NCBI GenBank assembly: GCA_026387915.1
Contig: JAPLKS010000004.1
Span: 62,001 to 126,000 of the forward strand
Reading direction: 5' to 3'
DNA: 64,000 bases
Source: Gemmatimonadota bacterium
Lineage (GTDB): Bacteria > Gemmatimonadota > Gemmatimonadetes > Gemmatimonadales > Gemmatimonadaceae
Shown: piece after piece, positions 1 to 64,000 of the stretch
Layout: the number at the start of each line of letters is the position of its first letter
Numbering within the stretch: position 1 is the first letter of the stretch
Made by a program: the position numbers and the translations under genes
Notes under the pieces: generated by a model
What the model saw: the letters and a program-made list of their open reading frames with translations, nothing else
The model's database searches: none
What the model was told of the DNA's origin: nothing

Positions 1-414
1 CTGCTTGGCGGCGTCAAAATCTTCTCCGTCGAGAATGACGGTGGCGCCGAGGGCGCGCATACGGTCGATTTTGAGTGTGTTCGCGTTGACGGAGGCGTAC
101 ACGGTGAGTGCGTGACCGCGCGCACGTGCGGCAAAGGCCATGGCCTGGCCGAAGTTGCCGGCGCTGGCGCACAAGAGCGGTTCGCCGGGGCGCGCTTGGG
201 CCACGAGATAGTCGGCGCCGCGCCCTTTGAAGCAGCGAATCGGATTCATCGTTTCGACTTTCACCGAGAGGCGTGCGCCGAGGGCGGCGCCCAGCGGTTC
301 GCATGCAAACTGCGGCGAGTGCAGGAAGAGCGGGTTGATGGTGCGTGCGGCGCGCTCGACGTGGTCGAGGGAGAGCCGGTGGGTGGCAAGGCGGGACGGG
401 TCGTGAGGGCGCAT
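1..414 (-). CDS. Threonine/serine dehydratase-family PLP enzyme (3' end cut by window edge)
   Basis: This is the first 138 codons of a fold-type II pyridoxal-phosphate enzyme, read from an ATG at 414 down to the window edge with no stop. The PLP-lysine motif is visible as CFKGRGAD. The phosphate/substrate loop SAGNFGQAMA follows, as do the typical strands LTVYASVNAN and RALGATVIL. This pattern fits threonine dehydratase and related ammonia-lyases, which deaminate serine or threonine to 2-oxoacids in the cytoplasm. It is divergent from the TonB receptor, with 66 bases between the starts. The substrate cannot be fixed from this fragment, because the C-terminal part (regulatory ACT domain or not) lies outside the window. 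Confidence 0.82.
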   Translation of the reverse strand, partial: MRPHDPSRLATHRLSLDHVERAARTINPLFLHSPQFACEPLGAALGARLSVKVETMNPIRCFKGRGADYLVAQARPGEPLLCASAGNFGQAMAFAARARGHALTVYASVNANTLKIDRMRALGATVILDGEDFDAAKQ

Positions 415-480
415 GGAGACGAATATACGACAGGCCCGAGGAGGTGTGCGGCCGCCGCGCCGGTCGTGTACCGTTAGTCC

Positions 481-2706
481 ATGAAACGCGTCACCCTTCT
501 CGCTCTGGTGTGCCTTGTGTTGCCGGCGCGCGCTGCCGCGCAGGCGCCGCCCGCTGCAAAGTCTGATTCTGCGGCGCGCGCTGATTCCGTGGCGCGGGTA
601 GTCGCGGAGAACGCGCAGCGGCTCGCACGGTCGGTGATTACGGTGACGCGCACTCCGGTGTCGGCGAGCCGTGCACCGTGGGCCGTTGGCGTGGTTGAGA
701 AATCCGGCGTGGTGGGTGCGAGCGCCACGCTTGGTATTGATGAGGCATTGCCAGCGATTCCCGGCGTGTATATCGCCAATCGGTATAACTACGCGCTCGA
801 TCAACGGCTCAGCATTCGCGGTGCGGGCGCGCGTGCGAACTTTGGACTGCGCGGCGTGAAGGTGCTGCTCGACGGCGTGCCGCAGTCGGCGCCGGACGGG
901 CAGAGTCAGCTCACCAACGTGGATCTCGCCGACGTGTCGCGCGTGGAAGTGCTGCGTGGCTCGGCGTCCACGCTCTACGGCAACGGCTCCGGTGGGGTGA
1001 TTGCCTTTACGAGCGACCTCTCGGCGCCCGATGCGCTCGGGCAGAGCGCGCGGGTGAGCGGCGGGGCGTTCGGGATGCGCAAGGTGCAACTTCGTACCTC
1101 GGGGCGCGCGGATAATGTGATTGGCGCGTTCTCGCTCTCGCGCACGACCACCGATGGCACGCGGCAATACAGTCGCGCCGACACGCGCCAGCTCATGGCG
1201 GCTGCGGATTGGGCGCGCGATGCGCGCACGACCGTGCAGCTCCGTGTGAATGCGGCGGCGACGCCGGACGCGTTGAATCCCGGTGCGCTCACGGCGGCGG
1301 AATACGCGGCGAACCGTGACTCGGCGGCGGCGATCAACATGGCGCGGGGGGCGCAGCGGAGTTTGTCGCAGACGCAGTTTTCGGTGCGGCTGCAGCACGC
1401 TGGCGACAACGTCACCTGGTCGGCGACGACGTATGTGATGCGACGGTTGGTGGATAATCCGTTGGCGACATCACCGTCGGGCACGATCGCCGCGAATGTT
1501 GGCACGGTGGGGTCGCTGGGGCGCTGGATTGAAGGGCTCCGACTCGACGGCACATGGTCGCTGGATGGTGCAGCGAGTGGACGCGCGGATGGTTCGGATG
1601 TGGCGAATACGGCGGCGATGATCTCGGGGCCGCGGATCACGGCCGGCTTGGACCTGCAACGCGCCGATGATCGTCGTCGCAACTGGCGCGGGACTGCGGG
1701 GCGCCGGACGGCGCCGACCGACACGTTGTTGCTCGACCAGCGTGAGGTGGTGGCGTCGGTCGGTCCCTTTGTGTTGGCAACGTGGACACCGGTGCGTGAT
1801 GTCACGCTGAGTGCCGGCGGTCGCTACGACCAACTCGCCTTTGATGTGCACGATCACTTTTTTCGTGATGCGGTTGGCTCCAGCAACGGCGATAACAGTG
1901 GTTCGCGCACCATGCGCGCCGCGAGTGGGCACGCCGGCGTTGTGTGGGCGTGGGGTCCCTCGTTTGCGCCGTATGCCAACTACGCGACGGCGTTCGAGAC
2001 GCCCACTACCACTGAGCTCAACTCGCGCGCCGACGGTGCGGGCGGATTTAATCCCGATCTTGGGCCGCAGACCACCCGCACGATTGAAGTCGGAGCGCGC
2101 GGTGGGCTCGGCGGGGTGGTGACTTACTCCGTGTCGCTGTTCCGCTCGAATGTGAGCGATGCGATTATTCAATATCTCGAAACAAATGGGCGCGCCTATT
2201 TTCGGAATGCTGGGGCCACGCGACGCGACGGACTAGAGATTGGCGCGGAGGCGCGCGTGGCGCGTTGGCTCACGGCGTCGGTGGCGTGGACCGAGAGCGA
2301 TTATCGGTTTGTGCATAATCGAGTGCCGAATGGGGCGCGCACTGACACGCTCGACGGCAAACGAGAGGCGGGGGTGCCCCGTCGCTTTGTGCGGACGGGG
2401 CTGCAGGCGCACTGGGACGGCTGGACGCTCGATGCGGACCACAGCACGGCGGGCGCGCTCTTTGGCGATGATCGCAACACGCTGCCGGTGGCGGCTTGGG
2501 GGCGCGGATTGGTGAATGTGCGCGTCGCCTGGCGGGGAGCAGTTGGGGGGACCCAGTTCCATCCGTTCGTCGCGGTGAACAACTTACTGGATACTCCGTA
2601 CGTCGCGTCCGTGACGATCAACGGGTCGCAGGGGCGGGTGCTTGAGCCCGCGCCACTGCGAAACTGGTACCTTGGCCTGGATGTGGCATGGCGGCTCGTA
2701 AAGTGA
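481..2706 (+). CDS. TonB-dependent outer-membrane receptor
   Basis: The protein has 741 residues. It starts with a clear signal peptide (MKRVTLLALVCLVLPARAAAQ). A plug domain follows at about residues 45-175, with characteristic text such as LSIRGAGARANFGLRGVKVL, LLDGVP and RVEVLRGSASTLYGNGSGGV. The remainder is a beta-barrel with alternating strands, and the chain ends in a strand-like GLDVAWRLVK. Proteins of this class import siderophores, vitamins or glycans using TonB energy. The text around the plug resembles ferric-siderophore receptors, but no substrate-specific neighbour is present. The 3' end overlaps the SET-domain gene by 19 bases, suggesting coupled translation. Confidence 0.9.
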   Translation: MKRVTLLALVCLVLPARAAAQAPPAAKSDSAARADSVARVVAENAQRLARSVITVTRTPVSASRAPWAVGVVEKSGVVGASATLGIDEALPAIPGVYIANRYNYALDQRLSIRGAGARANFGLRGVKVLLDGVPQSAPDGQSQLTNVDLADVSRVEVLRGSASTLYGNGSGGVIAFTSDLSAPDALGQSARVSGGAFGMRKVQLRTSGRADNVIGAFSLSRTTTDGTRQYSRADTRQLMAAADWARDARTTVQLRVNAAATPDALNPGALTAAEYAANRDSAAAINMARGAQRSLSQTQFSVRLQHAGDNVTWSATTYVMRRLVDNPLATSPSGTIAANVGTVGSLGRWIEGLRLDGTWSLDGAASGRADGSDVANTAAMISGPRITAGLDLQRADDRRRNWRGTAGRRTAPTDTLLLDQREVVASVGPFVLATWTPVRDVTLSAGGRYDQLAFDVHDHFFRDAVGSSNGDNSGSRTMRAASGHAGVVWAWGPSFAPYANYATAFETPTTTELNSRADGAGGFNPDLGPQTTRTIEVGARGGLGGVVTYSVSLFRSNVSDAIIQYLETNGRAYFRNAGATRRDGLEIGAEARVARWLTASVAWTESDYRFVHNRVPNGARTDTLDGKREAGVPRRFVRTGLQAHWDGWTLDADHSTAGALFGDDRNTLPVAAWGRGLVNVRVAWRGAVGGTQFHPFVAVNNLLDTPYVASVTINGSQGRVLEPAPLRNWYLGLDVAWRLVK

Positions 2707-3257
2707 AATCGAAGAAATCCACCGGCGAACAGCTGTTCGTGGTGAAGCACTCGAAGATCGCGGGGCGCGGCGGGTTCGCGACGCGCGACATCAAAAAGGG
2801 TGAACGCGTCATCGAGTACCTCGGCGAGCGCGTGTCGCATGCGGTGGCTGACGCCCGCTACGACGATCACTCAAAGCGTGTGCATCACACTTTTCTGTTT
2901 GCGGTCACGCGGCAGACGGTGATCGACGCGGCCGTGAACGGCAACGACGCGCGGTTCCTCAATCACTCCTGCGACGCCAACTGCGAAGCGCTCATTGAGC
3001 GTTCGCGCGTGTTCATTGAAGCGATCAAGGATATTCGCAAGGGCGACGAAATTGCGTACGATTACGCCTACACGCGCGACGGTACCGAGAGCGACGAAGA
3101 TGAATACACGCTCTACGGCTGCCGCTGCGGTACCAAGAAGTGCCGCGGGACCATTCTTGCCCCGCTCACGAAGGCAGAGCTCAAGAAGCGCGCGGCTGCT
3201 GCGAAGGCGCGGCACCATCCCAAGCACGCCGTGGCGCGCACGGGGCACGAGGCGTAA
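2688..3257 (+). CDS. SET domain protein-lysine methyltransferase-like protein with post-SET motif
   Basis: The protein has 189 residues and a basic N-terminus (MAARKVKSKKS) followed by a compact SET domain. Visible SET motifs are GRGGFATRDIKKGERVIEYLGE, split here as the GRGGF and EYLGE blocks, NHSCDANCE at about residues 93-101 (the SAM/pseudoknot motif), and YDYAYT. A cysteine-rich post-SET segment CRCGTKKCRG is also present. SET proteins move a methyl group from SAM to lysine; in bacteria the targets are mostly unknown. The C-terminus is Lys/Ala/Arg-rich. The start lies inside the TonB-receptor gene and has no strong ribosome-binding site. The gene converges on the potassium channel 22 bases downstream. 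Confidence 0.85.
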   Translation: MAARKVKSKKSTGEQLFVVKHSKIAGRGGFATRDIKKGERVIEYLGERVSHAVADARYDDHSKRVHHTFLFAVTRQTVIDAAVNGNDARFLNHSCDANCEALIERSRVFIEAIKDIRKGDEIAYDYAYTRDGTESDEDEYTLYGCRCGTKKCRGTILAPLTKAELKKRAAAAKARHHPKHAVARTGHEA

Positions 3258-3279
3258 CGGCGCATCGGAGCCTCGACGG

Positions 3280-4266
3280 TCAGCGAGCCGGAAGCTCGAC
3301 GGCGTCAACGTCGTCGAGCCGGTTGAGGTCGATGGACAGATGCCCTTGGGCGTCGGGCGGATTGAAGATGTTCTGGAACTTCGCGCCCCAGGTGATTTCG
3401 TCGGGCTTGTACGATGAGCGCGCGTGTACCTGCGACGAAAATGTTTCGTCGATGCCCGAAATGATGATCAGGAATTCGAAGTTCCGGGCGCGCAGGTCCG
3501 CGTCCGAGAGGCCGTAGAGCGGACTCTCCTCGGTAATCGGATGCACGACGGTCCACGCGAGCGGAAAGAACAGGACGCGCTGCCGCTCAAGGGTGAGTTG
3601 CTGGAACTTGCGGCCAATGCCGGCGGTGCCGCGCTCGACCCAGCTCGCGGTGACGCGCGCTTCGAGGTCGATGAGTTGGTTGCTGCGCTTGTTGGCGATG
3701 CGGAACATCAGCGCGCGGCCACCGCGAAATGGCGCAACGATGAGCTTGTGACTGAACGCAATCGCGGCAGTGGGGCGGGAGAAGCGAGCGAACAGGAGGC
3801 CGGTGATGAGCGCTTGGCTGAGGAGCGCCACCAGACTCTCGATGACCATGACCCAGTGCGGCGTGACGCCCACCGGACTGATTTCACCGTACCCGATGGT
3901 CGCAAAGGTTTCGACGGAGAAGAAGAAGGCGCGCCAGAGCGTGCCGCCCATTTCCGCCGCGCCACTGCCGACCAGCGCGGCTGGACCGCAGAGCCAGAAG
4001 GCCGCGCCGAAGAGCACGTTGAGCCCGAGGTACCAGAACACACACGCCCAGAGGAAGCGGGGCCAGGTGAGGGTCAGGGCAACGTGGTAGAAGCTTTGGG
4101 ATTCAATCCACCCGATACCGCGCCGTCGAACGTTGAACGTGCCGTCCTTATTGAGGAGGCGCGTTTGGCTATCGGTGGCGACGATCGAGCCGAAGCCCAG
4201 ATCGTTCTTATCCTCAACCCGGGGGGCGGCGCCGGGCACCGTGGGGAAGTTGATGGTTTCTGTCAT
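3280..4266 (-). CDS. Inward-rectifier potassium channel (KirBac type)
   Basis: The protein has 328 residues, starting at MTETINFP; a longer open frame exists upstream but its extra text is not protein-like. An N-terminal amphipathic slide helix is followed by transmembrane helix 1 (about residues 70-95) and a pore helix. The selectivity filter TIGYGE lies at about residues 123-128, then comes transmembrane helix 2. The long C-terminal half is the beta-sandwich cytoplasmic domain typical of Kir channels (for example SPLYGLSDADL and IISGIDETFSSQVHARSSY). It should let K+ pass through the inner membrane as a tetramer. It is divergent from the DUF5916 gene and convergent with the SET gene, so it is probably transcribed alone. 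Confidence 0.93.
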   Translation of the reverse strand: MTETINFPTVPGAAPRVEDKNDLGFGSIVATDSQTRLLNKDGTFNVRRRGIGWIESQSFYHVALTLTWPRFLWACVFWYLGLNVLFGAAFWLCGPAALVGSGAAEMGGTLWRAFFFSVETFATIGYGEISPVGVTPHWVMVIESLVALLSQALITGLLFARFSRPTAAIAFSHKLIVAPFRGGRALMFRIANKRSNQLIDLEARVTASWVERGTAGIGRKFQQLTLERQRVLFFPLAWTVVHPITEESPLYGLSDADLRARNFEFLIIISGIDETFSSQVHARSSYKPDEITWGAKFQNIFNPPDAQGHLSIDLNRLDDVDAVELPAR

Positions 4267-4344
4267 CGCGCAGAAGATAGCGCGAAGGTGTGTTCCCGCG
4301 CATCTTCCTAGGCGGTTCCTCCACTCTCGGCCCCTCTCCCGCTC

Positions 4345-6708
4345 ATGCTGCCTCTTCTGTTTGCCGCACTGGCGCTCGTGTCGCTCGACCCTCCTGCGGG
4401 AGCCACCTATAGTGGCATCGCGCGGCAGTTGCAGGTGAAGTTGCCGCGGGTAGACCAACTGGTGACCGTGGATGGACGCCTTGATGAGCCGGTGTGGCTC
4501 GAGGCGGCCCGACTCACCGGTTTCTCGCAGTATGCGCCCGCCGACGGCGCGCCGGCGGCCGACTCGACGCATGTGCTGGTGTGGTATTCGGCGACCGCCA
4601 TTCACTTTGGCATTCGCGCCTTTCAGCCGGCGGCGCAGGTGCATGCGACGCTCGCGGATCGTGACCACATCTCGCAGGATGACAACATTTCGATTTTCCT
4701 GGGGACGTTCAACGACGGCCGTCAGGCGGCGGTGTTCTCGGTGAACCCCCTCGGCGTGCAAGCGGACGGGATGCTAGTGGAGCGCGGCAACATCGGCGGC
4801 AGCAGCTTCACGAGCAACACGGTTCAGACGCGAGAGGCGCCGGACCTCAGTCCGGATTTTGTGTTTCAGTCGAAGGGCCGCGTGACGGAGTGGGGCTACG
4901 AAGTCGAAATCCGCATTCCGTTCAAGAGTCTCAAGTATCAGAGCGCCGACGTGCAAACGTGGGGGCTGAATATCACGCGCACGGCGCAGTACCGCGGGTA
5001 TGAATACAGCTGGGCTCCGGCGTTGCGTGCGGCGGCGAGTTTCCTTGGGCAGAGCGGCGCCCTCACGGGGCTCACCGATTTGCGGCGCGGGCTCGTGGTG
5101 GACATCACGCCGGAGGCCACGCAACGCACCGGCGGGACGCCGGCCAGCCGGGGGGACGCCTGGAGCTATGTCGGCGAGCGCCCCAAGCTGGGTGGGAGTG
5201 TCCGCTGGGGCGTGACGAACAACCTCACGCTCAACGCCACCGTCAATCCCGACTTTTCGCAGGTCGAAGCGGACGCGGGGCAAATCTCGTTCGATCCGCG
5301 CGCGGCTCTTTTCTTTGCCGAGAAGCGTCCCTTCTTTCTCGATGGCATTGAGCAATTCACGGTGCCGAGCAACCTGATTTACACGCGCCGTGTGGTGCAG
5401 CCGGTGGCGGCGGCGAAGATGACGGGCAAGGTGGGCAGCACGGATGTGGCGCTCCTGTCTGCGGTGGATGCGACATCAGCGTCGTCGACCGGGCGCGACA
5501 ATCCCGTGTTTAACATCCTGCGTATTCAGCGTGATCTCGGTGCGCAGTCGCGCGTCGGGGTGATGTACACCGACCGGATGGACGGGGCGAACTGGAATCG
5601 CGTGCTCGACCTCGATGGTCGCATCGTCTGGAACAAAATCTGGACGCTCCAGCTGCAGGCCGCGGGCAGCGCCACGATGAAAGGTGGCGTGCAAACCAAT
5701 GCGCCGCTCTGGGAGACGCGGCTGCGGCGCAGCGGGCGATCCTTGAGCTTCAACTCGCTCTTCAGCGGGATCAGCGATCAGTTCACGACGCAAAGCGGAT
5801 TCATTTCGCGCGTGGGGCAGGTCCATGCGCAGCTGGCGCCGAGCTACACCTGGTTTGGTCAAAAGGACGCGTTGGTTGAGCAGTTCTCGATGGATATGAA
5901 CATCGACGGCACGTGGGCCTATCGAAATTTCTTCCATAGCGGCGACGCGCGCGACAAAAAGCTGCACTTCAATTTTCACGAGCAACTGCGTGGCGGATGG
6001 CAGTTGGGCGCGTCGGTGCTCCTCGAGGTGTTCGGGTACGATCCGGCGTTCTACAGCGGCCGGTACCGCATTGAGGTGCCGCGCGCGGGGCGGGCCAGTG
6101 ACACGCTCGCGTTCACGGGGACGGCTCGCCTGCCAAACCGCGACTTCGTGCTCTCTGTGAACTCGCCCCAGCTCAAGAACCTGACCTTCAGCGCGCTCTG
6201 GCTGTGGGGGCAGGATGAAAACTTTCCGGAGTGGGCGCCGGTCGAAATTCACTATGCCAAAGCGAGCGTGGATCTGCGCGCCAGTGAACAGCTGCGCGTT
6301 GGCTTCACGTATCAAATGCAGGATTTCTTCCGGCCGAGCGATAACAGCCGTGTCGAACGTATTTTGGATCCGCGGTTGAAGGTGGAATATCAGATTAACC
6401 GCGAAGTGTTTGTGCGGTTGATTGGCGAGTACGTGAGCACCTTTACGGACGCGCTGCGCGATGACACGCGCACGAACAATCCGCTCCTGATGTTTGACAC
6501 CGGAAGCCAGCGCTGGGTGCGCACCACGAGCAATACCGTGAACAGTTTCCGCGGCGATTTCCTCTTTGCGTACAAACCGAATCCGGGCACGGTGTTTTAC
6601 GCCGGCTATGGGTCGCAGATGACCGAGCCCACCGCGTACTGGTTCCACGATCTGAAGCGGACCAGCGACGCGTTCTTCCTCAAGGCCTCTTATCTCTTTC
6701 GACTGTAA
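4345..6708 (+). CDS. DUF5916 / CBM9-like exported outer-membrane protein
   Basis: The protein has 787 residues. A short hydrophobic signal (MLPLLFAALALVSLDPPAGA) leads into a carbohydrate-binding-module-9-like domain, with VTVDGRLDEPVWLEAARL near residues 40-60 and FNDGRQAAVFSVNPLGVQAD further on. The DUF5916 region follows (NPDFSQVEADAGQ, FFAEKRPFFLDGIEQF). It ends as a barrel, with strands finishing in SYLFRL, an outer-membrane C-terminal signature. Family members are common in Bacteroidetes and Gemmatimonadota next to peptidases and TonB receptors; their biochemical role is not established. The stop is one base before the next start, so the following enzyme gene is probably co-transcribed. 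Confidence 0.85.
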   Translation: MLPLLFAALALVSLDPPAGATYSGIARQLQVKLPRVDQLVTVDGRLDEPVWLEAARLTGFSQYAPADGAPAADSTHVLVWYSATAIHFGIRAFQPAAQVHATLADRDHISQDDNISIFLGTFNDGRQAAVFSVNPLGVQADGMLVERGNIGGSSFTSNTVQTREAPDLSPDFVFQSKGRVTEWGYEVEIRIPFKSLKYQSADVQTWGLNITRTAQYRGYEYSWAPALRAAASFLGQSGALTGLTDLRRGLVVDITPEATQRTGGTPASRGDAWSYVGERPKLGGSVRWGVTNNLTLNATVNPDFSQVEADAGQISFDPRAALFFAEKRPFFLDGIEQFTVPSNLIYTRRVVQPVAAAKMTGKVGSTDVALLSAVDATSASSTGRDNPVFNILRIQRDLGAQSRVGVMYTDRMDGANWNRVLDLDGRIVWNKIWTLQLQAAGSATMKGGVQTNAPLWETRLRRSGRSLSFNSLFSGISDQFTTQSGFISRVGQVHAQLAPSYTWFGQKDALVEQFSMDMNIDGTWAYRNFFHSGDARDKKLHFNFHEQLRGGWQLGASVLLEVFGYDPAFYSGRYRIEVPRAGRASDTLAFTGTARLPNRDFVLSVNSPQLKNLTFSALWLWGQDENFPEWAPVEIHYAKASVDLRASEQLRVGFTYQMQDFFRPSDNSRVERILDPRLKVEYQINREVFVRLIGEYVSTFTDALRDDTRTNNPLLMFDTGSQRWVRTTSNTVNSFRGDFLFAYKPNPGTVFYAGYGSQMTEPTAYWFHDLKRTSDAFFLKASYLFRL

Positions 6709-6709
6709 C

Positions 6710-7837
6710 ATGACCGTCGTGCCTGGCAGTTCGTTCGCGGCGCTTGAAACCCCGGCCGCGCTGGTGGATCTCGATCGTTTTGAACGCAACGTCTCGAGCA
6801 TGGCCGCGTACGCGGCGCAGCATCGTTTGGCATTGCGCCCGCATATCAAGACGCACAAATCCACCACCGTTGGAGCGGCACAGATTGCCAGCGGCGCGGT
6901 TGGGCTGACGGTGGCCACGCCGGCGGAGGCCGCGGTGATGAGCGCGGTCACGCGCGACATTCTGCTCGCGTATCCCGCCATTGGACCAAAGCTCGGCAAG
7001 CTCATGGCGCTCCCGCAGGAGACGCGTCTCATGGTGTCGCTCGATTCGGCGCGCGCCGTGAACGAACTGCATGCCGCGGCTCGCGCGGCGGACCGCACCG
7101 TGCGCGTCTACGTGGAACTCGATGTTGGAATGCACCGCGTGGGTGTGACCGCGTGGGACGACGCCATCACACTCGCGCGACTCGTGCAGGCGAGTGCGCC
7201 GCTCGAGTATGCGGGTATCGCGTTCTACCCCGGGCACATTCGCGATCTGGTCGGTGGACAGGATGCGAAGCTCGATGCGCTCCGCACCGCACTCGCCAGC
7301 GCGACGCAGGCGCTCGATAGCGCCGGCGTGGCTCCGGGGGTGGTGAGTGGCGGGTCGACGCCGACCGTGTGGCGCACGCACGAAATCACCGGTGTCACCG
7401 AGTTCCGCCCCGGGACCTACGTCTACAACGACCGAGGCACCGCCGCCATTGGAAGTTGCGGCTGGGAGGACTGTGCCTTCACGGTGCTGTCGACGGTGGT
7501 GAGCACGAGCGTGCCGAACCAGGCGGTGATTGACGCCGGAACGAAAGCGCTCGGCCGTGAACCGATGCGTGGCGTGGAGGGCGAAGGCTACGGGTCGTTA
7601 CTCGATCGGCCTGACGTCATCGTGAGCCGCATGAACGAAGAGCACGGGATTCTCGATTTGTCGCACACGGACTGGCGTCCGCAGGTGGGCGATCTCGTGC
7701 GAGTCGTGCCCAATCACGTGTGCATTGTGGTGCACCTCAACGATGTGATGTATGGGGTGCGGGGTGATCGGGTGGAGCGGAGCTGGCCGGTGGATGCGCG
7801 TGGTCGCGCGCATCCGTTGGTGGGAGCGTCCGCGTGA
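6710..7837 (+). CDS. D-threonine aldolase / D-serine dehydratase-like PLP enzyme
   Basis: The protein has 375 residues with an alanine-racemase-type TIM barrel at the N-terminus and a D-serine-dehydratase-like C-terminal domain. The PLP lysine is in RPHIKTHKS (about residues 43-51). Further conserved text includes ELDVGMHRVGV, GGSTPT, EFRPGTYVYND and the metal-binding PNHVC near the end. Fold-type III enzymes of this group cleave D-threonine to glycine and acetaldehyde or deaminate D-serine, with a divalent metal. It is preceded by a one-base gap after the DUF5916 gene and overlaps the rhomboid gene by 4 bases (GTGA). The exact substrate is not determined by the sequence. Confidence 0.88.
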   Translation: MTVVPGSSFAALETPAALVDLDRFERNVSSMAAYAAQHRLALRPHIKTHKSTTVGAAQIASGAVGLTVATPAEAAVMSAVTRDILLAYPAIGPKLGKLMALPQETRLMVSLDSARAVNELHAAARAADRTVRVYVELDVGMHRVGVTAWDDAITLARLVQASAPLEYAGIAFYPGHIRDLVGGQDAKLDALRTALASATQALDSAGVAPGVVSGGSTPTVWRTHEITGVTEFRPGTYVYNDRGTAAIGSCGWEDCAFTVLSTVVSTSVPNQAVIDAGTKALGREPMRGVEGEGYGSLLDRPDVIVSRMNEEHGILDLSHTDWRPQVGDLVRVVPNHVCIVVHLNDVMYGVRGDRVERSWPVDARGRAHPLVGASA

Positions 7838-8607
7838 CGCCGTGGGTGATGCGGTTTCTCATCGCGAATGCGATTGGGTATTTCTTGCAGCTCACGGTGC
7901 CTGCGGCAATGGACGCGCTGGTGTTCGTACCGGCCCTCGTACTCGTGCGGCCGTGGACGATCATTACGTATGCGTTCTTGCACGGGGGCTTCGGGCACAT
8001 CCTATTCAACATGCTCGGCTTGTATTTCTTTGGACCGCGCGTCGAGGCGCGGTTGGGATCGCGCAGTTTTGCGTGGCTCTACTTTGCGAGTCTGATTTCT
8101 GGCGCCTTGCTTTCGTTTGTGCTCGCACCGCATGCGGCCATTCTCGGAGCGTCGGCGGCGGTCTTTGGCGTGATGCTCGCCTTCGCGTGGTTCTGGCCGC
8201 ACGAGAAGATCTATATCTGGGGTGTGCTTCCAGTGCCGGCGCGCATTCTGGTGCTCGTCACCACGGGTCTCGCGCTCTATAGCGGTCTGGGGGGCTCGGC
8301 CGGTGGCGTTGCGGACTTTGCCCACCTCGGCGGCTACGCGGGCGCGTTCATCTTTTTAAAGTGGCGCGATTGGCGGAGCGGTTCCTCACAGTTTCGGCGC
8401 GCGGTGGCGTCGGCGCCGCGTGAAGCAGAGGCGCGCATTGGGAACTGGCGCAAGGTGGACCCGCAGGCGGCGCACGAGGTGAATCGCGATGAACTCAATC
8501 GCATCCTCGACAAAATCAACGCCACGGGGCTCGAGAGCCTGACGCCGCAGGAGCGAACGTTCCTGATGCACTTCGTGCCGATGGACGACCGGCCGAAACT
8601 CTCCTAG
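7834..8607 (+). CDS. Rhomboid-family intramembrane serine protease
   Basis: The protein has 257 residues with about six hydrophobic helices. Rhomboid signatures are present: YAFLHGGFGHILFNM (His and Asn in helix 2), a catalytic serine in GASAAVFGV (about residue 107), and the partner histidine in FAHLGGYAGA. It should cleave transmembrane substrates in the inner membrane. A soluble C-terminal tail of about 80 residues contains an LNRILDKINATGLESLTPQE segment, seen at the end of other bacterial rhomboids. The start is GTG, overlapping the stop of the upstream enzyme. The stop lies in a CTAG tetranucleotide shared with the stop of the opposing MBL gene. Confidence 0.9.
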   Translation: MTPWVMRFLIANAIGYFLQLTVPAAMDALVFVPALVLVRPWTIITYAFLHGGFGHILFNMLGLYFFGPRVEARLGSRSFAWLYFASLISGALLSFVLAPHAAILGASAAVFGVMLAFAWFWPHEKIYIWGVLPVPARILVLVTTGLALYSGLGGSAGGVADFAHLGGYAGAFIFLKWRDWRSGSSQFRRAVASAPREAEARIGNWRKVDPQAAHEVNRDELNRILDKINATGLESLTPQERTFLMHFVPMDDRPKLS

Positions 8608-9206
8608 CCGAGCAGGTACACCGGCCCGTGGCCGGGATACACCCGCGTTGCACCCTTGGACCGAAGCAGCGCCCAGCTCGCATCAACCTGTGCGGCTTTC
8701 TGTTCAGTCTCGCCCAATCCGGGACGGGTGAGATCGCCGGTGAAGACGGCGCCATTGTCGAGCAAGAGGGAGACGCTGTCGTCGGAGTGACCGGGGGTGT
8801 GCACAATCTCGCCGTGTAGTCCAATGGTCGCGAGCAGCGAACGGCTCTCGGCGAGGCGAATCACCGTGTTGTCGTGCGCGGTGATCTCGCTGTAGTGATC
8901 GGTGGGCTTCATCCACTGCTTCATGGCGGGGATCGCGCTCACCTGTTCCTCAAGCACGAGCAGCGGCACGCCGTGCGCCTTGAACTCTTGCGCGAGTCCG
9001 GCGTGATCCATGTGGTAGTGCGTCGCCAGACCGTAACGGAGCTCCCTGAGCGGCACATCCATGCGTTCCAAACCCGCCTGCATCGTGCCCCACGATCCGG
9101 GCCATCCGAGATCCACAATTATACGCGAACGGCCAGCGCTCACCACCCAGAAGTTGGTGGACTTGTAACCAACATTGACAATCGACAGATCGGCCACAGC
9201 GCTCAA
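8604..9206 (-). CDS. MBL-fold metallo-hydrolase
   Basis: The protein has 200 residues. The metallo-beta-lactamase zinc motif is THYHMDHAG (about residues 62-70), followed by HTPGHSDDS, GDLTRPG and a final PGHGP. It therefore has the full di-metal site of the glyoxalase II / MBL hydrolase superfamily. Such proteins hydrolyse thioesters, lactones or similar bonds; the substrate is not evident. The start is a TTG overlapping the stop of the upstream ThDP-enzyme gene (TTGA); a GTG three codons in is an alternative. It is the last gene of a five-gene minus-strand operon. Confidence 0.85.
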   Translation of the reverse strand: MSAVADLSIVNVGYKSTNFWVVSAGRSRIIVDLGWPGSWGTMQAGLERMDVPLRELRYGLATHYHMDHAGLAQEFKAHGVPLLVLEEQVSAIPAMKQWMKPTDHYSEITAHDNTVIRLAESRSLLATIGLHGEIVHTPGHSDDSVSLLLDNGAVFTGDLTRPGLGETEQKAAQVDASWALLRSKGATRVYPGHGPVYLLG

Positions 9207-10957
9207 AGTGAAATAGAGCCTTTGCGGAAATCGGTGAGCCCGATGTGCGCATTGACGATTACCGGCGTGCCGGCGCGAGCGGTATCGCGTGCGGCGCGCA
9301 GCGTGGACTCCATCTTAGCGGGATCGTCGAGGAGGAATCCTTTGGCGCCGAGCGCATCGGCCACGCCGTGGAATGCGGTGCGCCCGAGTACGGTGGCCAC
9401 ATCGTCGCCGAGCATCGGCACTTGGTCGCGCATGATCTGCGCCCAGGCGCCGTCGTTGCCTACGACGGCAATCACAGGAATACCGTGGCGCACCATCGTG
9501 TCGAACTCAATGACGCTAAAGCCAGCCGCACCGTCGCCGTAGATGAGCCATACATCGGCGGAGGGGCGGTGAAGCTTCGCGCCAATCGCAAAGCCGGCGC
9601 CGACGCCGAGTGTGCCGAAGACGCCGGGGTCGAGCCAAGAAAGGGGCGCGCGCGGGCGCAGCGTGTAGGCTGCCGTGGCGACAAAATCGCCGCCGTCGGC
9701 GACGATCATGCTGTCGTCGCTCAGGAGTCCGTCAATGGCTTTGCAAAGTGCGAGCGGGTTGATTGGCGTGACCACGGCCGCTGCGCGCGTGTCGATTTCC
9801 GCTTCGCGTGCGGCGTCGCGTCCGTGCAAGATATCGAGCCAAGCGCTCCAGTCCGCGCGCGGTGCTGACGTGGCGAGCGCGCGCACAAAAAGATCGGCGT
9901 CGCCGTGCACGCCGAGTGTCGCGCGGCGGTTGCGCTGCAACTCGGAGGCATCGCTGTTAGCCGTGATGATGGTCGTGCCGTGGCGAAAGTGGCGGCCGTA
10001 GTCGAGTCGGAAGTCCATGGGCGTGCCCGCGAGCAGCACGACGTCTGCCTCGCGTAAGGCTTCTTTGCGTTGCTGGCGCAGTTGGAGCGGGTGTGTGGCG
10101 CCGAGCAACCCACGCGCCATGCCCGCGAGATACACCGGGACGCCGAGCGCGGTGACGGCCTGTGCGAGTGCGGCGGCTTCTTGCGGGGCTTCCATCGCCT
10201 GACTGCCAATGAGCAACACGGGTTTCTTGGCACCGTCGAGTAGTGCACGAGCCCGTGCGACGGCGCGCGGCGATGGCTTGGTGCGCTTGGGTGCGGACGG
10301 CATGGTGGTGTCGTCACGCACCGGCGAGTTGCCGAGTGTTTTGCGCAGATGGCGTTCGAGGTACCAGCGTTCCAGCCGCTGCGAGAGCGGCGCGCCTACC
10401 GCGAGCGGCCGCGCCACGCCGTACATCTCGCGTACGAGGGTGCTGTTGTAGAGCAGGTCAACGGGGCACTCAAGGGCAACCGGCCCCGTGGGCCCAGTGC
10501 GGGCAATCTCAACGGCCTGCGCGAACATGGGAATGAGATCTTCCGCGCGGTTCACCTGGCCCGCCCACTTCACGTGCGAGCGCACGGCGCTGATCTGGTC
10601 GATGTCCTGCAACGAGCCGCGTCCGCGCAGCACCGTCGCGGTGGCGCCGCAGAGGAGCACCACGGGAGAACGCGCCATGAGCGCGTTGCGCAGTGGGGTG
10701 AGTGTGTTGGTGAGCCCAGGGCCAGCCGTGACCACGGCGACACCGATGTTGCCGGTGAGTCGCGCGGTGGCATCGGCGGCGAACACGGCGTTGGCTTCGT
10801 CACGCACGTCGATGATGCGAATGCCGCGAGCCTTGGCACTCACGAAGATCGGCGAGATGTGACCGCCGGGGAGCGTAAACAGCGTTTGGACGCCGTGCCG
10901 AACCAAGGCATCGGCAAGCCGTTCGCCGCCAGTGCGTGCGGTGGATTCCTGAGTCAT
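9203..10957 (-). CDS. Thiamine-diphosphate enzyme, ILVBL/acetolactate-synthase-like (2-hydroxyacyl-CoA-lyase-type)
   Basis: The protein has 584 residues with the three domains of the POX/AHAS family. The N-terminal Pyr domain carries LPGGHISPIF and the catalytic glutamate in DVRDEANAVFAADATARL. A central domain has the KPVLLIGSQAM block. The C-terminal PP domain has the ThDP/Mg motif GDGAAGF...GNDGAW. The combination GGHISP, AVVTAGPGLTNT and GSLQDIDQ matches what I recall of eukaryotic ILVBL (HACL2) better than anabolic acetolactate synthase, and no regulatory-subunit gene is adjacent. I infer carboligase or lyase activity on a 2-oxo or 2-hydroxyacyl substrate. Start chosen: the ATG at 10957, with AGGTG about 9 bases upstream; a GTG four codons earlier is possible. 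Confidence 0.8.
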   Translation of the reverse strand: MTQESTARTGGERLADALVRHGVQTLFTLPGGHISPIFVSAKARGIRIIDVRDEANAVFAADATARLTGNIGVAVVTAGPGLTNTLTPLRNALMARSPVVLLCGATATVLRGRGSLQDIDQISAVRSHVKWAGQVNRAEDLIPMFAQAVEIARTGPTGPVALECPVDLLYNSTLVREMYGVARPLAVGAPLSQRLERWYLERHLRKTLGNSPVRDDTTMPSAPKRTKPSPRAVARARALLDGAKKPVLLIGSQAMEAPQEAAALAQAVTALGVPVYLAGMARGLLGATHPLQLRQQRKEALREADVVLLAGTPMDFRLDYGRHFRHGTTIITANSDASELQRNRRATLGVHGDADLFVRALATSAPRADWSAWLDILHGRDAAREAEIDTRAAAVVTPINPLALCKAIDGLLSDDSMIVADGGDFVATAAYTLRPRAPLSWLDPGVFGTLGVGAGFAIGAKLHRPSADVWLIYGDGAAGFSVIEFDTMVRHGIPVIAVVGNDGAWAQIMRDQVPMLGDDVATVLGRTAFHGVADALGAKGFLLDDPAKMESTLRAARDTARAGTPVIVNAHIGLTDFRKGSISL

Positions 10958-11000
10958 TGCGGTGCGCACCTAACGCGCGGGAGGGGTGACAAACGGCGCA

Positions 11001-12629
11001 TCAGTGGGCGTTGGCGCCGTCGATCATGTCGCGCACAGCGCCATCATAAGCGGCCACGGCCGATCGATCGGTGGTGAAGAGTGAGACGACAACGCCAATG
11101 AGGAACGATCCTGGGATCGTCACGACCGCCGGATTCTTGAGCGCAAACCAGGCGCTCTCATGCTTGAGGATGTCCACCTGAATGACGGGCGATAGATAAA
11201 TCAGGACGAGCGTTGCGACGGTCCCAAAGAGCATCGAACTCACCGCGCCCTGCGTGGTGCAACGGCGCCAGAAAATGGAGAGCACGAGCGCTGGGAAGTT
11301 GGCGCTCGCGGCAATCGCAAAGGCGAGGCTCACCATGAAGGCGACATTCTGCCCCTTGAACGTAATGCCGAGCACCACGGCAATAATGCCGAGCACAAAG
11401 GTTGCGCCGCGTGCGACGCGGAGCTCTTCGCCGGGCTTGGCATGTCCGCCGCGCACGACGCTCGTCCACAAATCGTGGCTCAGCGCCGCGGCGCCGGAGA
11501 GCGTAAGGCCCGCCACCACGGCGAGAATCGTAGCGAACGCCACCGCCGCAATAAATCCAAGGAAGGGCGTGCCGCCCAAAAACTCCGCGAGGAGCGGCGC
11601 GGCCATATTGCCGCCCTTATCGATGGCCTTGATGGCGTCGGGGCCCACGAGCACCATCGCGCCAAAGCCTAGGATGAACGTGAGCAGATAGAAGAAGCCG
11701 ATGAGCCCCGTCGCGTAGAACACGGAGGTGCGTGCGGCGCGTGCGTCGGGCACCGTATAGAAGCGCATCAGAATGTGCGGCAACCCCGCAGTGCCAAACA
11801 TCAACGCCATTCCAAGTGAAATGGTGTCGATGGGGTTCGTGACGAGCTTGCCCGGCGCGAGGACGGCGGCGCCGTACTTATCGCTTGCGGCGGCAAAGAG
11901 CTCGAGCGGATTCATATGGAAGCGGAGCAGCACCATAAAGGCGAGTGCGGCCGCGCCGCCAAGAAGCAGTGCGGCCTTCACAATCTGGACCCACGTCGTG
12001 GCGATCATCCCGCCAAACAGCACGTAGGAAATCATCGCGATGCCCACAATGATGACGGCGGTTTCATACGAAATGCCGAACATCAGTTTGATGAGCGACC
12101 CCGCGCCGACCATTTGCGCAATCAAATAGAAGATGACGGTCGAGAGCGTGCCGAGCGCTGCGGCGAGTCGCACGGGAGTGTGCTTGAGTCGCGTGGCGAC
12201 AACGTCCGCGAAGGTATAGCGCCCGAGATTGCGGAGCGGTTCGGCCACCAAGAAGAGCACCACTGGCCAACCGACCAGCCAGCCGGTGGAATAGACGAGC
12301 CCGTCAAAGCCACTCGTGGAGACGAGGCCGGCGATGCCTAAGAAGCTCGCCGCGCTCATGTAGTCGCCGGCGAGCGCAAATCCGTTTTGTGCCGCGCTGA
12401 TACTGCGCCCGGCGGCGTAGAAGTGCTCGGTGGTGCTGGTGCGTCGTGCTGCCCAATACGTGATGGCGAGGGTGATGGCGATGAAGAGAAAGAAGAATCC
12501 CATCGCGACCGTGTTGGGTTGGCCGATAGCGCTCGCCGGCGCCGCACTGGCTGCGCTCGCGACAGGAGCTGCCGCTTGGGCAGCCGATACGCTCGCGGCG
12601 GCGGAGGCTTGCATCAGCGCGAGTATCAC
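11001..12629 (-). CDS. Sodium:solute symporter (SSS family, ActP-like)
   Basis: The protein has 542 residues and about 13 hydrophobic helices. An Ala-rich N-terminal segment precedes the first helix. Family text includes STTEHFYAAGRSISAAQNG, LAGDYMSAASFLGIAGL, GTAGLPHILMRFYTVPDAR and TILAVVAGLTLSGAAALSHD, close to the acetate/cation symporter ActP. It is paired with an upstream DUF485 gene, the same arrangement as yjcH-actP. Expected role: Na+-coupled uptake of acetate or another small monocarboxylate across the inner membrane. The start is GTG at 12629 with GGAGG just upstream, overlapping the DUF485 stop (GTGA). Confidence 0.9.
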   Translation of the reverse strand: MILALMQASAAASVSAAQAAAPVASAASAAPASAIGQPNTVAMGFFFLFIAITLAITYWAARRTSTTEHFYAAGRSISAAQNGFALAGDYMSAASFLGIAGLVSTSGFDGLVYSTGWLVGWPVVLFLVAEPLRNLGRYTFADVVATRLKHTPVRLAAALGTLSTVIFYLIAQMVGAGSLIKLMFGISYETAVIIVGIAMISYVLFGGMIATTWVQIVKAALLLGGAAALAFMVLLRFHMNPLELFAAASDKYGAAVLAPGKLVTNPIDTISLGMALMFGTAGLPHILMRFYTVPDARAARTSVFYATGLIGFFYLLTFILGFGAMVLVGPDAIKAIDKGGNMAAPLLAEFLGGTPFLGFIAAVAFATILAVVAGLTLSGAAALSHDLWTSVVRGGHAKPGEELRVARGATFVLGIIAVVLGITFKGQNVAFMVSLAFAIAASANFPALVLSIFWRRCTTQGAVSSMLFGTVATLVLIYLSPVIQVDILKHESAWFALKNPAVVTIPGSFLIGVVVSLFTTDRSAVAAYDGAVRDMIDGANAH

Positions 12630-12898
12630 TTGCCCTCCGCTTTCAGCGCGGCCAGAGCCGGGTCGTAGCTTCGGTTCGCCCAGCGGACATACACCCAGGT
12701 ACTCATCCAACTCACGACGATCACGGCGGCGCCAAAAAGAATCCCCACCGAGAGCCCCGGCGTGACAATGGATCCCATCAGCGATTTGCGATAGGCAATC
12801 AACAGAATGAATCCGAAATACAGCACGACCACAGCCATCGTGAGCGCGATCGCGATGCGCCAGCGGCGGGCGGCCAACGCGTGGTGCGGGGCACTCAT
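12626..12898 (-). CDS. DUF485 small membrane protein (YjcH-like), partner of the symporter
   Basis: The protein has 90 residues and two transmembrane helices (about residues 15-37 and 45-70), separated by a short RKSLMGS loop. This matches the YjcH/DUF485 pattern, and the gene lies immediately upstream of an ActP-like symporter, as in other bacteria. Its role is thought to be accessory to the transporter. ATG at 12898 overlaps the stop of the cyclophilin gene (ATGA) and has GGAG at suitable distance; an in-frame ATG four codons upstream is an alternative start. Confidence 0.85.
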   Translation of the reverse strand: MSAPHHALAARRWRIAIALTMAVVVLYFGFILLIAYRKSLMGSIVTPGLSVGILFGAAVIVVSWMSTWVYVRWANRSYDPALAALKAEGK

Positions 12899-13545
12899 TG
12901 GTGTCTCCATTCCCGTCCAATACGGGCGGTGATGATGTAGTCGAGCAAAGGGAAGTCCTTGATCAGGTACGCATTGCCTTCCTTCACAATGCGATCCTGC
13001 GAGGGGCCTTTGCCGCGCGGGGGGCCTTCGCCGTAGCCTTTGTACAGGGAATCCACGACCGGCATGCCGTCGACCACTTGCGCGATCACGGCAAACACAA
13101 GCGTGTCGAGTCGGCTGTTGTCTTTGTAGCTGATAAAGAGCTGCGTGGTGCGCGAGTCTTTTCCGCCTTTCGCAAAACTGATAGTACCGCGCACGTTGCT
13201 CCGCTTGACGGGGTCGTCCCCAATGCGCTGGTCGCGCCACGCCGCCGTTACTGCGGTATCGCCGTTCAGGCCGAATTGCGTGACGAAGTTGTCCACCGTG
13301 CGAAAGAATCGGTTGCCATCGTAAAACCGGGCACGCACCAAGTGATACAGCCGGTCCACGCCCAGTGGCGCCCAATCGCGATGCGCGGTGAGGGTGAAGG
13401 TGCCTTTGGACGTCAGGACGTCCACCGTGAAACTGTCGGGCGCGGCCACGGAAAGCCGCGTGGGGTCTGGGTGACGCAGTTGGGCGGGCTTGGCGCAGGC
13501 GCCGCCCGCGAGGGCGACGAGGGCCAGCAGATGTCGGGCTCGCAT
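12895..13545 (-). CDS. Exported cyclophilin-type peptidyl-prolyl isomerase
   Basis: The protein has 216 residues. Its N-terminus MRARHLLALVALAGGACAK is a secretion signal with a possible but weak lipobox, so it may be a periplasmic lipoprotein. The cyclophilin domain shows FYDGNRFFRTVDNFVTQFG, GTISFAKGG, TTQLFISYKDNS, and FAVIAQVVDGMPVVDSL. The residues at the active-site positions FFR and F-x-F region are retained in modified form. It should catalyse cis-trans isomerisation of proline bonds in the periplasm. It is the first gene of the operon that continues into DUF485, symporter, ThDP enzyme and MBL hydrolase; the start at M31 of the open frame is supported by the signal peptide. Confidence 0.87.
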   Translation of the reverse strand: MRARHLLALVALAGGACAKPAQLRHPDPTRLSVAAPDSFTVDVLTSKGTFTLTAHRDWAPLGVDRLYHLVRARFYDGNRFFRTVDNFVTQFGLNGDTAVTAAWRDQRIGDDPVKRSNVRGTISFAKGGKDSRTTQLFISYKDNSRLDTLVFAVIAQVVDGMPVVDSLYKGYGEGPPRGKGPSQDRIVKEGNAYLIKDFPLLDYIITARIGREWRHQ

Positions 13546-13633
13546 GGGCGGTAACGATGGGGGCTGATCTGCTCCTCGGCAAGCGGCAGCGCCGGCTCTG
13601 GTGGCGCTTTTGTCCGCGGGGCATCTTTCGCCC

Positions 13634-14218
13634 ATGACTCACGAGGATCGCGCGCTCATCAAGCAGCACAAGGAACGGTCGGTCCCGGACGCTGCGGCGG
13701 CCATTCTCGCGGCAGGGATTGTGGCTCATGTTGGGATTGCCGACGCCAAGGGGCCGGTGGTGATCCCGATGACGTATGCGTTTGATGCAGGCGAGCCGGA
13801 GCTCCTGCATCTGCACGGGGCGCACAACAGCCGTCTTATGGGATCCCTGCAGGATGGAGCCTCGGTCTGCGTGACAGTCACGCTCACCGACGGTCTCGTG
13901 TACTCCAAGACCGGGCTCAATCACTCGGTCAACTATCGCAGTGCGGTGGCCTTTGGCCGCGCCGCGGCGGAACAGCCGTCGCCCGAGCGCCAGCACGAAC
14001 TCCTCGCCCAGATGATCAGCCGCTACTTCCCAGGACGGCAGGAAGGGGTGGATTACGGGGTGATCCCAGAGAAGCACATCGACGCCACGTCATTTGTGAC
14101 GATCCACATCGAGGCCGTGAGCGCCAAACAACGGACGGGGCCGCCACTGGGGCCGGGCGACAGCGATCCGGCGGTTCCGGGGACGAGTGGGGTGCAGGAG
14201 CTGCGCCCGGGGCTGTAG
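13634..14218 (+). CDS. Pyridoxamine 5'-phosphate oxidase-family flavin-binding protein
   Basis: The protein has 194 residues and a split-barrel FMN-binding fold. Typical text includes GIVAHVGIADAKGPVVIPMTYAF, LHLHGAHNSRLMGSL and SVCVTVTLTDGLVYSK, followed by SVNYRSAVAFGRA. It resembles the flavin-nucleotide-binding / NimA-type branch of the family, which binds FMN or F420 and reduces small molecules; the substrate is unknown. Start ATG 13634 gives MTHEDRALIKQHKERS, a usual beginning for this group. It is divergent from the cyclophilin operon, with 88 bases between the starts. Confidence 0.85.
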   Translation: MTHEDRALIKQHKERSVPDAAAAILAAGIVAHVGIADAKGPVVIPMTYAFDAGEPELLHLHGAHNSRLMGSLQDGASVCVTVTLTDGLVYSKTGLNHSVNYRSAVAFGRAAAEQPSPERQHELLAQMISRYFPGRQEGVDYGVIPEKHIDATSFVTIHIEAVSAKQRTGPPLGPGDSDPAVPGTSGVQELRPGL

Positions 14219-14344
14219 CCCCACAGGCCACTCGGAGAGCGGGCGAGCCCAGTTAGGCGCTAGCAGGGGAGACCGCCTCCTCTCAGACCGGCTGGCAACC
14301 GTGTATTTTTCAACACTCGCCCCACCCCAACCGCAGGTACGCTT

Positions 14345-16023
<1,679 letters not shown>

Positions 16024-16027
<4 letters not shown>

Positions 16028-16797
16028 GTGCGAATAATTTTCACATTGGCCTCATGGGCAATCTCTTCTCTGGGAAGACGACGCTCATGAATGCGCTCGC
16101 GAGCGAGCCCTACCGCTCCGAGTTGCAAGGGCTGCTCGACGGCGCCGAAACGTATTCGTTCACCGAGCGCGTGGAGAAGGGATCGCTCACCGACGAATGC
16201 TTGGCGCTCTTTTATCAGGATCGTGTGGCGAATATTTTTCCCACCGAAACGGCGTTTCTGCATATGCGCGTGCTGCAACAGCGCGAGATTCGCCACCTGA
16301 TGACGCGCGAGCAAAAGACGGGTGTGTTGATCCTCGAGGATCGTCCCTTTCTGGACGGCCCCGAAGTATTCGTGAAGCGTATGATTGAGGCCGGTGAGAT
16401 GCCGGCGGCGCACGCCAAGTTGTACAACACGCTGTTTTATCAGACGCTGCATCACGAGCGCATTCGCCTGCCGGACCTCACGGTCTATTTGCGCACCGAG
16501 CCCGACTTGCTCGAAAAGCGCCGCGCTGCGCGCGCCGCGGCTGGTGATGCCTATGCGCAGACGATCACCAAGGATTATCTCCGCGAAATCCACGAGTGCT
16601 ATGAAGCACTCGTCGCCAACTGGCGCGGCACGTTGCGCAAATATCAGGAACTCACCATCGTGCCACCGGACAGTGACATTGTGATTCTGCCTGCCGAAAT
16701 AGACATGCACGACCATCCCGACTATGTGCACGTGGCGGCCGGCACCATTCGGGAGAAGGTGCGTCGGATGCTCGCCGCGCGCCGGCTCAACACATGA
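16024..16797 (+). CDS. Deoxynucleoside kinase family protein (first of a pair)
   Basis: The protein has 257 residues. The P-loop is [11 protein letters not shown] (residues 11-21), and a [13 protein letters not shown] segment sits where dNK proteins carry the ERS/deoxyribose-binding region. [22 protein letters not shown] matches the LID region with arginines. The fold is that of the dGK/dCK/TK2 group, which phosphorylates deoxynucleosides with ATP for salvage. GTG start overlapping the glnS stop; its own stop overlaps the second kinase start (ATGA). Substrate specificity cannot be read from the sequence, and a related P-loop nucleotide kinase role remains possible. Confidence 0.75.
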
Positions 16798-17723
16798 GCG
16801 ACGGCAATATCACGCTCGAGGTGCAGGAAGATCTCACGATCCGCCGGCACGAGATTGCGAACCGGCTCACGAATGTTGAGCGCCGGTTGCTCACGTACCT
16901 TTCGCGCCATCAAACGCTGATTGCCTGCGTGGGGAATATTGGGGCGGGGAAGAGCTCGCTCGTGAAGCTCCTCGCGTACAACACGGGGATGAACGCGCTC
17001 TTTGAACTCCCGGACGATGGGTTCGAAGATCACGTGGTCAACAACGCGTCGCTCTTTCCGCTCCTCGCCACGGCCAAGCATTCGGCCAAGCGAACGTTGG
17101 GGCGGTACTACGGCGCCATCAACGACTTCATTGGCCATCAGCAGCGCGATGCGTCTGACAGCCCGGCATTACGGGCCTCGCGGACACATCTGGAGCAGGC
17201 GGCGCTCGACATTCAGCACGCCTATCTCGATTTGCGCAAAATGCAGTTGCAGGCGGTACCGCATTTGCAGTCGTCTACCTGCATCGATGGCTCGCCGCTC
17301 GCCGACCGCTTTGCGTTCTGTGAGGTGTTGCATCGCGACATGGACGTGCCCTATCTCACGGCCGACGCGTTGCAGGTGATTGATGGTCGTCTTGACACCG
17401 AGTTCCGTTCGCTGGTGCGCCCAGGACTTTTAGTGCTGCTCAAGAGTCCCGTGGATTACCTGCTCCGCAATATTGGGGACCGCCAGCGCGCCGAAGAAAA
17501 ATCGGAGACCGCCGAGATTCCCGAGGGGTTGCTGCGACTCGTGACGGCACTGAATCCGCGCTACGACGCATTTATTGCGAACGTCCGGGCCAATGGGTGG
17601 TATCGCGGTCCCGTGCTCGAGATTGATGTGTCGAAAATCGACTTCGTGTCGAATGTGCGACACTTGATTGCGGTGTACGAGGGGATTGAGTCGCTGCTGG
17701 TACCGAAGGAGTTTCGCGGTTAA
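16794..17723 (+). CDS. Deoxynucleoside kinase family protein (second of a pair)
   Basis: The protein has 309 residues. A helical N-terminal extension of about 40 residues precedes the P-loop VGNIGAGKSSL (about residues 46-56). A CIDGSPLADRFAFCEVLHRD segment replaces the usual ERS...F motif. LLVLLKSPVDYLLRNIGDR is the predicted LID strand/helix. It is clearly diverged from the adjacent kinase, so this is not a recent tandem duplication. The pair could act as heteromeric or complementary salvage kinases, as in the dAK/dGK pairs of Lactobacillus, but this is inference. It is translationally coupled to the preceding gene. Confidence 0.73.
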   Translation: MSDGNITLEVQEDLTIRRHEIANRLTNVERRLLTYLSRHQTLIACVGNIGAGKSSLVKLLAYNTGMNALFELPDDGFEDHVVNNASLFPLLATAKHSAKRTLGRYYGAINDFIGHQQRDASDSPALRASRTHLEQAALDIQHAYLDLRKMQLQAVPHLQSSTCIDGSPLADRFAFCEVLHRDMDVPYLTADALQVIDGRLDTEFRSLVRPGLLVLLKSPVDYLLRNIGDRQRAEEKSETAEIPEGLLRLVTALNPRYDAFIANVRANGWYRGPVLEIDVSKIDFVSNVRHLIAVYEGIESLLVPKEFRG

Positions 17724-17737
17724 TCGCCGTTAAACAG

Positions 17738-17770
17738 TCATGCGCGCCGCGTACTGGCCGGCGCGCATGA
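17738..17770. terminator. Hairpin between convergent genes (probable bidirectional terminator)
   Basis: A perfect 12-bp inverted repeat lies at 17738-17749 and 17759-17770, with a 9-base loop. It sits in the 74-base gap between the second kinase gene and the convergent M28 peptidase gene. No strong T-run follows on either side, so termination may be imperfect or factor-assisted. Confidence 0.6.
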
Positions 17771-17797
17771 TGGGGTGGTACAGACCGCTCCCGCGCC

Positions 17798-19555
17798 TTA
17801 CTCCGGCTTGAGTCTGGATCGAGCCGTTGCGACCGCCGCCGCCACCCGTGCCTGCGCCGCCGCAATCGCCGCACGCGTTTCGGCGCTTGCGCCTCCGACT
17901 TCGATGTCCTCGGTGGTGGCGAGCGCGCCGCGATAGTAGCTGCCCCACACCTCGAGCACGTGGCGCTCTTTGTCGACGTCGGCGCCGCGCGAAATGGAGT
18001 CGGCAGAAATCACACGCTCCACTTCTACACGCGCGAGGGCTGCGCGCTCCAGTTCACCGACGAGCGCGCGCGCCGTTGGACCGTCCGCGGAGGTGAGAAG
18101 CAAACCGCTCATGAGCGCGGTGATGCCGGAGTGACGGAGTTCTTCCGCAGAGACTTTGTCGAGTCGATCGCCGTCGGTGTGGTAGAACTCATCGGTGAAG
18201 TGCCAAAGGAGCAGTCCGGGCTTGTTGGCCGTGAGGAAGGGGGTGTGGTCGCTCCCTCCTTCGAAGGGATTGGTCTTGACGACCCAGCCGTTGCCTGCCG
18301 CTTCGTCCAGCGCGCGACGGAGCACGTAATCGTTGAAATAGTGCGGTTTGAGCTGCGACTCGTTGATGGGGGAGCCGCCCCACTCGCTGTGCTTGTCGTC
18401 GCCGCGCGTCCAGATGGCGGAGGGGTCCGGCATCTTCTCAATGAGGAAGGTGCCGCCGGTTTTCTTGGTATCCTCGCCGACCATGTCGAGGCTCATTCCC
18501 CAGCGAATGCCACGGGCGCGGGTGGTGTCCTGCTTGATGAAGCGGTCGGTGCTGCGAATTTCTTGGCCCCACAGAAAGGTGAGGGTGCGCTTGGGGTCTT
18601 CCTTGCCGCTCTTCACGAGATCGGCCGCCACGCGGGCGGCTTCGGCGAGCGCGCCCACGCCGCTCGCGTTGTCGTTCGCCCCCGGTTCCTGCACGTGGGC
18701 ACTGTATACAAATCGCGTTTCCGGCTCTTTACTGCCGCGAATTTCTGCGACAACGGTCAACTCGGTGGCTGGCCAGACAAAACGCGACGCGGCTTCCACG
18801 TGCAACCGCACGGGGCCGCGAGCGAGCGCCGCATTCAGTTGTTCGCGTGCGGCAAAGGAGAGCATCATCCCCCACCCCTTGGCCACGGAGTCGTATGGGA
18901 TGCTGGTAAAGACAATGGAGGTGCGGTGTTTTTCGGGCTGGAGATAGGCGGACAAGGCGTAGGCGAACACGCCCACGGCTCCGCGTTTTGTTACCGCCTC
19001 CGTGAACAGCTGTTGGAGGCCCCCTCGGCGCCCCGCGGCGGCGTCGAGCAGTACGACTTTGCCGCGTACGTTGGCCGCATCGAGCGTGGCGGCGGAAACG
19101 TCCGCGACCCGTACGAGATCCGCGTCCACTCCACCCGCTGGGGTGGAGAAGGAGTTCGTGGCCAACATGTTGCGGTTGACGGGAAAGGAAAAGACCGGCG
19201 TTTTGGCCCCGCCGGCGCCGACAATCGAGACCGCCGCATGAATCGGTTCCCAGGCCGGGGCGGCCATCGGGTAACGCTCGACACGGTAGGTCAGCCGGTC
19301 GCCTGCCTTCGCTTTTGACTGCTCCACGTAACCGGCCGCCGCCAGCTTGCGGGCCACGTGGGCGATGCTGGAATCGAACCCAGCGTTGCCCGGCCACCGC
19401 ACAAAGCGGTCGAGGTAGGCGACGGTCTCATAGGCACGCTCCCCTGAGAAGCGGGTTCGGACGGCCGCGAGACGGCTGTCGGCGGGGGTCTGGGCGGCCA
19501 GAAGGGCGGGGGCGGCGGCAAGCGCCAGGCGGGCGAAGCACAGGTGGATTCTCAT
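17798..19555 (-). CDS. Exported M28-family metallopeptidase with PA domain
   Basis: The protein has 585 residues. A signal peptide (MRIHLCFARLALAAAPALLAAQ) is followed by a protease-associated domain insertion around residues 130-230. The M28 zinc-aminopeptidase core comes next. Metal ligands can be placed in SAHVQEPGANDNASG (His and bridging Asp), WGQEIRST (Glu), SLDMVGED (Asp) and the final HFTDEFYHT (His). The GANDNASG loop is diagnostic. It probably acts as a periplasmic or secreted aminopeptidase/carboxypeptidase for peptide nutrients. It is transcribed alone, divergent from the korA-rnf cluster, with a 257-base shared upstream region. Confidence 0.9.
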   Translation of the reverse strand: MRIHLCFARLALAAAPALLAAQTPADSRLAAVRTRFSGERAYETVAYLDRFVRWPGNAGFDSSIAHVARKLAAAGYVEQSKAKAGDRLTYRVERYPMAAPAWEPIHAAVSIVGAGGAKTPVFSFPVNRNMLATNSFSTPAGGVDADLVRVADVSAATLDAANVRGKVVLLDAAAGRRGGLQQLFTEAVTKRGAVGVFAYALSAYLQPEKHRTSIVFTSIPYDSVAKGWGMMLSFAAREQLNAALARGPVRLHVEAASRFVWPATELTVVAEIRGSKEPETRFVYSAHVQEPGANDNASGVGALAEAARVAADLVKSGKEDPKRTLTFLWGQEIRSTDRFIKQDTTRARGIRWGMSLDMVGEDTKKTGGTFLIEKMPDPSAIWTRGDDKHSEWGGSPINESQLKPHYFNDYVLRRALDEAAGNGWVVKTNPFEGGSDHTPFLTANKPGLLLWHFTDEFYHTDGDRLDKVSAEELRHSGITALMSGLLLTSADGPTARALVGELERAALARVEVERVISADSISRGADVDKERHVLEVWGSYYRGALATTEDIEVGGASAETRAAIAAAQARVAAAVATARSRLKPE

Positions 19556-19812
19556 CCCCCTAACCTATCTGGTCAGGGAAAACCGCGCACGACCGCCTCC
19601 AACACCCGACAGACATTAGATGCGCAACAACCGGAATTACGGTTGTCGAGGTTGGAGTGCGTTGCCGCACGGTTTCGTACGGGCGTACCTGAGGGCGGGG
19701 TACGTGCGTTCACCAATCTCGAACATCTGTGTCGAGATGGCGTTGGGCAATGTCCCAGAGCACTCCCAGCTGACATTGTCCGCGTCGCTCCGAAAGAGCG
19801 AGGACGCGAGCA
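19556..19812 (+). promoter_or_regulatory. Structured divergent intergenic region upstream of korA-rnf cluster
   Basis: This 257-base region holds no gene. Three small inverted repeats occur in order: a 7-bp stem at 19627-19646, a 5-bp stem at 19657-19670, and a 7-bp stem at 19716-19738 with a 9-base loop. It must contain the promoter of the korA cluster and of the divergent M28 gene, but no convincing -35/-10 pair was found. The repeats could be a leader RNA, operators or chance. Confidence 0.4.
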
Positions 19813-21723
19813 GTGCCTACGTTGACCGAACCGATCGCAGCTCCTGCCGGGCGCGCCAAGGGCGTCCCGCCAACCATTCTCACCAAGCGCGAGCACACCG
19901 TCGAGATCGTCTCCGACTCCGGTGAAGGCGCGCAGCGTTGCGGCCAAATCTTTGGCGCCGTCTCGGCCAAGATGGGGAACGGCGTCTGGACGGTGGAGAT
20001 TATTCCCGCCGAAATCCAGCCGCCGCCGCGTATTCCCGAAGGCGCGAGCGGTTATCGCGTGCGCGTGGGAGCCGGTCCTGTCACCAACTGGGGCGACGCG
20101 ACCAATCTTGCGCTCGCCTTCAATGAGCAGGTGCTGCTCGCGCGCCATCGCCTGAATGCGTTGGCCGACGATGCCATCCTGCTCGTCGAAGACAAGTGGG
20201 CGACGTCGGATGATGCCGACATTCGCGCCGCGTGGGAGGCCGCGATGGTCGAGCTCTCCACCCGCCACTACCGGATTATTCCGGTGCCGATGGAAGCCGA
20301 GTGTCTGTTGCTCGTGGATAATCCCCGCAAGGGCAAGAACATGTTCGCGCTCGGGATGCTCGCCCGCGTGTACGACCGCGACTGCGAACGCATCAAAGAG
20401 CAGATCGCTTTCACCTTCCGCAAGAAGAGCGAAGCGGTCTACACCAGCAACGTCAAGTTGTTTGAAGCCGGCTATGAGTGGGCGGAAACAAATGTTGACG
20501 TCCGCATCAATGTGCCGCTGCAGAAGATGGATGAGAAGCTCGTGGTGATGAACGGCAACGAAGCCATTGCGCTCGGCGCTATCGCCTCGGGGATGGATAT
20601 GTGCGCGATGTATCCGATCACGCCGGCCACGTCGGTCTCGCACCTGCTGAGCGAGGTGTTCGAAAGGTTCGGCGGGATTGTGCACCAGGCCGAAGACGAA
20701 ATCGCGGCGGCTGGTGTCGCCATCGGTTCTTCGTATTCAGGCAAAGTGGCATTCACGGTGACGTCGGGCCCGGGACTCGCCCTCAAGACAGAGTTCCTCG
20801 GGCTCGCGGTGATGACCGAGATTCCGCTGGTGCTCGTGGACGTGCAGCGCGGTGGCCCCAGTACGGGATTGCCGACGAAGGTGGAACAGAGCGATCTGCT
20901 CGCGGCGCTTTATGCGTCGCCAGGCGATGCGCCGCACATTGTGATTGCGCCGGCGACTATCGAAGAATGCTTTCATGTGATGATCACCGCGCGTCGGTTG
21001 GCCGAAGCGTTCCGCACGGTGGTGATGGTGCTCACCGATGCGAACCTCGCGACCGGCGTGACGCCGTTCAAACGTCCGACGCCAGAACTCAACTGGCAGG
21101 CGGAGCCGGTGGATCTCTCCGCTGTGCCTGTTGGGACCAAGGCGTTTCAGTGGGATCCGCAGACGGGCCTTTCGCGTCGCATCGTGCCCGGTCAAGCGAA
21201 CGGCATGCATACGCTCACGACCCTCTCGCACGACGAAGGCAGCAAGGTGGCGTACAGCAGCGGCGTGCATCAGCGGAGTTCAGCGGCGCGGAGCCGCAAG
21301 CTCGCCGTGCTGCAGTCGCTGCTCACCCCGCCGCCCGTGTACGGCGACGCCACGGGCGATCTGCTCGTCGTGGGCTGGGGAAGCACCAAGGGCGCGATTG
21401 AAGAAGCGGTGGATCGTATGCGCGCGGAGGGGCTGAAGGTGAGTTCGCTGCACCTGCGCTTCCTCTCGCCGATGGAGCCCGGCATCAAGCCGATCTTCCA
21501 GAAGTTCAAGAAGGTCGTCACCGTGGAACTGAACTACAGTGACGAAATCGGCGATCCCTACGTGACCGAAGAGAACCGCCGCCTCGGCCAGCTCGCTTGG
21601 CTGCTGCGCGCGTCGACGCTCGTGGATGTGGACTGCTGGACACGCGTGCCCGGCGAACCGCTGCGCCCCGGCTCCATTGTGGACGCCATCAAAGACCGGA
21701 TGCCGAAGGGAGGTGCCAAGTGA
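19813..21723 (+). CDS. korA: 2-oxoacid:ferredoxin oxidoreductase, fused gamma-alpha subunit
   Basis: The protein has 636 residues. Residues 25-210 form the gamma domain (VSDSGEGAQRCGQIFGAV). The alpha/Pyr domain begins at about residue 235 with MNGNEAIALGAIASGMD, AMYPITPATSVSHLL, and AFTVTSGPGLALKTEFLGL. A transketolase-C-like part follows (LVVGWGSTKGAIEEAV). With KorB it oxidatively decarboxylates a 2-oxoacid (2-oxoglutarate, pyruvate or branched-chain) with CoA and reduces ferredoxin. The gamma-alpha fusion is the common two-subunit KorAB layout. GTG start; the stop overlaps the korB start (GTGA) with a strong GGAGG before it. First gene of the large cluster. Confidence 0.92.
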   Translation: MPTLTEPIAAPAGRAKGVPPTILTKREHTVEIVSDSGEGAQRCGQIFGAVSAKMGNGVWTVEIIPAEIQPPPRIPEGASGYRVRVGAGPVTNWGDATNLALAFNEQVLLARHRLNALADDAILLVEDKWATSDDADIRAAWEAAMVELSTRHYRIIPVPMEAECLLLVDNPRKGKNMFALGMLARVYDRDCERIKEQIAFTFRKKSEAVYTSNVKLFEAGYEWAETNVDVRINVPLQKMDEKLVVMNGNEAIALGAIASGMDMCAMYPITPATSVSHLLSEVFERFGGIVHQAEDEIAAAGVAIGSSYSGKVAFTVTSGPGLALKTEFLGLAVMTEIPLVLVDVQRGGPSTGLPTKVEQSDLLAALYASPGDAPHIVIAPATIEECFHVMITARRLAEAFRTVVMVLTDANLATGVTPFKRPTPELNWQAEPVDLSAVPVGTKAFQWDPQTGLSRRIVPGQANGMHTLTTLSHDEGSKVAYSSGVHQRSSAARSRKLAVLQSLLTPPPVYGDATGDLLVVGWGSTKGAIEEAVDRMRAEGLKVSSLHLRFLSPMEPGIKPIFQKFKKVVTVELNYSDEIGDPYVTEENRRLGQLAWLLRASTLVDVDCWTRVPGEPLRPGSIVDAIKDRMPKGGAK

Positions 21724-22676
21724 CGATTACCTGCGGCGTGTTACCTGTGCTCGAGCCTGAGGAACAGGAACACGCATACGAAATGGGCGACTACGAAGGC
21801 GCTCGCGCCCGCTGGTGCCCCGGTTGCGGCGACCACTCGATTCTCACCGCCGTGCAACGCCTGCTCGCGAGCGAACAACTCCCGCCCGAGCGGACGATGT
21901 TCGTGTCGGGCATCGGCTGCTCGAGCCGGTTTCCGCACTATCTCAATACCTACGGTTTTCACGGCATTCACGGCCGTGCACTTCCGATCGCGACGGGCAT
22001 CAAGCTCACCCGTCCCGATCTCGACATTTTTGTGGTCATGGGCGACGGCGATTGCACCTCGATCGGCGCCGGCCATTGGATACACGCTCTGCGGTACAAC
22101 CTCGACATCGTTGTAATGCTGTTAGACAACGGCATTTATGGTTTGACGAAGAATCAAACTTCGCCAACCACACCGCAGGGCCATCCGAGCAACACCCAGC
22201 CGCACGGTAGCTGGCTTCCCTCGCTCAATCCGCTTTCCACCGCGCTCGGTGTGACGAACGCCAGTTTCGTTGCCCAGACGGCGGAGTGGATTCCGTCGCA
22301 TCTCTACGCGACGCTGCGGGCGGCACGCCGGCACCGTGGGCTCAGTTTCGTACGGATTCTCCAGCGCTGCCCGGTGTATTCCAGCGCCGTCTATATGAAG
22401 GCGGTGCAGGATCCGTCACGCATCGCGCTCTTGGCCCACGACGATGGTGTGGTGGTGCCGGAACTCGAGAAAGTGTACAAGAACCAAGTGGCGCACGATC
22501 CGCATGACCTCGAAGCGGCGCGCCGCGTAGCCGAGTCCACGGAACATGTGAATCTCGGCGTGCTGTTTTCCGATCCTTCGCGGCCGCGCTACGAAGATTT
22601 GCGTCGTGTCCCGCCGCGCACCGCGGATGAACGCATTCACCTGCTCGATGCGGAGCTTGATCGCTATGCAGTCTGA
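21720..22676 (+). CDS. korB: 2-oxoacid:ferredoxin oxidoreductase, beta (ThDP) subunit
   Basis: The protein has 318 residues. A RWCPGCGDHSIL motif near the N-terminus supplies cysteines for the [4Fe-4S] cluster, and SGIGCSSRFPHYLNTYG follows. The ThDP/Mg site is GDGDCTSIGAGH...LLDNGIYGLTKNQTSPT. This is the standard KorB layout. A GTG start was chosen because it overlaps the korA stop and is preceded by GGAGGTG; the open frame upstream of it is not protein-like. It forms the catalytic half of a cytoplasmic ferredoxin-reducing complex with KorA. The last 11 bases overlap the next gene. Confidence 0.93.
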   Translation: MTITCGVLPVLEPEEQEHAYEMGDYEGARARWCPGCGDHSILTAVQRLLASEQLPPERTMFVSGIGCSSRFPHYLNTYGFHGIHGRALPIATGIKLTRPDLDIFVVMGDGDCTSIGAGHWIHALRYNLDIVVMLLDNGIYGLTKNQTSPTTPQGHPSNTQPHGSWLPSLNPLSTALGVTNASFVAQTAEWIPSHLYATLRAARRHRGLSFVRILQRCPVYSSAVYMKAVQDPSRIALLAHDDGVVVPELEKVYKNQVAHDPHDLEAARRVAESTEHVNLGVLFSDPSRPRYEDLRRVPPRTADERIHLLDAELDRYAV

Positions 22677-23670
22677 TTCGAGGGTCCAACAGGCGCTCAC
22701 CGCGCTCGATCGTCCGATTGCCGAGTTCCGTGCTCTGATGGAAGGGGCACTACGACAGGCCGATGCATTTCTCGAACAGCAGATGGCCGACGAACCCGCG
22801 CGTGTGAAGCGCGCGTCGGCTGCGCTCGGCGTGTTTGGCGCGTCGCATATCGATGCCACGCGTTTCGCCGCGCTCCACGTGGGCACGCGCACGGCGGATG
22901 AGCCGTCGCTCGCGGCGCTCCGTCGTGCGGTGGATGTCCTCAGGCAAATGACGGAACGCGGTGACAATCTCTTTTTGGCCGAAGTCACGAGCGGGGCCAA
23001 GATCAGCGCCGTAGTGGAGTCGGCGCTGGCGATGATTGGGTGGGCGTTTGGCGCGATCATCGTTACCGACCTCGTGCGCGGCGGCCGCTATGTAGAGGCC
23101 GACCACGCGTCGATGCTCGATCCGCTGCAGTTCGGCGGATGGAATCGCAGTGAGCGTCGTGCTGCGCCGCCACTCGTCGTGCGTGTGGCCGGTGTGTCCG
23201 TGCGGGCCACCGACCTCGCATCCTTTGCTGACGGGCATGTGAAACTCGTGCTGGTGGTGAGTGGCGACTGCGCTCCCGCGCCTCTTGCTCGGCTCATCAC
23301 CCCAGGCACGTTCGTGCTGCAAACCACGGATGCCTCAGGTCTTGATCGCGTGGCGCTCTTTGACGGCCCTGCCTTTGCCGCGTTGATGCCGGCCGGTGCC
23401 GCGACGTTCGTGCACGACCCGGCCCTTGGCCGCGAATCGTGGCAGCGCCTCACCGTGAGCTTCATTCCCGACGCGCCCAAGAAAGCCGTCGGCGCGATGA
23501 GCACTTGGCAACAACTCGAAGAACTCAAACAGCTCGCCGATCTCGCGCGGACACCGTTCTCGGTGCCGAACGCTGGCGGGAATGCAGCTCCGGCGATGGG
23601 CGCCTCAGATGCGGCGGACCGTATTGCCAGTTGGCTGCTGACACAAAGTGGACTCGGCGGTACCGCGTGA
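22666..23670 (+). CDS. Uncharacterised 334-residue protein between korB and rnfB
   Basis: I do not recognise this family. The protein appears soluble overall: a helical N-terminal third (residues 1-90, RVQQALTALDRPIAEFRALM and following), one moderately hydrophobic stretch at about residues 105-130 (VVESALAMIGWAFGAIIVTD), and a beta-rich middle (PLVVRVAGVSVRATDLASF, KLVLVVSGDCAPAPLARL, TPGTFVLQTTD). The C-terminus is a helical tail with a Gly/Ala-rich linker. It has essentially no cysteine pattern, so it is unlikely to carry an Fe-S cluster. Its start lies inside korB and 19 bases separate it from rnfB, so it is embedded in the operon and probably assists KorAB or Rnf. Confidence 0.72.
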   Translation: MQSDSRVQQALTALDRPIAEFRALMEGALRQADAFLEQQMADEPARVKRASAALGVFGASHIDATRFAALHVGTRTADEPSLAALRRAVDVLRQMTERGDNLFLAEVTSGAKISAVVESALAMIGWAFGAIIVTDLVRGGRYVEADHASMLDPLQFGGWNRSERRAAPPLVVRVAGVSVRATDLASFADGHVKLVLVVSGDCAPAPLARLITPGTFVLQTTDASGLDRVALFDGPAFAALMPAGAATFVHDPALGRESWQRLTVSFIPDAPKKAVGAMSTWQQLEELKQLADLARTPFSVPNAGGNAAPAMGASDAADRIASWLLTQSGLGGTA

Positions 23671-23689
23671 CAGCGCGAGGGACGATCCG

Positions 23690-24526
23690 ATGATGTTGCA
23701 GGCTGTGATGATCTTGGGTGGCGTCGGACTCGTCTTTGGCGTGTTCATCGCGCTCGCGAACCGCAAACTCTGGGTGTGGGAAGATCCACGCATTGACGCG
23801 GTGGCGTCGATGTTGCCCAATGCCAACTGCGGCGCCTGCGGATTGCCGGGCTGCCGAGCATTCGCGGAGCAGGCGGTGGGCGGTGCGGTGACGCCGTCGC
23901 AGTGCACGGTGTCGGGAGAATCGGCGCGTGACGCGATTGCCTCATACCTCGGCGTGGACGCCGGTGAAGAGCGGAAGCGCGTGGCGCGTCTGCTCTGTGC
24001 TGGCGGTACCGACGTTGCCATTCAGCAGGCCGAGTATCGTGGCGTGCCCACCTGTGCTGCGGCCGCGTCGGTTGCCGGTGGTGGCAAGGGATGCGCCTGG
24101 GGGTGCCTCGGCCTCGCGGATTGCGAGGTGTCGTGCGATTTCGGTGCCATTCAGATGACGGCCGCTGGACTGCCCAAAGTTGACGTGGCGCTGTGCACCG
24201 CGTGCGGCGACTGCGTGGAAGCTTGCCCCAAAGGGCTGTTCACGATTCTGCCGCTCGACGGACATCTCTTGGTGCAGTGCAAGAATCTGGTGCTGGGTGA
24301 TGACGCGCTCGATCAGTGCAAGGCCGCCTGCACCACGTGCGGCAAGTGCGTCATGGACGCCGCGGACGGATTGATCAGCGTCGCGAGCGGTGTGGCAGTG
24401 GTCAACTACGACAAAATCGCGCTCGAAGCGCCGAACGCCGCAACGCGGTGCCCCACGGGCGCCATCGCGTGGCTGAACGGAGCGCAATTCGCGGGCGTGC
24501 CGGTGATGCAACGGAGCAACAGATGA
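23690..24526 (+). CDS. rnfB: Rnf complex subunit B (multi-cluster ferredoxin)
   Basis: The protein has 278 residues. An N-terminal transmembrane helix (about residues 3-23) is followed by the Fe-S (DUF4-4S) domain with NCGACGLPGC (cysteines at about 47, 50, 55). Ferredoxin-type motifs follow: CTACGDCVEACP and CTTCGKCVMDA, with a CPTG near the end. RnfB takes electrons from reduced ferredoxin (or passes them to it) at the cytoplasmic face of the Rnf complex. ATG 23690 has GAGGG about 8 bases upstream; a second ATG follows immediately. Its stop overlaps the nifJ start (ATGA), physically tying PFOR synthesis to Rnf. Confidence 0.92.
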   Translation: MMLQAVMILGGVGLVFGVFIALANRKLWVWEDPRIDAVASMLPNANCGACGLPGCRAFAEQAVGGAVTPSQCTVSGESARDAIASYLGVDAGEERKRVARLLCAGGTDVAIQQAEYRGVPTCAAAASVAGGGKGCAWGCLGLADCEVSCDFGAIQMTAAGLPKVDVALCTACGDCVEACPKGLFTILPLDGHLLVQCKNLVLGDDALDQCKAACTTCGKCVMDAADGLISVASGVAVVNYDKIALEAPNAATRCPTGAIAWLNGAQFAGVPVMQRSNR

Positions 24527-27500
24527 AACTCTTTGGTGAAACGAAATCCTCGCCGGCGCCTGTGGTGCCGGCTCCTGAGTTCCCCGGCACGCTCGAAGCG
24601 CTCGACGGCAGTGCCGCCGTTGTCGCGATGGAGACGGCCGCTGGCGAAGCCGCTGGCGCCTATCCGATCACACCGAGCACGCAGATGGGCGAGGGCTGGG
24701 CCGCCGCGGTCGCCGAAGGCAAGGTGAACGTTAACGGTCGCCGGCTCCTGTTCTTTGAGCCGGAAGGCGAGCATGCGGCGGCGGCCGTGACGGCCGGTAT
24801 GAGCATGTCGGGCTTGCGCGCTACGAACTTCTCGAGCGGGCAGGGAATCGCTTACATGCACGAGTCGCTGTACGCGGCCGTGGGCAAGCGCCTCACTTAT
24901 GTGCTCAATGTGGCGGCACGGGCCATCACCAAGCACGCGCTCAATGTGCACGCGGGGCACGATGATTATCACGCGGTGGACGACACCGGCTTCTTTCAGC
25001 TGTTTGCGAAGGATGTGCAGGAAGTTGCCGATCTCAACTTGATCTCGCACCGCATTGCCGAGTTGTCGCTCAACCCGGGCATCTGCGCGCAGGACGGGTT
25101 CCTCACGAGCCACGTGATTGAAACGGCGATGATGCCCGAGCTGGACCTCATCAAGCGCTACCTCGGCGACCCGTCGGACTTGATTGACGCGCCGACGCCC
25201 GCGCAGCAGATGGTGTTTGGCCCCAAGCGCCGCCGCATTCCCGAAATGTTCGACGTTGATTATCCGGCGATGCTCGGCGTGGTGCAGAACCAAGAGAGCT
25301 ACGCGCAGGGTGTGGCCGCGCAGCGGCCGTTCTACTTTGACCACGTGGCGGCGCTGACTGATCGCGCCATGGACGAGTTTGCCGCCTTCACGGGGCGTCA
25401 ATACAAGCGTGCAAGTGGGTACTTGCTTGCAGATGCGGAGTGGGTGATTGTCGGGCAGGGTTCGGTTGTGTCGAATGCGGAGGCCGTGGCCGACCATCTG
25501 CGCGCGACGCGCGGACTCAAAGTGGGTGTGCTCAACCTCACGATGTTCCGCCCGTTCCCGGCCGATGTGATCACGCGGCTCCTCGCGGGCAAGAAGGGTG
25601 TCTGCGTGCTGGAGCGCACCGATCAGCCGTTGGCCGTGGATCCGCCGCTGATGCGCGAGATTCGCGCCGCGATGAGCCAAGCCGCGGAAAATGGGCGAGC
25701 CCTCAACGGGACGCGTCCGTACGATCTCGTGGCGTCGCTGCTTTCGGACCAGATCCCCGATTTCTACTCGGGGTGCTTTGGCCTCGGCAGCCGCGACCTC
25801 CAGCCGGGCGACATCATCTCGGCGGTGCTCAATATGCTGCCCGGTGCTGACCAGCGGCGTCAGTTCTACCTCGGCATTGAGTTCATTCGCGAAAAGACGC
25901 GCCTGCCCAAGCTTCAGATCTGGCAGGAGCAAATCACGGAGAGCTATCCGCACCTCGGCGAACTCTCGCTCGCCAGCGACGGACTGGTGAATCTGCTCCC
26001 GGCCGGCGCCACGTCGCTGCGCATCCACTCCGTTGGTGGATGGGGCGCCATCACGATGGGGAAGAACGTCGCGATGACGGCGTTCGAATTGTTTGGACTC
26101 CATATCAAGGCCAATCCCAAGTACGGCTCGGAAAAGAAGGGACAGCCCACCACGTTCTATGCCGTGTTGGCGCACGAGCCGGTGCGACTCAACTGCGAGC
26201 TCAAGCACGTGACGGTGGTGCTCTCGCCCGACCCGAACGTGTTCCGCCACAGCGATCCGCTCGACGGGCTTGCGGAGGGTGGCGTGTTTGTCGCGCAGAC
26301 GGAGCTGTCGCCTGAGGAGTATTGGAATACACTTCCGGCCGCCGCGCGCGCCAAGATCCGTGAAAAACAGATCAAGGTGTACGCGATTGACGCCTTTGCT
26401 GTGGCGCGAGAGGAAGCGTCTGATATTGAGCTGCGGTATCGTATGCAGGGTGCGGCGTTCATGGGGGCGTTCTTCGCCACGTCGCCGCTGCTCAGCCAAG
26501 AAAAGGCAACCGAAGCGGCGCTGTTCGAAGGAATTCGCACGCAGCTCCAAAAGAAGTTCGGCGGCAAGGGCGCGACGGTTGTCGAAGACAACCTGCGCGT
26601 GATTCGCCGTGGCTACGACGAAGTCAAAGTGGTGCCGATTGGCGGTGACGAAGGCGTGACGGTGAATGCGACCGTGGCGCATCAGCCGTTGATGATGGCA
26701 TCGGACAATGCCGAGCAGGGCCCTGGCAATCCGGGACGTTTCTGGGAGCAGGTCTGCTCGATGTGTGCGGTGGGACAAGAACAGATTGCCGATCCCTTTG
26801 CCGCCTTCAGCGCGATCCCTGCCGCCACCGGTGCGGTGCGCGACATGAGCGGTGTGCGGCTTGAGATTCCCGTCTTCCACGCAGAGAAGTGCACGGGCTG
26901 TGCGCAGTGTTGGACGCAGTGCCCGGACGCCGCTATTCCGGGACTCGTCAACACCGAAGAGGACTTAATCAATGCCGCGCTTACCCAGGCGAGCACGGTC
27001 CGTTCGTTTGAGCGGATGCGCGCCGTGGTGAAGCCGTGGGCAAAGGAAGCGCATCGTCTGCTGGCCAAGGAGCCATCGCTACCGGTGAGTGAGGCGTTTG
27101 CTAAGGGCTACGTGGGCGTGGCCGACAAGATGAACTGGGAGCCGACGCGTCGTGCTGAAACCGACGCAGAGTTTGCGGCCGTGCAGCAACTCATTGCGGC
27201 GTTCCCGGTGGCGCGGACGAAGGCATTCTTTGATGCGCCGGAATCGAAGTTCAAGGGCAACGGTGGATTGCTGTCGATTACCGTCAATCCTGAAGCGTGC
27301 AAAGGTTGCAACCTGTGCGTGACGGCGTGCCCCGATGGTGCGCTCACCACCGCACGGCAGGACGATTCGAATCTGGCACAGCTCCGCAGCAACTGGGCGA
27401 TGTGGACGCATCTCCCCGACACGGACGATCGCTTCGTCAACGTTTCCAGCGTGGACGACGGCATCGGTGTGCTCTCGTCGCTCTTGCTCAAGAAGGGCAC

Positions 27501-29613
27501 CTACCGCTCCATGGTCGGTGGCGATGGCGCGTGCATGGGGTGCGGCGAGAAGACTGCGGTCCATTTGATTGTGTCATCGATTTATGCGTGGATGCAGCCG
27601 CACGTGGATGCGCAGCTCAAGCACATCGACACGCTCATTGCTGGCCTTGAAGATCAGGCACGTGCGCTGGTTGGTGCCGGCGCAGACCTCGATGCGGCCG
27701 CGCGGACCGGTGGTGCGGTGAAGGTGCCGCTTTCCTCCGACGCCCACGCACGCATTGCGTTGCTCCAGGCATCGGTCAAGGAGCTCAAGGACCTCAAGTG
27801 GCGCTATCTCGAGGGGCCGAGCGGCAAAGGACGCGCCGCCCTCGGCATGGCGAACAGTACGGGCTGTAGCTCGGTGTGGGGGAGCACGTATCCGTACAAT
27901 CCGTATCCGTTCCCCTGGGTCAACCACCTCTTCCAGGACGCACCGAGTATTGCGATTGGCGTGTTCGAAGCGCACATGCGGAAGATGGCGGACGGCTTTA
28001 TTGCCGTGCGGCGTGCGGCGCTGCTACACGCGGGCACGTACGACGCGGCCACCCACGAGCCAGAGCTCGCGCACCTGGAGTGGTCCGAGTTCACGGACGA
28101 CGAATTCGCGCTCTGTCCGCCTATTGTTTCGATGGGTGGCGACGGTGCGATGCTCGATATCGGGTTCCAGAATCTCTCGCGCTTGCTGGCGAGCGGGAAG
28201 CCGCTCCGCGTGGTCGTGCTCGACACGCAAGTCTATTCCAACACCGGCGGTCAGTCCTGCACCTCGGGGTACACCGGCCAAGTGTCGGATATGGCGGCCT
28301 GGGGCAAGGCGCAGCACGGCAAGAAGGAAGTGCGCAAAGAACTCGCGTACATCGCCATTGCACACCGTGGTGTGTATGTGCATCAGTCGTCGCAGGCCTC
28401 GGCGTCGCATCTCATTGCTGGCGTGCTGAAGGGACTTAAGAAACGGCGTCCCGTGCTCATCAACGTGTACACGCCCTGCCCAGTGGAACATGGGCTCGCG
28501 GACGATTGGTCGCAGCACGCGTCGCGACTGGCGCTCGAGAGCCGCGCTTTCCCATTCCTCACGTACGATCCAGACGGTGGCTCGAACATCGCCGATTGCC
28601 TCACGCTCGAGGGGAATCCCTCGCTCGACACGCCGTGGCCGTCGTATGAACTGCGGTACGTAGACGACGCGGGCGCGGAACAGCTGATGGAGCTGCCGCT
28701 CACCATCGCCGATTGGGCGGCCACCGAGGCACGGTTCAAACAGCACTTCAAGGAAGTTCCGGCGGCCAAGTGGGACGACACGATGGTGCCGTTCCACGAG
28801 TATCTGCTCAAGCCGCACGACGAGCGTCGGGAACTGACGCCGTTTATCTGGGCCACGACTGCTGACCGCAAGTTGCGCCGGCTGCGCGTGACCACGGAGA
28901 TCGCGGTACTCGCTGAGGAGCGTCTCCAGTTCTGGTCGCAGCTGCGCCAGCTGGCGGGGCTCGAAGTGTCTGGCGCGGTGCACGCGATGGTCGCGTCGGA
29001 AGTGGACGCGGAGTATCGCGTTCGCGAAGCGGCGATGCGTGCCGATTTCGAACGGCAGATTGTGGAGCTCAAGGCGAGTTATCCGGCGCAGATCGCGCGG
29101 CGTCTCGCGGAAGGGCTGCTCAAGAACTCCGGTGGTTCGGCGGCGATTGCCGATCTGCTCGCGTCCTTGCCGGCGGTTTCGCCGGGCTTTGCGACGAGTG
29201 CGCCGGCAGCGGTGGCTGGCAACGGAGCGGTCGCCGCTGTCGCGGTACCCGCGCCGCCAGCGGCGCCGGTAGCGGCCGCACCAGCCGTTGCGACGGTGCC
29301 AGCCAAGGCACCAGACGCCGCAGTGGCGGGTGCCGCTACGGCATCAGACGACACCGACGACATCACAATGGAAGCGTGGATCGACTCGTCACGCTGCACC
29401 ACGTGCAATGAGTGCACCAACCTGAACAAGAAGATGTTCTCCTATAATGCCGACAAGCAGGCGTACATCAAGGACGCCTCGGCCGGCACCTATCAGCAAC
29501 TGGTGACCGCGGCGGAACGGTGCCCGGTCTCGATCATCCACCCAGGGACGCCGCTCAATCCGAAGGAGAAAGACCTGGAGAAGTGGGTGAAGCGCGCCGA
29601 GCCGTTCAACTGA
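24523..29613 (+). CDS. nifJ: Pyruvate:ferredoxin (flavodoxin) oxidoreductase, extended form with C-terminal ferredoxin domain
   Basis: The protein has 1696 residues, about 500 longer than usual NifJ. Order: Pyr domain (AYPITPSTQMGEGW near residue 50); domain II; gamma domain (HSVGGWGAITMGKNVAMTAF); a two-cluster ferredoxin domain with CTGCAQCWTQCP (about residue 789) and CKGCNLCVTACP (about 926); then the ThDP domain with CMGCGEKTA (about 1004), GDGAMLDIGFQN (about 1206) and LDTQVYSNTGGQ. A predicted helical extension follows, then an Ala/Pro/Val-rich linker (about 1560-1610) and a terminal single-cluster ferredoxin motif CTTCNECTNLN...CPVS. It converts pyruvate plus CoA to acetyl-CoA, CO2 and reduced ferredoxin. 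The position between rnfB and rnfC suggests direct electron delivery to Rnf. Confidence 0.93.
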   Translation: MKLFGETKSSPAPVVPAPEFPGTLEALDGSAAVVAMETAAGEAAGAYPITPSTQMGEGWAAAVAEGKVNVNGRRLLFFEPEGEHAAAAVTAGMSMSGLRATNFSSGQGIAYMHESLYAAVGKRLTYVLNVAARAITKHALNVHAGHDDYHAVDDTGFFQLFAKDVQEVADLNLISHRIAELSLNPGICAQDGFLTSHVIETAMMPELDLIKRYLGDPSDLIDAPTPAQQMVFGPKRRRIPEMFDVDYPAMLGVVQNQESYAQGVAAQRPFYFDHVAALTDRAMDEFAAFTGRQYKRASGYLLADAEWVIVGQGSVVSNAEAVADHLRATRGLKVGVLNLTMFRPFPADVITRLLAGKKGVCVLERTDQPLAVDPPLMREIRAAMSQAAENGRALNGTRPYDLVASLLSDQIPDFYSGCFGLGSRDLQPGDIISAVLNMLPGADQRRQFYLGIEFIREKTRLPKLQIWQEQITESYPHLGELSLASDGLVNLLPAGATSLRIHSVGGWGAITMGKNVAMTAFELFGLHIKANPKYGSEKKGQPTTFYAVLAHEPVRLNCELKHVTVVLSPDPNVFRHSDPLDGLAEGGVFVAQTELSPEEYWNTLPAAARAKIREKQIKVYAIDAFAVAREEASDIELRYRMQGAAFMGAFFATSPLLSQEKATEAALFEGIRTQLQKKFGGKGATVVEDNLRVIRRGYDEVKVVPIGGDEGVTVNATVAHQPLMMASDNAEQGPGNPGRFWEQVCSMCAVGQEQIADPFAAFSAIPAATGAVRDMSGVRLEIPVFHAEKCTGCAQCWTQCPDAAIPGLVNTEEDLINAALTQASTVRSFERMRAVVKPWAKEAHRLLAKEPSLPVSEAFAKGYVGVADKMNWEPTRRAETDAEFAAVQQLIAAFPVARTKAFFDAPESKFKGNGGLLSITVNPEACKGCNLCVTACPDGALTTARQDDSNLAQLRSNWAMWTHLPDTDDRFVNVSSVDDGIGVLSSLLLKKGTYRSMVGGDGACMGCGEKTAVHLIVSSIYAWMQPHVDAQLKHIDTLIAGLEDQARALVGAGADLDAAARTGGAVKVPLSSDAHARIALLQASVKELKDLKWRYLEGPSGKGRAALGMANSTGCSSVWGSTYPYNPYPFPWVNHLFQDAPSIAIGVFEAHMRKMADGFIAVRRAALLHAGTYDAATHEPELAHLEWSEFTDDEFALCPPIVSMGGDGAMLDIGFQNLSRLLASGKPLRVVVLDTQVYSNTGGQSCTSGYTGQVSDMAAWGKAQHGKKEVRKELAYIAIAHRGVYVHQSSQASASHLIAGVLKGLKKRRPVLINVYTPCPVEHGLADDWSQHASRLALESRAFPFLTYDPDGGSNIADCLTLEGNPSLDTPWPSYELRYVDDAGAEQLMELPLTIADWAATEARFKQHFKEVPAAKWDDTMVPFHEYLLKPHDERRELTPFIWATTADRKLRRLRVTTEIAVLAEERLQFWSQLRQLAGLEVSGAVHAMVASEVDAEYRVREAAMRADFERQIVELKASYPAQIARRLAEGLLKNSGGSAAIADLLASLPAVSPGFATSAPAAVAGNGAVAAVAVPAPPAAPVAAAPAVATVPAKAPDAAVAGAATASDDTDDITMEAWIDSSRCTTCNECTNLNKKMFSYNADKQAYIKDASAGTYQQLVTAAERCPVSIIHPGTPLNPKEKDLEKWVKRAEPFN

Positions 29614-29617
29614 GCCG

Positions 29618-30949
29618 ATGATGCGACTTGCGTTTGATTTCCGTCACGGGGTGCATCCGCCGGAGGAGAAGGAGCTCACACGAGCGCTTCCGATCCGACG
29701 GATGCCGTATCCGGACGAACTGGTGTTGCCGCTGCGTCAGCATGCGGGCAAGCCAGCCAAACTGTGTGTGAAGGTCGGCGATTATGTCGAGCGTGGAGAT
29801 ACCATTGCCACCGCCGATGGCTTTGTATCGGTGCCGATTCATGCGTCGGCCTCCGGCACGGTGACCGCCATTGAGTTCTGGCCGCATCCCGACGGCAGCT
29901 ACGCCGAAGCGGTGCGCATTGCCGTGGACAAGTACGCGCCACAGTTGCCGCGTCCGCGTCTGGTGCCCAAATGGGAAGGGCTCACTACGGAGCAGGTGGT
30001 TGCCGCCGTGCAGAACGCCGGTGTCGTCGGACTCGGCGGCGCGGCATTCCCGACGCACGTCAAGCTCGCGCCGCCCAAAGAGTATGCGGTGCATACGCTG
30101 ATTATCAACGGCGCGGAGTGCGAGCCGTATCTCACCTCCGATCACCGCACGATGGCCGAGTATCCCGACCGCGTGCTGTTCGGCATTCGCGTGATGATGC
30201 ACGCGATGGGAGTGACGAAGTGCGTGGTGGGCATCGAGAAGAACAAACCCGATGCCATTGAGGCGATGCGCCGCGCGGTGCCGAAGGATCTGGATGTCAC
30301 CATTCTTCCGCTCACGGTAAAGTATCCGCAGGGCGCCGAGAAGATGCTCATTCAGGCGGTGACGGGCGTTGAAGTACCGTCGGGCAAGTTGCCGGTGACC
30401 GTGGGCGTCGTAGTGCAGAATGTAGGATCGGTGGCGGCCATCGCCGAAGTGTTTGAGACGGGACTGCCGCTGATTGAGCGCATTGTTACGGTCACGGGGC
30501 ATGGCCTCACGAAGCCGGCCAATCTGATTGTGCCCGTGGGTACGAAACTGCGCGATCTCATTGCGTACTGCGGCGGGGTGACCCCCGATGCCGCCGAAGT
30601 GATTCTCGGCGGGCCAATGATGGGCGTGGCGCAGGCGAATCTTGACGCGCCGGTGGTGAAGGGAACGACGGGCGTGGTGATTCTCGCCGCCCACGAAACG
30701 CGTAGCGCGACGATTTATCCCTGCATTCATTGCGGACGGTGCCTCGATGCCTGTCCGGTGTTCCTGAATCCGTCGCACCTTGGCGACCTCGCGCGAGTGG
30801 GGCGCCACGACGAAATGACAGAAGCGCATCTCGCGGACTGCATGCTCTGTGGATCGTGCGCCTATGTGTGTCCTTCGAACATTCCGCTCGCGCATCTGTT
30901 TCAGGCGAGCAAAGCGGCGCTCCGGCGCGCGCAGGCGGGAACCTCATGA
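29618..30949 (+). CDS. rnfC: Rnf complex subunit C
   Basis: The protein has 443 residues. An N-terminal barrel-sandwich region (LCVKVGDYVERGDTIATADG) precedes the FMN/NADH-binding domain with GLGGAAFPTHVK and INGAECEPYLTSDHRTM. SLBB-like and two [4Fe-4S] motifs follow, CIHCGRCLDACP (about residue 370) and CMLCGSCAYVCP. RnfC is the NAD(H)-reacting cytoplasmic subunit. Two adjacent ATG codons (29618, 29621) are possible starts, 4 bases after the nifJ stop. Its stop overlaps rnfD (ATGA). Confidence 0.95.
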   Translation: MMRLAFDFRHGVHPPEEKELTRALPIRRMPYPDELVLPLRQHAGKPAKLCVKVGDYVERGDTIATADGFVSVPIHASASGTVTAIEFWPHPDGSYAEAVRIAVDKYAPQLPRPRLVPKWEGLTTEQVVAAVQNAGVVGLGGAAFPTHVKLAPPKEYAVHTLIINGAECEPYLTSDHRTMAEYPDRVLFGIRVMMHAMGVTKCVVGIEKNKPDAIEAMRRAVPKDLDVTILPLTVKYPQGAEKMLIQAVTGVEVPSGKLPVTVGVVVQNVGSVAAIAEVFETGLPLIERIVTVTGHGLTKPANLIVPVGTKLRDLIAYCGGVTPDAAEVILGGPMMGVAQANLDAPVVKGTTGVVILAAHETRSATIYPCIHCGRCLDACPVFLNPSHLGDLARVGRHDEMTEAHLADCMLCGSCAYVCPSNIPLAHLFQASKAALRRAQAGTS

Positions 30950-31950
30950 GTCTCGCGACTCCTTCAAAGCTGATTGTCACGGCGTCGCCGCACGTAAAGT
31001 CGGCGGACAGCACGCCGAAGATCATGTGGCACGTGGTGTTCAGTCTCGCGCCGGTGATTGTGTCGAGCGCGTGGTTCTTTGGGCTGAGCGCGCTGTTGGT
31101 GATTGTCACCTCGACAATCGCCGCGCTGCTCACCGAGCGCGCGATGGGCAAGGGCGGCACGCTCGCCGACGGCTCCGCGATGATTACCGGATTGCTCCTG
31201 GGGCTCACCCTTCCCGCGGGAATGCCGCTCTGGATGGTGGCGATTGGCGGTGCGTTCGCGATTGCCTTTGGCAAGACCGTGTGGGGCGGCCTCGGTCAGA
31301 ATGTGTTCAACCCGGCGTTGGTGGGGCGCGCATTTTTGCAGGCCGCGTTCCCGGTGGCGATCACGACGTGGCCCACCGTTGGTGGTTCCTTCATGGAGCT
31401 TAAGGGCGATCTCTTTGCGCTTCCGTTTCTGCATCCCGTGACGAATGCGGTCACCTCGGCCACGCCGCTCGGATTGCTGAAGTTCGAGGGAACGGGAACC
31501 GCGTTGATGCCGCTCATTATGGGCAACACCGGCGGCTCGGTTGGAGAGACCGCCGCGCTCGTGATTCTTGCGGGCGGATTGTACCTCGCGTTGCGCCAGT
31601 ATCTCAACTGGCGCATTCCCGCGAGCATTCTGCTCACGGTGGCGGCGCTGAGTACCGTGTTGCACCTCGTGGACGCAAAAAAGCCGGACGCATTCTTTAT
31701 GCTCTTCTCCGGCGGCTTGATGCTTGGCGCCGTGTATATGGCCACCGACATGGTCACCTCGCCGGTCACGAATAAAGGCAAGTGGGTGTTCGGCTTCGGC
31801 ATTGGCGTGCTGGTGGTGCTGATTCGCGTGTGGGGTGGACTCCCCGAAGGGGTGATGTACGCCATTCTCTTTATGAACGCGCTGACGCCGTTCATCAATC
31901 GTGCGACGCAGCCGGCGGTCTTTGGTTCGGCAACGAGGATCGCCCAATGA
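30946..31950 (+). CDS. rnfD: Rnf complex subunit D (covalent-FMN membrane subunit)
   Basis: The protein has 334 residues with about nine transmembrane helices. The RnfD/NqrB core text includes GKTVWGGLGQNVFNPALVGRA, and the FMN-phosphothreonine site is in VTSATPLG (about residue 167-172). YMATDMVTSPVT is also visible. The covalently bound flavin carries electrons through the membrane and is linked to ion translocation. ATG 30946 overlaps the rnfC stop. ApbE, encoded eight genes-lengths downstream in the same cluster, is expected to attach the FMN. Confidence 0.94.
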   Translation: MSLATPSKLIVTASPHVKSADSTPKIMWHVVFSLAPVIVSSAWFFGLSALLVIVTSTIAALLTERAMGKGGTLADGSAMITGLLLGLTLPAGMPLWMVAIGGAFAIAFGKTVWGGLGQNVFNPALVGRAFLQAAFPVAITTWPTVGGSFMELKGDLFALPFLHPVTNAVTSATPLGLLKFEGTGTALMPLIMGNTGGSVGETAALVILAGGLYLALRQYLNWRIPASILLTVAALSTVLHLVDAKKPDAFFMLFSGGLMLGAVYMATDMVTSPVTNKGKWVFGFGIGVLVVLIRVWGGLPEGVMYAILFMNALTPFINRATQPAVFGSATRIAQ

Positions 31951-32624
31951 CCGACCACGTGCACGTTCACGGCGGTGGCGGCGCGCCACCAGTGCAGGGC
32001 AAGATGACGCCAGCGTGGAAACTGCTCGCAACGTTATTCGTTGCAGGCGCTGCCGCAGGCTTGCTGGTGGTCGCGGTGTATCGCGCCACGCTTCCCGCCA
32101 TTCAAAAGGCGGCCGCGGCCAAAGTAAACGGGGCCGTGCGCGAAGTGCTCAAGGCCCCCGCCAAGTGGGACACGCTGTACGTCGTGAAAAACGCACTGAC
32201 TGCCAAGCTCCCCGAGGGCGCCGATCCGCAGGAATATCAAAAGGCATACGTCGGTCAGGATTCGTCGGGCAAGCGCATGGGGATTGCTGTGGTTGGTGAG
32301 GGCCCGGGCTTCCAAGAGATTATGCAACTGATGATCGGCTTCGACCCGGCCACCGGCACCCTTATCGGCATCAAGGTGCTCGACCAAAAAGAAACCCCCG
32401 GCCTCGGCGACAAAATCGAAAACGACCCGTCGTTTATGGCGCAGTTCGTGACGCGCATTGCGCCGGTCGTGGGGGTGAAGGGGCGCGCGGGATCGCCGCC
32501 GAACCAAGTGCAGACCATCACCGGCGCGACGATTTCGTCACGCGCGGTTATCAAGCTGGTGAATGCCACCGTGGCGCGCTGGCAGGACCTGATGCAGCGC
32601 TACGACAAGGGAGGAACCCCGTGA
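31947..32624 (+). CDS. rnfG: Rnf complex subunit G (covalent-FMN periplasmic subunit)
   Basis: The protein has 225 residues. An N-terminal His/Gly-rich stretch (TDHVHVHGGGG) precedes one membrane anchor (about residues 27-48). The FMN-binding domain ends in the flavinylation motif ITGATISSRAV (about residues 190-200), where the threonine receives FMN from ApbE. VGEGPGFQEIMQLMIGFD and DQKETPGLGDKI are conserved family text. It accepts electrons on the periplasmic side. ATG overlaps the rnfD stop (ATGA); its stop overlaps rnfE (GTGA). Confidence 0.94.
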   Translation: MTDHVHVHGGGGAPPVQGKMTPAWKLLATLFVAGAAAGLLVVAVYRATLPAIQKAAAAKVNGAVREVLKAPAKWDTLYVVKNALTAKLPEGADPQEYQKAYVGQDSSGKRMGIAVVGEGPGFQEIMQLMIGFDPATGTLIGIKVLDQKETPGLGDKIENDPSFMAQFVTRIAPVVGVKGRAGSPPNQVQTITGATISSRAVIKLVNATVARWQDLMQRYDKGGTP

Positions 32625-33313
32625 CCGCCGTCGCCACCCCCGCCGCGCCGAAAAACGACGCGCCGGCCTTCGACCCCGGAGCGCCGCCGCCGGCGACGCT
32701 CTTTCAGGATGTCTGGCGTGGCATCGGAAAGGAAAATCCGGTGCTCGTCCAGTTCCTCGGCATGTGCCCCACGATGGCGGTCACGAACATCCTCGCGAAC
32801 GGCTTTGCGATGGGTGTGGCCACGACGTTCGTGCTTGTGGGCTCGGGGCTCTTCGTGTCGCTGTTCCGAAAGTACATCGCGCATGAGGTGCGTATTACCT
32901 CATACATTCTGATCATCGCCACCTTCGTGACACTCGCCGACATGTTGCTGGCGGCGAGTTTCCCCGATATCAGCAAGGCGCTCGGTCCGTTCATTCCGCT
33001 CATTGTGGCCAACTGTCTCTTGCTTGGACGCGCCGAAGCCTTTGCCGCTAAGGTCAAGCCGCTGCGCGCGGTGGCCGACGGACTCGGTATGGGATTGGGC
33101 TTTACCGTGTCGCTCTCCGCGCTCGCCTCGTTCCGCGAGATTCTTGGGCGCGGGACGATCCTCGGCATGCCGCTCTTTGGGCCGCGGTTTGAGCCGTGGG
33201 TCTTCCTGATGATGCCTCCGGGTGGATTCCTCACCCTGGGCATCGCCTGCCTCACCGTCGCGTACGTGATCGAGTGGCGCAAGAAGCACACCCTCGCCGC
33301 GCGGAGCGCCTGA
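32621..33313 (+). CDS. rnfE: Rnf complex subunit E
   Basis: The protein has 230 residues. A Pro/Ala-rich N-terminal extension of about 28 residues is followed by six transmembrane helices. Conserved cysteines lie in QFLGMCPTMAVTN and IVANCLLLGRAEAFA. RnfE and RnfA together hold a [2Fe-2S] cluster in the middle of the membrane, as NqrD/NqrE do. The start is GTG overlapping the rnfG stop, and the stop shares a base with the rnfA start (TGATG). Confidence 0.94.
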   Translation: MTAVATPAAPKNDAPAFDPGAPPPATLFQDVWRGIGKENPVLVQFLGMCPTMAVTNILANGFAMGVATTFVLVGSGLFVSLFRKYIAHEVRITSYILIIATFVTLADMLLAASFPDISKALGPFIPLIVANCLLLGRAEAFAAKVKPLRAVADGLGMGLGFTVSLSALASFREILGRGTILGMPLFGPRFEPWVFLMMPPGGFLTLGIACLTVAYVIEWRKKHTLAARSA

Positions 33314-33891
33314 TGGGACACCTCAGCTGGATTTTTGTCTCGACGTTGCTCGTGAACAATTTCACGCTCGTGATGTTCCTCGGGCTCTGTTCGTTCTTTG
33401 GCGTGACCGGTAAAGTGGAAACCGCCTGGCGACTCGGACTGGCCAACACCTTCGTGCTGTTGCTCACCGCACTCAGTGCGTGGTTCCTCAATAGCTACGT
33501 GTTGCAGCGTACGCCGTTCCTGCGCACCATCGCGTTCATCGTGGTGATTGCGAGCGCGGTGCAGATCGTCGAAATGGCGGTGAAGAAGTATCTGCCCATT
33601 CTGTTTCGGCAGCTGGGCATCTACCTGCCCCTGATCACCACCAACTGCGCGATTCTTGGGCTCGCGCTTTTCCAGACGAGCCGCAACTACACGCTCGTTG
33701 AGGCGCTCGTATTCGCCCTCGGCGCCGGCTTTGGATTGACGCTAGCGCTCTCGCTCATGGCTTCGATCCGCGAGCGCACCGAACTCACCGACCCGCCGGT
33801 GGTCGCGCGCCGCATGGGCCTCGTGCTCGTGATTGCGTCGTGCCTCTCGATGGCCTTCATGGGTTTTGCCGGAATGGGGAGTGCCGACTAA
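33313..33891 (+). CDS. rnfA: Rnf complex subunit A
   Basis: The protein has 192 residues and six transmembrane helices. It shows inverted-topology homology to RnfE; the cluster cysteines are in MFLGLCSFFGV and TTNCAILGLALF. Length and motifs are typical. It pairs with RnfE to coordinate the intramembrane [2Fe-2S] cluster. ATG overlaps the rnfE stop, and the stop shares a base with the next start (TAATG). Confidence 0.95.
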   Translation: MGHLSWIFVSTLLVNNFTLVMFLGLCSFFGVTGKVETAWRLGLANTFVLLLTALSAWFLNSYVLQRTPFLRTIAFIVVIASAVQIVEMAVKKYLPILFRQLGIYLPLITTNCAILGLALFQTSRNYTLVEALVFALGAGFGLTLALSLMASIRERTELTDPPVVARRMGLVLVIASCLSMAFMGFAGMGSAD

Positions 33892-34037
33892 TGCAGATCT
33901 TTTTGGCGGTGTTCATCACCGCGTTGCTGTTTGTTCTCTACGGGTTGCTGCCGCATCGCGGCTGCACGGGCCATTGCGCCGGATGCACCGGTAGCTGCGG
34001 TCGTAACGAAGAAGATGGAGACCACCATGCGCATTGA
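33891..34037 (+). CDS. 48-residue cysteine-rich single-pass membrane protein, NqrM-like candidate
   Basis: The protein has 48 residues. A single hydrophobic helix (QIFLAVFITALLFVLYGLL) is followed by a short cysteine cluster C-x3-C-x2-C-x3-C (GCTGHCAGCTGSCG) and a His-rich tail (GDHHAH). It starts within the rnfA stop (TAATG) and overlaps apbE by 11 bases. In Na+-NQR loci a small one-helix, four-cysteine protein, NqrM, sits beside apbE and is needed to build the Fe centre between NqrD and NqrE. The position, size and cysteine content here suggest an analogous maturation factor for RnfA/RnfE. FeoB-associated cysteine-rich proteins are the other family it resembles. Confidence 0.72.
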   Translation: MQIFLAVFITALLFVLYGLLPHRGCTGHCAGCTGSCGRNEEDGDHHAH

Positions 34038-35022
34038 TCCTTTTGTCGGCCGCACCAACAGCCGCCGTGAGTTTCTCACCCTCGGTGTTGGATTGTTCGC
34101 TGCGCTGACGTTGCCGGCCGCCGTGTTGCGCCGGACCACACTTGCTCGGCGCTCCTTCCCCCTAATGGGCACGATCGCCGAGCTGCAGGTGGCGCATCAC
34201 GACGAGCGCTACGCGGAGGCGGCGATTGATGCGGCCATTGCGGAGTTGCAGCGCGTGGAGCGGATGATGTCGCGTTTTATTGCGACCTCCGATGTTGGTC
34301 GCGCCAACCTCGGCGCCGCCCGCGAGGCGGTGACGGTGTCGGCAGAGACCGCGGAAGTGGTGCGTACCGCGCTCGCATGGTCGGAGGCGAGCAACGGTCG
34401 ATTTGACCCCGCGGTCGGCGCCGTGAGCGAGTTGTGGGATGTCGTCAATCGCAATGCGCCACCGGCTGCCGATGCGGTGCGTCCGCTCGCGCAGCGTGGG
34501 TTCTGGCGCCAGGTCGATGTTTCGACGCTGCGCGGTGTTCCGGCCATCCGGTTTGCGTCCAGCGACCTACATCTCGACCTCGGCGCTGTTGCGAAGGGCT
34601 ACGGCATCGACCGCGCCACGCAGGTATTGCGCGACCTCAAGATTGAACACGCAATCATCACGGTCGGTGGCGATCTCTACGCGCTCGGTGGCTCGCCGGA
34701 AGGTGGCCCGTGGACGGTTGGCATTCGTGATCCGCACGATGTGCGCGCGGTGGTGCAGACGCTCGAGGTTCGCGATCGCGCCGTGGCCACGTCGGGTGAC
34801 TACGAACGGTTCTTCCGCTGGCACGGTGTGCGCTACCATCATTTGATGGACCCAGAAACCGCCGCGCCGCGTCGCACCATCTATCACAGCACGACGGTCT
34901 TAGCGAGCCGAGCGATGGATGCCGACGCGGCTTCGACCAGTGTGTTCGGGTTGTCCCGTGGCGCGGCGCTGAGCATTGCACGCCGTCACGCACTCGACGT
35001 GGATGTGATTCCGCTGACCTGA
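34027..35022 (+). CDS. apbE: FAD:protein FMN transferase, Tat-exported
   Basis: The protein has 331 residues. A twin-arginine signal (NSRREFLTLGVGLF) targets it to the periplasm. The ApbE domain shows FPLMGTIAELQVAHH, DLGAVAKGYGIDRA, ITVGGDLYALGG and ATSGDYERFF, then HHLMDPETAAP and a metal/FAD-binding TTVLASRAMDADAASTS. It transfers FMN from FAD to threonines of RnfD and RnfG, both carrying the target motif in this cluster. Start chosen at 34027 because GGAG lies about 7 bases upstream; ATG at 34015 is an alternative. Confidence 0.94.
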   Translation: MRIDPFVGRTNSRREFLTLGVGLFAALTLPAAVLRRTTLARRSFPLMGTIAELQVAHHDERYAEAAIDAAIAELQRVERMMSRFIATSDVGRANLGAAREAVTVSAETAEVVRTALAWSEASNGRFDPAVGAVSELWDVVNRNAPPAADAVRPLAQRGFWRQVDVSTLRGVPAIRFASSDLHLDLGAVAKGYGIDRATQVLRDLKIEHAIITVGGDLYALGGSPEGGPWTVGIRDPHDVRAVVQTLEVRDRAVATSGDYERFFRWHGVRYHHLMDPETAAPRRTIYHSTTVLASRAMDADAASTSVFGLSRGAALSIARRHALDVDVIPLT

Positions 35023-35035
35023 TGTGATTCTGACC

Positions 35036-35068
35036 GCTGGCACGCCGCGCGGTGCGCGCCGTGCCAGC
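35036..35068 (+). terminator. Strong intercistronic hairpin after apbE
   Basis: A 9-bp arm (35036-35044 with 35060-35068) continues, after one C/C mismatch, into a 5-bp arm (35046-35050 with 35054-35058) and a 3-base loop. No U-run follows; the Shine-Dalgarno of the next gene begins 2-3 bases later. It may end or attenuate rnf-cluster transcripts, protect the upstream mRNA end, or influence translation of the downstream gene. Confidence 0.5.
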
Positions 35069-35080
35069 ACGGAGGGAGAG

Positions 35081-35437
35081 ATGAGTTCCCACCAACTGCA
35101 CTGCGATGCCTGCGCGCGGCCCGTGCGCATAATGGTCACGGCCCCGCACGCCCTTGATGGTCCGCCGAACATGCACGACGCCGAGGTTATTTGCCTCGAC
35201 GTGGGGGAGCAATGCACCGGCGGCCGATGCCCACTCGGCAAGGTTGAGCCGGATGCCATGGTCTCGCGGCTCATTCGCAACGGACTGCCGCTCGACGGCA
35301 TGAAATCCGTTATTACCCTGTGCCCAGCGTGCGACAGCCAGGCCGAGATGGTGTTGTATGGCGACGGGCACGCCGCGTGCACGGTGTGCGGGACGCCGGC
35401 GCGGTGGGTGCTGCGGCATGCCGAGCCGCTGACGTAG
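35081..35437 (+). CDS. 118-residue cysteine-rich protein, unknown function
   Basis: I do not recognise the family. The protein is soluble and has nine cysteines: CDAC near residue 8, single Cys at about 38, C-x4-C (QCTGGRC, about 45-50), CPAC (about 81) and CTVC (about 98). The paired CxxC motifs suggest one or two zinc ribbons, or an Fe-S site. A very strong Shine-Dalgarno (GGAGGGAG) is 2-3 bases before ATG 35081. It follows apbE after a hairpin, so it may be a conditionally co-expressed member of the rnf cluster. No strong hydrophobic segment is present. Confidence 0.75.
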   Translation: MSSHQLHCDACARPVRIMVTAPHALDGPPNMHDAEVICLDVGEQCTGGRCPLGKVEPDAMVSRLIRNGLPLDGMKSVITLCPACDSQAEMVLYGDGHAACTVCGTPARWVLRHAEPLT

Positions 35438-35513
35438 CAGCGCGATCCAACGTCGTACCCCGGCGAACACGGCGGACAGTCTCTGCGTCGATGTCTACGC
35501 AGGCGGCGCGTGC

Positions 35514-36071
35514 TTAAAAAATGTTCGGGTTGTACGCCAGGACCACGTTCGCCCGTCGCCGCACGGACCCGTTGCGATAATCAAATGGCACGGAGATGCT
35601 GTTGGCGCCAAACGTGCCATCGAGCATTTGGAGTCCCTGGCCCCCACGCTTCGGATCCGGTACAAAGCGCAGGGCGTTGCCCGCCGTCGTCCACGTGCCG
35701 TACACCGTCATCTTCTGCACGGGCGCTCGCCCCAGCTTGTCGCCCTTGGCAGCCAGCGTTTGGCGATATCGAAGCGCCGCGCGAAACTCGCGTCCCGGGC
35801 GAAGACTCAAAATGAGTTCATCGAACTCGATGACGTACTGCACGCCCTCGTCGTCGCTGGCGAGGTCGGTCACCGGGAGCGGCTTTCCGTTGATGCGCGT
35901 GGACTGATAGCTCCCCATCGTCGGCTCGGCGGGCGCGGCGGTTTTCGTCACTGATTGTTGCGGCTCAGCCGAGGGGGCGGCCTTGGTCACGGCTTTCGCG
36001 ACGGCGTTTTGTGCGTCTGCGGTGCCCCATGCGAGGAGCAAGGCGGCGGCGAGGGTGACGGAGCGCATCAT
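35514..36071 (-). CDS. Exported protein of unknown function
   Basis: The protein has 185 residues. A signal peptide (MMRSVTLAAALLLAWGTADAQ) is followed by a low-complexity Ala/Lys/Thr stretch to about residue 50. The globular domain is beta-rich, with text such as INGKPLPVTDLASDDEGVQY, EFDELILSLRPGREFRAAL and YGTWTTAGNALRFVPD, ending in VVLAYNPNIF. It resembles a small lipocalin-like or DUF-type periplasmic sheet domain, but I cannot name it. Two adjacent ATG codons (36071, 36068) are possible starts. It lies 8 bases downstream of the histidine-kinase stop on the same strand, so the two are probably co-transcribed. Confidence 0.75.
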   Translation of the reverse strand: MMRSVTLAAALLLAWGTADAQNAVAKAVTKAAPSAEPQQSVTKTAAPAEPTMGSYQSTRINGKPLPVTDLASDDEGVQYVIEFDELILSLRPGREFRAALRYRQTLAAKGDKLGRAPVQKMTVYGTWTTAGNALRFVPDPKRGGQGLQMLDGTFGANSISVPFDYRNGSVRRRANVVLAYNPNIF

Positions 36072-36079
36072 CCTGCAAC

Positions 36080-39040
36080 TTACCCGATGGCGCGCGCGCT
36101 CTCCAGCGCGGCGCGCAGGGCGGCAGGCACAATCGGTTTGGACACGAAGTCGTTCATCCCCGATTCGAGGCAAGCCTCGCGATCGCCGTCCATGGCATTT
36201 GCGGTCATGGCGATAATGCGGGTGTTCGCCGCATCGGAATGCAGGCGGCGGATGCGACGTGTGGCCTCGAGGCCATCGACGACCGGCATCTGGACATCCA
36301 TGAAAATCACGTCATACGAGAACCGCGTGGCCATGTCCACGGCCTCGGCACCGTCCGCGACGACGTCCACGCGGCAGTGCAGCCGCTCGAGCATTTTCAC
36401 GGCGACCACCTGATTCACCGGGTTGTCTTCGGCGAGCAGCACGCGGGTAAATGGTGTGCCGGGGTCGATGGGCGTCCAGTGCGAGTGTTGGCGCGGGCGA
36501 CCGTGCGCGCCAGCTTCGTCGATGCTGTGCCGCGTGACGAGCGGCTCTTCAGCGTGCCAGCCCGGTGCGCGGGCCATGAGTGTTGCCACGGCCTCCACGA
36601 GGACGCCTGGGTGGAGTGGCTTCGTGATGTAGGCGTTGAAGCCGATGCCGTGAAAGCGAACGGCATCCCCACGCGTGGCGGCCGCGGTGGCGAGCACCAG
36701 TTTGATGTCCTTGAGCGTTTCGTCAGCGCGCACGATGCGGCCGAGGGCTTCGCCATCCATGCCGGGCATTCGGAAATCCACGACCGCGGCGCGGAATGGA
36801 TCGCTGGTCGCCGCCGCCTGTCGAAGCTTGGCCAGCGCGTCGGGTCCGTTGAATGCATGGCTCACGCGCGCACCACGCGCTGCGAGCAGCGCGCGCATTA
36901 ACTCGACACTCACCGGCACATTGTCCACCACGAGGACGCGCACGCCGTCGAGCGACGCTTTCGGGCTCGGAAGCGGAGGGGTGGAGTGATCCTCCGCAAG
37001 CGAGAGTTCGAACCAGAAGGTTGAGCCCGCGCCTTCGACACTCTTCACGCCGATGGTGCCGCCCATCAGCTCCACGAGTCGCCGGCAGATGGAGAGCCCC
37101 AGCCCCGTGCCACCAAATCGACGTGCCGTGCTGGCGTCCGCTTGCGTAAAGGCACTGAACAGGCGGGGGATGACGGCAGCGGGAATGCCGATGCCGGTGT
37201 CGGAAATTTCAAAGCGCACCACGTTCGCACCGCTGTTCTTGGCGAGCGTCACATCAATAATGACGTGGCCCGTCTCCGTAAACTTGAGCGCGTTGCCGGC
37301 AAGATTGAACAGCACTTGCCGGAGGCGCCCCGCATCACCTAACACGCGGGACGGCACGTCTGGGTGCACCTGCACCAAGAATTCCACGCCCTTGTTCGAC
37401 GCCCCAGGCGCGAGCAGCTCGGCGACGTCCACCACGGCCAGCTCGAGCGCAAAGGGAATCGGTTCGATCAACAACTTGCCGGCTTCGATTTTCGAGAAGT
37501 CGAGAATGTCGTTGATCACACTCATCAGGGCCTGCGCCGAGCGGCCGATGGCGTCGGTATACCCGCGCTGTTCCGGCGACAACGACGTTTCGGACAGCAG
37601 GTTGGTCATTCCAAGGACGCCGTTCATCGGCGTGCGGATTTCATGCGACATCGTCGCAAGAAAATCACTCTTCGCGCGCGCCGCTTCTTCGGCGAGCTCC
37701 TTCGCCGCAACGAGTGCGGCCTCGGTCTGCTTGCGCGCCGCAATATCCGTTGCGATCCCCATTAAACCAATCGGTGTGCCGGCCACATCCCGCACCACGG
37801 TCACCGCCACCGCCACCAGCAGGCGTGTTCCATCCTTGCGGATGTACGTCCACTCGTGCTCGTTGGGAAGATTGCGCAAGGCCTTCGCCACCACGACGTC
37901 GAAGCCGGGGGTGATGGGCTCGCCGAGTTCCTGCGAGAACTCGGTGGCGCGCGCGGCCATCTCGTCGGGGTCGTGAAAAACGCCAGGGGTGTGTCGGCCG
38001 ATCATTTCCTCGGCGGAATACCCGAGTAGACGCTCGGCCGCTTCGTTGAAGGTGTGAATAATGCCGTTGAGCCCCGTGGCGATTATCGCCAGTGGTGACG
38101 ACGACAGCAACGAACGATTTTGAATGGACTTGGCTCGCGCGTCATCTTCCGCGTTCTTGCGCGAGGTGATGTCCACAAAGGTGCACAGCGCCTGAAAGAG
38201 CTGGCCGTTTTCATTGAACTGCGGAATGGCATCGACCTGCAGCCACACCCGATCACGGGTGACGGGGCGAAAGACCCCCATGACGACGCCGCGTACTTCC
38301 TTTGCGGTGGAGAGTGACTGCACCACGGGATGGGTGTTCCCCGGAAAATCAGATCCGTCCTCGTGAATGACCTGCCAGGTGGGATCAAATGAGGTCCGGC
38401 CCTCGAGCTGATCGGCCGTCACGCCCAGGAGGTCGCGCGCCGCTTGATTGCTCCAGACGATTTTCGAATCGGTATCTTGGAGAATGATCCCCGTCTGCAT
38501 CGACATCGCCATCCCCCGGAAGCGCTCTTCGCTGGCGCGAATACGCATCGAGGCTTTGCGCAGTTCGAGGTGTGCGACCACCTGACGCCCCAGCGTCTCC
38601 AGCGCCTGAAGCTGCTCGGCCGTCAGGGTGCGCGCTTCGTGGTCAATGACGCACAACGTTCCCAGCGCTTGGCCCCGTGGCGTGACGAGCGGCGTGCCAG
38701 CGTAGAATCGGACGTGCGGGTCGCCCTGCACCAATGGGTTGTCAGCAAACCGGACATCCGCGTGCGCATCCGGCACCACGAACGGACCGTCGCCGAGGAT
38801 GGCGTGCGCACAAAAGGCGAATTCGCGCGGAGTTTCGGTGGCGTCGAGCCCGTGCCGCGAGAGGAACCACTGCCGCGTCTCGTCAATCAGCGACACGAGC
38901 GCTATCGGCACGCCACAGATGTGGCTGGCGAGTGCCGTCAGGTCGTCAAAGGCCGAGTCCCCAGAGGTGTCGAGCACGGCGTATTCGCGGAGTGCCAGTA
39001 GCCGTTCGGCTTCGTCTGGGGGGAGCGGGGCGGGTTGCAT
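36080..39040 (-). CDS. Hybrid sensor histidine kinase (GAF-PAS-PAS-HisKA-HATPase-REC-REC)
   Basis: The protein has 986 residues and no transmembrane segment. A GAF domain (about 25-165; ETRQWFLSRHGLDATETPR) is followed by two PAS/PAC domains (about 175-430). The HisKA box SHEIRTPMNGVLGM has His about 466. The HATPase domain shows the N box, DTGIGIP and GGTGLGLSICRRLVE. Two receiver domains follow with phosphoacceptors VVDFRMPGMDG (about Asp755) and FMDVQMPVVDG (about Asp914). Receiver 1 lacks one acid of the usual pair (VVDN rather than D/E-D), so it may be degenerate; receiver 2 is complete. No HPt domain or output partner is adjacent. Start at MQPAPLPPDEAERL. Confidence 0.92.
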   Translation of the reverse strand: MQPAPLPPDEAERLLALREYAVLDTSGDSAFDDLTALASHICGVPIALVSLIDETRQWFLSRHGLDATETPREFAFCAHAILGDGPFVVPDAHADVRFADNPLVQGDPHVRFYAGTPLVTPRGQALGTLCVIDHEARTLTAEQLQALETLGRQVVAHLELRKASMRIRASEERFRGMAMSMQTGIILQDTDSKIVWSNQAARDLLGVTADQLEGRTSFDPTWQVIHEDGSDFPGNTHPVVQSLSTAKEVRGVVMGVFRPVTRDRVWLQVDAIPQFNENGQLFQALCTFVDITSRKNAEDDARAKSIQNRSLLSSSPLAIIATGLNGIIHTFNEAAERLLGYSAEEMIGRHTPGVFHDPDEMAARATEFSQELGEPITPGFDVVVAKALRNLPNEHEWTYIRKDGTRLLVAVAVTVVRDVAGTPIGLMGIATDIAARKQTEAALVAAKELAEEAARAKSDFLATMSHEIRTPMNGVLGMTNLLSETSLSPEQRGYTDAIGRSAQALMSVINDILDFSKIEAGKLLIEPIPFALELAVVDVAELLAPGASNKGVEFLVQVHPDVPSRVLGDAGRLRQVLFNLAGNALKFTETGHVIIDVTLAKNSGANVVRFEISDTGIGIPAAVIPRLFSAFTQADASTARRFGGTGLGLSICRRLVELMGGTIGVKSVEGAGSTFWFELSLAEDHSTPPLPSPKASLDGVRVLVVDNVPVSVELMRALLAARGARVSHAFNGPDALAKLRQAAATSDPFRAAVVDFRMPGMDGEALGRIVRADETLKDIKLVLATAAATRGDAVRFHGIGFNAYITKPLHPGVLVEAVATLMARAPGWHAEEPLVTRHSIDEAGAHGRPRQHSHWTPIDPGTPFTRVLLAEDNPVNQVVAVKMLERLHCRVDVVADGAEAVDMATRFSYDVIFMDVQMPVVDGLEATRRIRRLHSDAANTRIIAMTANAMDGDREACLESGMNDFVSKPIVPAALRAALESARAIG

Positions 39041-39136
39041 GCGCGAATTGTCCCCAATAGCCCGCGTGGGCGCAACCTCCGGAGCGACGCCGATATGGTA
39101 CGCGCGAGGAAAAGGCGCTACCTTCGCGTGCATCCT

Positions 39137-42100
39137 ATGACTCCACCTCGCCCAATCCTGCGTGCCGCGGCCATATTGGCTCTGGCCTCCCGTTGCCTCG
39201 CTGCCCAAGCGCCGGCCTTCACAATTGCCGACAGCGCCTGGGACTCCGAAACACTCGGCAATCATCGCGCGGTGGTGCAGGTGGCCGCAGGCGGGCGCTT
39301 TGTGCACGTGACGGTGCCCTGGCGCCGCCCAGATCGGCACCCAGAGCTCAAAGGTGTGATCATCGTCTCAGCGAGTGGGGGATCCGCCATTCGGAACGTG
39401 CGGCGAGGCGCCATCACGCAGTCCGCCGGCGAGTTCGATTTTGAGGCCACGGCCGGAGCGGGGCGCTACTACATCTACTACATGCCCTATAAATCGGGGG
39501 GGCGATCCAACTATCCGAATGTTGTGTACCTCCCCGTCACCGAAACGGCGGACAGCAGCTGGCTCGGTGCGTTGGCGCATGCGCCGGGAACGGTGCAGGG
39601 CACGGTGGAGCGATTTGAGGACATTGACGCCCTGAACGCCTTTGCACCGATGGAAGTGATTGCTACGCCAGACGAAGTCGCGCAACTCGATGCGGCGCAT
39701 GCGGCCGATGCGTTCCTGCTCTTTCCGGAGGATCGCCTGCATTCCATTCGGATGCGCGATCAGTTGCCGCAGCGCTGGATCGCGCGCGGCCCAACCCGCG
39801 CGTTCTCCGATCAAGCACGGCGCGGCGAGTACCTCGCCTTTCAGCTCGGCGTGTATGCACGGCGCGCCGTCGCGAATGTGCGCGTGACCTTCAGCGATCT
39901 GCGCTCCGGCAAGGCCGTGCTGCCGGCTTCCCAGTTGAACTCGCTCAACAACGGCGGCACGAACTGGGACGGCGGCTCGTTCACGCAGCGTGTGGATGTG
40001 AGCGCTGGGGCCGTGCAGTCCATGTGGTGCGGTGTGGATGTGCCCACTAAGACGGCGCCCGGCACCTACACTGGTCAAGCGACGGTAACTGCTGACGGCG
40101 TTGCGCCGGTGACCGTCGCACTCTCGATCGTCGTGCGTGCCGATTCCGTGCTGGCCGGCGGCGCGAACGAACCGGAGAAAATGACGCGCCTCAAATGGCT
40201 CAACTCGTCGCTTGGGCAGCGCAACGATGTGATCAAGCCGTACACGCCGATCGTCGTCAGCGGGAACACGCTACGCTTTCTCGGTCGCTCGATCACCCTC
40301 GCCGCCACCGGTCTCCCCGCAAAGATTGAAACCTTCTTTACGCCGGAGATGACCGGGTTCTCGAAAACCGCGACCGCCGTGCTCGCCGCGCCGATGCGGC
40401 TCGACGTGCAGTCAACGGGCGCAACCACGGCGGCATCGGCCACCACCCACGGCGCCCTTCGCTTTGTGCGTCGCGAGGCAGGGACCGTCACGTGGACGGC
40501 CACCACCGACGCCGGCGCGTATGACGTGGACGTGCGCGGCTCTCTTGAGTTTGACGGCACCCTCACCTACGAAATGCGCCTTCGCGCCAAGCGCGCGGTG
40601 GCCTTTGATGACATCGCGCTCACGATGCCGTATACGCCCGTGGCCGCCACGTACGCGATGGGACTGGGGCTCAAGGGGCAAAAGCGCCCGTCGTCATTTG
40701 CCTGGCAGTGGGACGTGGCCAAAAAGAATCAGGACGGCGCCTGGCTCGGCGGAGTGAACGCCGGACTGTTCTTTTCGCTGCGCGCGGAGAACTACGTGCG
40801 GCCGCTCAACACAAACTTCTATTTGCAGAAACCGTTACTGTTGCCGCCCTCGTGGGGCAATGACGGAAAGGGCGGCATCACCTGGCGCGAGGAGAATGGC
40901 GCGGTGATCGTGCGCGCAGCCAGCGGCGCTCGAACGCTCGCCGCCGGCGATTCGCTGCGGTTTGATGTGCACTTCCTGGTCACCCCATTTCACCCCATCG
41001 ACACCGACGATCAGTGGAGTCATAAGTACTACCACAAGTTTGCGCCGCTCGACACAATAGCTGCCGCTGGCGCCAATGTGGTGAACGTCCATCATGCGAC
41101 GCCGATCAATCCGTACATCAACTATCCGTTCATTGCACACGATACCATGACGCGGTACATCGCGTCCGCGCACGCGCGCGGCCTGAACGTGAAGATCTAC
41201 AACACCGTGCGCGAGCTTTCCAACCGCGCCTACGAAACCTTCGCGATGCGAAGCCTCGGCCACGAGATTTACTCCCCGGGCAAGGGCGGCGGTTACTCAT
41301 GGTTGCAGGAGCACCTCGGCGACGATTACATCGCCGCCTGGTTCGTGCCGGAACTCAAGGACGCGGCCGTGGTGAACAGCGGGATGAGTCGCTGGCACAA
41401 CTACTATGTGGAAGGAATCAACTGGCTGGTGAAGAACGTCGGCATCGACGGACTCTATCTCGACGATGTTGCCTTTGACCGCACCACCATGAAGCGGATC
41501 AAGCGCATGCTCGTACAGAACGGGCGCCCCGGCATTGTCGACCTGCACTCGGCCAATCAGTACAATGTCAATGACGGCTTCCAGAACAGTGCCATGCTCT
41601 ACATGGAGCACTTTCCGTATTTGAGTCGGCTCTGGTTTGGCGAGTACTTTGACTACGAAAAAAGCTCGTCCGACTTCTTCCTCACCGAAGTGAGCGGCAT
41701 TCCGTTCGGTTTGATGGGAGAGATGCTACAAGACGGCGGAAACCCGTGGCGCGGCATGGTGTATGGCATGACCAATCGTATGCCGTGGTCGGCCAATGCC
41801 GATCCGCGCCCGTTGTGGAAGCTCTGGGACAGCTTCGGTATGAAAGGCTCCACGATGTTTGGCTATTGGGCGCCAACGGTTCAGGTGAAGACCGGGCGTG
41901 ACGACGTAAAAGCCACGGTCTACCGGCGCAATGGGCGCTCTCTCGTGGCCGTCGCGAGCTGGGCGCCAGAAACCGTGAACGTGACGCTCGACGTGGACTG
42001 GAAAGCGCTCGGGCTCAATGGCGCGCAAGCGAAGATCAACGCACCCGAAGTGAAGGGACTTCAAACGGCACGCACGATCGCCGTCGGCGAGTCCATTTCC

Positions 42101-42139
42101 ATTGCGCCGGGCAAAGGCATTCTCCTCATCGTACGGTGA
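39137..42139 (+). CDS. Exported glycoside-hydrolase-like protein (DUF6067-type)
   Basis: The protein has 1000 residues. Signal peptide (ILRAAAILALASRCLAAQ), then a beta-rich N-terminal half with an Ig-like segment (SMWCGVDVPTKTAPGTYTGQ). A TIM-barrel-like C-terminal half shows NVVNVHHATPINPYINYPF, ARGLNVKIYNTVREL and an acidic loop GIDGLYLDDVAFDRTTMKR that fits a catalytic or substrate-binding carboxylate. VDLHSANQYN and VSGIPFGLMGEM follow, and a C-terminal beta domain closes the protein. I associate this layout with the DUF6067 glycosidase-like family (assignment from memory, not tested). It is coupled to the downstream DUF5107 gene by a TGATG overlap, suggesting joint action on a polysaccharide. 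Confidence 0.75.
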   Translation: MTPPRPILRAAAILALASRCLAAQAPAFTIADSAWDSETLGNHRAVVQVAAGGRFVHVTVPWRRPDRHPELKGVIIVSASGGSAIRNVRRGAITQSAGEFDFEATAGAGRYYIYYMPYKSGGRSNYPNVVYLPVTETADSSWLGALAHAPGTVQGTVERFEDIDALNAFAPMEVIATPDEVAQLDAAHAADAFLLFPEDRLHSIRMRDQLPQRWIARGPTRAFSDQARRGEYLAFQLGVYARRAVANVRVTFSDLRSGKAVLPASQLNSLNNGGTNWDGGSFTQRVDVSAGAVQSMWCGVDVPTKTAPGTYTGQATVTADGVAPVTVALSIVVRADSVLAGGANEPEKMTRLKWLNSSLGQRNDVIKPYTPIVVSGNTLRFLGRSITLAATGLPAKIETFFTPEMTGFSKTATAVLAAPMRLDVQSTGATTAASATTHGALRFVRREAGTVTWTATTDAGAYDVDVRGSLEFDGTLTYEMRLRAKRAVAFDDIALTMPYTPVAATYAMGLGLKGQKRPSSFAWQWDVAKKNQDGAWLGGVNAGLFFSLRAENYVRPLNTNFYLQKPLLLPPSWGNDGKGGITWREENGAVIVRAASGARTLAAGDSLRFDVHFLVTPFHPIDTDDQWSHKYYHKFAPLDTIAAAGANVVNVHHATPINPYINYPFIAHDTMTRYIASAHARGLNVKIYNTVRELSNRAYETFAMRSLGHEIYSPGKGGGYSWLQEHLGDDYIAAWFVPELKDAAVVNSGMSRWHNYYVEGINWLVKNVGIDGLYLDDVAFDRTTMKRIKRMLVQNGRPGIVDLHSANQYNVNDGFQNSAMLYMEHFPYLSRLWFGEYFDYEKSSSDFFLTEVSGIPFGLMGEMLQDGGNPWRGMVYGMTNRMPWSANADPRPLWKLWDSFGMKGSTMFGYWAPTVQVKTGRDDVKATVYRRNGRSLVAVASWAPETVNVTLDVDWKALGLNGAQAKINAPEVKGLQTARTIAVGESISIAPGKGILLIVR

Positions 42140-45100
42140 TGGCCATGCGATTCCCCAGCGTGCCAGTCTGGCTGCTACTCGCCGGGTCTGTAGGCGCACA
42201 ATCAAAGCCAGTGCCCGCCGAAGTGGCGAAAGTGGCCAAGGTCGCCGAGGTGGTGACCGGCGCGCCGACGGCGACGCGCGTACGCGAATACCGGCAGTCG
42301 TTTCCAACCTATCCATTCAGCGATCCCAACCCAATTCCGGTGGTCGGGCGTATTTATCCGTATTTCCGGTTCGACGGATTTACCGACCGAGCGGAGTCGC
42401 ACGAGTGGAAGGTGGTGGAACTCGAGAACGAATACTTGCGCGTGCTCATTCTCCCAGAGATCGGCGGCAAGATCTGGGCGGCGATCGAAAAGAAGAGCGG
42501 ACGCCCGTTCATCTATTACAACCACGCCGTGAAGTTCCGCGACATTGCCATGCGCGGGCCGTGGACGAGCGGTGGCATCGAAGCCAACTACGGCATTATC
42601 GGACACACGCCGAACGTCTCCACGCCGGTGGATTACACCACACGTCGGAACGCCGATGGCAGCGTGAGCTGCATCACCGGCGCGCTGGATTTGCTGACCG
42701 GTACCACCTGGCGCGTGGAGACTCGACTGGCGCCAGGCGAAGGATCTTTCACCACCGCTTCCACCTGGTACAATGGCTCCGCGCTCGAGGAGCCCTATTA
42801 CCACTGGATGACGGCTGGCATTCCCACAAAAGGCAATCTGCAATATGTCTTTCCGGGCACCAGCTACCTCGGTCACGACGGCGAGCACGGCGACTGGCCC
42901 ATCAACAAAGCGCTCGACCGTGATGTGAGCTGGTACGACCGCAACGACTTCAAAGGCTACAAGTCGTACCATGTGTTCGGCGGCGAAGGGGATTTCTTTG
43001 GCGCCTATTGGCACGATCAAGATTTTGGTATGGCGCGCGTGGCGCCGCGCGACGAAAAACCGGGACAGAAAATCTGGATCTGGGGGCTCTCGCGGCAGGG
43101 GATGATCTGGGAGGATCTGCTCACCGACACCGACGGGCAGTACTCCGAGTTGCAGTCTGGCCGGTTGTTCAACCAGTCCGCCGAAGGGAGCACCTTCACG
43201 CCATTCAAGCATCGCGGCTTTGCGCCGCGCGTCACCGATCGATGGACCGAGCGGTGGATGCCGGTGGTGGGCACCAAAGGATTTGTTGCGGCCTCAGCGG
43301 CCGGCGCCATCAACGTGCAGCGTGACGGTAACAAGCTCATCGTCGCCATTTCGCCCGCCGTGCGTCTTGATGACACGCTTGTTGTGACGATAGGCGGCAA
43401 ACGCATCGCGTCGCGCCGAGTGGTGCGCGGACCGTTGCAACCGTGGGCCGATACCATCGTTGCGCCGGGCGCATCCCTTGCTGGTGTTGGCGTGGAACTC
43501 GGTGATCATCGCCTTGAGTATCGCGGTGATCCGGCACTCGCGGCGCTCGATCGCCCCCTCGATACGCCGGCCGCATTCAACTGGACATCAGCGTACGGGC
43601 TGTACCTGCAGGGGAAAGAGTTGATGCGCCAGCGCGAGTACGACCGCGCCGTGCCTTTGCTCGACAGCTCACTTGCCCGAGAGCCGAACTTCGTACCCGC
43701 GCTCGCTGACCGTGCAGCGCTCGCGTTGCGCGCCATGCGCTATGCCGACGCGCGCCAGTGGGCGAAGCGCGCACTCGCGGTGGACAGTTACGACGGGGCG
43801 GCCAATTATTACTACGGTCTGGCTAATCGACGGCTCGGCCGCGTAGCTGATGCGCGCGACGGGCTTGAGCTTGCCACGCAGTCGGCGGAGTATCGCGCGG
43901 CGGCATGGAGTGAGCTCTCCAAGTTGTGGCTCTCACTCGGGGATGTGACGCGAGCGGATTCGTACGCGGGCAAGGCGCTGGCCGCGGATTCAGGAAATCT
44001 CGATGCGCTGGCTGTGGGCGTTGTGGCAGCGCGTCGGCGCGGTGCGAACGCGTCTCTCACCAAACCCACGCCGGACGTTCAGCCTACGCCCGCTTCGCTC
44101 GAAGCCGATGCCGCGTACAACGCGCGCGTGTCCGCGCTTGAAGTTGCGGATCCACTGAGTCAACTCTCTCGCTTTGAACGACTGCTCGCCCGCCGCACAC
44201 CCAACGCAGGCAAGCGACTATTGGAGAACGTGCGCAGCGAACTGCCGGAGCAAGCGCTCTTTCAGCTCGCCGCGTTTTATCAGGACGTTGGCGAGCGCGC
44301 TGCGGTGCTGCAGCTTCTCGAAGGCCTCGGTAATCACTCGGAAGCTCTCTACTGGCGCGCATCCATAGTCGCGGGGCAGCCGCCTGCCGGTAGCGCCGCG
44401 CCAACCGACAGCAGCGTGCGCGCGCTTCTCACACGAGCAAATGGCGCATCACCACGCCTGGTCTTTCCGAATCGACCGGAAGTGATTGCCGCGCTCGAGT
44501 TCGCCGTCGCACAGTCGTCAGCGTGGCAGCCGCGTTACTACCTCGCGCTCGGCTACTGGGGCACGGGGCGTTCCGCCGAGGCCGCAGAGATGATGACCGC
44601 GCTCGGCAACACGCCAACCTACGCGCCGTTCTATGCGGCGCGCGCTACGCTCCCAGGCCGCGCGATCCGCGATCAAATCGCCGACCTGACGACTGCTGCA
44701 ACGCTTGATCCCGCCGAATGGCGCTACGGCAAGCTGCTCGCCGAGCGCAAGATGGAGTCGGGCGACGCGCAGGGCGCCGTGGCGACCGTGCAGTCCTACT
44801 ACACGCGGATGCCCGAGCGCTACATCCTCGGCCTCACGCTTGTGCGCGCGCTCGAGGCCGCCGAGCGGTATCAGGAGGCGAATGATGTGCTCGGCCGTCT
44901 CAAGGTGCTGCCGTACGAAGGCGCCGCCGAAGGGCATGCGTTGTACCGCGAGGCTAAGCTGATGCTCGCAGTTGATGCGATACGCACCAAACAGTGGGAT
45001 GCGGCGCGGCGGTTTATTGCCGACGCCCGCGAATGGCCGGAGCGACTCGGGGCGGGAAAGCCGTATGACGCGGATATCGACGTGCGTCTCGAGAACTGGC

Positions 45101-45225
45101 TAACTGCGGATATTGCGGCCCGCAGTGGCGCGAGCGGAGCCTCGGGGGTCGCGACGCCAGCATTCCAACCATCGGCCGGTCTCGAGTCTCGCGTGATCGC
45201 GCGTTGGCAGGCAATGAATCGATGA
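42139..45225 (+). CDS. Exported DUF5107 protein with TPR repeats
   Basis: The protein has about 1028 residues. A signal peptide is followed by the DUF5107 domain (about residues 85-400), whose hallmark is VELENEYLRVLILPEIGGKI; KGYKSYHVFGGEGDFFGAYWH follows. The fold is expected to be a galactose-mutarotase-like beta-sandwich. From about residue 485 the chain is tetratricopeptide-like (KELMRQREYDRAVPLLDSSL, ALAVDSYDGAANYYYGLANRR) and continues to the C-terminus. DUF5107 proteins occur in carbohydrate-utilisation loci. Possible starts are GTG 42136, ATG 42139 and ATG 42145; ATG 42139 is given. Paired with the upstream glycosidase-like gene. Confidence 0.82.
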   Translation: MAMRFPSVPVWLLLAGSVGAQSKPVPAEVAKVAKVAEVVTGAPTATRVREYRQSFPTYPFSDPNPIPVVGRIYPYFRFDGFTDRAESHEWKVVELENEYLRVLILPEIGGKIWAAIEKKSGRPFIYYNHAVKFRDIAMRGPWTSGGIEANYGIIGHTPNVSTPVDYTTRRNADGSVSCITGALDLLTGTTWRVETRLAPGEGSFTTASTWYNGSALEEPYYHWMTAGIPTKGNLQYVFPGTSYLGHDGEHGDWPINKALDRDVSWYDRNDFKGYKSYHVFGGEGDFFGAYWHDQDFGMARVAPRDEKPGQKIWIWGLSRQGMIWEDLLTDTDGQYSELQSGRLFNQSAEGSTFTPFKHRGFAPRVTDRWTERWMPVVGTKGFVAASAAGAINVQRDGNKLIVAISPAVRLDDTLVVTIGGKRIASRRVVRGPLQPWADTIVAPGASLAGVGVELGDHRLEYRGDPALAALDRPLDTPAAFNWTSAYGLYLQGKELMRQREYDRAVPLLDSSLAREPNFVPALADRAALALRAMRYADARQWAKRALAVDSYDGAANYYYGLANRRLGRVADARDGLELATQSAEYRAAAWSELSKLWLSLGDVTRADSYAGKALAADSGNLDALAVGVVAARRRGANASLTKPTPDVQPTPASLEADAAYNARVSALEVADPLSQLSRFERLLARRTPNAGKRLLENVRSELPEQALFQLAAFYQDVGERAAVLQLLEGLGNHSEALYWRASIVAGQPPAGSAAPTDSSVRALLTRANGASPRLVFPNRPEVIAALEFAVAQSSAWQPRYYLALGYWGTGRSAEAAEMMTALGNTPTYAPFYAARATLPGRAIRDQIADLTTAATLDPAEWRYGKLLAERKMESGDAQGAVATVQSYYTRMPERYILGLTLVRALEAAERYQEANDVLGRLKVLPYEGAAEGHALYREAKLMLAVDAIRTKQWDAARRFIADAREWPERLGAGKPYDADIDVRLENWLTADIAARSGASGASGVATPAFQPSAGLESRVIARWQAMNR

Positions 45226-45258
45226 CATGATTCTGACGGCGCGGCGGCATGGTGCGCC

Positions 45259-46779
45259 ATGCTTGCCGCCGTGCAGTCCGCCGCCGTGCTTGGAATTGAA
45301 GCCTACGCTGTCACCGTAGAGGTAGACGTCGCGGCGGGGCTGCCTGCGTGGACGATTGTGGGGCTCGCATCGAGCGCCGTCAAAGAAGCGCGCGAACGCG
45401 TGACGGCCGCACTGACGAACTCCGGTTTCGCGCTTCCGTCGCGTCGCGTCACGGTCAACCTGAGTCCGGCGGATGTAAAGAAGGAAGGCACCGCCTTCGA
45501 CCTCCCGATCGCGCTCGCGCTGCTGTGCGCCACCGGCCAACTCGCCGCGGACTGCGTGGTTGGCCTTATGGTAGCGGGCGAGCTTGGACTCGACGGTTCA
45601 ATACGTCCCATTCGTGGTGCACTGCCGCTCGCGCGTGCCGCCGCGCAACAACGTGCTCGTGCGCTTATCGTCCCGCCGGCCAACGCCGCGGAGGCGGCGC
45701 TCGCGTCGCAGGTTCCGCTTGGTGCCGCGCCCACACTCGCGGCGCTCGTGACAGCACTCCGCAACGGACAGTTGCCCACGCCACCTCCGCTTGGCGCCGC
45801 GCTGGCAGCAACCGAACCGATGCTCGACTTCTCTGATGTTGTAGGACAGGGAGTGGCCAAGCGCGCACTCGAAATTGCTGCGGCGGGCTCGCATAACGTG
45901 CTCCTCCTCGGCCCACCTGGCGCCGGCAAAACGATGCTCGCGCGCCGCCTCCCCGGCATTTTGCCATCGCTCACCGAAGAGGAACTCCTCGAAGTCGTCG
46001 CGGTGCACTCAGTTGGCGGCGTGCTCCCTGCGGGCACGCTTCCGGCGCGCACACCGCCGTTTCGGGCACCGCATCACACTATCTCGCTCGCCGGATTAAT
46101 TGGCGGTGGCTCAGGTCCTCGCCCAGGCGAAGTGAGTCTCGCGCATCGAGGCGTGCTGTTTTTGGACGAACTGCTCGAACTGCCACGCTACGTGCTCGAT
46201 GCCATGCGGCAACCGCTCGAGGACGGCCGCGTGGTGATTGCGCGCGCCGCCCACGCCGTCGCCTTTCCGGCGCGGTTTCAATTGATCGGCGCGGCCAACC
46301 CGTGCCCGTGCGGCCGCGCTGGTGACCCAGCGCAACTCTGTCGTTGCTCTGCGTCCGACATCGAGCGCTACCGTACGCGGCTCTCGGGCCCGCTCGCCGA
46401 CCGCATCGACCTCCACGTGCACGTGGGCGCCGTGGAAGTGAGCGCGCTCGGCGCGCCGTCGCGGGAAGAGTCCTCAGTGGAGGTGCGCACGCGCGTCGCC
46501 GCCGCGCGCGAACGGCAGCGGGTGCGCTATCAGGACGTGGCCGGCGTGCGGACGAATGCCGATGCGCCGGGGCGCTGGCTCCTCGCTCACGGGAGCTACA
46601 CACCGGAAGCCCGCGCCACACTCGAACAGGCCGCTCGCACGCTGGGCATCAGTGCGCGCGGCTATCACCGTACGTTGCGCGTAGCTCGCACCATTGCCGA
46701 TCTCGACGGAGCGGAGCGGGTGGAGGCGTCGGCTATTGCGGAGGCGTTGCGGTTTCGCGCGCAGCGGGCGGCGGCGTAG
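45259..46779 (+). CDS. comM: YifB/ComM-family Mg-chelatase-like AAA ATPase
   Basis: The protein has 506 residues. The N-terminal ChlI/Lon-protease-like domain (LGIEAYAVTVEVDVAAGLPAW, VTVNLSPADVKKEGTAFDLP) is followed by the AAA core with Walker A GPPGAGKTMLARRLPGILP and Walker B VLFLDELLEL. CPCGRAGDPAQLCRCS, a zinc-like cysteine motif, and a C-terminal helical domain complete it. ComM is a hexameric helicase that drives branch migration during natural transformation. The family start (MLAAVQSAAVLGIEAY) is clear, yet no Shine-Dalgarno is seen and the ATG lies in an inverted repeat. Confidence 0.94.
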   Translation: MLAAVQSAAVLGIEAYAVTVEVDVAAGLPAWTIVGLASSAVKEARERVTAALTNSGFALPSRRVTVNLSPADVKKEGTAFDLPIALALLCATGQLAADCVVGLMVAGELGLDGSIRPIRGALPLARAAAQQRARALIVPPANAAEAALASQVPLGAAPTLAALVTALRNGQLPTPPPLGAALAATEPMLDFSDVVGQGVAKRALEIAAAGSHNVLLLGPPGAGKTMLARRLPGILPSLTEEELLEVVAVHSVGGVLPAGTLPARTPPFRAPHHTISLAGLIGGGSGPRPGEVSLAHRGVLFLDELLELPRYVLDAMRQPLEDGRVVIARAAHAVAFPARFQLIGAANPCPCGRAGDPAQLCRCSASDIERYRTRLSGPLADRIDLHVHVGAVEVSALGAPSREESSVEVRTRVAAARERQRVRYQDVAGVRTNADAPGRWLLAHGSYTPEARATLEQAARTLGISARGYHRTLRVARTIADLDGAERVEASAIAEALRFRAQRAAA

Positions 46780-46868
46780 CGGCCGCTCGGGGGCGGAACA
46801 GCACTGTCACCGTTCGATGGCGCACCACATTCAACAACGTCGCACGTGGCGGGCTGCAAACCGTCGCA

Positions 46869-47555
46869 TCAACTCCGCAACAACGTCTCTAGATCTTCGC
46901 GCAACCGCTGCATCTCTAGCCCGAGACTCCCCGCGTACACGCCTCTGATGCGTCCCGCCGCGTCCACGAGCACCACACTCTCCGTGTGCGCAATGCTCGT
47001 GACGCCATACGTCGCACCGTCGCCGAGTCGCACGAAGTACGAATCGCGCGCGAGTCGGGCCAACTCGGCGCTGTTGCCAGTGAGCAGGTGCCACCGCGCG
47101 TCGGTGATACCGTGCATGTTGGCGAACATTTGCAGCGCTGGCACCGAGTCCCGTTCCGGCGTCACGGAGTACGAGAGCACCTGCACACGCGCGTCAGCAC
47201 CGGTCGCCGCGAGGACGCGCGCGACATTGGTGGTGGTCACCGGGCAGACGTCGCCGCACGCGGCGAAGAAGAACTGCACGATCGTCGCTTTCCCTTGCAG
47301 CGCGCGCTCCGTCACGGCAGAGCGGTGCTGGTCGGTCATGCGAAAGGCGGCCACGCGGTGCATGGTCGGCGAGGCGGCCTCACGCGTGGTGAGCCACTCG
47401 GGGGTCAGCGTGGCGGTGCGATAGAAGGGGAGCGGTTCGGCTGTCCCGCGGCACGCCACGAGGGATGCGAGGAGAAGCGCAGCGAGCGCCGCGGAGATCG
47501 TGCCCGTGAGGACTAGCATGCGGCGTCGCAAAAGAAACGGTTCACGGCGCGTCAT
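46869..47555 (-). CDS. SCO1/SenC-family lipoprotein
   Basis: The protein has 228 residues. Lipoprotein signal with lipobox LVAC. The thioredoxin-fold SCO domain has the copper-binding CxxxC in FFAACGDVCPVTTTN and the conserved His in SIAHTESVVLVD. SCO proteins deliver copper to cytochrome c oxidase CuA or act as thiol-disulfide reductases in the envelope. ATGA overlap with the preceding MORN gene; last gene of a three-gene exported-protein operon. No oxidase genes are in the window. Confidence 0.87.
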   Translation of the reverse strand: MTRREPFLLRRRMLVLTGTISAALAALLLASLVACRGTAEPLPFYRTATLTPEWLTTREAASPTMHRVAAFRMTDQHRSAVTERALQGKATIVQFFFAACGDVCPVTTTNVARVLAATGADARVQVLSYSVTPERDSVPALQMFANMHGITDARWHLLTGNSAELARLARDSYFVRLGDGATYGVTSIAHTESVVLVDAAGRIRGVYAGSLGLEMQRLREDLETLLRS

Positions 47556-48049
47556 GGCGTTGCCGCCGTCGAACTGTTTTTCCCAGTGCAACCCATCGAA
47601 CCCAGCAGGCCAAAGCGCTTGCCGTCGCGAATAACGTAGTTCGAGCGGATCGTGCCATCCGCGTTCCACATTTGCTGCTGTCCCACCTCGTGACCCGCTT
47701 CGTGATGGAAGCGCGTCAGCAACTGTCCGCTGGCGAACCACTGTTCCTGCACGCCCTCCGTGATGCCGCGCCGGAAGTGATACACGAACATTGGCGCGCC
47801 ATTGGCGTGCCAGCCGCGGTGCTCACCCTCCTGCAGGCCGTCGCGATAGGTGCGTTCATATTCGCGCGCGCCGTTCTCGTACCAGCCGCGCACCGTGCCG
47901 TCGAGCTGTCCGCCGCGATACGTGGACTCACGCCGCACCGTGCCGTCGCCGTATCGCTCCACCACCAGCGTCGCCGGTGGCCGCGCTGGCGCGGTGAACG
48001 CCGCGAGCGCGACGCTCGCCGATAGCACGAAGCGGCGGAGCGAGATCAC
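47552..48049 (-). CDS. Exported MORN-repeat (YwqK-like) protein
   Basis: The protein has 165 residues. GTG start overlaps the stop of the YHYH gene. An N-terminal signal (LRRFVLSASVALAAFTAPA) precedes about five MORN_2-type repeats of roughly 22 residues, e.g. GTVRGWYENGAREYERTYRD, GEHRGWHANGAPMFVYHF and GVQEQWFASGQLLTRFHH. These resemble the YwqK antitoxin family, but an export signal makes an antitoxin role unlikely. The operon context with YHYH and SCO1 proteins suggests an envelope or copper-related function. Upstream in-frame sequence is not protein-like. Confidence 0.75.
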   Translation of the reverse strand: MISLRRFVLSASVALAAFTAPARPPATLVVERYGDGTVRRESTYRGGQLDGTVRGWYENGAREYERTYRDGLQEGEHRGWHANGAPMFVYHFRRGITEGVQEQWFASGQLLTRFHHEAGHEVGQQQMWNADGTIRSNYVIRDGKRFGLLGSMGCTGKNSSTAATP

Positions 48050-48822
48050 TGGCTGACCGTTCCCGGCGTGCCGGCAAAGCCGCTGCCGTTGATGTACGGC
48101 GCGTCGCCGGTGGTGTGGTAGTGATAGATCCCCTGCGGAAACTCGCGCGTCACGGCGGTGTGCCCGTGCGCGGCGTCGAGCGCGCTCGAACTCACGAACG
48201 CGCCATTTTCCATTGGGCCGTACACCGGATAACCGTCGAGCAGCACGCCCACGAGCGCTTCGCGCGAGGTGCGCGTGAGCCAGGTGGGCTCCACGTGATA
48301 GTGATACTGCCCCGTCTGCTGCGGATGCCCGTTGTACTGGTCGAACGAATTGATCTCGCCCGTGAGCGGCTGATTCGGCCCGGCGTACTGGTTGAAGATC
48401 GGGACGCCATTGATGGCCACGCCGATCGGTCCGAGTGGGGTCGGCGACGGGGTGCCAAGCTTGGCGGGTGTGATGGGAATGCGAAACGTCAGCGTTTGCG
48501 CCCGGATCGAATTCGGGTTCAGCTGAAACGATGAGTTGGTGCCGTTGTACTTCTCGTACTGGGGACTCGTGGTGCCGTAGTACGGACTCTTGTGGTCCGG
48601 CAGACCGTTGCTGGTGATCACCACGAAGTTGCCGGACACCGTCACCGTGGTGCCGTTGCCGAACGCGGCGTACCAGGCGGGGGCGGTCCCCGACGTCGTG
48701 CCGGTCGTGGTGCCGGTAGTGTTCGTGCCGCTGGGCGTGGTCGTTCCGGTGGATGTCGGCGTCGAGGTGGCGCTGCACGCCCAGGCGAGGGCGGCGATCG
48801 GGATGAGCGCGCGAACGGTCAA
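48046..48822 (-). CDS. Exported YHYH-domain protein
   Basis: The protein has 258 residues. TTG start at 48822 is supported by GGAGAG upstream; a GTG two codons later is the alternative. A signal with a possible lipoprotein cysteine (LIPIAALAWACS) leads into a Thr/Ser/Gly-rich linker. The YHYH domain shows GVAINGVPIFNQYAG, GQYHYHVEPTW, VGVLLDGYPVYGP and GIYHYHTTGDAPYING. The paired H-Y-H motifs suggest metal binding. It is the first gene of the YHYH-MORN-SCO1 operon. Confidence 0.83.
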   Translation of the reverse strand: MTVRALIPIAALAWACSATSTPTSTGTTTPSGTNTTGTTTGTTSGTAPAWYAAFGNGTTVTVSGNFVVITSNGLPDHKSPYYGTTSPQYEKYNGTNSSFQLNPNSIRAQTLTFRIPITPAKLGTPSPTPLGPIGVAINGVPIFNQYAGPNQPLTGEINSFDQYNGHPQQTGQYHYHVEPTWLTRTSREALVGVLLDGYPVYGPMENGAFVSSSALDAAHGHTAVTREFPQGIYHYHTTGDAPYINGSGFAGTPGTVSQ

Positions 48823-49148
48823 GAGTCTCTCTCCTTGCGGGGGGATCGCCTGAGTGGCGACCAATGCAGATTCGACGGGGTAGCCCCCGTCCCCATTCCA
48901 AATGGAAACGTTCGGGATTCTGAATCGAGAAATGTATGGGATGCAGGCCGCCCTCGGCGACCTCTAACTCCTGAAGCGCGCTGGAGTGCGCCCCCGTCGG
49001 CCCCGTCGGCCCCCTCGGCCCCCGCAGGGCAGTGGAGCGGGACCGCCGAGTGGGCCGGGCCGCCGCAGGATTGGCGGCCGAATCAGCGCATTAAACGAAG
49101 ATGGGGGCGGACCTGAACAGCAGGTCCGCCCCCATCTTCACAGCGCGA
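48823..49148. other. Intergenic region with terminator and short GTCGGCCCC repeats
   Basis: This 326-base gap holds no convincing gene. It contains the promoter side of the YHYH operon, a triplet of near-identical GTCGGCCCC-type units at about 48997-49023, and the long hairpin at 49097-49139 after the amidohydrolase stop. Confidence 0.55.
49097..49139 (-). terminator. Long hairpin terminator downstream of the PD40-amidohydrolase gene
   Basis: A perfect 19-bp inverted repeat (49097-49115 and 49121-49139) with a 5-base loop begins 10 bases past the amidohydrolase stop. On the minus strand it is followed by GTTTAATG, a short T-containing stretch. The stem is very GC-rich, so it should be a strong terminator and would block read-through into the YHYH operon. 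Confidence 0.8.
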
Positions 49149-52100
49149 CTACTGCTTTTCTACCTGCCACCACATCTTCGGCGCCGCCACCTGCCGCGGC
49201 CATTCCTCGGCCATGGTGTTGCCGTTGTACAAACGCCCGTTCTTCATCACTTTCGAAATGGTGTTGGTGTTCTTGATGTCGTCGAGCGGATTTTTGTCGA
49301 GCACCTGGAGGTCGGCGAGCTTGCCGACTTCGATGGTGCCGAGGTCCTTGCCCACACCAATCGCGTCGGCGCCGTAGGCCGTCGCAACGCGCAACACATC
49401 GTAACGCGGCATGCCGCCGCTCGCGATGCTCCAGATTTCCCAGTGCGCGCCCAATCCCTGCAACTGACCGTGGCTGCCAAAGCCCACGCGTCCGCCCGCA
49501 GCGACGATCTTTGCCGCCTGCGCCGCAAAGAGTGAGAAGCTCCACGCCGATTCCGACCACCAGCCGGGACGACGCATCCCCTTTTTCTCCACTTCGTCGC
49601 GCGGCATGTAGCGATTGAGCTTGGCATCACTCAGAATGTCGGTGTGCTCGTACCAGTAGTTCTCGGCCCACGGACCGCCGTACTGCACGACGAGGGTGGG
49701 CGTGTACGTCGTGCCACTCTGCGAGAAGAGCTGCACGGCGTCATTGTAGAGCGGCGCAATCGGGAGCGAGTGCTCGCTACCGGAGTAGCCGTCCATCGCT
49801 TCCGTCATGTTCTTCTTGAAATCGAGTCCGCCCTCGAGCGTGGGCGTGAGCCCCTGCTCGCGTGCGGCCATGACGATCCACTGGCGCACCTTGCGGTCGC
49901 CGGCCTGGTACTGCTTGATCGTGTTGGTCTTGAAGAATTCACTGTAGCGCTTGAGCACATCGCGCGCGTCATCGAGCGAGCGAATGTTGTCGGCTGCAAA
50001 CACGCCCGGGCCAGTGGCGTAGATGCGCGGGCCAATCACATCGCCCGTTTCTACGAGATCGCCATACGTGATCACGTCGCTGGTGCTCGTCTGCGGATCG
50101 CGCGTCGTGGTGACGCCGTACGCCAAGTTCGCCAGATATTCCCACGGCTGGTTGCGGTGCACGCCGAACGCCGGCCACATGTGCGCATGCACATCCACGT
50201 AGCCGGGGAGAATCGTCTTGCCGGATACATCAATTACCTTGGCGCCAGCCGGCACCTTCACGCTGCCACTCGCGCCCACTGCGACAATGCGATTGTTGGT
50301 GACCACCACGTCGCCCTTCTCGATGATCTCCTTGCCCTTCATCGTGAGAATGCGGGCGCCGCGCAGGACCACGCTGCCGCTCGGCTTGTCCTTCGGCACG
50401 ATGACGGTGATGTCGGCGCGATCCGCTTCATACGCCGCCTTGGCCGCCGCACGTGCGGCACCGCCGCCCGCTGCGCCCGCGCCGCCGCTTCGCCCTGCGT
50501 TTCGTACCGAGTCCGCGCGCGACGTCGAGTCACGCACGAGTGAATCGGAGAGCGCGAGGTCGTAGTGGAAGTACGACCGTCCCAGCGCGAAGAACACACT
50601 CTTGCTGTCCTTGCTCCAGCCAGGGAAGTCGGCGCCGATGCGCGTAATGCGGCGCACGGGCACTGCGGCCGTGGCCGGTGTGCTCAGCGAAATCTGCGGG
50701 GCGGTAGCGCCCGCCTGCGGCACCGCCGAAATGATGTACAAGTTGCTGCCGCCAAAGGCGAGCGCGCGCTCGCCGTCAGGCGAAAGCAACAACTCGCTCA
50801 CCTGACCGCCGCCACCACCGCCGCCGCCAGCGGCGGCCCCGACCGTGGCGCGCAGAATCTGCTTATGATCGGTGCCATCGTAGCGCATCGAGATCAGCCC
50901 TTCACCGGGCTCATAGATGTACACGCGCGACGTGTCCGGCCCAAAGTGCGGCTGGCCATAACGCGTGAGCGACGAAATCACCGTCGCCGCACCGCCGGTT
51001 GCGCTCACCCACACGAGTTCCACACCGGCCGCTTCGGCGTTGTTGCCGCCGAGTTCGTCCCGGTCGCGTCGTGCTTCACGCGGACCGCGTGCGACCACGA
51101 GCCGTTTGCCGTCGGGCGACCACGCGAGCTTGTCGTAGAACCCCGGCTGCGTGCTGAGCTTCTCCGGCTTGCCTTTGCCGTCGGCGGTAATGCGATACAG
51201 ATCGCCGCCGGTGAGTTCGGCCCACGTCACGTAGGCAATGGACTTGCCGTCCGGTGACCAAGCAGGACTGAACTCGCCGCCGTCCTTGCTCGTGGTCACG
51301 CGCTTGGGCGTGCCGTTGGGCAGATCCTGCAGCCAGAGTTTGTCGAGCGCTACAAAGGCGAGCCGCTTGCCATCGGGCGAGGGCACGGCGCTGCGGATCT
51401 GGCGCACGGTGAGCGACGAATCGTTGACCGGGTAATCCACCTTGATCGCACCGGCGATCATCTGGTCCACGTCCGCCTTGAACGGAATCATCGTCTGCTT
51501 GCCGTCCGGCACGCCAATGCGCCAAATCTTGCCGTGGTGCGCAATGACAATGCTCTTGCTGTCGGGCGTAAAGCTGAATGGCGGCACGAGATCGCGCGTG
51601 AAACGCGATTCCTGATCGTCGCGCTGCACATTCGGCGCGAGCCAGCGTTCGTCGCCGGTGGCGAGGTCGCGCAGCCTGAGTGCCGTGAGTGAGTCGTGGC
51701 GCGTGGCATACACGAGCCACTTGCCATCCGGGCTCAGTTCAGGACGCATCCCCGAGCCAATGGCGTGCGTTTTCGTGAAGGTCTTGCCCGTCTCACGGTC
51801 AAAGGTGCCAATCTGCCAGCCGAGCGACGTCTGGTTGTAGCCGCCGCCGCCGTTGCGAATGGCGCTCCAGATGTAGCGTGCATCTTTGCCGAACGCCGCG
51901 CCCACGTAGTTGTTGATGGCCGCGCCACCAGCGCCACCTCCGCGCGCAGCGGTGGCCGGTGCCGGATCGTTGCCGGTCACCTGAACGCCGGCGCCGCCGT
52001 CCTTGTGGAACATGAACAAGTTGTAGCCCGCTCCAGCGCCGTTGCGGCTCACCACCACGTACTTGCCGTCGGGCGTCCAGGTGGGGGACACAAAGGTGCG

Positions 52101-52517
52101 GTTTTCATCGCGCGTGAGCGCACGGGCGTTGGTGCCGTCCGCATTGATCAGCCAGAGTGACTCCGATCCGCTGCGATCGCTGGTAAAAGCGATCGTCTTG
52201 CCGTCGGGGGAATATTTGGGCTGACCGTCAAACGCTTGGCCGCTCGTGATGCGCTTGGCCGCGCCTCCTTCCATGGGGATTGTATACAAATCACCGAGGA
52301 GGTCGAACACGATCGTCTTGCCGTCGGGCGACACGTCGAGAGAGAGCCAAGTGCCTTCGTCCGTGGTGAACTTGAGCGCCTTGGCGGGCTGTAGCGGGAG
52401 TTCCCGCAGGGGGCCGCGGGTGGTGTCGCCGCCGCCGCCGCCGCGCTGGGCGGAGAGGGGGAGGGCAAGAACGAGTGAAGTCGCGGCGAACGCGACGGAA
52501 CGGAACGAAACGCGCAT
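49149..52517 (-). CDS. Exported PD40 (TolB-like) beta-propeller / amidohydrolase fusion
   Basis: The protein has 1122 residues. A signal peptide (AATSLVLALPLSAQ) is followed by a TolB-like propeller, with repeated SPDGK blocks from about residue 60 to 700 (SLDVSPDGKTIVFD, KYSPDGKTIAFTSDRSG, AWSPDGKRLVVARG). The amidohydrolase domain starts at about residue 790. Its metal motif is VDVHAHMW, and the end shows GKLADLQVLDKNPL, typical of imidazolonepropionase/dihydroorotase-like enzymes. A GFGSHGQLQ segment stands where GTDS-type residues usually occur. Proteins like this are abundant in Gemmatimonadota; the substrate is unknown. A poly-Gly run lies near residue 560. Divergent from larE. Confidence 0.9.
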   Translation of the reverse strand: MRVSFRSVAFAATSLVLALPLSAQRGGGGGDTTRGPLRELPLQPAKALKFTTDEGTWLSLDVSPDGKTIVFDLLGDLYTIPMEGGAAKRITSGQAFDGQPKYSPDGKTIAFTSDRSGSESLWLINADGTNARALTRDENRTFVSPTWTPDGKYVVVSRNGAGAGYNLFMFHKDGGAGVQVTGNDPAPATAARGGGAGGAAINNYVGAAFGKDARYIWSAIRNGGGGYNQTSLGWQIGTFDRETGKTFTKTHAIGSGMRPELSPDGKWLVYATRHDSLTALRLRDLATGDERWLAPNVQRDDQESRFTRDLVPPFSFTPDSKSIVIAHHGKIWRIGVPDGKQTMIPFKADVDQMIAGAIKVDYPVNDSSLTVRQIRSAVPSPDGKRLAFVALDKLWLQDLPNGTPKRVTTSKDGGEFSPAWSPDGKSIAYVTWAELTGGDLYRITADGKGKPEKLSTQPGFYDKLAWSPDGKRLVVARGPREARRDRDELGGNNAEAAGVELVWVSATGGAATVISSLTRYGQPHFGPDTSRVYIYEPGEGLISMRYDGTDHKQILRATVGAAAGGGGGGGGQVSELLLSPDGERALAFGGSNLYIISAVPQAGATAPQISLSTPATAAVPVRRITRIGADFPGWSKDSKSVFFALGRSYFHYDLALSDSLVRDSTSRADSVRNAGRSGGAGAAGGGAARAAAKAAYEADRADITVIVPKDKPSGSVVLRGARILTMKGKEIIEKGDVVVTNNRIVAVGASGSVKVPAGAKVIDVSGKTILPGYVDVHAHMWPAFGVHRNQPWEYLANLAYGVTTTRDPQTSTSDVITYGDLVETGDVIGPRIYATGPGVFAADNIRSLDDARDVLKRYSEFFKTNTIKQYQAGDRKVRQWIVMAAREQGLTPTLEGGLDFKKNMTEAMDGYSGSEHSLPIAPLYNDAVQLFSQSGTTYTPTLVVQYGGPWAENYWYEHTDILSDAKLNRYMPRDEVEKKGMRRPGWWSESAWSFSLFAAQAAKIVAAGGRVGFGSHGQLQGLGAHWEIWSIASGGMPRYDVLRVATAYGADAIGVGKDLGTIEVGKLADLQVLDKNPLDDIKNTNTISKVMKNGRLYNGNTMAEEWPRQVAAPKMWWQVEKQ

Positions 52518-52703
52518 ACGAATCCCGGCCGGGGTAAGGTGAACTTCGGCGAGTTTGGGGGTCTCGTGATTCTGCCGATTATGCCCGGAACTGGCAAGCT
52601 GGCCGCCGGGATTCGCGGCCCCGCCGAACGCCCTTTGGTGGCGCCCGCCTCCCCGCCGCCGAGCATCCCCACCGACCCGTCCGTCGCTACCTTTAGAGGA
52701 GCT

Positions 52704-53549
52704 ATGACTGTGCCCCCTGTCGAGAAGGAAACCGCCCTCGTCGCTTGGTTCCGCGAACACGGCTCCGCGCTGGTTGGTTTCAGTGGCGGCGTCGATTCCG
52801 CGTACCTCGCCTGCGTGGCCGTGAGCGCACTCGGCGCCGACCGAGTGCTGGCGGTGATCGGGCGCAGCCCGAGCTACCCCGCCGAGCAGTGGGCGCGTGC
52901 GCGGGAGGTGGCAGACCGCTTTGCCGTGCCCGTGCTGGAACTCGACACCCACGAACTCGACGACCCGCGCTACGCCGCGAATCCGGTGAATCGCTGCTAC
53001 TTCTGCAAAACCGAACTCTGGTCGCAGCTCCTCCCGGTGGCGCAGGCCCGCGGGCTCGCCGTTGTTGTGGACGGGACCAACGCCGACGACCTCAGCGACC
53101 ACCGCCCGGGGCGCACGGCCGCTGACGAGCATGGCGTTCGCTCCCCGCTCGCCGAGTTGGGCTTTACCAAGGACGACATTCGTGCGCTCTCCAAGGCGCG
53201 CGACATTCCAACGTGGGCGCAACCGTCGTCGCCCTGCCTGTCGTCGCGCCTGCCGTACGGCACGGCCGTCACGCCGCTTCGGCTCGCGAAGGTGGAAGCA
53301 GCCGAACGCGCCCTTCGCCAGCTCGGCGTGACCGGCAACCTGCGCGTCCGCTTCTACGGCGACACCGCTCGCGTGGAACTCGACGAGCAAGAACTCGTAC
53401 ACTGGAGAGAGGGCGTGCGCGAACAATCGTTGCGCGCGGCTGTGGCTGGCGCGGGGTTCCGCGTCGTCGAACTAGACCTGCGCGGTTTTCGTTCCGGCTC
53501 GCTCAATGGGGCCGCGGCGGATCCGTCCACTGTTGAGGTGCTTGCCTGA
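52704..53549 (+). CDS. larE: ATP-dependent sacrificial sulfur transferase LarE
   Basis: The protein has 281 residues. The PP-loop motif is GFSGGVDSAYLA (about residues 24-34), CYFCKTELW lies near 90, and the sacrificial-cysteine region CLSSRLPYG at about residue 175 matches LarE Cys176. In the nickel-pincer nucleotide pathway LarE sulfurises the LarB product, losing the cysteine sulfur. larB and larC are not in the window. Start chosen at 52704 with GAGG upstream; more upstream in-frame text is not protein-like. The stop overlaps the next start (TGATG). Confidence 0.88.
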   Translation: MTVPPVEKETALVAWFREHGSALVGFSGGVDSAYLACVAVSALGADRVLAVIGRSPSYPAEQWARAREVADRFAVPVLELDTHELDDPRYAANPVNRCYFCKTELWSQLLPVAQARGLAVVVDGTNADDLSDHRPGRTAADEHGVRSPLAELGFTKDDIRALSKARDIPTWAQPSSPCLSSRLPYGTAVTPLRLAKVEAAERALRQLGVTGNLRVRFYGDTARVELDEQELVHWREGVREQSLRAAVAGAGFRVVELDLRGFRSGSLNGAAADPSTVEVLA

Positions 53550-54208
53550 TGTTCGGCTGCCTTGGGCGTTTGGGCTGTTTGATTGTGGTGGCGATCGTCG
53601 CTGCGGCGGGATGGTTCACCTACGACTGGTGGTCGCCCAAAGTCCGCGGCTACTTCTCGTCGTCGGCACCCGCGGCGACGGCCACGAGTTGGCAGCCGCT
53701 CACGCCAGAAGGCGCCGAGCGAGCCCGCGTGTCGGTGGCCAAGCTCGCGGTCAAGAATGGTCCCGTGTATGTGAACATTGCGCCCGCCGATCTTGCCGCC
53801 TTGGTACTCGACTCCGTGTTGCACGGGTTCAGTCCCGCCGCGTCGGGTGCCGTGGCCATGGCGCGCGACGAGCGGATTTATCTGCGCGCGCAGGTGAGCG
53901 TAGGCGACCTCGGTGGCCCAAAGACGCTCGGTCCACTCTCGAGCATGATCGACGGCAAACAAGAAATGACCGTGCGCGGTAAGCTCGACGTTCTCAAGGC
54001 GGGGCGCGCGCAGTTGGTGGTCGATGAAATCTCGCTTGGCGAACTCAAGCTCCCCGCCGCTGTTATCCCCAAGCTCGTCTCGCGCATCGGTATGGCGCAG
54101 CGCGATTCCACCTACGCGCCCACCGGCATTCCGGTGCACGTGCCGCGCGAACTCGGCGATGTGCGCGTCGCCAAGGGTAAGGTGACGCTGTACAAGGTGG
54201 TGCCATGA
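53549..54208 (+). CDS. Membrane-anchored protein of unknown function
   Basis: The protein has 219 residues. An N-terminal anchor (CLIVVAIVAAAGWFTYDWW) precedes a Ser/Ala-rich linker. The globular part has alternating strands (AVKNGPVYVNIAPADLAALV, MTVRGKLDVLKAGRAQLVVDE, IPVHVPRELGDVRVAKGKVTLY), resembling a small periplasmic sheet/helix domain. I do not recognise the family. It is translationally coupled to larE before it and to the sigma-54 regulator after it (ATGA). Confidence 0.75.
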   Translation: MFGCLGRLGCLIVVAIVAAAGWFTYDWWSPKVRGYFSSSAPAATATSWQPLTPEGAERARVSVAKLAVKNGPVYVNIAPADLAALVLDSVLHGFSPAASGAVAMARDERIYLRAQVSVGDLGGPKTLGPLSSMIDGKQEMTVRGKLDVLKAGRAQLVVDEISLGELKLPAAVIPKLVSRIGMAQRDSTYAPTGIPVHVPRELGDVRVAKGKVTLYKVVP

Positions 54209-55572
54209 GTCGGCGCGTGTTGGTGGTGGACGACGAACCGGGCATCCGCGCCGCGCTCGCGCAGCTGCTCGAGTTTGAAGGCTACGAGGTGCATGCCGCG
54301 GCCAATGGCACCGAAGCGCTCGCCGCGTACCAACAGTGGCGTCCGCATTTGGTGTTCTTGGATGTAAAAATGGCCGGCATGGACGGTCTCGAAACACTCA
54401 AGAAACTGCGCGAGTACGACAGTGCCGCCGTTGTTGTCATGATCAGCGGGCACGCCACCATTCAAAATGCCGTCGAAGCCACGCAACTCGGCGCCTACGA
54501 CATTCTGGAGAAGCCGCTCGACACCGACCGCATTCTCGTGACCATGCGCAATGCCATTGGGCGCATTGATCTGGCGGAGGAGAACGAACGTCTCAAGGCC
54601 ACCATCGAGAGCCGATACGAAATGGTCGGTCGCTCGTCGGTGATCGGCGCGCTGATCGACAAGATTGACAAAGTCGCCGAGACCACCGCGCGCGTGCTGA
54701 TCACGGGCGAGAATGGCACGGGCAAAGAGTTGGTGGCGCGCGCGTTGCATCGCGGGTCGTCTCGCGCCAAGAAGCCATTTGTCGAAGTGAACTGCGCGGC
54801 CATTCCCAGCGAGCTGATTGAGAGCGAACTGTTTGGCCATATGAAAGGCTCGTTCACCGGTGCCATTGCCGATCGGGCGGGGAAGTTCGAGCAGGCCGAC
54901 GGTGGCACGCTCTTCCTCGACGAAATCGGGGATATGTCGTCGTCGGCGCAGGCCAAAGTGCTGCGCGTGTTGCAGGACGGCGAAGTCACGCGCATTGGTG
55001 GACAGAAGTCGCGGAAGGTGGATGTGCGGGTGGTGGCCGCCACCAACAAAAAACTCGAAGACGAGATTGCCGCCGGCCATTTTCGTGAAGATCTCTATTA
55101 CCGGCTCAATGTCGTGCCCATGCACGTCGCGCCGCTGCGCGAGCGACGCGAAGACATTCCGTTGTTAGTCGAACACTTTCTGCTGCAGTTCGCCAAGCAC
55201 GATGGCGTGGCGCCGCGCACCATCGACCCGGTCGCCGTCGACCGATTGGCCGCGCTCGACTGGCCCGGCAACGTCCGCGAGTTGCGCAACACTATCGAGC
55301 GGCTCGTGATTCTCGGCTCCGGTTCACGCATTACGGTCGTCGACGTTGATCGCCTCGGAGGCGCTCGTGCCGCCGCCACCGGTGGCCTTGGCGGTTTGGA
55401 GTCGTGCAAGACCTGGGATGAGTTTAAGCTTGCGGCCGAACGGGCCTTTCTCGAAACCAAGCTGCGCGAAAACGACTGGAACGTCACGGAGACCGCGCGT
55501 CTGCTCGATATGCCACGCTCGAATTTGTATAGGAAGATTGAACGCCACGCTCTCCAGAGGGACGGCGCATGA
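54205..55572 (+). CDS. NtrC-family sigma-54-dependent response regulator
   Basis: The protein has 455 residues. Receiver (VLVVDDEPGIRAAL; phosphoacceptor in FLDVKMAGMDG, about Asp53; KP at about 104), AAA+ domain with Walker A GENGTGKELVARAL, sigma-54 contact loop GSFTGA, Walker B GGTLFLDEIGD and GNVRELRNTIERL, then a Fis-type HTH (WNVTETARLLDMPRSNLYRKI). It activates sigma-54 promoters after phosphorylation. The loop reads GSFTGA rather than GAFTGA, a known variant. No histidine kinase is adjacent, so the partner is elsewhere. Confidence 0.93.
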   Translation: MSRRVLVVDDEPGIRAALAQLLEFEGYEVHAAANGTEALAAYQQWRPHLVFLDVKMAGMDGLETLKKLREYDSAAVVVMISGHATIQNAVEATQLGAYDILEKPLDTDRILVTMRNAIGRIDLAEENERLKATIESRYEMVGRSSVIGALIDKIDKVAETTARVLITGENGTGKELVARALHRGSSRAKKPFVEVNCAAIPSELIESELFGHMKGSFTGAIADRAGKFEQADGGTLFLDEIGDMSSSAQAKVLRVLQDGEVTRIGGQKSRKVDVRVVAATNKKLEDEIAAGHFREDLYYRLNVVPMHVAPLRERREDIPLLVEHFLLQFAKHDGVAPRTIDPVAVDRLAALDWPGNVRELRNTIERLVILGSGSRITVVDVDRLGGARAAATGGLGGLESCKTWDEFKLAAERAFLETKLRENDWNVTETARLLDMPRSNLYRKIERHALQRDGA

Positions 55573-56012
55573 CCGAGCGCGACTGGGACGCCGAAATGAA
55601 GAAGATCGACCGACAGCTGGAGTCGGTCTCGGACGAGGCCTTGTTTCCATCCAAAGCCGCTCGCTCCCCTGTGGAGCGCGCGCAGGTGCAGGAAACGCAG
55701 CGCACGACCTCAACGCTCGGCGTGTTCTTCAGACTCTCCCTGAGCGTGGCGCTGGGCGTAGCGCTGGTGTTCTGGCCGTACAGTGCGCGCTGCGGGCTCG
55801 GCCTGGCCGGGTACCTCGCTGCAACGACGGTGTTGGTGGTGGCCGGCGGATGGTCGGCCATCTGGACCTGGCGGCATCGCACGGCCCGCGGGCATATGCT
55901 TTCATTACTGCTATTGCTGTGGGGGTTGGTGCTCACTGGCATCGACGTACTCCCCCGCGTCGGCTACGCCAAGCCGACGGCGAATCACCCGGCCTTCTGG
56001 GCCTGCTCCTAA
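55569..56012 (+). CDS. Small membrane protein of unknown function
   Basis: The protein has 147 residues. A charged N-terminal 45 residues (TERDWDAEMKKIDRQLESV) are followed by three or four hydrophobic helices (FFRLSLSVALGVALVFWPY, LAATTVLVVAGGWSAIWTW, LSLLLLLWGLVLTGIDVL). I do not recognise a family. It overlaps the regulator stop by 4 bases and is 9 bases before the aldehyde dehydrogenase gene, so it belongs to the larE-regulator operon. Confidence 0.72.
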   Translation: MTERDWDAEMKKIDRQLESVSDEALFPSKAARSPVERAQVQETQRTTSTLGVFFRLSLSVALGVALVFWPYSARCGLGLAGYLAATTVLVVAGGWSAIWTWRHRTARGHMLSLLLLLWGLVLTGIDVLPRVGYAKPTANHPAFWACS

Positions 56013-56021
56013 CTTCCCATC

Positions 56022-57506
56022 ATGACAACGACCTTCAAGAATTTTATTGGCGGCCAGTGGGTGGCGCCGTCCACCGGCGAGTACCTCGACAATGTGAACC
56101 CGGCCGACACGCGTGACCTCGTCGGCAAGTTTCCCAAGTCGGGTGCGGCCGATGTGCAGGCAGCAGTCGAGAGCGCCAAGCGCGGCTTCGAGCTCTGGAA
56201 GCGCACGCCGGCACCCGCGCGCGGAGACATTCTGCGTCGCGTGGGCGACATCCTCGCGGCACGCAAGGATGAACTCGCCGATCTTATGACGCGCGAAATG
56301 GGGAAGCCCATCGCCGAAACCAAGGGCGACGTGCAGGAGGGGATCGACACCGCGTACTACGCCGGTGTCGAAGGGCGCCGTCTTTTTGGGCACACCGTGC
56401 CCAGTGAACTGAAGAACAAATGGGCGATGAGTTTTCGCCGGCCCATCGGCGTGGCCGGGCTCATCACACCGTTCAACTTCCCGATGGCGATTCCCACCTG
56501 GAAAATGTTTCCCGCTCTGGTCTGCGGAAACGCCGTGATCTTTAAGCCGGGCGAGGATGTGCCGCACGCCGGCACCGTGCTCGTCGAGGTATTGCTCGAG
56601 GCCGGCCTCCCGCCCGAAGTCATTCAGCTGATTCACGGCGACGGCGTGGCGGGGAAGGCGATGGTGGATCACCCCGATATTCCGCTCATCTCATTCACGG
56701 GCTCCACGGAAACCGGCAGCCGAGTGGGCGAAACGTGCGGGCGCATGCACAAGCGCCTCTCGCTCGAAATGGGTGGCAAGAACGCGCAGACCGTACTCGA
56801 TGACGCCGATCTCGACTTGGCGCTCGAAGGCGTGCTGTGGGGCGCCTTTGGCACCACCGGGCAGCGGTGCACCGCCACGAGCCGCCTTATTCTGCAAGAA
56901 GGCATTCACGACGCTTTCCTCGCCAAGCTACAGGCCCGCGCCGCCAAGCTTGTTCTGGGCGACGGCCGCAAGGCCGGTACCGACGTGGGTCCGCTCGTGC
57001 ATGCGGAGTCGCGCGCGAAGGTTGAGCGCTACGTGGAAATCGGCAAGAAGGAAGGTGCCACTCTATTGATGGGCGGTGCGCGCGCCACCGGCGGCGCGCT
57101 CGATCACGGCTTCTTTTTTCAGCCTACGATCTTCACCAACGTGAAGGCCGGCTCGCGCCTCGACCAAGAAGAGATCTTTGGCCCGGTCCTCAGCGTCATC
57201 AAGGTGAAGGATGCCGCCGAAGCGTTCCGCGTGAACAATGGCGTGAAGTACGGGCTCTCGAGCTCGGTGTACACGCGCAACGTGAACATCGCCTTCCAGG
57301 CGCTCCAGGAACTCGACAACGGCATTACCTACATCAATGCCCCGACGATCGGCGCCGAGGCGCACCTCCCCTTTGGCGGCGTCAAGCAGACCGGCAACGG
57401 CCACCGCGAGGGTGGGTGGGAAGTGTACGAGTTCTACTCAGAGACGAAGGTCGGATACGTGGACTACTCCGGCGCATTGCAGCGGGCGCAGATCGACAAT
57501 TACTAG
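56022..57506 (+). CDS. NAD(P)+-dependent aldehyde dehydrogenase
   Basis: The protein has 494 residues, full length. Signatures are TPFNFPMAIPTWKMFPALVCG, FTGSTETGSRV, the general-base LEMGGKNAQTV (Glu) and the catalytic Cys in FGTTGQRCTATSRL. The C-terminal LPFGGVKQTGNGHREGG block is ALDH7-like. It oxidises an aldehyde to an acid in the cytoplasm; the substrate is not given by context. It starts 10 bases after the small membrane protein and is followed by lepB, so co-transcription with the operon is likely. Confidence 0.92.
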   Translation: MTTTFKNFIGGQWVAPSTGEYLDNVNPADTRDLVGKFPKSGAADVQAAVESAKRGFELWKRTPAPARGDILRRVGDILAARKDELADLMTREMGKPIAETKGDVQEGIDTAYYAGVEGRRLFGHTVPSELKNKWAMSFRRPIGVAGLITPFNFPMAIPTWKMFPALVCGNAVIFKPGEDVPHAGTVLVEVLLEAGLPPEVIQLIHGDGVAGKAMVDHPDIPLISFTGSTETGSRVGETCGRMHKRLSLEMGGKNAQTVLDDADLDLALEGVLWGAFGTTGQRCTATSRLILQEGIHDAFLAKLQARAAKLVLGDGRKAGTDVGPLVHAESRAKVERYVEIGKKEGATLLMGGARATGGALDHGFFFQPTIFTNVKAGSRLDQEEIFGPVLSVIKVKDAAEAFRVNNGVKYGLSSSVYTRNVNIAFQALQELDNGITYINAPTIGAEAHLPFGGVKQTGNGHREGGWEVYEFYSETKVGYVDYSGALQRAQIDNY

Positions 57507-57572
57507 GAGCCTCGCGTCGCGCGGACGCGCCGGATTGACGGCGCCGTCCGTGTGGCGTACTTCTATGATCCC

Positions 57573-58331
57573 ATGACGGACCCCACACCCGATCTCGAAC
57601 TCGTCACGCCAGCACGCGAACGCCGCCGAAAGCATCCGGCGGTGGTCGCGCTTCGCGCGCTGTTCGACTGGGCCAAGTCGCTGTCGCTCGCGCTGGTGCT
57701 CTTTTTTCTGGTGCGCGCGTTTTTGGTGGAGGCCTTCAAGATCCCGACGGGAAGCATGGAAGGGACGCTCCTCGTGGGTGATTTCCTCCTCGTGAACAAG
57801 CTCGTGTACGGCGCGGAGGTGCCGCTCACCGGTCGCCGCCTGCCAGCGCTCCGTGAACCCACGGTCGGCGACATTCTCGTGTTCCAGTGGCCCGTGGATC
57901 CCACGGTCAATTTTGTGAAGCGACTCGTCGGGGTGCCGGGTGACACGCTGTCGATGGTGGACGGGGTGCTGTTCCGCAACGGCAAGCCCCAGTGGGAGCC
58001 CTATGTGTCGCGCATCGAGCCAGATGCCGATCCGGCGGCGGAAGAATTTCGTTGGCAGCGCGAGTTTTTGGTGCGGCACGCCACCGCCTCTCCGTCGTAT
58101 CATCCTTCGCGGAACAACTGGGGCCCGCTTGAGGTGCCCACCAAGCACTTCTTCGTCCTCGGCGACAACCGAGACAATTCGCTCGACAGCCGATACTGGG
58201 GCTTTGTGGCCGATTCGCTGGTGCGCGGCAGTCCCCTGATGGTGTACTACAGCTTTTCGCCAGATAGCGCCACGAACTTCGACTGGTTCCGCCGCGCCCG
58301 CTGGCAACGGATTGGCGAGCGGGTGCACTGA
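57573..58331 (+). CDS. lepB: Signal peptidase I
   Basis: The protein has 252 residues. An N-terminal membrane helix (SLSLALVLFFLVRAFLVEAF) precedes the catalytic serine in PTGSMEGTLLVGDFLLVNK. The catalytic lysine is in VNFVKRLVGVPGD, and GDNRDNSLDSRYWGFV is the conserved box E. It removes signal peptides at the outer face of the inner membrane. ATG 57573 is chosen; GTG 57552 in frame is an alternative. Upstream, TTGACG at 57535-57540 is a possible -35, but the -10 is poor. Confidence 0.94.
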   Translation: MTDPTPDLELVTPARERRRKHPAVVALRALFDWAKSLSLALVLFFLVRAFLVEAFKIPTGSMEGTLLVGDFLLVNKLVYGAEVPLTGRRLPALREPTVGDILVFQWPVDPTVNFVKRLVGVPGDTLSMVDGVLFRNGKPQWEPYVSRIEPDADPAAEEFRWQREFLVRHATASPSYHPSRNNWGPLEVPTKHFFVLGDNRDNSLDSRYWGFVADSLVRGSPLMVYYSFSPDSATNFDWFRRARWQRIGERVH

Positions 58332-58362
58332 CCTTCCGCTTGCAGGTTGCACGCTCCACATT

Positions 58363-58374
58363 CTTGTCGACAAG
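58363..58374. promoter_or_regulatory. Perfect 12-bp palindrome upstream of the sigma factor gene
   Basis: CTTGTCGACAAG is a perfect palindrome 48 bases before the sigma factor start, in the 90-base lepB-sigma gap. It could be an operator or chance; the expected count of perfect 12-mers in a window of this size is not negligible. Confidence 0.3.
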
Positions 58375-58421
58375 CGCGGATCGGAACCGACGCGCAGAAC
58401 GCACGCAGCACCGGAGTGTCA

Positions 58422-59279
58422 ATGGCTGGTGTGCCGCACAAGCGACACGGCTATGAAGAAGGATCGCTCGACCAATACCTGCGCGACATCAGCGTCTACC
58501 CGCTGATCACGCGGGAGCAGGAGGTCGAGCTCGCCACGCGGATTCGCGCTAGCGATCAAGAGGCGCTCGACACCCTCGTGCGCTCCAACCTGCGGTTTGT
58601 GGTGTCGGTCGCCAAAAAATATCAGAATCAGGGCGTCTCGCTGAGCGACCTCATTAATGAGGGGAACCTCGGACTCATTCGGGCGGCCCATAAGTTCGAC
58701 GAGACCAAGGGGATCAAGTTCATCTCCTACGCCGTCTGGTGGATTCGGCAGGCCATCCTGCAGGCGCTGGCGGAGCAGAGTCGTATTGTGCGGGTGCCGC
58801 TCAACCGGGCCGGCACGCTGCACCGCATCGGCAAGCGCGCCAGCGCGCTCCTGCAGGAGTTGGGGCGAGAGGCTACCAACGCGGAAATCGCCGAGGGGAT
58901 GGAGCTGAGCGAGGAAGAAGTCGCGAAAACAATGTCCATTTCGCAGATCCACCTCTCGCTCGACGCCCCCATGTCGCCGGGGGAGGACAACCGGCTCCTC
59001 GACTATCTCCCCGACACCCTAAACCGCACCCCGGACGAGGAGACCTTCGACAAGGCCCTCACGGAGTCGATCCACCAGGCCCTGGCCGGGCTCAAGGAGC
59101 GAGAAGCGAAGATCCTCCGGCTATATTTCGGGCTGGACGAGTCCGAGCCCATGACCCTTGAGGAAATTGGCGCGGTGCTCAACATCACCCGGGAACGGGT
59201 GCGGCAGATCAAGGAGAAGGCGCTCTCCCGCTTGCGGCATGTGTCGCGGGCGCGGGCGCTGGAATCGTACCTCGGGTAG
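58422..59279 (+). CDS. RNA polymerase sigma-70 family factor (primary-like, lacks region 1.1)
   Basis: The protein has 285 residues. Region 1.2 begins at GSLDQYLRDISVYPLITREQ. Region 2 has SNLRFVVSVAKKYQNQGVSL, DLINEGNLGLIRAAHKFD and SYAVWWIRQAI. Regions 3 and 4 follow, with the helix-turn-helix TLEEIGAVLNITRERVRQIK. The length and motifs match the primary or group 2 sigma factors, which recognise -35/-10 promoters of housekeeping genes. Start ATG 58422 has GGAG upstream. I cannot tell if it is the sole housekeeping factor. Confidence 0.93.
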   Translation: MAGVPHKRHGYEEGSLDQYLRDISVYPLITREQEVELATRIRASDQEALDTLVRSNLRFVVSVAKKYQNQGVSLSDLINEGNLGLIRAAHKFDETKGIKFISYAVWWIRQAILQALAEQSRIVRVPLNRAGTLHRIGKRASALLQELGREATNAEIAEGMELSEEEVAKTMSISQIHLSLDAPMSPGEDNRLLDYLPDTLNRTPDEETFDKALTESIHQALAGLKEREAKILRLYFGLDESEPMTLEEIGAVLNITRERVRQIKEKALSRLRHVSRARALESYLG

Positions 59280-59369
59280 ACGGCAACCGGCGCGGTGCGG
59301 CCGATGGCAGTCTTCCGACTGCTGTCGGCCGTTGTGTTTTCATTCGCCCCTTTTCGCCCCCATTCTGCC

Positions 59370-59870
59370 ATGGCCAAGGACTCTTCGTTTGACGTGACCA
59401 CCGGCGTAGACCTCCAAGAGGTCGACAACGCCGTCAATCAAGCGCAAAAAGAAATCGCCCAGCGCTTTGACTTTAAAGGCGCCGAGGTGGAGATCGAGTT
59501 CAAGCGCGCGGACGGGATTATTAATCTCACCGCCGACAGCGACATGCGCATGCGCGCGCTCTGGGACGTAGTGCAGGGCAAACTCATCAAGCGCGGCGTC
59601 CCCGTGTCGAATCTCGACGTCGGCGAGGTCAAGCCTGGCGGCGGCGACATTCTTCGGCGCGAAGTCACACTGAAGCAGTCGCTCGACAGTGAAACCGCCA
59701 AGAAGATCGTGGCCGCCATCAAAGAGCAGAAATTCAAAAAGGTGCAGGCGTCCATTCAGGGCGAGCAGGTCCGCATCGCCTCGCCCGACAAAGACATGTT
59801 GCAGGGCGTCATTCAGTTTCTGCGCTCCGGCGAATACGGCGTGGCACTCAACTTCGGAAACTTCCGCTAG
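59370..59870 (+). CDS. YajQ-family nucleotide-binding protein
   Basis: The protein has 166 residues. It shows the family text SSFDVTTGVDLQEVDNAVNQ, RFDFKGAEVEIEFKRAD, LRREVTLKQSLDSETAKKIV and IQFLRSGEYGVALNFGNFR. YajQ proteins bind cyclic-di-GMP and/or tRNA and have been linked to virulence and translation control. It is encoded immediately before rimO (the start of rimO follows the stop directly). Confidence 0.93.
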   Translation: MAKDSSFDVTTGVDLQEVDNAVNQAQKEIAQRFDFKGAEVEIEFKRADGIINLTADSDMRMRALWDVVQGKLIKRGVPVSNLDVGEVKPGGGDILRREVTLKQSLDSETAKKIVAAIKEQKFKKVQASIQGEQVRIASPDKDMLQGVIQFLRSGEYGVALNFGNFR

Positions 59871-61232
59871 ATGCGCGTCGCCCTCGTTACCCTCGGGTGT
59901 GACAAGAACACCGTCGACTCCGAACGCTACCTCGCCCAACTCGTCGATCACGGCGCGGTGCAGGTGGACGACGCCGCCGACGCCGAGTTGATCATTGTGA
60001 ACACGTGCGGGTTTATTGATGCGGCCAAAGCCGAGTCGATTGACGCGATCGTGGCGGCCGGGCGCATGAAGAGCGAGGGCGCGGCGCAGGCCGTCGTCGC
60101 CGTCGGGTGCATGGTCGAACGCCACAAGGGCGAGCTCGAAGCCGCGCTCCCCGAGGTGGATTTTTTCCTCGGCGCCTCGGAGATGGAGCAGTTGGTGCCG
60201 CGTTTGCTCGAACGCGGGCTCATTGGCGATTCCGTCACGCAGCACCCCGGCGTGCGGCTCTACGCCGGCGGCACGCCGCATGTGCGCTATCTCAAAATCA
60301 GTGAAGGGTGCGACCACGGCTGTGCGTTTTGCGCGATCCCCCTGATGCGTGGGAAGCACCGCTCCTTTGCACTCGATGAGATTGTGCGCGAGGCGCAGCT
60401 CTTGGAGCTACAGGGCGCGCGCGAAGTGAACCTCGTGGCGCAGGATCTCGCGCACTACGGGCGCGATCGGCAGGACAATCTGCGACTCCCCGATCTGCTC
60501 GAGGCGCTCGTGCGCGAGACCTCCATTCCGTGGATTCGCAACATGTACCTCTACTCGGCGGGGATCACACCGCGGCTGCTGGAGGTCATTGCGCGCGAAC
60601 CGCGTATTGTGCGCTATCTCGATATGCCCATTCAGCACGCGTCCGACGCCGTGCTCGAACGCATGCGGCGTCCCGAGCGCGAGAAGACCATTCGCGAGAA
60701 AGTCGCACGCTTCCGCGATGCCGTGCCCGAGTTGGCTATTCGCACCACCTGCATTGTCGGTTTCCCTGGCGAGACGGACGACGATTTTCAGCGGCTCTGT
60801 GATTTTCTCGAAGAAATCAAATTCGAGCGCGTCGGTGCTTTCACCTACTCGGCGCAAGAAGGCACGCGCGCGGCGGAGATGGTGGACGACGTCCCCGACG
60901 AAGTGAAGCGCGACCGTCTGGAGCGGCTCACCGAGCTTCAGCGCGCGATTACCGCCGAACGGTACGAGAGTCGCCTTGGGCAGCGCGTGCTGGCCCTTTC
61001 CGAAGGCGATCGCCGCGCACGGTTGCCCTGGCAGGCCGACGATATTGACGGGCTCACCTTGCTCGATGCCGATGTGCCGGTGGGGGCGTTCGCGGAAGTC
61101 GAGGTAGTGGATGTCGTGGACGATTACGATTTCGAGGCGCGCGTGATCACGGTGCTCCCCACGCCGGCCGCGCCGGCCGTGCGGAGTGGACGGTCACTGC
61201 CCGTGACGTCGGTCGGGAGCTTCGGCCGGTGA
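59871..61232 (+). CDS. rimO: Ribosomal protein S12 methylthiotransferase
   Basis: The protein has 453 residues. The N-terminal MTTase domain has TLGCDKNTVDSE, VNTCGFIDAAKAES and VGCMVERHKGEL (cluster cysteines). The radical-SAM triad is C-x3-C-x2-C in SEGCDHGCAFCAIP (about residue 148), and a C-terminal TRAM-like domain follows. It adds a methylthio group to Asp of S12 (D88/D89 in E. coli). The start directly follows the yajQ stop; its stop overlaps the SpoIID gene (GTGA). Confidence 0.95.
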   Translation: MRVALVTLGCDKNTVDSERYLAQLVDHGAVQVDDAADAELIIVNTCGFIDAAKAESIDAIVAAGRMKSEGAAQAVVAVGCMVERHKGELEAALPEVDFFLGASEMEQLVPRLLERGLIGDSVTQHPGVRLYAGGTPHVRYLKISEGCDHGCAFCAIPLMRGKHRSFALDEIVREAQLLELQGAREVNLVAQDLAHYGRDRQDNLRLPDLLEALVRETSIPWIRNMYLYSAGITPRLLEVIAREPRIVRYLDMPIQHASDAVLERMRRPEREKTIREKVARFRDAVPELAIRTTCIVGFPGETDDDFQRLCDFLEEIKFERVGAFTYSAQEGTRAAEMVDDVPDEVKRDRLERLTELQRAITAERYESRLGQRVLALSEGDRRARLPWQADDIDGLTLLDADVPVGAFAEVEVVDVVDDYDFEARVITVLPTPAAPAVRSGRSLPVTSVGSFGR

Positions 61233-62593
61233 GGGGAGTGCGTGGCGCGGCCTGGATTGTGGCAGCGCTGCTCGTGGGATGCGTGGGAAAACGCGTGCGG
61301 GAGCCGGAGCAGCGGCCACCGCTGGTGTCCGCCCCCACGCGTGCGCCGATGGCCGACACGGCGGTGCGCCCCGTCAACGACATGCCGCTCGACGACGCCC
61401 CCCGCGCGCGCATGGATGGCCCTCGCGACGTCCGTGTGGCGCTCGCCACTGCTGCCCAGGGCGCCTCGCTCGATGCCACCGGCCCGTGGCGGCTCTTCGA
61501 CTCCCGCAACGCCGTGCTCGTACGGGCACGCGCGGGCGATGGCTGGAATATTGAGCGACGCGGGCGCCAGATGCGCGCCATTTCTGCCGCGGGCGGAAGC
61601 ACGCCTTGGACCGATGGGCCACTCACCCTGCGCACGGACCGCGACGACGCATTCCCGCTCTTCACGCAAAAGCGCTATCGCGGGTCGCTCCGTTTTGTGT
61701 CCACCGACAGCGCCATGCTCGTGGTGAACGTGCTCCCTGTGGAGGCATATCTCCGGGGCGTCGTGCCAATGGAGATCGGCGGTCCGCGCGCCCCAAATGA
61801 GCAGGCCGCGGTTGAGGCGCAGGCCATCGCGGCGCGCAGTTATACCTACATTCGCATCATTGCCGCGCAGGAGGGCGCTACGCGCGGCGCCAACTACGAC
61901 CTCCTCCCCACGGTGTCCGACCAAGTGTATGGTGGCGCCGACGCCGAACGCCCGTTTTCCGATCAAGCGGTGGCATCCACCAATGGCCTCGTGATCACCT
62001 ACAACGGGCGCATCGTCAACGCCCCCTACCACTCGGCCTGTGGGGGCGAGACGGCCGCGCCCGACGAAGTCTGGCGTTCCACCAATGAGCCATACCTCAA
62101 GCGCGTCAGTGACCGGGTCCCCGGCACGACGGACCGCTATTACTGCGACCCCGCCCCTCGCTTTGCCTGGACCCGGACCTTTACCGCCGACGAACTCGAC
62201 GCCGCGCTCCGGGCGCACCTCAAGACCTACGCTGCCGTGCCGGCCGGCGGACCGGGGCGGGCGCGCTCCGTCAACGTGGATCAGCGCACCCCCAGCGGAC
62301 GCGTGGCGCGCCTGTCCATCGTCACCGACCGGGGAACCTTCACCCTGCGCGGGAACGACATTCGCTACGTGCTCCGCCTTCCCGGTGGCGAGATACTGAA
62401 CAGCACCTATTTTATGATTGAGAGCGAAACGCGCACGGGTTCGCTCTCACGCCTCGTCGTGCGGGGCAACGGGTACGGTCACGGCATCGGAATGTGCCAA
62501 TGGGGAGCCATTGGACGTTCGCGCGCTGGACAGTCGGCCCGCGCTATCCTCTCGACGTACTATCCGGGGACATCCATTGGTACGGTCAACTGA
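61229..62593 (+). CDS. SpoIID/LytB-domain lipoprotein (peptidoglycan-active)
   Basis: The protein has 454 residues. The N-terminus has a lipobox ALLVGC. The SpoIID/LytB domain shows LPVEAYLRGVVPMEIGG, AQAIAARSYTYIRI, YHSACGGETA and the final GYGHGIGMCQWGA. SpoIID is a lytic transglycosylase acting on denuded glycan strands; non-sporulating diderms carry the family as septal or envelope proteins. GTG start at 61229 overlaps the rimO stop; a GTG at 61238 is an alternative. The downstream gene starts one base after the stop. Confidence 0.88.
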   Translation: MRGVRGAAWIVAALLVGCVGKRVREPEQRPPLVSAPTRAPMADTAVRPVNDMPLDDAPRARMDGPRDVRVALATAAQGASLDATGPWRLFDSRNAVLVRARAGDGWNIERRGRQMRAISAAGGSTPWTDGPLTLRTDRDDAFPLFTQKRYRGSLRFVSTDSAMLVVNVLPVEAYLRGVVPMEIGGPRAPNEQAAVEAQAIAARSYTYIRIIAAQEGATRGANYDLLPTVSDQVYGGADAERPFSDQAVASTNGLVITYNGRIVNAPYHSACGGETAAPDEVWRSTNEPYLKRVSDRVPGTTDRYYCDPAPRFAWTRTFTADELDAALRAHLKTYAAVPAGGPGRARSVNVDQRTPSGRVARLSIVTDRGTFTLRGNDIRYVLRLPGGEILNSTYFMIESETRTGSLSRLVVRGNGYGHGIGMCQWGAIGRSRAGQSARAILSTYYPGTSIGTVN

Positions 62594-62594
62594 C

Positions 62595-63626
62595 GTGAAA
62601 TCGAGTCCTGGCATTGTCGCGGTCCGGCCACCGGTTCGCGTGGCACTCATCGGACTTGGCGCGATCGCGCAAACGGCGCACTTGCCGGTGCTCTCCAAGA
62701 TGCGCGGCGTGCAAGTCGTCGCCCTCTGCGATAATGATGCCGGCAAGGCGCGCGCCCTCGCGCAGCGCTTTAACGTGCCCAACACGTTTACCGACATCGA
62801 GTTCCTGCTGGAGTCCGAAGCCCTAGACGCCCTGATTGTGGCGACGCCCAACCACCTGCACGAACCGCATGCGCTGAGCGCCCTGCGGGCCGGCGTGAAT
62901 GTGATGGTCGAGCGGCCGCTCGCGCTCAATTCGCGCGGTGCCGAACGCTTGTTGGCGGCGGCCAAGAAGGCGGATCGCAAACTGTTCGTGGCAAACAACC
63001 AACGCTTCCGCAGCGACGTGCAACTGCTCAACTCCTTCGTGCAGAGTGGGGAACTGGGGCGTCTGCACACCGTGCGTGGGGGTTCGTACCGTCAGCGCAC
63101 CACGATGGCGCCGTGGCGCCTGCGTCGTGCGGAGTCGGGGGGCGGAGCGTTTCTTGAGCATGGCCTTCCGTTGCTTGATCTGGCCGCGTGGGTCTCAAAC
63201 TTTCCCGATGCGGTGCGGGCAAGTGCGTCGATGACCCGCGCGCGCGGTGCCAATACCGTAGAAGACGCGCTGTTCGTCTTCGCCGAGCTCTCTGGCGGCA
63301 TCAACATTACGATTGACGTGAACTGGGACTACCTCGGTGGCGAAGACCGCTGGTGGTTCGAGGTCATCGGTACCAAGGGGAGCGCGCGTCTCTCGCCGTT
63401 GCGCATCGTCAAGGAAATCCACGGCAAAGCCACGGATGTCTCTCCCAGTGGCGCCGCGCAACGTGAGAGCCCGTTTATTCAGTCGTATCGCGCAGAGTTG
63501 GCGCACTTCGTGGCCGTGTTGCGCGACGAAGTGCCCTACGAGTCGCCGGACGATCAGGATAAAGTCTACTGGGCGATCGAAGGCATTTATCGCGCAGCTG
63601 AGGACGGCAAAGAGATTCGCCTGTGA
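62595..63626 (+). CDS. Gfo/Idh/MocA-family oxidoreductase with ERP in place of EKP
   Basis: The protein has 343 residues. Rossmann fold with VALIGLGAIAQTAHLPVL, CDNDAGKARALAQRF and IVATPNHLHEPH. The strand-end motif reads VERPLAL instead of the usual EKP, removing the conserved lysine that contacts substrate and nicotinamide. The C-terminal domain (GGGAFLEHGLPLLDLAAWV) retains a histidine. It may bind a sugar-like substrate with altered or absent activity. GTG start is one base after the SpoIID stop; its stop overlaps the next start. Confidence 0.87.
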   Translation: MKSSPGIVAVRPPVRVALIGLGAIAQTAHLPVLSKMRGVQVVALCDNDAGKARALAQRFNVPNTFTDIEFLLESEALDALIVATPNHLHEPHALSALRAGVNVMVERPLALNSRGAERLLAAAKKADRKLFVANNQRFRSDVQLLNSFVQSGELGRLHTVRGGSYRQRTTMAPWRLRRAESGGGAFLEHGLPLLDLAAWVSNFPDAVRASASMTRARGANTVEDALFVFAELSGGINITIDVNWDYLGGEDRWWFEVIGTKGSARLSPLRIVKEIHGKATDVSPSGAAQRESPFIQSYRAELAHFVAVLRDEVPYESPDDQDKVYWAIEGIYRAAEDGKEIRL

Positions 63627-64000
63627 CCCTCGCGCGCCGGCTCGCCGCGTTGGCGGCGTGTGCGCTGGCGTGGCCGGTTGCTGCCGCGCACCATGGGCTG
63701 ACGCGAAGTAGCGTGGCAGAGGCGCAGAGCCCCGCGCGCCCCGCCGTGCCGCGCATGACCGCTGGCGCTACTGGCGCCAGTGCCGCCGCAGACCCGGCCA
63801 CTGATACGCTGCTCGTGACAGTGCTCACTATGGGCCCTGGGGACGAACTCTACGAACGGTTTGGCCATCAGTCATTGCGCATCCGCAATCTGCGCACGGG
63901 CGTGGATTCGGCGTACAACTGGGGAATGTTCGATTTCGATCAGCCCCATTTCTATCAGAACTTCCTCACCGGCAATACGCTCTATTGGATGCAGGGCTAT
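63623..64000 (+). CDS. DUF4105 (Lnb N-terminal periplasmic domain) exported protein, 3' end cut
   Basis: This is at least 126 residues, running off the window. A signal peptide (LAALAACALAWPVAAA) is followed by a short linker and text GDELYERFGHQSLRIRNLRT, AYNWGMFDFDQPHFYQNFL and NTLYWMQGY. This matches the DUF4105/Lnb N-terminal domain, which contains a conserved GH/F-rich core and is found in proteins linked to lipoprotein N-acylation. The rest of the protein is outside the window. GTGA overlap with the upstream gene. Confidence 0.75.
   Translation, partial: MTLARRLAALAACALAWPVAAAHHGLTRSSVAEAQSPARPAVPRMTAGATGASAAADPATDTLLVTVLTMGPGDELYERFGHQSLRIRNLRTGVDSAYNWGMFDFDQPHFYQNFLTGNTLYWMQGY

Follow-up and report, generated by a model that had tools for sequence, protein, structure and literature searches.

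The Rnf complexes of Acetobacterium, Clostridium, Azotobacter and Thermotoga consist of six subunits with FMN-threonine motifs, are accompanied by the flavin transferase ApbE and receive their electrons from soluble ferredoxin. Their usual link to pyruvate:ferredoxin oxidoreductase (PFOR, NifJ) is a shared pool of soluble ferredoxin alone. A fused electron acceptor at the C-terminus of PFOR is found in the PNO-type enzyme of Euglena, in which a cytochrome P450 reductase domain of the flavodoxin/reductase kind leads to NADP+ reduction. In Acetobacterium woodii, RnfB is taken as the subunit on which soluble ferredoxin docks (PMC11889175).

The window, a stretch of 64,000 nucleotides from a Gemmatimonadota bacterium, contains a 13-gene unit (19813-35437) encoded entirely on the + strand in the order korA-korB-orf334-rnfB-nifJ-rnfC-rnfD-rnfG-rnfE-rnfA-cys48-apbE-zr137. 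Unlike in the known Rnf systems, a ferredoxin-fused PFOR is encoded between rnfB and rnfC. The features are as follows.

19813..21723, + strand: korA, fused gamma-alpha subunit, 636 aa (TIGR03710, 524.7 bits, cut-off 482.75)
21720..22676, + strand: korB, beta subunit, 318 aa, PF02775 TPP domain, CPGCG at residue 33
22666..23670, + strand: orf334, 334 aa, non-catalytic relic of PFOR domain VI by profile and fold similarity
23690..24526, + strand: rnfB, 278 aa, FeS domain and further 4Fe-4S motifs, 20 Cys
24523..29613, + strand: nifJ-like long-form PFOR, 1696 aa, domains POR_N, PFOR_II, POR, two 4Fe-4S and TPP_C
29119..29370, + strand: linker of nifJ, aa 1533-1616, 84 residues, 48% Ala+Pro
29371..29610, + strand: tethered [4Fe-4S] ferredoxin of nifJ, aa 1617-1696, Pfam Fer4_13/Fer4_15
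29618..30949, + strand: rnfC, NADH/FMN side (TIGR01945, 541 bits, cut-off 246)
30946..31950, + strand: rnfD (TIGR01946, 319 bits, cut-off 207)
31947..32624, + strand: rnfG (TIGR01947, 104.9 bits, cut-off 102)
32621..33313, + strand: rnfE (NF009070, 222 bits, cut-off 184)
33313..33891, + strand: rnfA (TIGR01943, 212.7 bits, just under the cut-off of 229.3)
33891..34037, + strand: cys48, 48 aa, hydrophobic start, four Cys (25, 29, 32, 36)
34027..35022, + strand: apbE, flavin transferase (PF02424, 254 bits)
35024..35437, + strand: zr137, zinc-ribbon-like protein, closes the unit, +1 nt after apbE

The twelve junctions measure, in order, -4, -11, +19, -4, +4, -4, -4, -4, -1, -1, -11 and +1 nt, and the first twelve genes (korA to apbE) are free of internal stops. 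The twelve-gene order with overlapping stops and starts described in a sequence-only reading of this DNA is thus confirmed (+ strand, gaps of -11 to +19 nt), while the span given there, 19813-35022, is correct for those twelve genes and is extended to 35437 by zr137, a gene kept beside apbE or nifJ in relatives. On its 5' side the unit is flanked by an M28 peptidase gene in divergent orientation (17798-19555, - strand) and on its 3' side by a convergent ORF (35514-36173, - strand); a scan of its 3' end for a promoter/terminator pattern found none. The small protein cys48 has no Pfam match and is conserved in many loci; NqrM, to which it is related by analogy only and whose Cys spacing is different, suggests a possible role in cluster maturation. 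The Na+-NQR operon likewise ends with genes for an ApbE-type flavin transferase and a small Cys-containing membrane protein (PMC12174285).

All six Rnf subunits are encoded in this one locus. RnfC, RnfD and RnfG, judged by NCBIfam subfamily cut-offs, all score above them; RnfE lies just under the cut-off of TIGR01948 (206.7 vs 213.4 bits) and passes that of the NF009070 subfamily, and RnfB is under that of TIGR01944 (60.3 vs 68.7 bits). The best-matching families of RnfA and RnfB are still Rnf despite their sub-cut-off scores. FMN-threonine motifs are present in RnfD (TSAT at 170) and RnfG (TGAT at 192), and 4Fe-4S motifs in RnfC (two) and RnfB, so that the earlier claim of six subunits with two FMN-threonine sites is borne out by family matches and motifs. 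The complex is a candidate Na+- or H+-translocating ferredoxin:NAD+ oxidoreductase, and ferredoxin would be expected to dock on its RnfB, as in the known systems.

The first two genes resemble the two-subunit KorAB 2-oxoacid:ferredoxin oxidoreductases in their fused gamma-alpha subunit and CPGCG-containing beta subunit, and differ from these in heading an rnf operon and in being accompanied by a second, tethered enzyme. The Pfam order of KorA (POR 37-222, then POR_N 255-425) is that of a gamma-alpha fusion, a correction to the plain name korA of the sequence-only reading. KorB is just below the cut-off of TIGR02177 (237.2 vs 261.9 bits), which is still its best family. A candidate substrate of KorAB is 2-oxoglutarate.

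The nifJ product shares its domain series and its TPP and 4Fe-4S motifs with the NifJ/PFOR enzymes of Desulfovibrio africanus and Moorella, and the structures 6cin and 1b0p were matched. It is approximately 500 aa longer than these enzymes, ends in a C-terminal linker and ferredoxin, and has additional sequence inserted in domain VI and between the two clusters of domain V. The full domain series in one chain and the conserved catalytic motifs (YPITPS, VAARA, CMGCGE, GDG, NTGGQ) place it in the PFOR superfamily, while its score against the TIGR02176 equivalog (413 bits, cut-off 911) shows that it is not the standard NifJ for which it had been taken; its residues are compatible with pyruvate as substrate. 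Part of the linker (approximately aa 1557-1612) is predicted to be disordered, with pLDDT < 50 at fragment residues 177-232. Across loci the linker varies in length and has a median Ala+Pro content of 38%, compared with 19% for the rest of the operon; the ferredoxin part of the tail is nearly constant in length. Its four cluster ligands (C1625, C1628, C1631 and C1667) are invariant in 38 sequences and its closest PDB match is ferredoxin I of D. africanus (E 4.6e-5). The Euglena PNO-type enzyme likewise carries a C-terminal fused acceptor, but one of a kind other than ferredoxin and with no ion pump alongside. In the open-access literature searched, no description of a PFOR-ferredoxin fusion beside rnf genes was found.

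The 334-aa ORF between korB and rnfB, previously left as unknown, was identified by profile comparison and VIA-align. In hhalign it matched a Myxococcota protein X (probability 98.3, E 2e-14) and NifJ domain VI (probability 73, E 3e-5). The five best VIA-align matches of its AF2 model (pLDDT 91) all fall on PFOR residues approximately 808-1172 (Z 7.9-8.3), a result not decisive by itself, and Foldseek gave no match in the PDB with E under 0.001. The catalytic TPP motifs GDG and NTGGQ are absent from the A2 consensus and from the region aligned between orf334 and NifJ. By this evidence orf334 is a dead relic of PFOR domain VI, from a second PFOR; its probable role would be to partner the PFOR structurally or to connect it with RnfB.

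The presence of nifJ and kor genes within an rnf operon might reflect a functionally meaningless chance insertion, and canonical Rnf operons do occur elsewhere: in another class of Gemmatimonadota, 5/6 rnfC loci read rnfCDGEA and lack nifJ in the stretch read (the contig of the sixth ends early). In the class of the window, however, nifJ lies directly upstream of rnfC in 47/48 rnfC loci. Different families of Gemmatimonadota share the operon order, which recurs in many genera and several phyla, with the same gene order in MAGs of Planctomycetota and Myxococcota. Since the arrangement, which was to be absent from close relatives had it arisen by chance, is deeply conserved, chance insertion is refuted and its probability is practically nil. 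The kor genes are the optional part: korAB is missing beside the nifJ-rnf genes of Persicobacter and of some Myxococcota; the Bacteroidota case is a plasmid, with the order nifJ-rnfCDGEAB. The unit is located on plasmid 1 of Gemmatirosa kalamazoonensis KBS708, a strain that is in culture. Its hosts are soil and freshwater bacteria. Neither Rnf nor ferredoxin is mentioned in the main text of a 2022 genome survey of energy conservation in Gemmatimonadota (PMC9426454), and the main text of a 2025 review on RNF/NQR mentions neither Gemmatimonadota nor fused carriers (PMC12174285).

Among the genomes sampled, the fused ferredoxin is strictly associated with Rnf loci: it is present in 67/67 Rnf-linked loci with a readable C-terminus (loci without one were left out) and in 0/16 long PFORs without Rnf. 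In 6/67 the tail is carried by a second, degraded NifJ-like protein; in one Myxococcota variant NifJ has no tail and the second NifJ-like protein is tailed, with one tail per cluster. One PFOR copy without Rnf and without tail (G039) nests in the tailed clade as sister to a tailed one (100% SH-aLRT), hence a joint, secondary loss of tail and Rnf. As this tail adjoined the lost rnf genes, one deletion could remove both without selection on the tail. The divergence of NifJ correlates more strongly with that of RnfC (r 0.87) and RnfB (0.79) than with that of KorA (0.37), values that carry no species-tree control. These data bear on the proposal that co-regulation is all that the genes share, the tail then serving as a general electron outlet to other acceptors, or as a structural domain, and passing nothing directly to Rnf. 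The docking of the tail on RnfB is a deduction and the cell may also contain free ferredoxins, which would suit this proposal; still, the distribution of the tail, its ability to sit on either of two cluster proteins and the persistence of the nifJ-rnf unit without kor genes in other lineages make it distinctly improbable.

The genome of the window encodes complex I, heme-copper oxidases, OGDH E1 and a PDH-type E1, which supports the view that the lineage is aerobic. With PDH-type and OGDH E1 genes present, the module would be non-essential for the oxidation of 2-oxoacids and is best seen as an additional route beside the existing ones. That KorAB replaces OGDH was ruled out, since the window genome has SucA, as do nearly all genomes with the module; a match is missing from G129 and G165 only. 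For a fermentative role via acetate kinase there was no support: ackA is not significantly associated with the module (18/50 vs 46/193, p 0.10), and the window genome lacks it. A link to nitrogen fixation was ruled out, with no nifH above the cut-off. Genes for ETF are present in the genome, outside the cluster.

The same setting invites the opposite direction of flow, in which the tethered ferredoxin would be reduced by Rnf at the expense of NADH and the ion gradient and would drive PFOR and KorAB to carboxylate acetyl-CoA and succinyl-CoA reductively, for anaplerosis or CO2 assimilation. Rnf is reversible, and aerobes, Azotobacter among them, run it backwards (PMC12174285), the PDH-type and OGDH E1 enzymes already cover the oxidative direction, and a private ferredoxin would shield low-potential electrons from oxygen. 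Nevertheless, the cluster holds no pointer to CO2 fixation and no nitrogenase above the cut-off offers a further ferredoxin sink; we consider reverse operation rather unlikely.

Somewhat favoured is a forward module in which the tethered ferredoxin hands the electrons of 2-oxoacids to RnfB. The long PFOR would oxidise pyruvate, or a related 2-oxoacid, and its internal 4Fe-4S clusters would relay the electrons to the ferredoxin on its own C-terminus, held by the flexible Ala/Pro-rich arm. This ferredoxin would dock on RnfB in place of free ferredoxin, and Rnf would transfer the electrons to NAD+ and export Na+ or H+; KorAB may feed the same arm with the electrons of a second 2-oxoacid, probably 2-oxoglutarate. 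The resulting NADH would enter the ordinary respiratory chain, which would provide one more coupling step per 2-oxoacid than PDH or OGDH. The architecture suggests that electrons reach the Rnf pump without a freely diffusing carrier. The sequence-only reading had proposed a dedicated 2-oxoacid-to-ion-gradient module with possible channelling; this idea is strengthened by the deep conservation and by the ferredoxin fused to PFOR, a component of the sort required for channelling, with the qualification that korAB is optional and does not occur in every locus.

More tentatively, these proteins may form a respiratory supercomplex in which the PFOR-tethered ferredoxin moves back and forth between RnfB and the 2-oxoacid oxidoreductases, and pumping proceeds without free ferredoxin. 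If so, Rnf would in effect be an ion-pumping pyruvate (and 2-oxoacid):NAD+ oxidoreductase, spread over several phyla of largely aerobic bacteria. A fused ferredoxin restricted to Rnf loci, as seen in the genomes sampled, would represent a direct, testable electron channelling into an ion pump, by which largely aerobic bacteria would gain an energy-conserving alternative to PDH/OGDH or a protected supply of low-potential electrons.

The nifJ gene encodes a long-form PFOR of 1696 aa and lies within a run of thirteen genes, korA-korB-orf334-rnfB-nifJ-rnfC-rnfD-rnfG-rnfE-rnfA-cys48-apbE-zr137, with zero internal stops, gaps of -11 to +19 nt at its 12 junctions and overlaps at nine of these. The gene order proposed in the sequence-only reading was correct according to the gene calls across the region; its extent required amendment, as zr137 also belongs to the unit, at its end. 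The relevant features are:

17798-19555, - strand: M28 peptidase gene, divergent from korA, flanking the unit
19813-35437, + strand: the thirteen-gene unit
35024-35437, + strand: zr137, zinc-ribbon-like protein, end gene of the unit

Since the other flank is occupied by a convergent ORF, the unit has natural boundaries on both sides; the peptidase gene stays beside it in several relatives. Family scans confirmed KorA, RnfC, RnfD, RnfG, RnfE and ApbE, while KorB, RnfA and RnfB scored slightly under curated cut-offs with the expected families still as best matches, and the nifJ product fell clearly under the canonical NifJ cut-off.

C-terminal to its TPP domain, the nifJ product carries a long predicted helix, an 84-aa linker (Ala+Pro 48%) and an 80-aa ferredoxin, the last two forming a tail. 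Over 36 sequences the linker has a median length of 81 aa and a median Ala+Pro content of 38%, compared with 19% for the remainder of the operon; the four cluster cysteines are invariant across 38 sequences. AlphaFold2 pLDDT is <50 at about aa 1557-1612 and lies at about 57-77 in the ferredoxin. Among solved structures, ferredoxin I of D. africanus is closest to this domain. Rnf and PFOR are each known; the literature searched contained no description of a PFOR that bears a tethered ferredoxin and is encoded within an rnf operon.

RnfC was above cut-off in 54 of 249 sampled Gemmatimonadota genomes. Within the window's class nifJ is directly upstream of rnfC in 47/48 of these, a count that takes in loci with just the nifJ C-terminal part at a contig edge; in the remaining one (G189) the two genes are on separate contigs. 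The stretch from korA through rnfA is unbroken in about 28 loci. Six loci of another class, one ending with its contig after rnfD, have rnfC and the genes that follow it, with neither nifJ nor kor in the part that was read. Scanning GTDB contigs for orf334 gave 72 loci, most keeping the same order and the majority from Gemmatimonadota; the others are labelled Planctomycetota, Myxococcota/Deltaproteobacteria, Rokubacteria, Acidobacteria and Armatimonadetes, some labels being possibly wrong on short MAG contigs. The unit was also found in phylum-wide samples of Planctomycetota and Myxococcota. In a plasmid collection, 21 records matched RnfC strongly, and just two of these matched the nifJ C-terminus as well, Gemmatirosa kalamazoonensis and Persicobacter psychrovividus (Bacteroidota).

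Several loci depart from this layout. On plasmid 1 (1.1 Mb) of G. kalamazoonensis (L176, NZ_CP007129.1, the same locus as L076) cys48 and apbE are relocated between rnfG and rnfE. In two single-contig MAG genomes (L084/L094 in G124; L050/L095 in G157) korAB-orf334-rnfB and the nifJ N-terminal part are far from the C-terminal part and rnfC, reflecting either inversion or misassembly. Another single-contig genome, G183 (L049 and L099), has nifJ-rnfCDGEA-apbE, with nifJ matched from residue 70 and korAB, orf334 and rnfB not found upstream.

Counting one row per genome, the tail is present in 67/67 loci with rnfC downstream and a nifJ C-terminus readable to its stop (43 Gemmatimonadota, 10 Planctomycetota, 13 Myxococcota, 1 Persicobacter), and absent from 16/16 long PFORs whose locus has no Rnf, a count that leaves aside L204 (short contig), L180 and L101 (contig ends). 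Six Myxococcota loci have the tail on another NifJ-like protein, encoded where orf334 otherwise lies, and their NifJ lacks it wherever the end of NifJ itself could be read. The core tree places the G039 genome's copy, which has neither Rnf nor tail, as sister to a tailed one (100% SH-aLRT) inside the tailed clade; as zr137 immediately follows nifJ there, both losses would be accounted for by one deletion running from inside nifJ to apbE, zr137 remaining beside nifJ despite the loss of the rnf genes. NifJ divergence follows RnfC and RnfB closer than KorA, in distances uncorrected for the species tree. Stand-alone long PFOR-like proteins with neither Rnf nor tail (L088-L092, L195, L196, L205, L209-L216; about 1500-1640 aa, mostly 31-37% identical) occur in Gemmatimonadota, Planctomycetota and Myxococcota.

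In profile alignments orf334 matches the second NifJ-like protein of Myxococcota with prob 98.3 and E 2e-14, and domain VI of NifJ with prob 73 and E 3e-5. The five best rows of a VIA-align search with its model (pLDDT 91) are all PFOR domain VI, at Z 7.9-8.3, values near 8 not being decisive alone. Given this likeness and the missing GDG and NTGGQ motifs, orf334 is interpreted as the non-catalytic remnant of a second PFOR, one that may serve as a NifJ partner.

RnfB is taken as the docking place of soluble ferredoxin, and its small ferredoxin-like domain is joined to its membrane helix by a flexible tether (PMC11889175, PMC12174285). A PFOR-fused ferredoxin could dock on RnfB without diffusion, and we consider this the most likely function, with somewhat better than even confidence. 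Electrons might alternatively run in reverse through the module, which is considered less likely; the forward direction is favoured since both PFOR and Kor naturally supply electrons.

Neither ackA nor, above cut-off, nifH was found in the window genome. It encodes complex I (one NuoD), three strong heme-copper oxidase matches, SucA and a PDH-type E1, and thus the module adds to an aerobic-type respiratory chain.
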